This document shows positions 1-34,350 of a stretch of 34,350 nucleotides of DNA, in pieces. Under the pieces are notes generated by a model. That model had not been told where the DNA came from. It saw only the letters and a program-made list of their open reading frames with translations, and made no database searches. The position numbers were made by a program, and so were the translations under genes. How positions within the stretch are numbered: position 1 is the first letter of the stretch; every line of letters starts with the position of its first letter. Source of the stretch: Candidatus Aenigmatarchaeota archaeon. GTDB lineage: Archaea; Aenigmatarchaeota; Aenigmatarchaeia; QMZS01. Location: NCBI GenBank assembly GCA_030600555.1, contig JAUVLW010000008.1, positions 1 through 34,350 of the forward strand, given 5' to 3'.

Positions 1-1
1 T

Positions 2-2986
2 TATAAATCAGTAGCTTCTTCTTATTCAGCAATATGGGCTAAAACAGATCTTTATGTTAATAGTTCAGTCTTTGGTCCAGACCAGAGATATTTTAATATT
101 ACCAATACCAGTGTTTCTATAATAGAATTTAATGTTACAAGTTATACCAATGCCGAGGGTGGAATAAATTTATATGATTCTGATAATATAGCTTCCTGCG
201 GAACAACAAATAATATGAGCATCACAATTAATGCTTCAAATCCTTCCACTACTGTTTTAAATAATATTACAATTACAATTCGTTTTGATGTGGATACTTT
301 AGGCGGTGCTGATGCAGGCAATATAACTTATAGCAGCAATGGTTCTGGTTCTATTTCAGATTTTGATTCAGATGGATACCGCGACACGATTACTTGGACA
401 GGTGTAAACCTTCCAGCCAGCGGGGGTTCTGATTCAATTACTTTTTATATGGATATAACCGAAGTCACTAATTTTGCTAATGGGGTGACCGCTTTTAATT
501 TAGATACTGGTTTGTCGGATAAAGGAGTAAGAGGAGATTATTATTCTTCTGAGAAAGCTCTGACAGGAATGACAATTGATTATGCGTATTCAAGGGGACC
601 AATTAGGCAGGGAATAGATATGTTTGTGAGTGAGAGTGGCACTACTTGGGGTACCCGTGGGTTTATAAAAGTTTTGGCGGTAGATGCCGGTGTTGAGGGT
701 GATGTTTTAACTTACAATATTTCTAGTTGGGCCCTTTATAATGCAAGTTCTTACAATATCTCAGATGTGGATGATTTGTTGCAGAGCGGAACTTTTTCAC
801 AAACCAATTTTACAGCAGCATCCACAGCCAATAATTTATATACTACAGATACTCTTTCAAGTAATGGTTCAAGATATAATTGGAATGGACCTAAACCTTA
901 TATTGCGTCTTCTTTTGACTGGTATGTGCATTGGAATGAGACTTATCGTTATTATATTACTTATATAAATACAACTCTGGATTTACCAACTTTATATAAA
1001 CTGGATATTGATCCACATATAACGTTGGATGGTTATTTAGCTCCTTCTTCAAGCACTACTTACAATGTAACCGACACAGCAGAATATATAGGGAATAATA
1101 ATGCGCCAGTTTCAGGAGTGATAATTTTTTCAGATATTCCAAACAGCACTACAACTGGCGCTGCCAAGACTTATTTAATTGCTTCAAATGCAAGGGTTTA
1201 TTTTGATTCCGGGGGTTCAAGAACAGACCTAACCGGAAATACCACAGTAACTATTAATATTACCCAACCTGACGGGAGTTCGCCTGGGCTTGTAAATTTG
1301 ACTATTATAGATTTATCCCAGACTGATGCCCCCCACAATCTTTTGGTTGGCGAGAATGTGACTTTAATTTATGATTTAACAACAGGAAGTGATTTGGGTT
1401 CATCTGATGGGTTTAATTCCACAGGAAATGTAACTTTAATTTCTGAGACCGGAACTCCTTTAACTAAGGATTTTGATGCACAAACTTTAACTGTTTCCGG
1501 TAGAACTTTGGAAGGTTACAAAGATTTATGGGTGCCTGATTCAGCATATCCAACTTTGGTGAATGGGTCTTTAGTGGTTAAAGTAGGCGGTGGAGCAATT
1601 TCAGGAATTAAATTTGTGGATTATGTGCCTTTGGGAACAAATTTCTCTTGCAATACTACTTATATAAATTTTTATAGTACTTCAGATGGTGGGACTAATT
1701 GGGTGCCTGATACAAATGTAACCGCTACTGATTTAGGGAATGTGACTTTGTCAAACGGGGTTTCAGTTCAGGCCTGCGAATATTCTTCAGATGGAGGCAA
1801 TGGGTGGAATTTGAGTGATGATGAAGGCGTGAAAGTAAGTTACCAAATTAACATAACAAATTCTGGTTTATATGAAATGCCAATGGAAATCGCTGGTTTC
1901 GACCCGGTGTTTGGAAGCGAGATAAGATCCAGAGCGATTGGAAGGGTGAGAGTGACTGTCCCAAATCCAATGATTGAACCAATAATAACCCAGACGGATT
2001 TCCTCACCGCAAGAACAATTACAATTGGTAAGCAAGTTAGTTGGGTAAAAGATTTTGAAGTTTATAACCCAAATTCAAGAATAATTGAAGCTGATATGGA
2101 GATAGAAGTGTTTAAAGATGCCACTGATGGGTATGTTGAATACCTGACCGAAGGGGGAATAATAAAATCAAAGGAAGAAATCAGGTTTTTGAATAAGGAT
2201 GGGAAGAGATTGATGACCTGGAAAGCAAGGTTAAATCTATTGGAATCAAGGAGCTATGAGATTAGGGTTTTAACGCCGCCTATTCTGGAAACAGATAGGG
2301 ATGTTGAGGTTATAAATAAACTTGAAGCTAAGATGGTTGAATTAAAAATGTCTATTTTCCTAAGAAACCTTGCTGAAGAAGATTATGAAAATGTTGCAAT
2401 CCACCTGCCAATCTCAAGAGACAATATGTTGGAAGTCAAAGATTCTTTTGGAAATGTTCTGTCTTACACAGGAGGAAAAGGAGCAACCACAATCTTAATT
2501 GATAAATTTGGGGCAAAGGAGTTGAAAGAGATTATCCTTAGATACAAACAAGGATATCCAAAAATAATAATTACTCCGGATAAAGAGAGATACAGTCTTG
2601 ATGCCACAGTTAATCTGGATATTCTTGTAATCCACGGAGGTGATGAATTAGCTTATCCTTATCTTGAAACAGACATTTATACTTCAAATATGGATTTAGT
2701 TTATTCAAATATCCAGGATTTAAAAAGACTCGAACCTATAGATAAAACAACTGTATCGGAGAGTTTCAAGGTTCCAGTTGGTGCGCCAACAGGGATGTAC
2801 CTTGCAGAATCCAGATTAAGGTCTGATTTAGCCACTTTGGCAACAGGAACAGGAAATTTCTATATTACCGGAGCAGCAACTAGTTATGGTAATCTTTTAG
2901 GTTATCTTGCGGTGTTTTTTATAATAATGGTTCTTTATTTCAGTTTGAAGAGATTATTTATAATAAAAAAAAGTCAAACTAAATAA
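2..2986 (+). CDS. Large surface protein with C-terminal membrane anchor (5' end outside window)
   Basis: The reading frame is open from base 2, so the internal ATG at 215 is not the real start and the gene begins upstream of the window. 994 residues are visible. They are rich in Asn, Ser, Thr and Gly with many N-x-S/T sequons, as expected of an N-glycosylated archaeal envelope protein. A hydrophobic helix close to the C-terminus (GYLAVFFIIMVLYFSL) is followed by a short basic tail (KRLFIIKKSQTK), so the bulk lies outside the cell. The segments RGPIRQG, SWVKDFEVYNPN and LETDRDVEVINKLEA match equivalents in the 1052-residue minus-strand protein at 14740-17898 (KGPVRQG, EWIKTIEIYNPN, LETKREINILEITNA), so the two are paralogues. 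Its stop overlaps the next ATG by one base (TAATG), indicating co-transcription. Function is unknown; a cell-surface structural or adhesive role is an inference. Confidence 0.85.
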   Translation, partial: YKSVASSYSAIWAKTDLYVNSSVFGPDQRYFNITNTSVSIIEFNVTSYTNAEGGINLYDSDNIASCGTTNNMSITINASNPSTTVLNNITITIRFDVDTLGGADAGNITYSSNGSGSISDFDSDGYRDTITWTGVNLPASGGSDSITFYMDITEVTNFANGVTAFNLDTGLSDKGVRGDYYSSEKALTGMTIDYAYSRGPIRQGIDMFVSESGTTWGTRGFIKVLAVDAGVEGDVLTYNISSWALYNASSYNISDVDDLLQSGTFSQTNFTAASTANNLYTTDTLSSNGSRYNWNGPKPYIASSFDWYVHWNETYRYYITYINTTLDLPTLYKLDIDPHITLDGYLAPSSSTTYNVTDTAEYIGNNNAPVSGVIIFSDIPNSTTTGAAKTYLIASNARVYFDSGGSRTDLTGNTTVTINITQPDGSSPGLVNLTIIDLSQTDAPHNLLVGENVTLIYDLTTGSDLGSSDGFNSTGNVTLISETGTPLTKDFDAQTLTVSGRTLEGYKDLWVPDSAYPTLVNGSLVVKVGGGAISGIKFVDYVPLGTNFSCNTTYINFYSTSDGGTNWVPDTNVTATDLGNVTLSNGVSVQACEYSSDGGNGWNLSDDEGVKVSYQINITNSGLYEMPMEIAGFDPVFGSEIRSRAIGRVRVTVPNPMIEPIITQTDFLTARTITIGKQVSWVKDFEVYNPNSRIIEADMEIEVFKDATDGYVEYLTEGGIIKSKEEIRFLNKDGKRLMTWKARLNLLESRSYEIRVLTPPILETDRDVEVINKLEAKMVELKMSIFLRNLAEEDYENVAIHLPISRDNMLEVKDSFGNVLSYTGGKGATTILIDKFGAKELKEIILRYKQGYPKIIITPDKERYSLDATVNLDILVIHGGDELAYPYLETDIYTSNMDLVYSNIQDLKRLEPIDKTTVSESFKVPVGAPTGMYLAESRLRSDLATLATGTGNFYITGAATSYGNLLGYLAVFFIIMVLYFSLKRLFIIKKSQTK

Positions 2987-3255
2987 TGGACATAACCGGA
3001 GATGTATATCTTTTTGGAGTAAATCTTCCTGTTACAGAACTGTTGCTTTTTCTTTCCGCAATAATTACTGTTTATCTTTTAATTCTTGAATATGAATTCA
3101 GGGAAGTGAGAGGTATTCTAAGAAAATTTGATGATGAGGAATTAATATTGACAAAAACAATCAGGGAGCTTAGGGATTCTGTTGGCGAATTAAGAAATAT
3201 TTCAAATCTCGGCTCAGAAGTTAAAAAAGAGAAACCAAAAGAGGATAAAAAATAA
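2986..3255 (+). CDS. Small single-pass membrane protein with coiled-coil tail
   Basis: An 89-residue protein whose ATG overlaps the preceding stop by one base. Residues about 15-34 (VTELLLFLSAIITVYLLILE) form one membrane helix. The rest is a charged helix with heptad-like spacing (residues about 38-75) ending in a Lys/Glu-rich tail. The translational overlap suggests it is made with the upstream surface protein and may pair with that protein's membrane anchor on the cytoplasmic face. No family recognised. A terminator-like hairpin follows the stop, so it may close this transcription unit. Confidence 0.75.
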   Translation: MDITGDVYLFGVNLPVTELLLFLSAIITVYLLILEYEFREVRGILRKFDDEELILTKTIRELRDSVGELRNISNLGSEVKKEKPKEDKK

Positions 3256-3258
3256 TAT

Positions 3259-3287
3259 CAATCAATTTATATTTTTTTCATTGATTG
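3259..3287 (+). terminator. Inverted repeat with T-run in the loop, possible terminator
   Basis: Perfect 8-bp arms CAATCAAT (3259-3266) and ATTGATTG (3280-3287) enclose a T-rich loop only a few bases after the stop of the small membrane-protein gene. Archaeal termination depends mainly on T-runs, so the T8 in the loop could serve by itself. Confidence 0.4.
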
Positions 3288-3315
3288 TTGAATATTTTAA
3301 AGATAATTTTGGAAA

Positions 3316-3400
3316 TTATAAAATATAATTCTCCAGTATTTTTTGTCATAGACCCCTATAAGTACCAAATAGCTCAATAATTATAAACTATAGATAAGTT
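3316..3400 (+). promoter_or_regulatory. AT-rich promoter region of the giant ATPase-fusion gene
   Basis: The 145-base gap between 3255 and 3401 holds the hairpin at 3259-3287 and then two TATA-like stretches: TTATAAAATA around 3317-3326 and TTATAAACTA around 3381-3390. There is no Shine-Dalgarno sequence before the ATG at 3401. Which TATA-like element is used cannot be decided from sequence. Confidence 0.35.
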
Positions 3401-6400
3401 ATGGGGAAAAGATTATTTGTTTTTATTCTTGCTATAGTTTCTGTATTAAGTTTGCCTTTCTTGTTTCTAAATTCAGCAAATTTAGTTCTTGGATTTTTGG
3501 GGGTTCAGGAAACTTTTGTTCTTGATTTTAACAATACGGTTTTTAATTATACTTTGACTAAATTTGGCGATTCAAATATGACTCAGGAGTTTGATTTTAA
3601 TGAAAGCGGGGGAAATCAAACTTATTATTTATTAATACCGAAAAATGCAACTGTGCAGAATATAAGTATGAATCTTACTGGTAAATTGACTACGATTTAT
3701 AAACAACAGGTCAGTATAAATGAAATTAGGGGAATCTCTATTGGCAATGTCACAATTGATTCCAATAATGAAATTTCTATTGGAACAAAAGAGACAGATG
3801 GCAAGGTAAAATTATTATCTGGAGAGAATGGTTCAGTAATGTGGAATGTAACTTTAGCTTCCAGTCAGATAATATATTCAACAGATATTGGAAATGTTAC
3901 TTCGGATTCTGGAGAGGAAATTGTTGTTGGTTCTGAAGATAATTATATTTATTTATTGGATTCTGATGGGCTGGAAATTTGGAAGAATGATACAAATTCT
4001 GACGTTAATTCAGTTAAAATAGCCGATGTTCATGTTGATGCTGGGAATGAAATTATTGCAGGTTCAAATAATAAGGTATTTTTGTTTAATTCAACAAACA
4101 ATTTGTTGTGGAATATCACTATCAATAATTTAAATCAATTGGCGATTGGCGATATAACTTCTGATTCTGGGGATGAAATTGTGGTTGGGTGCAGCGATGG
4201 TTGGATTTATGTATTAAATTCAACAGGAATAATTGTTGATAGTTTCACCATTACAGGAGAAATAAATACTTTGGATGTTGGAAATATTTCTTCTAGTTTA
4301 AGAGACGAAATAGTACTTGGCACTGGAAGCAGTAAAATAATTATATTGAATTCAACTGGAGCAGAGATTAAGAATTACACTGCCGGGGGTTCTATAAATA
4401 GTGTTAAAATTGGAGAACTTACTAGTGATTATCAAGGCAATGAAATAATTGCGGGTTCTACTGATAAGAAGGTATATATTTTTAATAATACTGGAGATTT
4501 AATAGCGGAGTTTCTTGCAGATAATGTGGTGTATACTGTAGCTATAGGTGATTTAAATAGTGATGCGGGGAATGAAGTTGCTGCAGGAGGAGCAGGAGGT
4601 TATGTTTATACATTCAATTTTGATTATTTCCCAACAAACCTCAGTATAGATATTGGAGGTGATTCAACAAAAGACTGGAATTGCACAGAAGAAAAATTAA
4701 GAAATTCTAAAATCGCAACAGGCGGAAATTTAGTATCAGCAATAAATAATTATTTAATAAATATTTGTTCACCTGATGCGGATAATAACTGTCAGGTTCC
4801 TTTGGTGTTTAATTCTATTTTTAAAGGAAAATTAAATATTTCAAATCTTAATGTCACTTATAGCTATAACACAACCAATATAATTTATCACAACGGAAGC
4901 GCAATTCCAAACTGGTCAAGGACAAACAATATTGAAATCAATGAAGAAGTTGGTTACGGCGTTTATGCGGTTAATTTTGAGGGAATTCCCGCGGAAAATA
5001 TTACTATTAATTATATTACTGTAAACCAAAGCGCAACAACTTGTGATTTTAATTTAAGTTCTTACAGCACTGCAACTGTAAATGGAAAAAAACTCTGTAA
5101 TATTTCTTCAAACCCAATTCATTTGATTGGAGGAGAACTAATTAATCCATCACTTCAATTATTTTTATGGGATAATACAATGCAGAATGCCACACCTTTA
5201 AGTATCTTCAATACCACAGAATATTATTCCACCAGTGATTTAGATGATTACAATAAATGGATAAATTTGACATTTAATGCAACAAACGGGACTTTTACAA
5301 ATGCAACAGCCTGGTGGTCTGTAAATGATTCTGAGATTGATGGTGAAGAATTTTTGAAATCTGGTGAATGCAATCTCACACCTGAAAATGAACAAAGCAA
5401 TTGTGATACTGCAAGTCCAACTTATACTCAAATAGACTGTTCAGGAGATATTTTCTATGTGTGCAAAGAAACTGTTGGGTCTGATATGTATTTTAAATGG
5501 AAACAACTAAGTTTATCTTCATCTAGGGAATATATAGCCGGGGGTTCTTATAATCTTAAACCCAATCTTACTAACCTGGATATTACGCCTTCTTCAGAAA
5601 TCTGGAGCGCTAATTTTACTTTTTCAGTTGATGTGTCTGATGTTGATAGCGATATAATTAATTTGACCCTTTGGGTTTTTGAAAATCAGACAGGAAACTG
5701 GACAAATAAAGGTGTGGCTAGCGTAAGCAATGGGAATATGGAATTTAATTTGACTTCAGATAAAAACTGGACAGGAACCAGCAGATTTTTATTTGAGTAT
5801 TTTGATTGCAACCAAAGCGATCTTTCCCAGAAATTCCATAGCGCGACCAATACAACAATCACAAATTTTAATGTTCTTAAGCATGATATTTCTGTAGTTT
5901 ATAACGAATCCCTTGGATGTTCAGGGAATGATTCACTTGTTTTTAGGAATGATTCCTTAGTTCTTTCTGTTTTTGTTAATGACACGAATTCTTCAGATGA
6001 TGTCGAAGGAGCAAATTGTTCTTTATGGGTTGGGGGTGTTTTTGCAAATTATACGCAATCAAACGCCACGGGATTCTGCAATTTTAATTTTACCCCAGAC
6101 CAGAGTTTTAATTTAGGACATTCAAATTGGAAAATAGGCATATTCAATGATGCTCATTATACTGAAGGAAATTCAACAGAACTAAATATTACGATAAGGG
6201 GAAGCATTCACCCTGAAATAACAAACCCGGTTAATTTTTCTTTTTACAAAAATGAACCCACAACTTTTCATGCAGGATTATTAAATTTGTATGGGCTGCC
6301 TGTAAATGAAGCTGGTTATAATTGTTCTTTTTATATGGATAATACTTCAACCCCTATTGGAAATAGCTCAACAAATACTTCAGGAGGATGTTCTTTGGAT

Positions 6401-9400
6401 TATAATAATTCTGGCAGTTTTGAGGTTGGACAAAGAACTTTGATAGTAGTGATTAATAAAACCGGAGTGGATAATTATTATAATATCTCTGACAACCAAA
6501 CCAACAGATCAGTATTATTGCTAGGAAGGTTAAATTTAACAATCTTGTCGCCTTTAGAAAGCGGGAGTTATTATAAAGGACAAAATTTAAGTATCAATTC
6601 TTCAGTGGAAGATAATTGCGGTCAAAGTGTTGATGGCGCAAATGTGAACTGGCATCTTGTAAATAAATACAATCTCAATGTTACTATTGAAGACACTTCG
6701 GGGATAAACCGAACAAATTATCCAATAATCTTAAATGGAAGTTTTTTTGCGGACAGCGATTTTGAATTTATTGACTGGAAATTAAATAATACTTATCTTC
6801 AGATGGAGGGAGCAACAATATCTTTTTCAATATATCCATGGACTTCAGCAGGAAAACTGGAATTAAATAATAGTCGTGTGTATATGGATAATTTGACTGA
6901 ACTTGTATTTTTAATAAACCTAACTGCAAATACCAGCAAAGTATTGGAGATAAATTTAAAAGACAGCAATCCCTCAATGAATGATGTGGAATATAATATT
7001 CTGAATGCGGGTTTTGATTCAGGTGATTTCTCTTTGTGGGATGTTTCCTTATCTGGTGATTGCACTGCAAAGGTTTCTCTTGAAAATGAAACCTATTTTG
7101 CGGATTTATCTGCGGACCATAATTCTTTAGAAGTGTTTCAGTATCTTTTAAATATCACAAAGACAGATAAAATAAATATAAGTTACAAAGCTTGGGGAGA
7201 ATTTTATCTAAGTGAATCTTTTGTAGGAAATTTTAGTTTAAAAATAGGTAATGTTGTTTGTGATTTAACTCCTTGGAATCATCCTTATGGACCTTATGTT
7301 CCTTCGGAGCAACCTTGGGATGTAGTAACCTGCGAAGATTCTTCATTTTCTTCGGCTGAAAATATTTCCATTTTTCTTAGAGATGATGGTGATGGAGGCA
7401 CTCCCGCATCAAAAACTTATGCCCAAATAAATTATATCTGCTTTGTTGATGATGCTGGGGCTTGCGTGGATTTTCATTCAGGAGTTCAAACACAATTAAA
7501 TTTAACTCACAGAAAAGAAATCAGCAGCAATATAAATGACACTTATTTGTTGGAAGGAACAGAAGATGTTGGTAGAAGGAAAATAATTGCTGAGGCGGAA
7601 AAACTGTATTATGATTCTGATTTGGAAATAAGATATTTTAATTTAACTGGATTCTCTTATGTGAAAAATCTGACAATAAATTCTGAGTTCTGCACTCTTA
7701 ATTCAACCACAGGCATTTGGCAGTATAGGTGCATGGTAAACGCAAGTTTAGCTTTGCAGTGCGTGGTGGCGGATAATTATACATCCAGCGGAATTGTTGA
7801 TTATTCTGTTGATTTTTATAATTCAACTCCTTTGTTTATAGGAAACAACACAACAAATTCTCAGGGAATGGCTATTAAGGAATCGCAGATATATGGAGAT
7901 GGCACATACCGTTTTTCCTGCAATATAACCGACCAATCAGATATTTTTTATAATGCTACAGGAACTTCTGGCAGGTTGGTTGAGGCTACTGTATTAGGCA
8001 CCAATACCACTGCGGAATTAAATATAACCCCCGAATATCTCGAGGCATTAAATATTACCATAATCCACAATGTTACGCAAAATATGACTTTTGTTTTGAT
8101 AAATAATGGGTCCGGAGACATGTATGATCCAGTTATAAATATTTCTTCTATTTCCGGGGTATATCTCCCAGAACTGGTTTGCGACCCAATCCAAATTGGA
8201 GACAATTGCACCAAGTTGTTTAATATCACCATAACTTCAGAAGCGGATGTTGGAAATCGCACAATTTGGTTTAATATTACCTGGCAAAACGGGGATGCTA
8301 CTTATGATACTGTTAATAAAAATATAACCATTTTTATTGAATCAAACCCACAACTTGAATTTGTTGAAGATAATCTTTCTCTTTCTGTTCCAATTACTTC
8401 AGACAGAACAACAAATTTCACGATATTGAATTACGGAAATGTAAATTTAACAAATGTGATTATAAACCTGACTGGAGAAAATTCATCAACTTTTATAGAT
8501 TTGACAACTTTCAGCAACAATACTTTTAATTTAGAGCTCGGCGGAGAAGAAACAATATTTATGACAGTAAATGCTTCAACCCTGGATACTTCATGGATAG
8601 GTTCTTATGATTTAAATATTACTTTAAATACCAGTGATTGCTCTGATTGTTTAAGAAGATTGCCTTTTACTTTGGAGATAACCCCTCTTGATTGGGATGC
8701 AACACCATTAATATTGAATAAAACCGTTGGTCTAAAAGCAGAGGTAAATAAATTGGGTGAAGTGGTGATTGATAATATAAAAGATGAAAATTTTGATTTT
8801 AATTTATCAATTACCCGTAATTCAGGAACCACCACAGAATATTTAACTCTGAATGATACTCACAAGGCAACACAGATTTTGATTACAGTAACAAATAACA
8901 CAGAAAGGATTATTGAAGTATTTTATAATACCAGTGTTGACCCAGATGCCATAGGAACCTATAATTATACTCTTAAAGTTGAGAATCTGGATTCGGGTGT
9001 GCCTGAATTTATAAATATTTCAATATTTTTTGAAATAATAAATTTTACGGTAGATATCATCAGCCCAAATGGGACATTCCCTGTTGGAAATATTGAAATA
9101 AACGATACTTTGGAAATTAATGTAACTGCTTTGTCCGGAAGCGATTCTGTGGGTGAGAATATGAGTTGGATTGTTTTAGTTGGGGGAGAATATTGTCCTA
9201 TCATCAATTATTCATATCATTCAGGCAACGAATTGTGGAATATTAATTGCACAGCCCCAAATATTACAAATAATATCCTTAGGAATGATTTGGAGGTTAC
9301 TGGAACTTATACCGTGAATAATATTGTTTTATCAGATTTAGAAGAAGATTCAATTATTTATAAGGATTCCATTTCCCCATGGTTTTCAAACATAACCGCA

Positions 9401-12310
9401 GATTTTATTAACAATAATACTTATACGCAGGATTATATAATTTTTGAAGTAAATATAACCGACAACAAAAATATAAGTTCTGTGAGCGCTAAAGTAACCC
9501 ACACCAACACCGGAGAATACTGGAATTTAAATTCTAATAATTATTCGGAAACTTATTTATCAGCTGAAAATGAATTTGATAAGAGAAATTTTGTTTTTAA
9601 TTTTTCAAGACCGGAGTATACCGGAGATTATGATATAATTGTTTATGCAAATGATACGACTATAGGTAATGCTGAGAGCAATAAGACAGGATGGTTTGAT
9701 ATTTATATTCCGGTGCAGGTCAGCGGAAATTTAACAGATCCGGATGGAACCCCTATAGACGCAAACTTTACTTTTTATAGGGAAGGGTCTGATTTGGATG
9801 AAGCTTACAAAATGCACGAAAATACCACAGAATCCAGCGAGATTTATAACTGGACATTGCACAAGAGAAAGTATGATATAAAAATTGATATGTTTGGTCA
9901 GGAAATAGTATTGCATGATGCGGATTTTAATAATTCCAATAACCTAAATAATCCTTTTAAGTTTGATTATTATTCAAACCATACCTGCACTCATTTAACT
10001 TCTGAGGATTTAGCCACAGCGCGTTATCCTATTATTGGAATTGTTATTGATACAAATTTAACAGATTCCGCGGAATTTGAAATTGATTTTGAGGCTGCGT
10101 TGCAAAATGCTTTAAATTCAGGGTTTAGTATTCAGAGAGATAATCTTGAGGTTATTGCTTGCCATAACTGGAGTTATTCAAGTCAGACCTGTGATTCTTC
10201 ATTTGAATATGTAAATAGATCAATAGCTCCCGAAGGCAATATTATTAGTTTTTCTGTTTCTGATTTGTCGGCTTTTTTTGTTGCGGAGGCTTGTTATTCT
10301 TCAGGTAATGACTTGATAGATTGCAGCGGTTATGGTGACCCTCCAATTATCCCTCCAAGCCCAAGTTCACCTAGCGGAAGCACTGGCGGAAGCACCACCG
10401 TGGATTTGGAACTTTCAACTTGCGGAGATGGTGTTTGCGAAGTTGGAGAGAATTATCAGAACTGTCCGCAGGATTGTCCTTTGGACGATTTCCCTTTAAT
10501 TGTGGACACAAATCTTGCAAATGTAAGAATATTTCAGGGAGATTCAAGAACCTATCAGCTTTCTTTGAAGAGCAGAATGAGTGGAGATGTTGATGTTGGT
10601 TTGGTTGTTACAGGCACTCTAAAGGAATTATTGAGTTTAAGTTCTACAAGGAAAGTCATACAACCCGGAGACACAGAAGAATTGGATTTATATCTTACAA
10701 TCCCTATGAATCAGAGCACTGGGATATATTCAGGAAATATTGAGCTTAGGGCAGGAGCGCAGGCAAAGAATATCCCCATTTCAATAACAGTTCTTGAAAA
10801 AGCAACAGCAGTATTTTCTGTTGAACTGGAACTTGCAACAAAGGAAATAAACCCAGGGGATAATCTTGAATTCTTAGTTAAGTTGATTAATCTTGGGGAA
10901 AAGAAGACCCTGCCAATAAATTTAACTTATATAATAAAAGAGCAGAAAACAGGAAAAATAATTAGGGAGGTAAATACAAGTGTTGTTCTTGAAACCACAA
11001 AGATTCTAAGGGAGAGCATATCATTAAATATTACTGAAAAAGGCTACTATAATTTAGAAGTTTGGGCAATATATTATGATAGAGGGATTATGGATGTAGA
11101 AACATTTGAAGTGGTCAGACCTTTGTTTGAAACACCCTGGATGGTTGGGCTAATTTTAATTGCGTTATTGATGGGTATAACCGTAGGCGGGACTTATATA
11201 TGGCGTTATTATATTATCTGGAAAAAAGAAAAGGAAAAAGAAGAAAGATATTTATATCCTTTAGATTATAGAAAAGTTCCAAGGGAGGGATTTAAAATTG
11301 GTAAATTTGCTGGAACTAATAATTATTGTTATTATGACCCTAAGGATTTGACAACCCATTTAATATCCGCTGGGGCGACTGGAGCAGGGAAATCTGTATC
11401 CGCTTCAGTGATTGCTGAAGAAGCTCTTGACAAAAATGTTCCTGTAATTGTTTTTGACCCAACAGCCCAATGGACTGGTTTTGTGAAAGCGTGCAAAGAC
11501 ACAAATCTTACCAGAAGATATAAGGAATTTGATATGAGTGATTTTGATATAAAATCTTATCCAGGATTAATTTATGATGTTGAAAAACCCGACTTTGAAT
11601 TAAAAATAAAAGAATTTATAAATCCCGGAGAAATAACAATATTTTGTTTGAATAAATTAAAACCCGGAGAATATGATAAAGCCGTTGATCACATTATTAA
11701 ATCCATCTTCGGAGAGACCTGGGAAGAATCCTCTGATTTAAAACTATTGCTTGTTTTTGATGAAGTTCACAGGTTACTTGAAAAATATGGTGGGACTGGA
11801 GGTTATGTTGCTCTTGAAAAAGCAGCAAGGGAATTCAGGAAATGGGGCATTGGAATTATAATGTGTTCTCAGGTATTGGCGGACTTTAAATCAGCAATAT
11901 CCGGTAATGTTCTTACAGAGATTCAATTAAATACAAAATCTTTAGTGGATATAGAAAAAGTAAAGACAAAATATGGAGAGCAATATTCACAGAGGATTAC
12001 TAGGATGGGTGTTGGCGCAGGATTAATGCAGTATCCAAAATATAACGATGGTAAACCTTTCTTTGTTGAGTTTAGACCAACAAAGCACGATCCGCATAAA
12101 ATTACTGAAGCTGAGTTGAGTTTATATAAAACCAATATCGAGAAATTAAAACTCATTGAATCCAAGATAAAGGGTTTGAAAGAACGCAAGATATACACAG
12201 AGGATTATGAACTTGATTTTAAACTTGCTATGAAAAAACTTAAGACCGGAAATTTCAGGATGGTTGAAATCTATATAACTTCTCTTGAGAAATCGCTTGA
12301 GAAAGTCTGA
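3401..12310 (+). CDS. Giant surface protein fused to a cytoplasmic HerA/VirB4-like ATPase
   Basis: 2969 residues in one unbroken frame. Residues 1-30 form a signal/anchor (RLFVFILAIVSVLSLPFLFL). Residues about 105-410 hold seven repeats of the type IGDITSDSGDEIVVG..D..IYVLNSTG, a seven-bladed FG-GAP/PQQ-like propeller. About 1900 residues of Asn/Thr-rich, sequon-dense Ig-like sequence follow, then a Pro/Ser/Gly linker and a Cys-rich motif CGDGVCEVGENYQNCPQDC starting at C2341. One membrane helix lies at about 2581-2602 (MVGLILIALLMGITVGGTYIW). The cytoplasmic part (about 2610-2969) is a HerA/DUF87-type P-loop ATPase: Walker A GATGAGKS at 2658-2665, Walker B LLLVFDEVH with D2787/E2788, and a motor motif IIMCSQVLADFKSAISGN around Q2824. 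HerA/VirB4/FtsK relatives move DNA or protein through membranes. Here the motor is covalently joined to an extracellular giant. Substrate unknown. The coiled-coil gene follows after 2 bases. Confidence 0.88.
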   Translation: MGKRLFVFILAIVSVLSLPFLFLNSANLVLGFLGVQETFVLDFNNTVFNYTLTKFGDSNMTQEFDFNESGGNQTYYLLIPKNATVQNISMNLTGKLTTIYKQQVSINEIRGISIGNVTIDSNNEISIGTKETDGKVKLLSGENGSVMWNVTLASSQIIYSTDIGNVTSDSGEEIVVGSEDNYIYLLDSDGLEIWKNDTNSDVNSVKIADVHVDAGNEIIAGSNNKVFLFNSTNNLLWNITINNLNQLAIGDITSDSGDEIVVGCSDGWIYVLNSTGIIVDSFTITGEINTLDVGNISSSLRDEIVLGTGSSKIIILNSTGAEIKNYTAGGSINSVKIGELTSDYQGNEIIAGSTDKKVYIFNNTGDLIAEFLADNVVYTVAIGDLNSDAGNEVAAGGAGGYVYTFNFDYFPTNLSIDIGGDSTKDWNCTEEKLRNSKIATGGNLVSAINNYLINICSPDADNNCQVPLVFNSIFKGKLNISNLNVTYSYNTTNIIYHNGSAIPNWSRTNNIEINEEVGYGVYAVNFEGIPAENITINYITVNQSATTCDFNLSSYSTATVNGKKLCNISSNPIHLIGGELINPSLQLFLWDNTMQNATPLSIFNTTEYYSTSDLDDYNKWINLTFNATNGTFTNATAWWSVNDSEIDGEEFLKSGECNLTPENEQSNCDTASPTYTQIDCSGDIFYVCKETVGSDMYFKWKQLSLSSSREYIAGGSYNLKPNLTNLDITPSSEIWSANFTFSVDVSDVDSDIINLTLWVFENQTGNWTNKGVASVSNGNMEFNLTSDKNWTGTSRFLFEYFDCNQSDLSQKFHSATNTTITNFNVLKHDISVVYNESLGCSGNDSLVFRNDSLVLSVFVNDTNSSDDVEGANCSLWVGGVFANYTQSNATGFCNFNFTPDQSFNLGHSNWKIGIFNDAHYTEGNSTELNITIRGSIHPEITNPVNFSFYKNEPTTFHAGLLNLYGLPVNEAGYNCSFYMDNTSTPIGNSSTNTSGGCSLDYNNSGSFEVGQRTLIVVINKTGVDNYYNISDNQTNRSVLLLGRLNLTILSPLESGSYYKGQNLSINSSVEDNCGQSVDGANVNWHLVNKYNLNVTIEDTSGINRTNYPIILNGSFFADSDFEFIDWKLNNTYLQMEGATISFSIYPWTSAGKLELNNSRVYMDNLTELVFLINLTANTSKVLEINLKDSNPSMNDVEYNILNAGFDSGDFSLWDVSLSGDCTAKVSLENETYFADLSADHNSLEVFQYLLNITKTDKINISYKAWGEFYLSESFVGNFSLKIGNVVCDLTPWNHPYGPYVPSEQPWDVVTCEDSSFSSAENISIFLRDDGDGGTPASKTYAQINYICFVDDAGACVDFHSGVQTQLNLTHRKEISSNINDTYLLEGTEDVGRRKIIAEAEKLYYDSDLEIRYFNLTGFSYVKNLTINSEFCTLNSTTGIWQYRCMVNASLALQCVVADNYTSSGIVDYSVDFYNSTPLFIGNNTTNSQGMAIKESQIYGDGTYRFSCNITDQSDIFYNATGTSGRLVEATVLGTNTTAELNITPEYLEALNITIIHNVTQNMTFVLINNGSGDMYDPVINISSISGVYLPELVCDPIQIGDNCTKLFNITITSEADVGNRTIWFNITWQNGDATYDTVNKNITIFIESNPQLEFVEDNLSLSVPITSDRTTNFTILNYGNVNLTNVIINLTGENSSTFIDLTTFSNNTFNLELGGEETIFMTVNASTLDTSWIGSYDLNITLNTSDCSDCLRRLPFTLEITPLDWDATPLILNKTVGLKAEVNKLGEVVIDNIKDENFDFNLSITRNSGTTTEYLTLNDTHKATQILITVTNNTERIIEVFYNTSVDPDAIGTYNYTLKVENLDSGVPEFINISIFFEIINFTVDIISPNGTFPVGNIEINDTLEINVTALSGSDSVGENMSWIVLVGGEYCPIINYSYHSGNELWNINCTAPNITNNILRNDLEVTGTYTVNNIVLSDLEEDSIIYKDSISPWFSNITADFINNNTYTQDYIIFEVNITDNKNISSVSAKVTHTNTGEYWNLNSNNYSETYLSAENEFDKRNFVFNFSRPEYTGDYDIIVYANDTTIGNAESNKTGWFDIYIPVQVSGNLTDPDGTPIDANFTFYREGSDLDEAYKMHENTTESSEIYNWTLHKRKYDIKIDMFGQEIVLHDADFNNSNNLNNPFKFDYYSNHTCTHLTSEDLATARYPIIGIVIDTNLTDSAEFEIDFEAALQNALNSGFSIQRDNLEVIACHNWSYSSQTCDSSFEYVNRSIAPEGNIISFSVSDLSAFFVAEACYSSGNDLIDCSGYGDPPIIPPSPSSPSGSTGGSTTVDLELSTCGDGVCEVGENYQNCPQDCPLDDFPLIVDTNLANVRIFQGDSRTYQLSLKSRMSGDVDVGLVVTGTLKELLSLSSTRKVIQPGDTEELDLYLTIPMNQSTGIYSGNIELRAGAQAKNIPISITVLEKATAVFSVELELATKEINPGDNLEFLVKLINLGEKKTLPINLTYIIKEQKTGKIIREVNTSVVLETTKILRESISLNITEKGYYNLEVWAIYYDRGIMDVETFEVVRPLFETPWMVGLILIALLMGITVGGTYIWRYYIIWKKEKEKEERYLYPLDYRKVPREGFKIGKFAGTNNYCYYDPKDLTTHLISAGATGAGKSVSASVIAEEALDKNVPVIVFDPTAQWTGFVKACKDTNLTRRYKEFDMSDFDIKSYPGLIYDVEKPDFELKIKEFINPGEITIFCLNKLKPGEYDKAVDHIIKSIFGETWEESSDLKLLLVFDEVHRLLEKYGGTGGYVALEKAAREFRKWGIGIIMCSQVLADFKSAISGNVLTEIQLNTKSLVDIEKVKTKYGEQYSQRITRMGVGAGLMQYPKYNDGKPFFVEFRPTKHDPHKITEAELSLYKTNIEKLKLIESKIKGLKERKIYTEDYELDFKLAMKKLKTGNFRMVEIYITSLEKSLEKV

Positions 12311-12312
12311 TT

Positions 12313-14649
12313 ATGGTAGAAGATGAAGGAAATGTAATGACGGGTGAAGAATTTAGGGATATTGAAAAAAAAGAGGATGCTGTAAAAAAGAAGAGGTTTG
12401 GTTTTTTCAAAAAGAAAGAAGTGGTATCTTTTATTCCAAAATCCCAGAATGTTGAAGGTCCTTTACAGGATGCAATACTAAAACTTGAGAGACTTGGTGG
12501 TCGAGTGGAAATACTTGAAAGCACAAGACCAGAGACAAATGAAAAGATAAGCAGCGTAATTGAGAAAATAGGTGAGTTAAGATCATCTTTAATAGAGAGG
12601 GATAGGAGTTATAATAAATTAGAAAAAAATTTTGATAAGATTTCTGAAGTTGCAAAAGAGTTGGAGCTTGATGATATTTTTAAGAATCTTGAAAAGAAAG
12701 ATGCAAAAATTGAAAAGAATACTGCGGTTGTGGAATCTCTTAATGATAAGGTTTCAATAATTTCAAGAAAATTTGCGGATATCTTTTCTTCTGTGGAACA
12801 AATAAAAGGACTCAAAGATGTTGTTGGTATCACGGAGGAATTAAATAAAAAAATAAATTTAGTGGAAGAATTGAAGACAAAAACAGAGAAAAATGCAGGA
12901 AAGGTTGATTCTTTATTTTATGAATTAAAGGAAACTTATAACAAGATGAGAACATATCTTTCAAAAATAGAGGTGAATGAGGATTCAATGAAGGAGTTGT
13001 TGAGAACTGTTGATAGGTTGTCTCTTAAGGTGGAGGAATCTTCTTCAAAAGAAAATATGGAGAAATTAAAGAATGCGTATGAAGGGAAGATGGTGGAGTT
13101 TAAATTTGACACCAATAGCAAGATAGGAGACCTTGCGGATATAGTGGGGGAAGTTAACAGGAAGATCTCCGGAGGCACAAAAACTGATGTGGAAGTTCTC
13201 AAAGAGCTTATAAGAGGTAAGGTAATGGAGCTGCCTGAATTAAAAGAGGATTTACCCAAAATAATTAAATCTGATTTAAATGATAAACTTACGGAATATA
13301 ATCGCCAGTTGTCTGATATTAATGCAAAGATAGATAAGAAAACAGAAGAAAGCGTTAAGGAAAAATTATCTGAGATTTCCGCAACAATAGGAGAACTTGA
13401 TAATTATAAATCGGATTTGAATGAGGTTAAAAATAAAATATCTTTTGCTGAAAAAGAACATTCAACTATTGGACCGATTAAATCAGATATGGAGAACAAA
13501 TTCCTAGAATATAATTCTAAATTATCAGAATTTGACAAAAAGATAAGTGAACTGGCAGGCAATCCCGGAGGTAACTTTGAAGATTTTAATTCCAAGTTAA
13601 GTTCTTTAACCGAAGAACAATCCAAAATTAATAATCAAATAAATGAATTAAAATCAGCCACTTCAGAATTTACTAAAGGAACAGATATAAAAGCAGACGA
13701 ATTAGTTAATTCAAAATTATCAGAGATTAATAAAAAGATTGATAATTTAAAGGAAAATTCAAACGCAGAATTGGAATCGCTTAGGAAAAAAGTTGAACTT
13801 GATTTGAATAAAAAAACCGAGGTTTTAATTAATCTAAATAAATTGAAGATAACTGATTTACTGATACCAATAAATAACCGATTGGATAATCTTGATAATA
13901 TGCCAGGCAATATACCTAACAATAAATTTTTGGAACTTTCAGATAAAATAGACGCATTGGATAATCTTGAAGGGATGGTGGATTTCAAAGTGATTGATAA
14001 TTTAAATACAATAAGTCTGGAGTTGAACACAAAGGTGGATAACAATGTTTCAGAGTTGCAGGCTTTAAAAAATTCACACAAGAATCAGCTGGAAGAAATT
14101 ACAAATAAAGTAAATAATTTGCAGGTCTATAAAGATCAAAAAGATAAAGAATTAACGGCCAGAGTGGATTTATTAAAAACAGAATTTAAGGAATATCTTG
14201 ATAAAAAATTGGATAGGGATACAGAACGGAAACAAAATGAAGTTTATGAAAAGGTAAATTTGGATAAGGAATATATTGAGAAAAAGTTTTTGGATTTTGA
14301 AGTTGCGCTTATTGATTTGTCAAAATCCGTGGATGATAAAATTGAAGCTAAATTAGAATCTGGCGGAAGTGAACCCGCAGAAATAAAATCTGATTACAGA
14401 CGGGGAAAATCACACTTATCAATTAATAAACTCAATATAACCAAACCAACGCAGGAAGAGGAACCATTAACCAAAGATGAAAAAATAAACCGATTGATTA
14501 ATTATATAGATACTTTGATAAGTTCTGGGAATTATGAAACTGCGAAAGAATATTATATAAAACTTTTGTCAGAGTATGAGCGATATGAAGATGGCAATCC
14601 GCATATACTTGTAAAAATAGCTCAGTTTCATGATAAGCTGAAGAATTAA
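12313..14649 (+). CDS. Long cytoplasmic coiled-coil protein, partner of the ATPase fusion
   Basis: 778 residues, no signal peptide and no membrane helix. After a basic N-terminal stretch (KKKRFGFFKKKE) almost the whole protein is Lys/Glu/Leu/Ile/Asn-rich heptad-like sequence (about 55-660), a long discontinuous coiled coil. The last 60-70 residues (INRLINYIDTLISSGNYETAKEYYIKLLSEY, quoted in part) look like a TPR-type helical pair. It starts 2 bases after the stop of the giant ATPase gene (TGATTATGG), so the two are very probably co-translated. The basic N-terminus could contact the membrane or nucleic acid. I recognise no named family. A scaffold or adaptor for the ATPase is an inference from position and architecture only. 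Confidence 0.8.
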   Translation: MVEDEGNVMTGEEFRDIEKKEDAVKKKRFGFFKKKEVVSFIPKSQNVEGPLQDAILKLERLGGRVEILESTRPETNEKISSVIEKIGELRSSLIERDRSYNKLEKNFDKISEVAKELELDDIFKNLEKKDAKIEKNTAVVESLNDKVSIISRKFADIFSSVEQIKGLKDVVGITEELNKKINLVEELKTKTEKNAGKVDSLFYELKETYNKMRTYLSKIEVNEDSMKELLRTVDRLSLKVEESSSKENMEKLKNAYEGKMVEFKFDTNSKIGDLADIVGEVNRKISGGTKTDVEVLKELIRGKVMELPELKEDLPKIIKSDLNDKLTEYNRQLSDINAKIDKKTEESVKEKLSEISATIGELDNYKSDLNEVKNKISFAEKEHSTIGPIKSDMENKFLEYNSKLSEFDKKISELAGNPGGNFEDFNSKLSSLTEEQSKINNQINELKSATSEFTKGTDIKADELVNSKLSEINKKIDNLKENSNAELESLRKKVELDLNKKTEVLINLNKLKITDLLIPINNRLDNLDNMPGNIPNNKFLELSDKIDALDNLEGMVDFKVIDNLNTISLELNTKVDNNVSELQALKNSHKNQLEEITNKVNNLQVYKDQKDKELTARVDLLKTEFKEYLDKKLDRDTERKQNEVYEKVNLDKEYIEKKFLDFEVALIDLSKSVDDKIEAKLESGGSEPAEIKSDYRRGKSHLSINKLNITKPTQEEEPLTKDEKINRLINYIDTLISSGNYETAKEYYIKLLSEYERYEDGNPHILVKIAQFHDKLKN

Positions 14650-14739
14650 TTTTTGTTAAAAATTTGTGTTTGTTTGAGTCAATCCTGATACCTAAATTAA
14701 TAAAATTAAAATATTCTTGCATTATAAATTCTTCCCTTT

Positions 14740-17700
14740 TTACAATTTTGATTTTAGTTCACTTAATTTTTCTTTAAGTGTTTTTTTCTTGTATCTTTTA
14801 TTATACACGAAACCTGCAATTAAGAATGTCAGTATAAAAAATAAAATCCAGGGTATTTCTTTATATTCTCCGCCAGAGACAGATATCTCCAGTTTTTCAA
14901 TTAAAATTTGTTGAAAATCTGATTTATAATATGCGGATAAAATATAATCGCCTTTCAGGTATTCGTTAAGAGGAAGTTCAATATTGATTTTTTCATTTGT
15001 TGTATCAAGATGGATTAAATCAGCGTAAACAGTATTGCGATTATTTTCTGGACCTGTAATCTCAAGTTCAATATATCCTTTTTTATCTGCTTGCACAACA
15101 ATAATTGTGAGGTTCATGTTTTCTTCATTATTGTATTCTGATTTGTCAAGATAGATTTTAAGAACCGGGGGTTTTTCTTCATAGGTGAGTTCTATTGTTT
15201 TTTCTTCAAAAGAACTCATATTTAGTATTTCTATTTCAGTCTGACCATTGACATAAGAATAGTTAAGGTTGCAGTCTAATATATTTTGTATGGGCAATCT
15301 AAGATAACTTTCCTCGTAATCATATTTACCTAAATTTTTTATCATTATTTTTAGATTTAATTTTACTGAAGCATTTGTTATTTCCAGAATATTTATTTCT
15401 CTTTTTGTTTCAAGTATTGGCGAAGTTGTTGCAAAAATAAAATAAATAACTCTTTCTTTTCCTTTGATATCAATAAGAAAATCAAGAGAATCTTTTTCTT
15501 CATTTTCTATTGGGATATCATAAGTGTTTCCTTCTTTTGATTCTTTTACTTTGCTGTTCAATCTATCGCTCAGAATATTTGAGGTATACATTTCTTTTAC
15601 AGCCATTTCATTTGGGTTGTAAATTTCTATTGTTTTAATCCATTCCACAGGCTTTCCAACAAATATTTTATTTGTTTCAAATCCACTTTGTTTTATTTCA
15701 AGGTTCTGAAGTTTCCAGTATTCTCTTCTCATTTTTGTGATGGCATCTTCAAACATATATATATCATCATAATAATTGTGTCCATACAATCGGGTTATTA
15801 TTTCACTGGTGCCTAAAGGAATATATGCTCTGTAGCTAATAGTTATAATATCCTGGTCATAGAGGATAAATGTTTCTGTGGACCCGGTTATTTTTTGAAC
15901 TGTATATTCAGTATAACTTTTACCGCCTATTGTTTTGTTATATATTTTTTTAATTTCAACATTTAATTTCTCTTTTTTGTTATTTCTTAGCAGGAAGACT
16001 TCTACTTGATCTGAATAGATATTTGATTTTTCAGGCATGTAGATGAAAAAAATAGGATCTCGTATTCCTTTGGTTCCTGTATCAAGTATTTTAAAAGAAA
16101 TATCATTTTTAATCAGCGAATTTGTTATAAATTTGCTGGTGGATTCAATTTTCAGAATATCTATAAAATCTTTTGTTTCTGGCATATCACCTCCGCTTCC
16201 CCCATTGCCATCCTCGTCTTCATCACCTTCTTCACCAATTCCAGGGATATTAATAGAATCAGTTAGACTCTTTTCCACAGGAGTTCCGCTTTTTGTTGTG
16301 ATTATTGTATTCAGACCAAAAGGATAATTTACGTTTAAGTTTTCTGGACCGCGGGAGAGATTATATTTTATAAGAATAAATTCATTTACCTGAATTTTTT
16401 CAGAGGTCATTGAAGATATATTTATGAATATGGTGTCTCCAATTCGTGAGGAGGTGTAGTCAGTTATTTTTGTTTCATTTGTGTTGTTTACATAAAAAAT
16501 TTCCAGTGTTGAATTATTCCAACCAGCCAATCCAGTAATATTAATGCTAATATTTTCAAGTTGCAGAATTGCATGTCCGAGATGTTTTATTTCTTCTTCA
16601 ATACTGAGAAGACTTCCAGTTTCATCGTTGTAGATAAGATTTATTCTTTTATCAAGTTCAACTTCCATCTGGTAAAAAGTCGGCAGATTTACACTTACTT
16701 TAATAATTCTTGATCTATTTGAGCTGTCCCAGTTAATACTCCAGTTGAATGATGGTGCATAATATATATTTGGTGCGGTTGGTTTTTCTATGGTATTTAC
16801 TACAATTCCCGTATCATATATGCCTGTGCATTGGGTGTAATCGTCATTACAATTAAGATGTGTTGTTGTTAGATTGCCGGGATAAAGTATTTCTTCTGTT
16901 GAGTTGGATAATACTGAAGTGTTTTCAAGCGAGCCATTGTCAAGTATTTTATATATATTTGAGTTGTGTACCGTATAATTAATACCACTTGCTATATTTT
17001 TTATAAAACCCATAATTGTCCAGTTTGTTTCTTCTGCCATTATACGTAAACCCTGTCTTACCGGACCTTTTGCAAATCTATCAAAAATATATGTTCCTGT
17101 AAAAGTTGTTTCCAATTGGGAATAATTAAGAGAACTTTCATGCGAGTCAATATCAACTCTTAGCTGATTTCTTGGATAATTTACATCGGGGATTATTGTG
17201 CTGGTAAAATTTATTCTTGTATTTGTGTTTAGGTCCCCAGTCCATTGTATAATATCATTAAAACCATCAAAATCGCTGTTTATTAAGGAAACTATCCCTG
17301 AGTCCGCATCCACGGCTAAAATATTCATAGAATCGCTTGTGATTAAAGTGTCTCGGTTTACATTTAGATTAAATTTGATATTGTTTAGATTTTCACTTGC
17401 GTTTAGGAAAACTTCAAAGTATATTGTGTTGTTTTCCGGAGTAAGGTCTTTCCCTCCAACTTCATTCCAGTAATTAATACTTATATTTACAATAGTGTCG
17501 TCGGTAAAGTTATAGTAGATTGTTCCATTTCCTTCATCTGTATCCATATATATTCTTGTCTTATCCCCAGCAGAAGGAGAAGCTGCAACTGCTGCATAGG
17601 TTTCATTACTGGTCAGATTTGTTTTAGTTGTATTTCTTAAGGTGATTATAATATTTTGCAATACATCTTCAGTATTGAACAATTCCACCTCAACAAAACC

Positions 17701-17898
17701 CCGATTTTCCTGATTAATTAGTGTCCCATTATAGTCAAATTCTGCATTAATTGTTTCTGTGAGGTATACTACGGGAGCAGCTATAATTATAGGACCTGTG
17801 AGCAAAATCACCAAAACTATCAAAATAAGGGAACTTTTAAGATAATGCGCGTAATTTATTAAATGGGGTGAAAACCCTCTAAAAGATTGATTACTCAT
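14740..17898 (-). CDS. Large surface protein with N- and C-terminal hydrophobic segments, paralogue of the 2-2986 product
   Basis: 1052 residues. A hydrophobic helix at about 23-44 (LILIVLVILLTGPIIIAAPVV) is a signal or anchor. A second near the C-terminus (IPWILFFILTFLIAGFVY) is followed by a basic tail (NKRYKKKTLKEK). The body is beta-rich and dense in N-x-S/T sequons. An acidic Gly-rich linker (GEEGDEDEDGNGGSGGD) splits it near residues 545-565. It aligns along its length with the protein ending at 2986 (RGPIRQG/KGPVRQG, SSFDWYVHW/PSFNWSINW, VEWIKTIEIYNPN/VSWVKDFEVYNPN). It is convergent with the coiled-coil gene and divergent from uL4. A surface role is inferred; the precise function is unknown. 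Confidence 0.82.
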   Translation of the reverse strand: MSNQSFRGFSPHLINYAHYLKSSLILIVLVILLTGPIIIAAPVVYLTETINAEFDYNGTLINQENRGFVEVELFNTEDVLQNIIITLRNTTKTNLTSNETYAAVAASPSAGDKTRIYMDTDEGNGTIYYNFTDDTIVNISINYWNEVGGKDLTPENNTIYFEVFLNASENLNNIKFNLNVNRDTLITSDSMNILAVDADSGIVSLINSDFDGFNDIIQWTGDLNTNTRINFTSTIIPDVNYPRNQLRVDIDSHESSLNYSQLETTFTGTYIFDRFAKGPVRQGLRIMAEETNWTIMGFIKNIASGINYTVHNSNIYKILDNGSLENTSVLSNSTEEILYPGNLTTTHLNCNDDYTQCTGIYDTGIVVNTIEKPTAPNIYYAPSFNWSINWDSSNRSRIIKVSVNLPTFYQMEVELDKRINLIYNDETGSLLSIEEEIKHLGHAILQLENISINITGLAGWNNSTLEIFYVNNTNETKITDYTSSRIGDTIFINISSMTSEKIQVNEFILIKYNLSRGPENLNVNYPFGLNTIITTKSGTPVEKSLTDSINIPGIGEEGDEDEDGNGGSGGDMPETKDFIDILKIESTSKFITNSLIKNDISFKILDTGTKGIRDPIFFIYMPEKSNIYSDQVEVFLLRNNKKEKLNVEIKKIYNKTIGGKSYTEYTVQKITGSTETFILYDQDIITISYRAYIPLGTSEIITRLYGHNYYDDIYMFEDAITKMRREYWKLQNLEIKQSGFETNKIFVGKPVEWIKTIEIYNPNEMAVKEMYTSNILSDRLNSKVKESKEGNTYDIPIENEEKDSLDFLIDIKGKERVIYFIFATTSPILETKREINILEITNASVKLNLKIMIKNLGKYDYEESYLRLPIQNILDCNLNYSYVNGQTEIEILNMSSFEEKTIELTYEEKPPVLKIYLDKSEYNNEENMNLTIIVVQADKKGYIELEITGPENNRNTVYADLIHLDTTNEKINIELPLNEYLKGDYILSAYYKSDFQQILIEKLEISVSGGEYKEIPWILFFILTFLIAGFVYNKRYKKKTLKEKLSELKSKL

Positions 17899-17954
17899 AA
17901 TAATCCTTAGGTTTATACAAATAGAACTTTTCGCAATAATTTCTGATAGAACGG

Positions 17955-17970
17955 TTATTTTAAAATTTAT
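17955..17970 (+). promoter_or_regulatory. TATA-like element before uL4
   Basis: TTATTTTAAAATTTAT lies 12 to 27 bases before the ATG at 17982 in the 83-base gap between the divergent surface-protein and uL4 genes. The short distance suggests a leaderless or nearly leaderless transcript. Confidence 0.4.
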
Positions 17971-17981
17971 TTAAGAAAGTT

Positions 17982-18779
17982 ATGGTAGAAGTATATTCTA
18001 TGAAAGGTGAAAAACAGGGAACTGTGCAATTAGGTAAAGTGTTTAGCTACCCTTTAAGAGAAGATTTAATAAAAAAAGCAGTTGTTATCTCACAGGCAAA
18101 CAGAAGGCAGAAATACGGAGCCGATAAGCTTGCTGGGTTAAGGACAAGCGCGCATTATCACGGCAATTCTACAGCTTATACTCACGCAAGAATGGCCGGA
18201 AGAGAAATGGCAAGATTGCCAAGGATTCACGGTCAGGGACCTATGTTATTTAGAGCAAGAGAAGCTCCTCAGGTAATAAAGGGCAGAAAGGCTCATCCTC
18301 CGAAAGCGGAAAGGAATTTTGCAAAAGATATGAATAAAAAGGAGAAGAAACTAGCTCTCTATTCAGCTATTTCAGCTTCAGTGAATAAAGAATTAATCTT
18401 AAAGAGAGGTCATAAAATTGAGGATTTGAAGGAGGTTCCTTTGATAATCTCAGATGATTTTTCAGGCATACAGAAAACTAAAGAGGTATTTTCTGTTTTA
18501 ACTTTATTAGGTCTTGAAAAAGAACTTGAAAGAGCAAAAGAGAAAAAAGTCAGGGCTGGAAGAGGAAAGACCAGGGGAAGGAAATACAAAAAAAAGAAAT
18601 CCACTTTGATAGTTGTGGCTGATAAATGCGAATTGCAGAAGGCAGCAAGAAATATAGAAGGTGTTGAGGTGTCTCTTGTTAGTGAATTAAATGTTGAAAA
18701 ACTTGCTCCGGGGACAATGCCGGGAAGACTTACTTTATGGACAAAATCCGCTGTTGAGCAGGCAAATAAATTAGTATGA
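17982..18779 (+). CDS. rpl4: Large-subunit ribosomal protein uL4
   Basis: 265 residues, a normal length for archaeal uL4. The central loop reaching into the exit tunnel is recognisable from GLRTSAHYHGNSTAYTHARM through LPRIHGQGPMLFRAREAPQ and KGRKAHPPK. The C-terminal part has the basic segment GRGKTRGRKYKKKKS and the ending APGTMPGRLTLWTKSAVE, typical of the family. The next gene, uL23, overlaps by four bases (ATGA). In most archaea the order is uL3-uL4-uL23-uL2-uS19, but here uL3 is missing upstream (a divergent surface-protein gene instead) and uL2 is missing downstream. Confidence 0.97.
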   Translation: MVEVYSMKGEKQGTVQLGKVFSYPLREDLIKKAVVISQANRRQKYGADKLAGLRTSAHYHGNSTAYTHARMAGREMARLPRIHGQGPMLFRAREAPQVIKGRKAHPPKAERNFAKDMNKKEKKLALYSAISASVNKELILKRGHKIEDLKEVPLIISDDFSGIQKTKEVFSVLTLLGLEKELERAKEKKVRAGRGKTRGRKYKKKKSTLIVVADKCELQKAARNIEGVEVSLVSELNVEKLAPGTMPGRLTLWTKSAVEQANKLV

Positions 18780-19051
18780 TAGGAGAAATTAATTTTTGGG
18801 ACTTAGTTGATTATCCTGTTACTTCAGAAAAAGCAGTAAGATTAATCGAAGATGAAAATAAGTTAGTATTCCAGTTAAAAGGACTGAATATCTGGAGAGA
18901 AGATGTTAAGGAATGTTTTGAAGAGGAATTTAAGGTAAAGTTAGATAAAGTAAATATATTGATTACAAGAAAAGGAGCAAAGAGAGCAATATTAAAACTA
19001 AACTCTGAATTCTCTGCGGGGGATATTGGGGTTAAATTAGGAATTATTTAA
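18776..19051 (+). CDS. rpl23: Large-subunit ribosomal protein uL23
   Basis: 91 residues of the small uL23 fold: an N-terminal segment with VTSEKAVRLIEDENKLVFQL and a C-terminal strand pair KVNILITRKGAKRAILKL. It binds 23S rRNA domain III at the tunnel exit, where the signal recognition particle docks. The ATG lies inside the end of uL4 (four-base overlap), so translation is coupled. uL2 does not follow: 121 AT-rich bases and an unrelated gene come next, so the pair is an isolated remnant of the ribosomal operon. Confidence 0.93.
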   Translation: MIGEINFWDLVDYPVTSEKAVRLIEDENKLVFQLKGLNIWREDVKECFEEEFKVKLDKVNILITRKGAKRAILKLNSEFSAGDIGVKLGII

Positions 19052-19077
19052 ATATTAAAACTTATTTTTTTAATTGA

Positions 19078-19104
19078 GGATTGTTTGATTTTATCCTGAT
19101 AACT
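19078..19104 (+). terminator. Possible 3' hairpin after uL23
   Basis: The 19052-19172 gap contains T-runs at about 19064-19071 and a short inverted repeat AGGAT...ATCCT (about 19078-19099). A similar TCCTGATA-containing stretch follows the coiled-coil gene near 14684. Weak evidence; a T-run terminator is the simplest reading. Confidence 0.2.
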
Positions 19105-19144
19105 AAAGTTAAACAGAATGTTTATTTAATTTTATTCAAATGAT

Positions 19145-19152
19145 TATATAAT
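19145..19152 (+). promoter_or_regulatory. TATA box before the unknown gene at 19173
   Basis: TATATAAT occupies positions -28 to -21 relative to the ATG. This is the spacing expected if transcription begins at or within a few bases of the start codon. Confidence 0.5.
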
Positions 19153-19172
19153 CACTATAATTATATATAATT

Positions 19173-19796
19173 ATGACTAAACTACTTCTGGATATAGAAA
19201 ATGAACAATTAAATATTGCTGTGAAAAATCTTTTTTCAAAGGCGGATTATCCTCTTAGATTTAATCACATAAAAATATCTACCAGCTACAAGACGGATTT
19301 CCTTGGAGGGGAAGCAGACGAAAATATGGAAATTATAATTAATCCTGAAAACAGGATTCTCGAACACAAATTTTTATTCAACGGGTATTTTGCAAGGTTC
19401 GTTTTTATGTTAATTGATGAAAAAGAAAAAGTGAATCAGGAAATTAAGGATAAACTTGAAGTCCCAAAACTTGTTGAATTTGTGCAGAATTTTTTTGCTG
19501 ATTTGAAAGCAGTTAAGTACGGATTTAAACAGGATATGCACAGGTTTTTTCTTGAGAAAATTTCAAAGAAGATTTACAAAACTGAGAGTGTTTCTAAAGA
19601 AGAATACCTTGAATTTTATTCTTATTATCTAATTTTCAAAAAAATTGGTGAAGAGGGAGAAATAAAATCGCTTCTTGAACTTGTAAAAGTGCACGGGTTG
19701 GATAATTTATTGAGAGAGCTTGAAAGATTAAGTTACCCTTTTTTCTTCGGGGATGAAAATCTGAAAAAAGCCTGGGTTGGGGTTTTTGATGTTTAA
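19173..19796 (+). CDS. Unknown cytosolic protein, 207 aa
   Basis: No family recognised. The protein is soluble, with no signal peptide or membrane helix. The N-terminal half mixes strands (HIKISTSYKTDFLGGE, ENMEIIINPENR). The C-terminal half is helical and charged (VPKLVEFVQNFFADLKAVK, SLLELVKVHGLDNLLREL). It starts with the recurrent AATTATG context and has its own TATA box, so it is probably a separate transcription unit from uL4-uL23. No catalytic motif such as HExxH or a P-loop can be seen. Confidence 0.7.
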   Translation: MTKLLLDIENEQLNIAVKNLFSKADYPLRFNHIKISTSYKTDFLGGEADENMEIIINPENRILEHKFLFNGYFARFVFMLIDEKEKVNQEIKDKLEVPKLVEFVQNFFADLKAVKYGFKQDMHRFFLEKISKKIYKTESVSKEEYLEFYSYYLIFKKIGEEGEIKSLLELVKVHGLDNLLRELERLSYPFFFGDENLKKAWVGVFDV

Positions 19797-19881
19797 TTGA
19801 ACATTTAAAATTAACAGTTTCAATTTTTGATATATAGAAAATAGTTTATAACTTAAAATATACAAAAAATTAAAAAATAAT

Positions 19882-21270
19882 TTACCAACGTTTATACCTG
19901 ATTGTGTATTCCAAGTTGGATTCGGAGTTTGCTGTTACAGGAATCTTCCATTTTATTTTGTAATTTGATTCTTTGGTGTGAGGATAATTCTCGCTAATAA
20001 TTTCCCAATCCCCTCCAGTATTTTCAAGAACTGTGACAACAATGTTTTCGTCTTTGTGGTTTTTTAAAGTTACTTTCCATTTGTATTCATACCATCCTGG
20101 TAACTTGTTGTAATCCATTTGTATTCTTTCACCCACAATATCAAATGCCTGTCCTACAAGCAGTCTTAGGGTTTCATCTTTTGGTGTATGGTCAATACTA
20201 TCTTCTCCAATGAATTGAAGTTTTTCTTCACTGTCTTTTTTGAAGATTTTTATTGTTCCTTTTGGAAGAGGCATACCAAGATTATTGGTTTTGGTATTAT
20301 CGAAGTTAAGCATCACATTTATTTTGTTGTTGCTTCCATACCATCTATTATTCTCATAGACGAATTCTTTTTCAACATTAATATTCTCTGAGTTTATGAA
20401 AGAAATCTGTTTTTGTTCATTATTGTTCAGGGTTGTTCTTCTCTGGAGTGTGTACATGTGGTATTCAAACAAACTTTCTTCTTCAAAACTACCTCCACTA
20501 CCGGATTTTTCAGCCTCATAATGTATTTCATCCAAATACCTTTCTGGAGATGATACTCGATTCACATCTCCGGCAACCAGTTTCAATGAAGTGTTTTTGA
20601 ATGTTGTTCCTGCATTATTTGCTATTGTTACCCAACCATTGAAGTCCAATTTTGTGTCGTCTTTATTCATTGTCGCAACATAATCAGCTTTCCAACTCAT
20701 CCCGGAAGTCATATAAGACATTTCCAGATTGTGCGTTTTTTCTTCTTCTGTGTAGATTTGCCAGTCAAGAGTAGGAACGGTTATTAAACCTTCAGGCAAT
20801 TCCTGCAGGTCAAGGTCATCTGAAGAAAATAATTTTATTCCTTCGCGGGTTTTTAATACCAGTTGGTTGTTGCTGTGACTTAATAAAGTTCCTTCAACAA
20901 TTTCTTTTTTGTCTCCGTAGGTCTGGTATGCAGTTATGTTTTTGCCAATGTACCTTTGTAAAATCTTTCCTTTACTTATTAGGTCGTACCTGTAATTTTG
21001 TTCTATTATTTCTACATTCCCATTTATTGATTTAATTTTTACTGATGTTGGGTCAATATTTGAAGCAACACCTTCATAAAGAAGATGGTTTGTTCCAGCG
21101 TTTAAATATTGTGTTCTCAGTTCTTTGACCACGCCAAGGTTCGAATTATATACTGTTACTTCCAGATTTTCAGGATTATTTTTTAACACATAGGTGTTGG
21201 TGATACTTAGACCAATCACTGCTGACAATGCCAATAGCGCTAAAAGTATTGTGTATGTAAATTTTTTCAT
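19882..21270 (-). CDS. Secreted DUF4139-like protein
   Basis: 462 residues. A clear signal peptide occupies residues 1-24 (KKFTYTILLALLALSAVIG). The sequence then resembles DUF4139 proteins: an N-terminal part NLEVTVYNSNLGVVKELR, a middle section TLDWQIYTEEEKTHNLEMSY followed by GMSWKADYVATMNKDDTKLDFNGWVTIANNAGTTF (quoted by its ends as MSWKADY and NGWVTIANNAG), and a C-terminal beta-rich domain ending YTIRYKRW. No C-terminal membrane helix is visible, so it may be released or held non-covalently. DUF4139 proteins have no established biochemical role. The gene starts 59 bases after the tRNA-Arg 3' end on the same strand. Confidence 0.8.
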   Translation of the reverse strand: MKKFTYTILLALLALSAVIGLSITNTYVLKNNPENLEVTVYNSNLGVVKELRTQYLNAGTNHLLYEGVASNIDPTSVKIKSINGNVEIIEQNYRYDLISKGKILQRYIGKNITAYQTYGDKKEIVEGTLLSHSNNQLVLKTREGIKLFSSDDLDLQELPEGLITVPTLDWQIYTEEEKTHNLEMSYMTSGMSWKADYVATMNKDDTKLDFNGWVTIANNAGTTFKNTSLKLVAGDVNRVSSPERYLDEIHYEAEKSGSGGSFEEESLFEYHMYTLQRRTTLNNNEQKQISFINSENINVEKEFVYENNRWYGSNNKINVMLNFDNTKTNNLGMPLPKGTIKIFKKDSEEKLQFIGEDSIDHTPKDETLRLLVGQAFDIVGERIQMDYNKLPGWYEYKWKVTLKNHKDENIVVTVLENTGGDWEIISENYPHTKESNYKIKWKIPVTANSESNLEYTIRYKRW

Positions 21271-21343
21271 AATTAATATTGAATTCTTATTAATATCGGG
21301 GTTATAGATAAGATTAGTTAATTTTAAAATGAGCCTGGGAGGA

Positions 21344-21425
21344 TTTCCAAAAACCTTTCTTTGTTATATTTAAATTGTTTTTTTCTTTCCCTTGAGGCTT
21401 TCTTTTTTTAAAAAAGAAAGGCTCA
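21344..21425 (-). other. tRNA-Arg intron 2, 82 nt, T-loop position 59/60
   Basis: Outer helix GGGGG/CCTCC (the T stem itself), bulge AAT, central helix TTCA/TGGA (4 bp), bulge AGT, and an inner helix GAGCCTTTC/GAAAGGTTTT with one bulged T. Cutting AG^T and AA^T gives a seven-base T loop TTCAAGT. The intron also contains a competing near-palindrome with T/A runs that resembles a terminator. Confidence 0.85.
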
Positions 21426-21470
21426 CTTGAACCCCCAACACCTGGATCCGAAGTCCAGCGCTCTATCCAA

Positions 21471-21506
21471 TTGCCCAAAACTGCTTAATTGTTGTTTGCA
21501 GTTTTA
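21471..21506 (-). other. tRNA-Arg intron 1, 36 nt, D-loop position 15/16
   Basis: Bulge-helix-bulge parts: central helix GCTC/GGGC (4 bp), two AAT bulges, and inside the intron a perfect 8-bp hairpin AAAACTGC/GCAGTTTT. The outer helix is very weak, as is common for D-loop introns. Cutting AA^T in both bulges restores the D arm. Confidence 0.85.
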
Positions 21507-21540
21507 TTGAGCTACAGGCCCATAATTAACCTTTTTTAGA

Positions 21541-21548
21541 ATTTTATA
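21541..21548 (-). promoter_or_regulatory. TATA box of tRNA-Arg, in the gap shared with lysS
   Basis: TATAAAAT on the minus strand ends 20 bases before the first tRNA base. It lies directly against the lysS start at 21552, so the 30-base gap between the two divergent genes must serve both. Confidence 0.55.
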
Positions 21549-21551
21549 GTT

Positions 21552-23072
21552 ATGCACTGGGCTGATAATTTTGCGAAACAGGTTCTGGAAAGAGGGATTA
21601 AAGAAGAGTATATTGTGGAGAGCGGTATTACCCCTTCAGGAGTGGTTCATATAGGGAATGCAAGGGAAATAATGACACAGTATTTTGTTTATCAGTCAAT
21701 TTTGAAATCAGGCAAATCAGCAAAATTTTTGTATATTTGGGATGATTTTGACCGGTTTAGGAAAGTTCCAAAGGGAGTTCCTGAAGAATTTGAGAAATAT
21801 TTGGGAATGCCTTTAAGCGCGGTTCCGGATCCCTGGGGATGCCACAATTCTTACGCAGAACATTTTGAGTCTTTGATAATTCAGGAAATGAAACAACTGA
21901 ATATAGAACCGGTTTATCTGAGAGCAGCAGAGTTATACCAGAAAGGAACTTTTGCGGAAAATATAAAAATTGCTCTCGAGAAAACAGAAAAAATAAAAGG
22001 TATTCTAAATAAATTCAGGAAAGAACCTTTGGCTGAAGACTGGCTTCCAATAGGAGCTTATTGCGAAAAATGCGGGAAGGATTTTACAGAGATAAAATAT
22101 TTGGGCGGTTATAAGATTTCCTATAAATGTTCCTGCGGAAATGAAAATGAGATTGATTTCAGGGAAATTACAAATGTTGTGAATATCAGGTGGAGAGTGG
22201 ATTGGCCTGCAAGATGGGCTTATTATGGGGTTGATTTTGAGAGTTCAGGAAAAGACCATAAATCGCAGGGAGGTTCCTGGGACACAGGCGTTTTAATTTC
22301 AAAGGAAATTTTTGGTTATGCCCCTCCGGTTGGTCCGATGTACGAATTCATTCATTTGAAAGGACAGAAAGAAAAGATGTCTTCTTCAAAAGGAAACATA
22401 GCAACAGTTTCGCAGTTACTTGAGATTTATGAACCCGAAGTGGTAAGGTTTATTTATGCGCAGAGATTAAATAAAACAATATTTATTCCGTTTGATATTG
22501 ATGTTTACAATATTTACAATGAGTTTGACAAGTGCGAGAGAATTTATTTTGGTCTTGAAGAATCAGACGAAGATTTAAAAAGAAAATATGAACTGGTTAG
22601 AATTAAAGAGCATAGTGCCTGCCCAAAAAGAGTTCCTTTTTCAGAACTTGTCCTGCTTGTTCAGGTTGTTCCAAAATCAGAATTAAAAAATTATATTTCG
22701 AAGGTGATGAAGGAAAAGGGGATTGAAATGAATGAAACAGATTTGGAACTTACAATTGAAAGGTCAAAAAAAGTGGAAACTTGGGTTGAAAAATACGCGC
22801 CTGAAAATGTTAAAATGGAATTGTCGGATAGCAAAGTTGAAGTAACAGAAATTCAGAGAGAAGGACTAAAAGAAATTACGGAAATTCTAAAAAATAAATG
22901 TTCAACTGATGAATTACAACAGCAGATTTTTGGAATCATAAAACCTAAAGGGAAAGAATTTTTCCAGATAATTTATCAGGTTTTGGTTGGGAGGAAACAG
23001 GGACCAAGAATTGCAATGTTAATTGACGCAATTGGAAGAGAAAAAGTTATTGAGAGATTTGAAGGTTTATAA
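21552..23072 (+). CDS. lysS: Lysyl-tRNA synthetase, class I
   Basis: 506 residues, the normal length of archaeal class I LysRS, which charges tRNA-Lys and is unrelated to the class II enzyme of most bacteria and eukaryotes. The HIGH-type motif is HIGN at residues 33-36 within ESGITPSGVVHIGNARE. The KMSKS-type motif is KMSSSKGN starting at K275. A Cys cluster CEKCGKDF...CSCGNE near 170-200 is the expected zinc-binding insert. The C-terminal helical part carries the anticodon-binding domain. The gene begins 30 bases from the divergent tRNA-Arg gene and ends 15 bases before the 3' end of the convergent tRNA-His gene. Confidence 0.96.
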   Translation: MHWADNFAKQVLERGIKEEYIVESGITPSGVVHIGNAREIMTQYFVYQSILKSGKSAKFLYIWDDFDRFRKVPKGVPEEFEKYLGMPLSAVPDPWGCHNSYAEHFESLIIQEMKQLNIEPVYLRAAELYQKGTFAENIKIALEKTEKIKGILNKFRKEPLAEDWLPIGAYCEKCGKDFTEIKYLGGYKISYKCSCGNENEIDFREITNVVNIRWRVDWPARWAYYGVDFESSGKDHKSQGGSWDTGVLISKEIFGYAPPVGPMYEFIHLKGQKEKMSSSKGNIATVSQLLEIYEPEVVRFIYAQRLNKTIFIPFDIDVYNIYNEFDKCERIYFGLEESDEDLKRKYELVRIKEHSACPKRVPFSELVLLVQVVPKSELKNYISKVMKEKGIEMNETDLELTIERSKKVETWVEKYAPENVKMELSDSKVEVTEIQREGLKEITEILKNKCSTDELQQQIFGIIKPKGKEFFQIIYQVLVGRKQGPRIAMLIDAIGREKVIERFEGL

Positions 23073-23101
23073 AAATTTAAATTTTAGGGCCGAGAGGGGG
23101 A

Positions 23102-23160
23102 TTTTCATAAACCATTTTGGGGTGCAGACCTTTTTAGTCTATTGCACCGAAAAGGGTTGC
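23102..23160 (-). other. tRNA-His intron 3, 59 nt, T-loop position 59/60
   Basis: Outer helix GGGGG/CCCCC, bulge AAT, central helix TTCA/TGAA, bulge AAG, inner helix AACC/GGTT, TTTT/AAAA, GGTGCA/TGCACC and GAC/GTC. Cutting AA^G and AA^T gives T loop TTCAAAT. 44 of its 59 bases are identical to blocks in intron 2. Confidence 0.87.
23132..23160 (-). repeat. 29-nt block of intron 3, copy of 23255-23283
   Basis: Second copy of the intron 5' block. See the repeat at 23255-23283. Confidence 0.95.
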
Positions 23161-23191
23161 TTTGAACCCCCCCTAAGAGATTTCTATGCAG

Positions 23192-23206
23192 TTTTGGGGT
23201 GCAGAC
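23192..23206 (-). repeat. 15-nt 3' block of intron 2, repeated in intron 3 (23115-23129)
   Basis: GTCTGCACCCCAAAA on the minus strand, identical at 23192-23206 and 23115-23129. It pairs with part of the 29-nt block (GGTGCA/TGCACC), so a whole hairpin is shared between the two introns. Confidence 0.95.
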
Positions 23207-23254
23207 ATCTTTCTTTTTGCTTCACAAAAAGATGCATCATCCAAAGGATGAATG

Positions 23255-23283
23255 TTTTAGTCTATTGCACCGAAAAGGGTTGC
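23255..23283 (-). repeat. 29-nt block of intron 2, repeated exactly in intron 3 (23132-23160)
   Basis: Identical over all 29 bases to 23132-23160. On the minus strand it begins GCAACCCTTTTCGGTGC and ends GACTAAAA. It starts at intron base 2 in intron 2 and base 1 in intron 3. Confidence 0.95.
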
Positions 23284-23304
23284 GCCACAGTCTCTCATGC
23301 TACC

Positions 23305-23421
23305 TTATAGAGCCAAGTTTTGTTATTTCTCCCCTTTTAAGGGCTTCCTTCATTTGCTACGCAAATGTGGCACCGTTTTTCTTTGAAAAACGAGTGTTTC
23401 TTTTGAAAGAAAGAAGGGCTT
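23305..23421 (-). other. tRNA-His intron 1, 117 nt, D-loop position 17/18
   Basis: Central helix GTAG/CTAT, bulges CTA and AAG, inner helix AGCC/GGCT. Cutting CT^A and AA^G restores the D loop AGCTGGTA. The intron carries internal hairpins CGTTTTTC/GAAAAACG and CATTTGC/GCAAATG. Its outer helix is weak. Confidence 0.82.
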
Positions 23422-23486
23422 AGCTACACCATCCCGGCCATAAAAGATATTTAAATTATTTTATTTTAAGATAAATTTCATTTTAT

Positions 23487-24017
23487 CTATAAATTATTTA
23501 AAATAATCTCAGCTTTTTCTTCAATTATTTTTGTTACTGGAACGGTTATTAAATTATACCCTAACTTTGTATATGCTTCAAACAGGAGTTTGCTGATTCT
23601 TTTTGATGTTTTTACATCTTCTGTTCTCGCGTAATCATTTTTAATATGAGGTTGTTTAAGGAAGAAAACTTTTTTGTATTTAATTTTACCAGACTCTTTA
23701 ATCGCAATATCTGCGTCAAGTCCGGCTTCTTTGAAATAAACGATAGAATCTGGAATTCCCCTGTCAAAGAAAATTATTTGTTTTGGGTCTAATTTGTTTT
23801 CAATTTTGATTTTAAGATTCAGGATATCATTTTGAAATTTTATTTCATCTTTCTTGATTTCTTCCACAGTCTTTCCTTTTGCAATTCCTTTATCTATTAT
23901 ATTTCTTGCAGCTTCTTTGGAAATATTATGTCCTTTGGATTTTAAATATTCAAGAACTTTTGATTTCCCTGAACAGGGACCTCCGGTTAATATATACCAA
24001 TTTGTTTGGGTTACCAT
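23487..24017 (-). CDS. Small P-loop ATPase/kinase-like protein (AAA_28 type)
   Basis: 176 residues. Walker A is GGPCSGKS at residues 12-19. A Walker B-like strand leads into FFDRGIPDSIVYF, a combination typical of the AAA_28 (NadR/Ttd14-like) nucleotide-kinase-like group. Basic residues in YARTEDVKTSKRISKLLFEAY may form the lid. Its ATG overlaps the stop of the aspartokinase by one base, so the two are co-translated. Members of this family have mostly unassigned substrates. A role linked to aspartokinase is an inference from the overlap only. Confidence 0.85.
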   Translation of the reverse strand: MVTQTNWYILTGGPCSGKSKVLEYLKSKGHNISKEAARNIIDKGIAKGKTVEEIKKDEIKFQNDILNLKIKIENKLDPKQIIFFDRGIPDSIVYFKEAGLDADIAIKESGKIKYKKVFFLKQPHIKNDYARTEDVKTSKRISKLLFEAYTKLGYNLITVPVTKIIEEKAEIILNNL

Positions 24018-25384
24018 TATTCTATTAACTTTTTATGTAATTCACGGACGATATTTTCTGCTTCTGAATCAGGCACTATTCCATCAAGACCCCAAGTATG
24101 TTTATAAGGATAAGACCCCAAACAGGTTTCGTCTTTGTTGGTGCTTTCATCTATAATTTCATTGAATTGAGCACTTTTACGCCAGGCATAACCAAGGTTT
24201 CCAATAGCTCTGAGTAGGGAGACATCAGATATTACAAGCACATCATCATATTCTGTTTTAAGTGTTTTTTTTACCGCTTCGATAGACTCTTTAGTTGTAT
24301 TGCTGTCAGGTACAAAAGTCAGGCTGTTGAAACCATCTCTTGCTATTTTAAGGTTAATACCATTGTTAGCTATTAAATCACTTAGATATCCAAGCTGACC
24401 TTTTTTTTCAGCTATTTCAGGGTCATAGATTTCAATAATATAACAATGAGGTTCACAGGTAATTAATTTTACGCCTTTCTCAGCATTTTTATTTCCATTA
24501 ATTACAGTTTTTATTTCAGGGTCTGAGATATATCTGACTATTATGGGGATTTCTTCTTTTCTTGCGTGTTTCACCCCTTTCCTGTGAATTATTTTTCCAG
24601 CTTCCATTGCTTCGTAGTAATTTAAAAAAGGGATTGTTCTTACTTTTTCTCCAACTATTTTTGGGTCTGCGGTTGTAACTCCTCTTGTTGTTTTGTATAG
24701 GTTTATTTCATTTGCATTCAGGTCGCGTCCGATTGCACAAGCAGTGGTATCTGATCCCCCCCGACCAAGTGTTGTAATCTCTCCTTCAGGTGTTTTCCCG
24801 TCAAATCCTGTTACAATTGGAGTAATTCCATCTCCAAACAAAGGTTCAAGATAATCTGCGATATTGCCTTCTGTGAATTCCCAATTTAGATCAGCATCGC
24901 CGTGAATTTCATTGGTAATAATTCCAATCTCTCTCCCGGTCAAAGTTTTTGGTTCAAGTCCATTTTCCAGAAAGTAACCTTGGACTATTTTTGAAGAGAG
25001 CCCTTCCCCACATACGAGAACTTTATCTTTCATTTTTGAATCGATACCTTCAAAATCATAAATACTGCCAAAATGTATTTTAAGAGCTTCTAATTCTTTT
25101 TCTAGATTTTCTTTAATTATTGTTCGTTCTTCAAGATTATTAATTTTATTATAGTGCATTTGTCTGAGTTCTTTAATATAAGAATCAATTTCCTGTTCGG
25201 AACCATTTTTTGAGAAATAATCACAGCTTTCGTCCAGATATCCAGTAACCCCTCTCAAAGCAGATACTACTGCGACATTCGCATATTCAGAGTTATCTCT
25301 GATAATCTCAGCGCTTTTTTCAAGATATTTAGGTGTGCTAACTATATCTCCCCCGAATTTGTGTACTAATCTATCTTTAACCAT
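24017..25384 (-). CDS. Aspartokinase family protein
   Basis: 455 residues. The amino-acid-kinase domain starts with KFGG (residues 9-12) and contains the family signature LGRGGSDTTACAIG and the TTRGVTTADPKIVGEKVR nucleotide-binding segment. The C-terminal third looks like paired ACT domains (HCYIIEIYDPEIAEKKGQLG and NSLTFVPDSN) that in relatives bind lysine or threonine. The family phosphorylates aspartate at the start of Lys/Thr/Met synthesis. No aspartate-semialdehyde dehydrogenase or other pathway gene is nearby, so the substrate or use may differ. It is followed by a P-loop protein with one-base overlap. The start ATG at 25384 has no Shine-Dalgarno. Confidence 0.88.
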   Translation of the reverse strand: MVKDRLVHKFGGDIVSTPKYLEKSAEIIRDNSEYANVAVVSALRGVTGYLDESCDYFSKNGSEQEIDSYIKELRQMHYNKINNLEERTIIKENLEKELEALKIHFGSIYDFEGIDSKMKDKVLVCGEGLSSKIVQGYFLENGLEPKTLTGREIGIITNEIHGDADLNWEFTEGNIADYLEPLFGDGITPIVTGFDGKTPEGEITTLGRGGSDTTACAIGRDLNANEINLYKTTRGVTTADPKIVGEKVRTIPFLNYYEAMEAGKIIHRKGVKHARKEEIPIIVRYISDPEIKTVINGNKNAEKGVKLITCEPHCYIIEIYDPEIAEKKGQLGYLSDLIANNGINLKIARDGFNSLTFVPDSNTTKESIEAVKKTLKTEYDDVLVISDVSLLRAIGNLGYAWRKSAQFNEIIDESTNKDETCLGSYPYKHTWGLDGIVPDSEAENIVRELHKKLIE

Positions 25385-25447
25385 TACTCAATTATTAATA
25401 AAATTTAAGAATCTTGTTTGGAGTCTGATTATCAATTAAAAGGGTAT

Positions 25448-26065
25448 TTAAACAAGTTCCTTTTTCAGGCTCTCAATATTAAATTCTGTGTTTAAACACC
25501 CGTTTTTTGTAAGGGGTACGCTTTTTACAATTTTGTTTTTACTTTCAACGAATTTTACTCCTAACTTCAATTCTTCGGGGCAGGCAATCCCCAGAACAGC
25601 ATCACAGTTTATTTTATCCAGAATTTTTCTAATACAACTTCCGCCCGCGAGAATAAATACCCGATAACCTTTAGATTCCCCCAATTTTGTTGCTATGTTT
25701 GCGGGGCAGTCTTTTGAACAATGCGCGCAGGAATAAGAGGAATATTTTGGGTCAAATTTTGCTTTGCATCTGAAATCTATATATTTCCTGCAGCAGTGGG
25801 GCAACAATAAAATTTTTGATTTTGCCTTTTTGAAATCTTCAGCATAAATAATATTTTTTGTATACACTTCCGCTAAATCCTCAACAATTGAAATTGCATC
25901 TTTTGAGTTTATTCCAAGAGTTTCATCAACCTTGAATTTTTCAACAAGAAATTTTGATAAACCCCCGGCTTTTTTGTGCAATTGCCGTTTCTCAACAACT
26001 TTAGCAACATCTCTAAAGAATTCCTTGGGAAGTTTTCCCAAATCGTAATTGAAGGAGTATGACAT
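25448..26065 (-). CDS. DUF116-like cysteine-rich protein, copy A
   Basis: 205 residues, no membrane helix. The conserved core has LLPHCCRKYIDFRCKAK, then SCAHCSKDCPAN, FILAGGSCIRKIL, INCDAVLGIACPEEL and NGCLNTEF: about ten cysteines placed as in DUF116 proteins, suggesting a metal or Fe-S site. Copy B lies immediately upstream on the same strand (28-base gap) and is collinear and same-length, so this is a tandem duplication. DUF116 members often have N-terminal membrane helices, but here a short soluble N-terminus (YSFNYDLGKLPKEFFRDVAK) replaces them. Biochemical function unknown. It lies between an aspartokinase and the mevalonate genes. Confidence 0.82.
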   Translation of the reverse strand: MSYSFNYDLGKLPKEFFRDVAKVVEKRQLHKKAGGLSKFLVEKFKVDETLGINSKDAISIVEDLAEVYTKNIIYAEDFKKAKSKILLLPHCCRKYIDFRCKAKFDPKYSSYSCAHCSKDCPANIATKLGESKGYRVFILAGGSCIRKILDKINCDAVLGIACPEELKLGVKFVESKNKIVKSVPLTKNGCLNTEFNIESLKKELV

Positions 26066-26093
26066 AATTATGTAGTATTCATTTTTATTGTTT

Positions 26094-26711
26094 CTAGACC
26101 AAAGCCTTTTTTAGGGCTGTTAGGCTGAATTTTGTGTTTGAGCAACCGTTTTTTATAAGGGGAATCCCCATGCAGGGTTTTCCTCTACTTTCAACAAGTT
26201 CAACGCACATATTTATTTCTTCAGGACATGCAATCGCAAAAACTACCCCACAGTTTATTTTATCCAGAATTTTTTTAATACAACTTCCTCCAGGCAGGAT
26301 AAACACTTTATATCCTTTCGATTCCCCGAGTTTTGTTGCTTTATTTGCAAGACAGTCTTCTGAACAATGCGCGCATAAGTAAGAAGAAACTTCTTCATCA
26401 ACTTTTGCTTTGCATCTTGAATCCATGTATTTCCTGCAGCAGTGAGGGAGAAGCAAAACCTTTTCTTTTTCTCCTTTAAATTTTTCCCTGTTAATTGCGG
26501 TGTTAAGATTGACTTCTATTAAATCTTCAACAATTGAAATCGCATCTTCTACCTGAATTCCGAGAAGAGCATCAACTTGAAATCTTTTAACAATTAATTT
26601 TGAGATACCGCCCATTTTTTTGTGCAGTTTCTGGTTGTCAACAACTTTAGCAACTTCTCTGAAAAATCCTCTTGGAAGCTTCCCTAAATCGTAATCAAAA
26701 GAGTAGGACAT
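26094..26711 (-). CDS. DUF116-like cysteine-rich protein, copy B
   Basis: 205 residues, strongly similar to copy A from the first residues (MSYSFDYDLGKLP versus MSYSFNYDLGKLP) to the end. All core cysteines are kept: LLPHCCRKYMDSRCKAK, LCAHCSEDCLAN, GGSCIKKILDKINC, IACPEE and NGCSNTKF. The copies have nevertheless diverged at many positions, and both keep intact frames and the AATTATG start context, so both are probably used, perhaps as a heterodimer or with distinct partners. It sits 69 bases after the stop of mevalonate kinase on the same strand. Confidence 0.82.
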   Translation of the reverse strand: MSYSFDYDLGKLPRGFFREVAKVVDNQKLHKKMGGISKLIVKRFQVDALLGIQVEDAISIVEDLIEVNLNTAINREKFKGEKEKVLLLPHCCRKYMDSRCKAKVDEEVSSYLCAHCSEDCLANKATKLGESKGYKVFILPGGSCIKKILDKINCGVVFAIACPEEINMCVELVESRGKPCMGIPLIKNGCSNTKFSLTALKKALV

Positions 26712-26780
26712 AATTATAAGTGAGTCAATCTTTAATTTTTCAGATATTCTGATTTATTGCTTTGATTTGTTTTTTAAGCG

Positions 26781-27734
26781 TTATTTGCATCCATTAACTC
26801 CAATCTCTGTTTTATAGATTTTGCAAAAATCAAGTTTTTCAATTAGTTTATCTTCTTTCTCTTTGCTGACAAGAATTATCGCAGCCCCTCCTTTTCCTCC
26901 ACCTGAGAGTTTTGCCCCATAAGCTCCGTTTTCAAGACCGATTTTCACTATTTTGTTTAATTTGGGATGAGACACTCCAAGATCTTTTGCAAGAATTTCA
27001 TGGTTCTTTGTCATCAGGTTTCCAAGTACAACCAAGTCATGATTCTTAATCGCTTTTTCTCCTTCTTCAACCAGTTGCCTTATTCGATAAAAAACATCTT
27101 CATAACTGTTTTTGTCTTTTTCCCATCCCGCTCTTACATAAGGAACTGTCTCAGAAGTTTTTGCTTCAATTTCAGTATCCGCAATTAATATTGGAAGTTT
27201 TAATTCCCCAAGATTTTCGCATCTGACAGGAGCAATTCTTACTTTATTGTAACCCCCGAAAGTTGATGAGAAAAGTTCAACTCCTGAAGCACTGCCACCA
27301 TGAATTTTTTTCTGGAAAGGGAGCAGGAATTCATAATAATCTTTTTTATCCACTTTCTGAAATATTTTATTTAAACCCTCAAGAACCGAACACAAAACCG
27401 CTGTTGATGAACTCATCCCCCCAGAATCTTTTGGGATATCGGAAGTAATTTTTAAAATCACACCATCATTAATTTTAAATTTTTGGTAATATGTTGAAAT
27501 CAAATCGCAGAGCAAATCAATTCTTTCCTTATAATTGCCAACTGGTTTTAAATCTTCTATTTTCGCGTTAAATTCCCCATAACCCTCTGAATAAATATTT
27601 ATTAGAGAATCTTCATTTTTTTCAATTTCGCAGTATGTTCTCAAGCCTATTGCGGATATAATTCCAGGTCGGTTATAAACCACAGCATGTTCTCCGAAAA
27701 GGAAAATATTTCCCGGAGCGGAAGTTTGTATCAT
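26781..27734 (-). CDS. mvk: Mevalonate kinase (GHMP family)
   Basis: 317 residues. GHMP kinase motif 1 is GNIFLFGEHAVVYNRP (residues 8-23), motif 2 is the variant PKDSGGMSSSTAV (101-113), and motif 3 is GAKLSGGGKGGAAIIL near the C-terminus. The first two match mevalonate kinase rather than homoserine or galacto-kinases. It makes mevalonate 5-phosphate, the substrate of the phosphomevalonate dehydratase encoded further along the same strand. The catalytic Asp of the family's HGxPSGxD motif is replaced by Glu: here HGGSASGVE, E152. The gene sits directly after ubiX (36-base gap). Neighbouring genes support the assignment, but the Asp-to-Glu change leaves some doubt about the exact reaction. Confidence 0.88.
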   Translation of the reverse strand: MIQTSAPGNIFLFGEHAVVYNRPGIISAIGLRTYCEIEKNEDSLINIYSEGYGEFNAKIEDLKPVGNYKERIDLLCDLISTYYQKFKINDGVILKITSDIPKDSGGMSSSTAVLCSVLEGLNKIFQKVDKKDYYEFLLPFQKKIHGGSASGVELFSSTFGGYNKVRIAPVRCENLGELKLPILIADTEIEAKTSETVPYVRAGWEKDKNSYEDVFYRIRQLVEEGEKAIKNHDLVVLGNLMTKNHEILAKDLGVSHPKLNKIVKIGLENGAYGAKLSGGGKGGAAIILVSKEKEDKLIEKLDFCKIYKTEIGVNGCK

Positions 27735-27770
27735 AATTAATTATTTTTCTTTCTAAGGGATTCTTTTTTC

Positions 27771-28337
27771 TTATTTATTCTCATTGCTTGACCATTCTTT
27801 ATACAATTTATGTTTAATCCCAAAACAATCAAGAACTTTCCCGCAGATATAATCAATTAATTCTTCTTTTGTTTCAGAGGAATAAAACTGAATAAAAGGA
27901 GGCACAATATAAGCATTAAGTCTCGCAAGTTTCAGTAGATTTTCAAGATGAATTTCGCTCATAGGATTTTCCCGGGGAACAACCACAAGTTTCCTTTTTT
28001 CTTTTATGCAAACATCAGCGGCTCTTGCAATTAAATTATGTGAAAATCCGTTTGCGATTGCGGATATTGTTTTCATTGTGCAGGGCGCGATTATCATCCC
28101 TTCGGTTTTGAAACTTCCTGATGCTATATTGGCATCAAATTCTTTTTCCCCATACACAACAATATTCTCTGAGTTCTCAAATTCAATCTCCCCGCCAAGT
28201 TCATATTTTGCAACCAGTTTTGCCGCATCAGAAACAATTGCGCAGACTTTATTTTCTTTTGATAATATTTCAACTAATCGTTTTCCTATAATTACTCCGC
28301 TCGCTCCGGTAATTCCGATAATATAGGTTTTTGTCAT
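27771..28337 (-). CDS. ubiX: Flavin prenyltransferase UbiX
   Basis: 188 residues. The N-terminal IIGITGASGVIIGKRLVEIL is the FMN-binding signature of UbiX, and VVPRENPMSEIHLENLLKL is the second hallmark. The enzyme joins dimethylallyl phosphate to FMN, giving the prenyl-FMN cofactor of UbiD-family decarboxylases. A UbiD-like decarboxylase is encoded 2.4 kb upstream on the same strand (30773-32062), and no aromatic or quinone genes are present, so UbiX here most likely serves the mevalonate pathway. The cofactor precursor comes from the same pathway, which makes the system self-dependent. Confidence 0.95.
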   Translation of the reverse strand: MTKTYIIGITGASGVIIGKRLVEILSKENKVCAIVSDAAKLVAKYELGGEIEFENSENIVVYGEKEFDANIASGSFKTEGMIIAPCTMKTISAIANGFSHNLIARAADVCIKEKRKLVVVPRENPMSEIHLENLLKLARLNAYIVPPFIQFYSSETKEELIDYICGKVLDCFGIKHKLYKEWSSNENK

Positions 28338-28401
28338 AATAGGAAATTAAAATGAATTTATAATAAATCCTAAACTCTCTTTATTTTTAGGTTATTTAAT
28401 T

Positions 28402-29130
28402 ATGATGCGTTCCGGCAATCCAGTGTTAAAGAATGATAAGGTATTTTCAAGAGAAGGCTCTTTTTCTTCAAAGAGCGCAATGACAATTAACGGAACTGTG
28501 AACAAAACTTATTTTTTATTATTGCTGACTTTAGCCACTTCCATATGGAGCTGGAGTCATTTGGAATTATTTCCCCTTCTTTTAATAGTAGGGTCAATTG
28601 GAGGTCTTATAACTGCGATAGTAACAATTTTTAAAAAATCCTGGTCTGGTTACACTGCTCCGATTTATGCGCTTTTTGAAGGATTATTTCTCGGAGCAAT
28701 TTCGGCAATGATGGAACAAACTTATCCTGGAATAGTGATACAAGCGGTATTTCTGACCTTTGGCACACTTTTTTGTCTACTTACCGCTTATAAATCAAGA
28801 CTGATTAAAGTAACTGAGAATTTTAAACTGGGTGTTATCGCAGCCACAGGAGCTGTTTTCTTAATATATATTCTTACCTTCATATTAGGATTTTTTGGAA
28901 TGAGCATTCCTTATATTCATGGAAGCGGTTTGATAGGAATAGGATTCAGTTTGGTTGTGATTGTTATTGCTTCCTTAAATCTGGTTCTGGATTTTGACTT
29001 TATTGAAAGCGGAGCTAAAGCCAAAGCCCCAAAATATATGGAATGGTACGGAGCTTTTGGTTTGATGGTTACTTTAATCTGGTTGTATCTTGAGATATTA
29101 AGATTATTGTCCAAATTGAGAAGCAGATAA
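28402..29130 (+). CDS. Bax-inhibitor-1/YccA-like membrane protein
   Basis: 242 residues with about seven hydrophobic helices and a soluble N-terminus MRSGNPVLKNDKVF followed by AMTINGTVNKTYFLLLLTL. The SNPV-like start, the MTI(D/N)GTVNKT segment and the conserved FDFIESGAKAKAPKYMEWY near the end are characteristic of the bacterial Bax1-I group. It is transcribed opposite to the surrounding mevalonate genes and separates ubiX from the dehydratase subunits. Family members are membrane proteins implicated in ion leakage or stress tolerance. Function here is unknown. Resemblance to bacterial forms suggests horizontal transfer (inference). Confidence 0.85.
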   Translation: MMRSGNPVLKNDKVFSREGSFSSKSAMTINGTVNKTYFLLLLTLATSIWSWSHLELFPLLLIVGSIGGLITAIVTIFKKSWSGYTAPIYALFEGLFLGAISAMMEQTYPGIVIQAVFLTFGTLFCLLTAYKSRLIKVTENFKLGVIAATGAVFLIYILTFILGFFGMSIPYIHGSGLIGIGFSLVVIVIASLNLVLDFDFIESGAKAKAPKYMEWYGAFGLMVTLIWLYLEILRLLSKLRSR

Positions 29131-29175
29131 TTTTTAAGTTAATTGTTAAATATTTACTGAGCTAATATTTCTATT

Positions 29176-29577
29176 TCACAAAATCCTAATTTCTCCTTTA
29201 TCCCCATCAACTTCAACAACAATTCCATCCTTTAGAAGTTCAATAACATTTTCTTCAGGTTTGTCAACGCATGGAATCTCCGCTAAAATTACGCCTGTTG
29301 CAACAATGGTTTCTGTTTCAAGGTTGATTATTGCGGAGGGTGCAACTCCGTTCTTTTTCAGTCCGTAAATCACATAAGACCCGACGGTGCTTCCTTTTCC
29401 GTTTGGAAAAACAAAAACTTTATCTTTTATGCAGACTCCTTCAAGAGGGTTTCCTTTCTCAATTATGATTCCTGTCTTTGGGTCAATGTTCCCGTAAAAT
29501 CCAAAAGGTTCTTTCAAAATTATAACTTCACCTTTCCCAGTTCCTTCTGAAATCCCCCTTCCTTTTATCGCTCTCAT
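29176..29577 (-). CDS. Phosphomevalonate dehydratase (aconitase X), small subunit
   Basis: 133 residues of the DUF126/aconitase-X swivel domain. KGRGISEGTGKGEVIILKEP opens the beta barrel, and VFPNGKGSTVGSYVIYGLK with APSAIINLETETIVATG is the conserved centre, with the catalytic serine in GKGSTVGSY. It assembles with the large subunit to dehydrate mevalonate 5-phosphate to trans-anhydromevalonate 5-phosphate. Its ATG overlaps the large-subunit stop by four bases (29574-29577), as expected for a stoichiometric heterodimer. Confidence 0.94.
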   Translation of the reverse strand: MRAIKGRGISEGTGKGEVIILKEPFGFYGNIDPKTGIIIEKGNPLEGVCIKDKVFVFPNGKGSTVGSYVIYGLKKNGVAPSAIINLETETIVATGVILAEIPCVDKPEENVIELLKDGIVVEVDGDKGEIRIL

Positions 29578-30770
29578 TTTCCTAAACCTTTTTCAATAAG
29601 ACTATTTAAATTACCGAAAAATACTTTCTTTTTGCAAAACCCAGGAATATATTTTGCGGCTTTTCCTGAGTTGGTTCCAATGCATTTGTAATCAGTTTCT
29701 TCAAGAGGGGAAACAACCATGCAGGTATCGCACACAATTTTTGCTCCTGCATCATTAATTATTTTTGTGTAACCCATCCTGTCCGCCCAGGTTTTTATGG
29801 ATTTTGATGTGCACACCCAGAATTCTTTTTTAAGTTTCTTACCATTTAATTTTTCTGTAAGAATTTCTATCTCGGAGATTGATGCGTGCGGACAACCAAT
29901 AACAATTATATCTGGTTCAGAGCTATCTGTAAGTTCTTCATAACTTTTTTTCAAATCTTCCGCTGAGTATTCAATTTTTTCCAGACTGTTTATAATTGGG
30001 TCATATTTTTTTGCTTCGGGCGTTTTGTTTTCAACATGATATAAAGCAACAGCTCCTGATGCCGCCATCGCAGCCCCTAAAAATTTTAAATTGTCTGTGT
30101 TACAGGTTTTTATTCCCCTGAAAAAAGGAATTTTGTTTTTCACAATTTTCCCAATAAAATATCCCAGTGCCCCAAAATCAGAACTTGTTTTTAGGTCAAC
30201 TTTCAAATCAATTAAAAAATCAGGTTTCCTGTTTTCCTCAAGATGAAGCCCATAATTTGCGGTTCTTCCAGTAATTCCTGCTGCCAGTGCTGAGGGACCT
30301 CCTTCCCTGTTTGTTCTCGCCCCGATTACTGAATTCGCAAATGATACTGCGGAGGATTCACTCCATGCAAGGTGTTCTCCAAATCCTGGAAGGTTCCCAA
30401 ATAAATAAGGTGTGCATGAGCAGGTAGTCACCACATTCATTTTCCTGAATGCTGAAATAATTTCCATCTGCTTCCCCGCAAATGTCTCGGATACTCCGAG
30501 TTCTTTCCAGTTTTCAAGGTCCATTCCCGCAGGGTTAAGAAATGTGGGAACTCTAACTTTTGCCCCTTCATCCGCAAATCCATTAAGAAATTCAAGACCA
30601 GGGTCTCCGATTGATTTATATGAAACCCCTGAGGCCTGAGAGGACGAAATGTTTATCATCTTATCCGCCCCGTAAATATCGCCCAATCTTACAAGCAGTT
30701 TCATGCATTTTCCCACAACTGCTCCTTGTTCCCCTTTAAGCATTAATTCTTCTTCTTTTGTCAGGTACAT
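29574..30770 (-). CDS. Phosphomevalonate dehydratase (aconitase X), large subunit
   Basis: 398 residues of the DUF521/aconitase-X catalytic family. Visible landmarks are the N-terminal LTKEEELMLKGEQGAVVGKC, the cysteine motif TCSCTPYLFG, the segment GARTNREGGPSALAAGITGR, and the C-terminal cysteines in IVCDTCMVVSP and YIPGFCKKKVFFG. Relatives use cysteines from these regions to hold the Fe-S cluster. With the small subunit it carries out the step that distinguishes the archaeal mevalonate pathway from the eukaryotic one. It starts 2 bases after the stop of the UbiD-like gene, so the next enzyme in the route is co-translated with it. Confidence 0.94.
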   Translation of the reverse strand: MYLTKEEELMLKGEQGAVVGKCMKLLVRLGDIYGADKMINISSSQASGVSYKSIGDPGLEFLNGFADEGAKVRVPTFLNPAGMDLENWKELGVSETFAGKQMEIISAFRKMNVVTTCSCTPYLFGNLPGFGEHLAWSESSAVSFANSVIGARTNREGGPSALAAGITGRTANYGLHLEENRKPDFLIDLKVDLKTSSDFGALGYFIGKIVKNKIPFFRGIKTCNTDNLKFLGAAMAASGAVALYHVENKTPEAKKYDPIINSLEKIEYSAEDLKKSYEELTDSSEPDIIVIGCPHASISEIEILTEKLNGKKLKKEFWVCTSKSIKTWADRMGYTKIINDAGAKIVCDTCMVVSPLEETDYKCIGTNSGKAAKYIPGFCKKKVFFGNLNSLIEKGLGK

Positions 30771-30772
30771 AA

Positions 30773-32062
30773 TTATCCTAAATAATCCTCTTTCTTCAAC
30801 TCCAAAGGCAGTTCAGTTTTCTCAAACAATTTACCATCTTTATCCAGAGGTTTTGTTGCATCAAGACCCCACTTTGAAGTTGTGTGTTTTTCCAAATCAG
30901 AAGACGGGTCAAGACTAGAACCTCTTGCTCCTGGAACAATAACTAAATCTCTGTCTGGCTGAAATCTTGTGGTAATTGCCCACTCAACATCAAGAGGATT
31001 AAAAATATCAATATCTTCGTCAACAACAACAACCCTTTTCATTGAGGGATGAGCTGCAAGAGCTGCAAGAATGGCATTTTTGCCATCCCCTTCTTTTCTT
31101 TTTTTGATTGAAACAATACCATGAAGCCAACAACATCCTCCTTCTGTTAAACAAACATTTTTAATTGTGGGAACTGTGTTGGATATTATTTTATACATTC
31201 TTGGTTCCTGAGGAACGCCCATTAAAATTCTGTGTTCCAGTCCACCCGGAATTATAACCCTAAAATAAGGTTCATTCCGGTAATAAAGAGTATCGCATTC
31301 AAAAACATTTTGTTCTCTTTCAATATCTGTTGTTCCGGTTAAATCAACAAAAGGTCCTTCTTCCGCTTTGTTTTTTGTTATTCTTCCATGCAAAACAATT
31401 TCCGATTCTGAAGGAACAAACAGGTTCCCGATTTTTGTTATTTTAAGTCCGCCCAATAAGGTTGATGCAAATTTAAGTTCTTCAAAATCCGAAGTGTAAG
31501 ATGTTGCTGCGGCAATTTCAACAGCCGGATGAACCCCAATAACAACAGCAACTTCCAAATCACCAGATTCTTTGTTGAATAATTCATACAGGTGTCTCGG
31601 AGTAATCCTGATTGAAAATTTATTTTCTCCGAGATACATCATCCTGTGAAAAGACATATTTTGCTTTCCGGTTTCCTTGTTTTTCGCAATCACTATAGAA
31701 GATGAAAAATATCTTCTTTCTTTTTCCCTGTAAAAAATTGGCACAGGAATATGTTTTATAATATCTGGCTTTTCTATTTTATTTTCAAGAAAAGGAGCAT
31801 TATCTAAAACAGAAAGTTCACCCTGTTTATCCATTGATTTTGAAATTTTAAAAATTAATTCTTCTTTTGTTGTTCCAATTCCTTTTGCAAGCGAATCCCT
31901 GTTTCCGCACAGACCAACAACTGCGTTCACATTTGGATATTCTTTCAGTTTGATTATTGTTGGTTTATCTTCAAGTTTAGCGCATAGTGAAGAAAGTTCA
32001 TAGTCAATAGAAACTTCTTTTTTTATTTCTCTTATTTTTTCAGTTTTTAAATAACTTCTCAT
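30773..32062 (-). CDS. UbiD-family trans-anhydromevalonate phosphate decarboxylase
   Basis: 429 residues, the size of UbiD decarboxylases. Recognisable segments are ITPRHLYELFNKESGDLEVA with IGVHPAVEIAAATS, SESEIVLHGRITKNKAEEGP (general UbiD has EIVIEG here), GPFVDLTGTTD, RVIIPGGLEHRILMG, and VVVVDEDIDIFNPLDVEWA followed by TRFQPDRDLVIVPGARGSSLDPS. The enzyme needs prenyl-FMN and Mn. Aromatic UbiD enzymes are related, but the tight linkage to both aconitase-X subunits, isopentenyl phosphate kinase, mevalonate kinase and UbiX makes the isoprenoid substrate by far the most likely. It yields isopentenyl phosphate. Confidence 0.92.
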   Translation of the reverse strand: MRSYLKTEKIREIKKEVSIDYELSSLCAKLEDKPTIIKLKEYPNVNAVVGLCGNRDSLAKGIGTTKEELIFKISKSMDKQGELSVLDNAPFLENKIEKPDIIKHIPVPIFYREKERRYFSSSIVIAKNKETGKQNMSFHRMMYLGENKFSIRITPRHLYELFNKESGDLEVAVVIGVHPAVEIAAATSYTSDFEELKFASTLLGGLKITKIGNLFVPSESEIVLHGRITKNKAEEGPFVDLTGTTDIEREQNVFECDTLYYRNEPYFRVIIPGGLEHRILMGVPQEPRMYKIISNTVPTIKNVCLTEGGCCWLHGIVSIKKRKEGDGKNAILAALAAHPSMKRVVVVDEDIDIFNPLDVEWAITTRFQPDRDLVIVPGARGSSLDPSSDLEKHTTSKWGLDATKPLDKDGKLFEKTELPLELKKEDYLG

Positions 32063-32083
32063 AATTATATATTATCTTTAAAA

Positions 32084-32302
32084 TTAATCCCAAAGAAGAT
32101 AATTTTCTACATCTGTTTTTAGTTTTTTTAAGTCTTCAGTTAATTCATTTATAGACTTATAAGAAGTTTTTAAAATATCCCTCGCTGTGTCTATTACATC
32201 CAACCCCAAATCACTTAATACAGGCACTTCATTCAGATATTTTGGATTAACCCCAAGCAATTCTTCTACCTTCTGAGTTTTGTATTCTCCTAAATCCACC
32301 AT
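32084..32302 (-). CDS. Unknown 72-aa helical protein at the head of the dehydratase/decarboxylase operon
   Basis: Not recognised. 72 residues, soluble, acidic and mostly helical (LSDLGLDVIDTARDILKTSY, SINELTEDLKKLKTDVENYL). It begins ATGGTGG at 32302 with TTTAAAAA at -27 to -20 and ends 21 bases before the decarboxylase ATG, so it is probably the first gene of this operon. A partner or regulator of the pathway enzymes is possible, but only its position suggests this. Confidence 0.6.
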   Translation of the reverse strand: MVDLGEYKTQKVEELLGVNPKYLNEVPVLSDLGLDVIDTARDILKTSYKSINELTEDLKKLKTDVENYLLWD

Positions 32303-32321
32303 TAAAATAATTTCAAAAACC

Positions 32322-32329
32322 TTTTTAAA
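32322..32329 (-). promoter_or_regulatory. TATA box of the 72-aa/decarboxylase/dehydratase operon
   Basis: TTTAAAAA on the minus strand at -27 to -20 from the ATG at 32302, the distance expected for a leaderless archaeal transcript. Confidence 0.5.
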
Positions 32330-32345
32330 CCTGTCGAAGTGTTAT

Positions 32346-32359
32346 TCGTCATTTGACGA
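32346..32359. promoter_or_regulatory. Palindrome TCGTCA-TT-TGACGA upstream of the TATA box
   Basis: Perfect 6-bp half-sites with a 2-base spacer, 17 bases upstream of the TATA-like element in the 114-base gap between IPK and the 72-aa gene. It could be an operator or activator site. It could also form a hairpin (5-bp stem, ATTT loop) in the IPK transcript's 3' end. Confidence 0.35.
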
Positions 32360-32416
32360 GTGGAGTATTTTAGTAATTTTGAGGATTATAATTCCACATT
32401 CCCAGCAAAAATCAAT

Positions 32417-33220
32417 TTACCATTTAATCAGAGTCCCGACTCTTTCGCCAAGCAAACATTTTTTCAAATTTCCTTCTTTCAGCCCATTAATAATTTCAAT
32501 CTCAACACCTTCTTTTGCAAGTTCAATTCCCTGTTCAATTTTGTGAATCATTCCCCCGGTTACATCAGTTCCGTCTGAACCCCCAAGATATTTTTTGACT
32601 TCTTCCCAATTATCTCTGCTTATCTCTTCCACGAATTCAGCTTTTTTATCTTTTGTTGGGTCTGCGGTGCAAACTCCGTCAACTTTCCCAACCATAATCA
32701 CCCTGCTTTCAAATCCAAGATTTTTTGCGAGGTAACTTATGACTTCTTCTGTGGATATAATACAACATCCTTTTTTTAAATCAAGTCCAATATCTCCGTG
32801 AGGAATTGGAATCATCCCGTATTCAAGAAGTTTTTTTATTGGCTCCAAATAAAATTCCTTGATTTTTGAGTTTTCCGCAATGCAACAGGCTGAAGGTTGG
32901 AGTGAAATTGCTTTTTCTCCGGCTTTTACCAGATTCTCCACAACAATTCTATTTAATTTTGCTGCATCATTCTGCACAACACAAATTCCGTATTTGCTTT
33001 TATTATTCACAAAACCTTCTGCAGTCCTGTATTTTTTTGCTGAAACATGCCCGAAAGATCCGCTCCCATGTCCGATTATCAAATTAAGTTCTTTTTCTTC
33101 TCTGGCTTCTTTTACTTCTTTTGAAAGTTTTTCAATAACCTCAAAATTTGCTGTATAGGGTTTTAGTTTATCTGTAATCACAGAACCCCCGAATTTTACC
33201 AGAATCAATTTTTTACCCAT
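32417..33220 (-). CDS. ipk: Isopentenyl phosphate kinase
   Basis: 267 residues, amino-acid-kinase fold. VKFGGSVITDK (residues 8-18) and LIIGHGSGSFGHVSAKKY include the histidine of GSFGH (H58), which marks isopentenyl phosphate kinases and contacts the substrate phosphate. MVGKVDGVCTADPTKDK and GGSDGTDVTGGMIHKIEQGI are the nucleotide-binding parts. It converts isopentenyl phosphate, the product of the neighbouring decarboxylase, to isopentenyl diphosphate. It is upstream of, and on the same strand as, the operon at 29176-32302 but separated by 114 bases with a separate TATA box, so it may have its own transcript. Confidence 0.95.
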   Translation of the reverse strand: MGKKLILVKFGGSVITDKLKPYTANFEVIEKLSKEVKEAREEKELNLIIGHGSGSFGHVSAKKYRTAEGFVNNKSKYGICVVQNDAAKLNRIVVENLVKAGEKAISLQPSACCIAENSKIKEFYLEPIKKLLEYGMIPIPHGDIGLDLKKGCCIISTEEVISYLAKNLGFESRVIMVGKVDGVCTADPTKDKKAEFVEEISRDNWEEVKKYLGGSDGTDVTGGMIHKIEQGIELAKEGVEIEIINGLKEGNLKKCLLGERVGTLIKW

Positions 33221-33359
33221 TAGATTATCTAAAAATTAATTATAGACCTTGTTTTATTCTGTTTCGACAATTGCATAATAATTTCCTGTGAGGTATATAT
33301 CCAGATAATTTTAAAAAATTATAGAAATTTTTTGTTTTGATTGAAATTATTTTATAATT
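33221..33359. promoter_or_regulatory. Divergent promoter region between IPK and the NUDIX gene
   Basis: 139 AT-rich bases. On the minus strand TATAATTA ends about 17 bases before the IPK ATG. On the plus strand a long AT-rich element (33305-33338) precedes the NUDIX start. No RNA gene or small ORF is evident. Confidence 0.35.
33305..33338 (+). repeat. AT-rich direct repeat, copy 1, upstream of the NUDIX gene
   Basis: Begins ATAATTTTAAAAAATTA and ends TTTTTTGTTTT. It matches 33928-33963 with two substitutions and two extra T residues, so nearly identical elements bracket the NUDIX gene. Confidence 0.6.
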
Positions 33360-33878
33360 ATGGACGAACTATTGAGTGTTGTTGACAAGAATGATAATTA
33401 TTTAAAACCAGTGGAGCGGAAAATTGTTCACAATTCTGATTTATGGCACAGAGGAGTTCATATTTTGCTGGTAAATGATAATGATGAAATACTTCTTCAG
33501 GTGAGAAGCCCCGCAAAAGATAAGTTCCCAAACTGCTATGACTGTTCTGTATCAGAACATGTTACTGCTGGAGAGAGCTATGAGAATGCGGCAAAACGCG
33601 GAATCAAGGAAGAACTTGGATTGGAAAATATTGAACTAAAAAAACTCCTGAAATTAAGAATGGATTATGGGGTTCATGATAATATGATTACTGAAATTTA
33701 TGAAGCTCACTATAATGGAAAATTAAAATTTAGCGATGAAACCAGCAGTGTGGTTTATATTCCAAAACAAAACATTCCTGATTTGTTGAAGAAAGAGAAT
33801 TCCCGATTTCCGCCATGGACAAGAGAAATTCTTAAATGGTATCTTGGAATGCCCTCAGAATTTGAGATATTGGAATAG
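33360..33878 (+). CDS. NUDIX protein resembling type 1 isopentenyl-diphosphate isomerase
   Basis: 172 residues. The fold order matches IDI-1/NUDIX: HRGVHILLVNDNDEILLQVR, then FPNCYDCSVSEHVTAGESYE and AAKRGIKEELGL. The NUDIX box is degenerate (Glu instead of the first Gly; RG instead of RE), which is also seen in true IDI-1. In E. coli Idi the motif is NSVCGHP. Here the aligned SVSEH keeps the His (H67) but has Ser65 where the catalytic Cys should be, with a Cys three residues earlier (C62). E112 aligns with a metal-binding Glu. Position beside IPK suggests isomerisation of IPP to DMAPP, but the missing Cys makes a plain NUDIX hydrolase (YfcD-like) equally possible. Confidence 0.7.
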   Translation: MDELLSVVDKNDNYLKPVERKIVHNSDLWHRGVHILLVNDNDEILLQVRSPAKDKFPNCYDCSVSEHVTAGESYENAAKRGIKEELGLENIELKKLLKLRMDYGVHDNMITEIYEAHYNGKLKFSDETSSVVYIPKQNIPDLLKKENSRFPPWTREILKWYLGMPSEFEILE

Positions 33879-33927
33879 TCCTTTTGGATAATATAAGATT
33901 GAGATTTTAGAGATAAGTTACCTTAGA

Positions 33928-33963
33928 ATAATTTTAAAAAATTACAGGAATTTTTTTTGTTTT
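33928..33963 (+). repeat. AT-rich direct repeat, copy 2, downstream of the NUDIX gene
   Basis: Begins ATAATTTTAAAAAATTA, then CAGGAA and a T8 run ending GTTTT. The T-run could terminate the NUDIX transcript. See copy 1 at 33305-33338. Confidence 0.6.
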
Positions 33964-33965
33964 AA

Positions 33966-34217
33966 TTAACAGTTCCCAATAGGAATATTATATTTTCTCA
34001 TACAACCTTCTCTTCCAAGTTCCCTGTATTCTTCAGGAGGTACATAAATTGATTGTCCATCCGGAAGATAAATTACCTGATTTGTAGGATTATGACTTTC
34101 CTGTAATTTGTATCCAGAGTCTTCAAGTTTTCTCTCGAGACCATGCTCTTTTCTTAACATATATAAACTACTCCAAAATTTTAAATAATCTTTCAGCACT
34201 GATTTATTTACAAACAA
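33966..34217 (-). CDS. Unknown small protein
   Basis: 83 residues if the TTG at 34217 is used, which overlaps the end of the upstream gene. The ATG at 34160 gives 64 residues and is a plausible alternative. The C-terminal half reads TNQVIYLPDGQSIYVPPEEY, followed by GREGCMRKYNIPIGNC. No signal peptide, membrane helix or known motif is evident. Immediately after the last gene of an incoming minus-strand cluster. Start uncertain. Confidence 0.45.
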   Translation of the reverse strand: MFVNKSVLKDYLKFWSSLYMLRKEHGLERKLEDSGYKLQESHNPTNQVIYLPDGQSIYVPPEEYRELGREGCMRKYNIPIGNC

Positions 34218-34350
34218 TCTTCGCAGCAGAGACCCAAAATATCCCAGTAGCCAGTATTAAGACAAAACTTATTGCGAGAGTTCCATAAAAGCTCGCTGTT
34301 GTTGTCCCAAGGACCCATTCAGCATTACCGGCAAACAAACTTGCGATAAG
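34204..34350 (-). CDS. C-terminal end of a membrane protein (partial)
   Basis: The minus-strand frame is open from the window edge to a TAA at 34206-34204: 48 residues, with one clear membrane helix (GTLAISFVLILATGIFWV) and a short tail SAAKIVCK. The 5' part is outside the window, so the protein cannot be identified. It ends inside the alternative TTG start of the small gene at 33966-34217. Confidence 0.6.
   Translation of the reverse strand, partial: LIASLFAGNAEWVLGTTTASFYGTLAISFVLILATGIFWVSAAKIVCK

Follow-up and report, generated by a model that had tools for sequence, protein, structure and literature searches.

A giant SPEARE-like surface protein joined to a HerA-clade ATPase, and its recurrent partner genes, in the phylum Aenigmatarchaeota

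What would an archaeal cell do with a giant surface protein that carries its own cytoplasmic motor ATPase on the same chain? The question is raised by a single uninterrupted open frame of 2,969 aa at positions 3401-12310 (+ strand) of the window, which here means the whole 34,350-nucleotide stretch of DNA analyzed, contig C17 of an 815-kb genome in 34 contigs (82% complete). Its close named relatives, found in a scan of all GTDB species, are Candidatus Aenigmatarchaeota MAGs. A sequence-only reading of this DNA had described one 2969-residue chain containing a signal peptide (SP), a propeller, a glycosylation-rich beta region, a Cys module, a transmembrane (TM) helix and an ATPase, and the open frame, Pfam matches, repeats and sequons bear this description out. 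The order of parts is repeated in many relatives. The locus is laid out as follows:

2..2986, + strand: second ectodomain protein, incomplete at the 5' end where the contig stops, with a single C-terminal TM (homologues)
2986..3255, + strand: mini membrane protein, 89 aa, one TM and a charged helix (five loci have a homologue at -1 or -2)
3401..12310, + strand: giant gene, in the order SP, propeller, beta ectodomain, Cys module, Ig-like region, TM, HerA/CedD-clade ATPase (open frame, Pfam, relatives)
3401..3490, + strand: signal peptide, residues ~1-30 (hydrophobic helix 5-23, mean hydropathy 2.85)
3698..4690, + strand: seven-repeat PQQ/FG-GAP-like beta-propeller, residues ~100-430 (repeats, Pfam)
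4691..10390, + strand: N-glycosylation-rich beta ectodomain, residues ~431-2330 (sequon excess, colinear with relatives)
10421..10480, + strand: Cys-rich module CGDGVCEVGENYQNCPQDCP, residues 2341-2360 (sequence)
10490..11134, + strand: juxtamembrane region, read from its sequence as Ig-like domains, residues ~2364-2578
11138..11206, + strand: single TM helix, residues ~2580-2602, then a K/R-rich stretch (hydropathy, drop in sequons)
11213..12115, + strand: HerA/CedD/VirB4-clade ATPase core, residues ~2605-2905 (Pfam, PDB profile, NCBIfam, invariant residues)
12113..12307, + strand: family-specific C-terminal helical tail (conserved in the family, AlphaFold2 helices)
12313..14649, + strand: coiled-coil cytoplasmic partner, 778 aa, starting 2 bases past the giant-gene stop
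14740..17898, - strand: paralogue to the 2..2986 protein, made up of SP, ectodomain and one TM and oriented towards the cassette

The claim of a seven-bladed propeller held at the level of sequence. Seven repeats, at residues 115, 164, 208, 250, 294, 338 and 383 with a spacing of 42-49 aa, correspond to the seven units of about 40-45 aa each of such a fold, and Pfam matches across residues ~130-415 were obtained with PQQ_2 (1.8e-10, above cut-off) and Beta-prop_ACSF4 (1.4e-15). The juxtamembrane region of the window copy gave no Pfam match. AlphaFold2 models of the propeller, from a single sequence (mean pLDDT 35.2), and of the ATPase, from four close sequences (mean pLDDT 46.8), were both of low confidence, so these two folds are read from sequence; the only confident part of the ATPase model was the C-terminal tail, which formed three helices (block pLDDT 70-94).

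Two strong hydrophobic helices are present in the giant protein, one N-terminal and signal-peptide-like (residues 5-23) and one at ~2582-2600. Between them lie 154 N-X-S/T sites against 52.6 expected (maximum of 76 in 300 shuffles), while after the second helix there is 1 site against 1.1 expected from shuffling, and sequon density per 100 aa is 6.02 before the TM and 0.27 after it. The corresponding densities in 14 relatives were 5.68 outside and 0.14 inside per 100 residues, and an STT3/AglB oligosaccharyltransferase homologue is encoded in the same genome. The sequon distribution and the AglB homologue thus support a predicted topology in which the exterior part is glycosylated and the ATPase lies in the cytoplasm. 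Together with the recurrence described below, they uphold the earlier proposal of a giant glycosylated ectodomain covalently fused to a HerA-class ATPase, with one outside and the other inside the cell.

The ATPase had been described as a complete P-loop domain, and all of the motifs could be located. DUF87 and HerA_C matched residues 2632-2727 above Pfam cut-offs, Walker A is GATGAGKS (2658-2665), Walker B is VFDE (2785-2788) and the SQ motif lies at 2823-2824; the key residues are K2664, D2686, D2787/E2788, R2813 and S2823-Q2824. The closest solved structure by profile was archaeal HerA helicase (PDB 4d2i, 6e-12), and when mapped on HerA the domain has the full HerA-FtsK superfamily set of Walker A, Walker B, SQ and trans arginine. 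Alteration of K154, D176, E356 or R381 in S. islandicus HerA stops ATP hydrolysis or lowers it strongly, and E356 there forms a pair with R381 from the adjacent subunit (PMC4351679). These four residues correspond in the alignment to K2664, D2686, E2788 and R2813 and were invariant in 22/22 members of A1, our alignment and profile of 22 diverse ATPase domains. HerA differs in being soluble and acting with NurA, and its R142 is not kept in the giant family, T2652 standing at the aligned position. Residue conservation supports a catalytically intact ATPase, and its strictness points to real ATP turnover; a hexamer is likely by homology to HerA, and the conserved trans-acting R2813 fits an oligomeric ring.

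The top NCBIfam match of the window ATPase was CedD (3e-11), followed by HerA, and the two own-genome copies matched CedD at 3e-11 and 1.6e-12. At 42.7 bits, however, the window ATPase falls far below the CedD equivalog cut-off of 600 bits. In a tree, 37 family members fell on one branch (support 100/99), separate from nine soluble HerA-like proteins that the same phylum encodes; branches in this tree are long and leave the exact sister group of the family unplaced. One soluble HerA-like protein of 844 aa (L117:1103-3637, G060:C3) has an apparent intein between its Walker B and arginine motifs.

A profile search for other proteins with this order of ectodomain and motor was successful. With the A1 profile (E<=1e-20), the ATPase family was found in 55/156 phylum genomes and 39/104 genera, and is missing from about two thirds of the phylum genomes. 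These counts cover the phylum; a scan of all GTDB species with a single sequence as query returned only three close Aenigmatarchaeota relatives. In every ORF inspected the ATPase is C-terminal after a long ectodomain, at lengths from 1,434 to 11,259 aa; many family ORFs are cut by contig ends, which leaves the lower part of this range less well known than the upper. The genome of the window itself holds a paralogue (G000:C20) of 1,434 aa with the same plan, an ATPase 55-56% identical, and a Cys-rich module CGNGVCEPGEYWENCPEDCS at the equivalent place and of the same type as that of the window protein. We found nothing in favour of an assembly or gene-calling artefact joining two genes, and the chance of one is next to nil, given the same fusion across many separate genomes and at a second locus of the window genome, and a protein that can be aligned along its whole length; an assembly fusion is excluded on these grounds.

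Eight full-length members including the window protein (2,909-2,978 aa) can be aligned end to end, forming a ~2,950-aa subgroup of near-constant length without a hypervariable arm. Compared with the other seven, the window protein is 56-73% identical over the ATPase, 36-50% over the propeller, 31-42% over the middle part and 26-42% over the stretch beside the membrane, so that conservation reaches the whole protein, beyond the ATPase alone. Other members depart from this form. One ORF of 11,259 aa (G017:C2:31316-65095; L055, L056, L054), free of ambiguous bases, ends in a family ATPase, and the 9,409-aa nanohaloarchaeal protein that has been called the largest in cultivated archaea is shorter. 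Members in two genomes with strongly acidic proteins (L051, L059, L097; G012, G052; D+E 20-24%) keep the coiled-coil partner, and these acidic proteomes suggest halophiles in the same class. Two copies on G010:C53 look like decaying paralogues: in one (L087:1-3948) the TM stretch is tandemly duplicated, Walker A reads GATDSGK and SKV replaces SQV, and the other (L087:16517-17933) is broken into two ORFs, a Cys-rich one of 84 aa and a TM-ATPase of 385 aa. The multi-TM copy was considered as a channel fusion and dropped, its TM stretch being a tandem duplication and its Walker A and SQ motifs altered. As these altered motifs illustrate, some family copies may lack ATP hydrolysis.

The setting of the cassette is chromosomal housekeeping, with no mobile element, judged by the neighbouring genes for ribosomal proteins L4 and L23 (window 17982-19051). 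Further along, DUF116 proteins occur as a tandem pair (window 25448-26711) adjoined by GHMP kinase, flavoprotein, aconitase X and UbiD genes. No relative was found in viral contigs or in phages, and plasmids gave one weak HerA-like match.

A homologue of the coiled-coil gene lies at +1 or +2 on the same strand in 38/43 loci. The encoded protein is highly charged, and its core remains BLAST-alignable between subgroups; an SMC/apolipoprotein identity was dropped because the matches reflect coiled-coil composition only. Upstream of the giant gene, loci of the ~2,950-aa subgroup encode mini TM-plus-coil proteins of 72-111 aa and a second ectodomain protein of ~1,000-1,100 aa with one C-terminal TM. 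The latter was found in 18/151 genomes, all of which (18/18) carry the ATPase (p ~1.6e-9 by a hypergeometric count that ignores relatedness), and the 14740..17898 paralogue clusters with the window 2-2986 protein and with relatives that flank other loci. The coiled-coil protein and the upstream gene products seem to belong to one device together with the giant protein.

At loci of the larger form, a second giant secreted protein often stands behind the coiled-coil gene. Three of these are complete at their C-terminal ends and show one TM plus a short tail, which appears to resemble the C-terminus of the coiled-coil proteins. Proteins of 70-73 aa that read like winged-helix DNA-binding proteins lie beside the second giant secreted protein at L089, L102 and L105. 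A MinD/ParA-like ATPase gene adjoins four loci, a neighbour that would fit surface machines that are positioned in the cell. The third gene upstream of the own-genome paralogue encodes a laminin-G/concanavalin-like protein (L008:1-1173, G000:C20; Laminin_G_3 3.6e-24).

The joining of ectodomain and motor, which the sequence-only reading had set against HerA-class ATPases that normally act as separate hexamers, is not unique, as the order is published for the nanohaloarchaeal SPEARE giants (PMC10266531), with related C-termini in an earlier paper (PMC6642349). Hamm et al. in 2019 described giant SPEARE proteins in Nanohaloarchaeota that are mostly outside the cell, have a TM near the C-terminus and include at least one laminin-G domain; the conserved intracellular part was first read as type III restriction domains, and similar sequences were noted in Woesearchaeota, Aenigmarchaeota, Micrarchaeota and Altiarchaeales (PMC6642349). 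A 2023 paper reinterpreted the intracellular part as a VirB4/TraG-like ATPase and put forward an injection straw hypothesis for SVXNc_0300 and BNXNv_0298, which share the plan SP-Ig-propellers-Ig-TM-VirB4/TraG ATPase; SVXNc_0300, of 9,409 aa, has a signal peptide, Ig, two propellers, ~75 Ig, a TM, the ATPase and a coiled coil, and a second VirB4/TraG ATPase with PF03135 (SVXNc_0299) is encoded downstream (PMC10266531).

Compared with these published descriptions of SPEARE giants (NAR1_1133, SG9 SPEARE 1-4, SVXNc_0300, BNXNv_0298), the window protein has the signal peptide, a giant ectodomain of propeller/Ig type, a TM near the C-terminus and a cytoplasmic C-terminal region with a VirB4/TraG-like (HerA-clade) ATPase, identified here by DUF87 and HerA_C matches above cut-off. 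The family also gives the same stray ResIII (type III restriction) matches. In contrast, the window protein has no protease domain by Pfam and no laminin-G domain by Pfam up to E 0.1, and we therefore call it SPEARE-like, short of a strict SPEARE protein. The coiled coil that is part of the nanohaloarchaeal giant is a separate downstream gene in the window, standing where the nanohaloarchaeal locus has its PF03135 VirB4, and the ~2,950-aa subgroup differs from SPEARE in its fixed length and two dedicated membrane partners. A common origin of the window family and the SPEARE giants is very likely on comparison with the published descriptions. What is newly recognized here, on top of the published design, is a widespread family with a near-constant coiled-coil neighbour and, in the ~2,950-aa subgroup, a second ectodomain protein of its own.

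The reading that we prefer, and to which we give an even chance, is a SPEARE-like membrane ATPase ring with adhesive arms that acts where the cell touches another cell or a surface. The N-terminal propeller and the N-glycosylation-rich beta-domain arm, about 2,550 aa, would stand outside the cell, one helix would pass through the membrane and the HerA/CedD-clade ATPase would lie inside. Several copies would probably make a ring with active sites completed in trans by R2813, and this ring would cooperate with the coiled-coil protein encoded directly behind the giant gene and, in the ~2,950-aa subgroup, also with the second ectodomain protein and the mini membrane protein. ATP hydrolysis would be coupled to the arms via the membrane helices, and at the contact the complex would grip and move a polymer, or would remodel or pull the contact. 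The gene, the order of its parts, the topology signals, the conserved catalytic residues, the partner genes and their presence in many genomes are observations; the ring and its stoichiometry, the host contact and what is moved are what we infer. Constancy of length without a hypervariable arm is unlike a fast-changing host-recognition protein and counts against this reading. So do, with regard to a hexamer, the low-confidence AlphaFold2 models and T2652 at the place of HerA R142, and further the lack of a translocation channel gene near the loci, the two type IV secretion marker domains looked for in 90 genomes and not found, and the copy with altered Walker A and SQ motifs. It is possible, at well short of even chances, that the ~2,950-aa subgroup forms the core of a distinct fixed-architecture machine that would carry force between cell interior and partner cell, in which an ATPase ring with giant arms, the second ectodomain protein, the mini membrane protein and a coiled-coil hub would act without type IV secretion parts.

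The same constancy bears on an alternative that we consider unlikely, namely that the protein belongs to a structural envelope or adhesion complex in which ATP serves assembly, anchoring or signalling, as in an integrin-like receptor with an ATPase tail. An integrin alpha chain begins with a seven-bladed FG-GAP-like propeller, continues in beta-sandwich legs and crosses the membrane once before a short cytoplasmic tail, and the giant protein is alike in propeller, legs and TM, with an ATPase in place of the short tail; this is a works-like comparison and no homology is claimed. In favour of such a complex, members of the ~2,950-aa subgroup keep a fixed length and stay colinear from end to end, a second ectodomain protein with one TM strictly co-occurs, the cytoplasmic coiled-coil partner is conserved and the seven-repeat propeller sits at the N-terminal tip. 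Retention of all HerA catalytic residues, including the trans arginine, goes beyond the needs of a scaffold, however, and with the family missing from most genomes of the phylum a general envelope part is unlikely.

The clade of the ATPase also invites readings in which something is carried across the membrane. In a DNA uptake motor like CedB/CedD, the arm would catch DNA or a partner cell and the ring would draw the DNA inwards. This is favoured by the CedD match, since CedD is a HerA-clade ATPase with a TM anchor that DNA import cannot do without. We regard it as decidedly unlikely, because the score lies so far under the equivalog cut-off and neither a VirB6-type channel (by Pfam) nor a CedA-like multi-TM gene recurring at the loci was seen. 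These crenarchaeal proteins also have a VirB4-like N-terminal domain where the window protein has its giant ectodomain. The published injection straw reading, with the giant protein in a type IV secretion-like machine for passing effectors to a host cell, has in its favour the architecture shared with SVXNc_0300 and BNXNv_0298 and the HerA/VirB4/CedD clade of the ATPase. It is highly doubtful for this family, since the VirB4 N-terminal domain (PF03135) and the VirB6/TrbL channel (PF04610) were each found in 0/90 genomes with Pfam models, which could miss divergent archaeal forms, no translocation channel gene is encoded near the giant-gene loci, a second VirB4-type ATPase does not recur there and no effector candidates were seen.

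The mechanisms by which DPANN archaea hold on to their hosts and trade material with them are still to be explained. Cryo-tomography has shown attachment organelles, whose proteins are unknown, in two Nanobdellota systems (PMC11420986). The giant protein of the window extends the published design by a newly recognized constant partner gene and a fixed-architecture subgroup, and the family argues that the published injection-straw reading needs a channel that has yet to turn up in this phylum. Its constant two-gene core, the giant ATPase and the coiled coil, together with lineage-specific partners, provides named candidates for tagging, localization and biochemistry.

Follow-up and report, generated by a model that had tools for sequence, protein, structure and literature searches.

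The window, by which we mean the whole 34,350-nt stretch of the Candidatus Aenigmatarchaeota archaeon contig JAUVLW010000008.1 that was analysed, carries a tRNA-His(GTG) gene on its minus strand, from 23439 to 23088, whose four exons (18, 20, 21 and 14 nt) together make up a 73-nt tRNA-His(GTG). This gene is broken by three introns, a structure that is near certain. Its parts, with exons delimited by the parser described below and by ARAGORN on the spliced form, and the second tRNA gene of the window are:

23422..23439, minus strand: exon 1, G-1 to U17
23305..23421, minus strand: intron 1, 117 nt, D-loop 17/18 (central helix GTAG/CTAT, intron helix AGCC/GGCT)
23285..23304, minus strand: exon 2, G18 to G37, with anticodon GTG
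23182..23284, minus strand: intron 2, 103 nt, canonical 37/38 (central helix CTGT/ATAG)
23161..23181, minus strand: exon 3, A38 to A59
23102..23160, minus strand: intron 3, 59 nt, T-loop 59/60 (central helix TTCA/TGAA; the outer helix is the T-stem)
23088..23101, minus strand: exon 4, U60 to C73
21330..21521, minus strand: tRNA-Arg(TCG) (half-tRNA model match; parser score 38.0)

Once the introns are removed, the mature sequence (GGCCGGGATGGTGTAGCTGGTAGCATGAGAGACTGTGGATCTCTTAGGGGGGGTTCAAATCCCCCTCTCGGCC) forms a cloverleaf with the invariant bases and a single isotype, and ARAGORN reports the spliced 73-mer as tRNA-His(gtg). The marks of tRNA-His identity that an earlier note on this DNA had pointed out, an encoded G-1 opposite C73 and the anticodon GTG, are present in the sequence, and its assignment of the gene to tRNA-His is borne out by ARAGORN, by the parser and by orthologues. 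The same note had placed introns of 117, 103 and 59 nt at 17/18, 37/38 and 59/60, each boundary with a 4-bp central helix and 3-nt bulges. Identical boundaries were returned as the top parse of the locus by a custom parser that enumerates four stems (acceptor, D, anticodon and T) and accepts optional BHB introns in the three loops; its score was 37.1, against a highest score of 27.8 among 400 dinucleotide shuffles and 30.3 for the best unrelated parse in a scan of the window that took in the complete plus strand and roughly half of the minus strand. A BHB with four of four central pairs and 3-nt bulges was found at all three junctions, the bulges being CUA and AAG at the D-loop junction (GTAG/CTAT), GGC and AAA at 37/38 (CUGU/AUAG) and AAG and AAU at 59/60 (TTCA/TGAA). 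The central helix at the D-loop junction is built on G12-U13-A14-G15 and thus competes with the D-stem; because it takes two D-stem bases, and the outer exon helix is absent, this BHB is a relaxed one. No group I or group II catalytic intron was matched by Rfam within the window. The strand had been absent from the earlier note, and neither the interruption of the whole tRNA set nor the kinship of introns 2 and 3, both described below, was visible to its reader.

Processing by EndA and a ligase is the established route of archaeal tRNA splicing, and the best evidence for cleavage of relaxed BHBs comes from EndA enzymes of heteromeric or three-unit build. The genome of the window encodes one candidate for the first step:

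C30:30794-31066: EndA, splicing endonuclease (PF01974 and PF02778; catalytic Y/H/K aligned)

This is the single catalytic-type gene found, and a Pfam search returned no second EndA subunit, which weighs against the pathway proposed below. The predicted protein contains a lysine-rich loop, GVKLKRGPKS, that is also present in N. equitans EndA and absent from M. jannaschii EndA in our alignment. Lineage-specific, lysine-bearing EndA loops have been linked to relaxed substrates (PMC12397907, PMC4033280), and the loop seen here may be equivalent to them. As a marker of the intron-rich family it had to be rejected, since all Aenigmatarchaeota aligned possess it; its presence in intron-poor relatives suggests that the loop may permit introns without driving their expansion. 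In the pathway that we propose, EndA would cut the primary transcript at all six junctions, and an RtcB-type ligase would seal the exons into the 73-nt tRNA.

The interruption of tRNA-His is part of a genome-wide state. The genome (G000) amounts to 815 kb in 34 contigs and is 82% complete, and 32 tRNA genes were found in it with a model (R1) built on the D and anticodon arms plus an intron motif search. All 32 are interrupted, 31 having been parsed by script and tRNA-Ile(TAT) by eye. Together they hold 62 introns, 16 of them in D-loops, 15 in anticodon loops and 31 in T-loops, and eight genes have three introns each (His, Pro-TGG, Arg-TCT, Lys-TTT, Gln-TTG, Ser-TGA, Glu-CTC and Leu-CAA). The tRNA-Arg(TCG) gene of the window, which lies just upstream of the lysyl-tRNA synthetase (LysRS) gene, has a D-loop intron of 34 nt and a T-loop intron of 82 nt. 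The gene search was partly directed at intron motifs; an intact tRNA would be the easiest target for the Rfam tRNA model, and none was found. That model gave eight matches above its cut-off in this genome, none of them tRNA-His and none intact, compared with 27-40 in some relatives. An intact second tRNA-His gene, which the earlier note had named as something that would speak against its reading, was thus not found by the Rfam tRNA model in this 815-kb, 82%-complete genome. Since none of the tRNA genes found in this small genome is uninterrupted, its translation would hinge entirely on a single splicing enzyme. Standard finders miss nearly all such genes, as the eight Rfam matches illustrate; in the unspliced window neither ARAGORN nor the Rfam tRNA model found any tRNA, as expected. 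Consequently, annotation and tRNA-based estimates of completeness are misleading for genomes of this kind. A shortened second tRNA-Val(CAC) (L108, G000:C22:3703-3797) stands beside the full gene and is an apparent pseudogene, most of its middle having been lost.

The class I lysyl-tRNA synthetase that adjoins tRNA genes in the window is 89-90% identical to those of three Candidatus Aenigmatarchaeota MAGs, and in a LysRS tree the window forms a fully supported group with G001, G004 and G006, with G007 next. Exons that splice to the same tRNA-His were recovered from six other genomes of the family. The mature tRNA-His of G001 is identical to that of the window at 72 of 72 compared positions and that of G004 at 71 of 72. 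A search with a 10-base motif, which gave mostly noise beyond the genus, found the orthologues of G001 and G005. The heavy interruption alone might suggest a pseudogene in decay or an error of assembly, yet this is extremely improbable in light of the identical mature sequence in G001, the same kind of gene in separate genomes of the family and the lack of any other tRNA-His among the genes found.

The introns of tRNA-His in G001 differ from those of the window in number and in sequence. The T-loop of tRNA-His is uninterrupted in G001 and G004 (TTCAAATCCC), whereas in the window the matching exon flanks enclose the 59-nt intron. Comparison of G000, G001, G004 and G006 revealed 12 tRNA sites that are filled by an intron in one genome and empty in another, and the empty sites carry no scar. 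The tRNA-Ile and initiator tRNA-Met genes, both interrupted in the window's genome, are intact in G004 according to ARAGORN. In the more distant family members G007, G009 and G010 the T-loop introns are not similar in sequence, and a newer intron may therefore also have taken the place of an older one at this site. Outside the family, G028 and G022 have a tRNA-His without introns, and others there have only some of these introns. We propose that a wave of intron gain hit every tRNA gene found in this genome and that turnover is ongoing between close species. The occurrence of recent intron gain next to near-identical empty sites is new. In the 37/38 intron of G001 (L035), the inner part resembles the reverse complement of the introns of G004 and G007 at that site, as if inverted.

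Introns 2 and 3 of tRNA-His are copies of a 46-nt unit that is found in many tRNA introns of the family, with the form GCAACCCTTT-N14-16-AAAAGGTCTGCACCCCAAAA and a length of 44-46 nt without inserts. The copies, and the inserts within the introns, are located as follows:

23347..23397 (approximate), minus strand: double-hairpin insert in intron 1 (ACACTCG..GAAGG), from alignment of the D-loop introns of G000 and G001
23192..23283, minus strand: copy of the unit in intron 2 (GCAACCC..CCCCAAAA), split by an insert, its 29 + 15 nt being the same as in intron 3
23207..23255, minus strand: double-hairpin insert in intron 2, from alignment with the T-loop intron of tRNA-Val(CAC)
23115..23160, minus strand: 46-nt unit in intron 3, its left end at the 5' splice site (model R2, C17:23115-23162, E 3.6e-14; the match takes in two exon bases, and the same copy was in the model's training set)

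Introns 2 and 3 agree without a mismatch over 29 nt and then over 15 nt, intron 2 being split between these stretches by the 49-nt double-hairpin insert, and the centre of the unit, which is variable among other copies, is the same letter by letter. The insert itself is identical, except for its last base, to the insert in the T-loop (59/60) intron of tRNA-Val(CAC). A related double-hairpin insert in intron 1 is mostly missing from the G001 orthologue. The intron at D-loop 17/18 measures 64 nt in G001 (L035), 48 nt in G004 (L131) and 18 nt in G005 (L042), and the 117-nt intron of the window appears to be a shorter intron, such as those of G001 and G005, to which a double-hairpin insert of ~50 nt has been added.

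The window's GTDB family comprises 11 genomes, and a covariance model of the unit matches 10 of them, as a rule more than once; among the 145 other genomes searched in the class it matches only three. Very similar introns occur at different tRNAs and sites, the 37/38 intron of tRNA-His resembling both the 59/60 intron of tRNA-Val(CAC) and the 59/60 intron of tRNA-His itself. In each of three pairs of recent copies, similarity breaks off before the 3' end of the intron, either at CCCCAAAA or no more than 8 nt from it, which suggests that the moving unit is shorter than the intron. This bears on the idea that whole introns spread, in that an excised intron would be reverse-spliced into another tRNA and then enter the genome by reverse transcription and recombination. 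The left end of the unit does coincide with the splice site in most tRNA copies, the empty sites are scarless, and large-scale transposition of introns between Thermoproteales tRNAs, by a mechanism unknown there, has been reported (PMC4090602). The shortfall of the shared stretch at the intron 3' end counts against whole-intron copying, as do copies outside tRNA genes and the reverse-oriented copies that occur in G009, and we find this route doubtful.

The copies outside tRNA genes lie at several kinds of site. In the window's genome, a copy lies after the stop codon of a thymidylate kinase-like gene (L111, C3:18819-18902; gene read by eye), and in G006 (contig C5) a 90-nt copy that follows a stop codon is nearly identical to an intron of the tRNA-Thr of that genome (L125, L126). 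Reverse-oriented copies are present at the start codons of genes that, by eye, resemble those for CDC48, glycyl-tRNA synthetase, IF5A, rpS3 (in G002) and an L40-type ribosomal protein. In G008, the unit starts precisely where a repeat ends within a CRISPR array of ten repeats (L150, L162; G008:C11, ~33.2-35.6 kb; repeat CAATCCTTATTTTACTGGACCTATCTCTAAAAC), where it heads one interspace of 119 nt. In the copies that we inspected, an exon or a gene usually abuts the left end of the unit. Copies with fixed ends are thus dispersed among unrelated sites, namely tRNA introns, the edges of start and stop codons and a CRISPR array, and this dispersal of a tRNA-intron unit outside tRNA genes is new. An adjacent repeat-like stretch of the G008 array contains a double-hairpin insert. 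Short toxin-antitoxin-like genes lie between repeats of 100-126 nt with a reverse-oriented unit in G010:C22 (L128) and G008:C13 (L130); for the repeated units of G010, an integron or cassette arrangement was also considered, and the adjoining short genes there are toxin-antitoxin-like by eye. Two viral contigs with the 19-nt core are phages and apparently match by chance, and the pattern matches L116, L119 and L122, which lie inside ORFs, also appear to be chance.

Because introns 2 and 3 copy a unit that is also present at sites other than tRNAs, the unit itself probably spreads. The leading interpretation, to which we give about an even chance, is that the unit is mobile. In one specific form, whose probability falls a little short of that mark, a mobile 46-nt mini-element whose ends are fixed (GCAACCCTTT..AAAAGGTCTGCACCCCAAAA) would insert itself at the edges of genes in Aenigmatarchaeota genomes and, within tRNA genes, be removed as a BHB intron, thus acting as an archaeal 'introner', while nested mobile double-hairpin inserts would enlarge the introns. 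Eukaryotic introners are short mobile units that create many introns, which are spliceosomal and lie in protein genes; the unit described here is likewise short and present in many introns, and differs in that these are protein-spliced BHB introns of tRNA genes. A mini-element moving at the DNA level would fit the observed dispersal. One candidate enzyme for such movement would be a Y1 transposase, the unit being a non-autonomous element of the IS200/IS605 type. The unit is short and hairpin-like, no target duplication was seen, and several left flanks read TTCA or similar by inspection. Nevertheless, Y1 transposase was not found in the unit-bearing genomes G000, G002, G004, G007 and G009, all of them incomplete except G009, and no convincing unit copy was present in the eight loci searched around Y1 transposase genes. 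With neither a Y1 transposase in these hosts nor, at the loci searched, an autonomous copy with matching ends, membership of this group is not supported and movement by such an enzyme is very unlikely.

The unit might instead be an immobile, conserved functional RNA under selection, such as a protein-binding hairpin or a guide, in which case likeness among copies would reflect constraint together with gene conversion between introns. The alignment of the unit has 27 of 48 columns invariant across genera around its variable centre, a hairpin with an internal loop is predicted, and intergenic copies adjoin start or stop codons in several lineages, all of which would suit such a role. Conversely, RNAalifold found compensatory changes at none of eight pairs, leaving the hairpin without evolutionary support, and even the variable centre is common to introns 2 and 3. 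Many tRNA introns have no unit, unit-bearing introns of one species can be missing from the orthologous site in a close relative, and one copy lies within a CRISPR array. Pairs of filled and empty sites were seen for tRNA sites and not for intergenic copies, and because they cover only the former we retain the functional RNA as a rival, albeit an unlikely one. The joint conclusion that this is a working tRNA-His gene with three BHB introns, putatively processed by EndA and RtcB, in a genome swept by a wave of intron gain, and that the 46-nt unit probably spreads, is in our judgment very likely.

Ever since large-scale transposition was described in Thermoproteales, the way in which archaeal tRNA introns move has been a standing question. 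Within a single genus, filled sites can here be set beside empty ones in tRNAs whose exons are nearly the same, one gene holds recent copies, and further copies lie outside tRNAs; the moving unit and its ends thereby become definable and testable. Multi-intron tRNA genes are described from Pyrobaculum and Thermofilum (Sugahara 2008 and Fujishima 2010, as cited in PMC8450103, PMC4033280 and PMC4090602), and these genes share with those described here as many as three BHB introns in a tRNA, intron sites both canonical and non-canonical (59/60 among them), and similar introns across tRNAs. Both hallmarks of Thermoproteales-type transposed introns, similar introns across tRNAs and sites and presence/absence at 12 sites, are found in our genomes. 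Pyrobaculum calidifontis, the record holder among the genomes assessed, has 71 introns in 46 genes, with at most three per gene (PMC8450103), compared with 62 in 32 here. The present case differs in its phylum, Aenigmatarchaeota, in that no intact tRNA was found, in that half of the introns (31 of 62) lie in T-loops and in that the unit also occurs outside tRNA genes.

The statement of the earlier note that multi-intron tRNAs are known mainly from Thermoproteales and a few DPANN lineages is slightly dated, in that it leaves out the Asgard archaea. According to a 2024 report, 92-95% of the tRNA genes are interrupted in three genomes of Atabeyarchaeia and Freyarchaeia, and over half are multi-intron (PMC11291895). 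The state is like that seen here, with most tRNA genes interrupted and multi-intron genes common, in an unrelated lineage; unlike here, neither a shared mobile unit nor empty sites in close species are reported in the portion consulted. In Caldiarchaeum, an intron of tRNA-Thr was gained by integration of a mobile element and varies between close genomes (PMC3293823). The association of intron gain with a mobile element and its variability recur here; that case involves one tRNA and a plasmid-type integrase, whereas ours involves a 46-nt unit in many tRNAs, with no integrase identified. A literature search, which reached few subscription journals, found no paper on tRNA introns in Aenigmatarchaeota. 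Multi-intron tRNAs and intron transposition are thus already known, and what is new is the lineage and the very high intron density.

Two other features of the window may be mentioned. The segment 26781-33220 holds a cluster of genes for mevalonate kinase, UbiX, an aconitase-X-like protein, UbiD and isopentenyl phosphate kinase, a set like that of the archaeal mevalonate pathway. On the plus strand, an ORF at 3401-12310 would encode a protein of 2969 amino acids with a beta-propeller near its N-terminus and a HerA-like ATPase stretch near its C-terminus.
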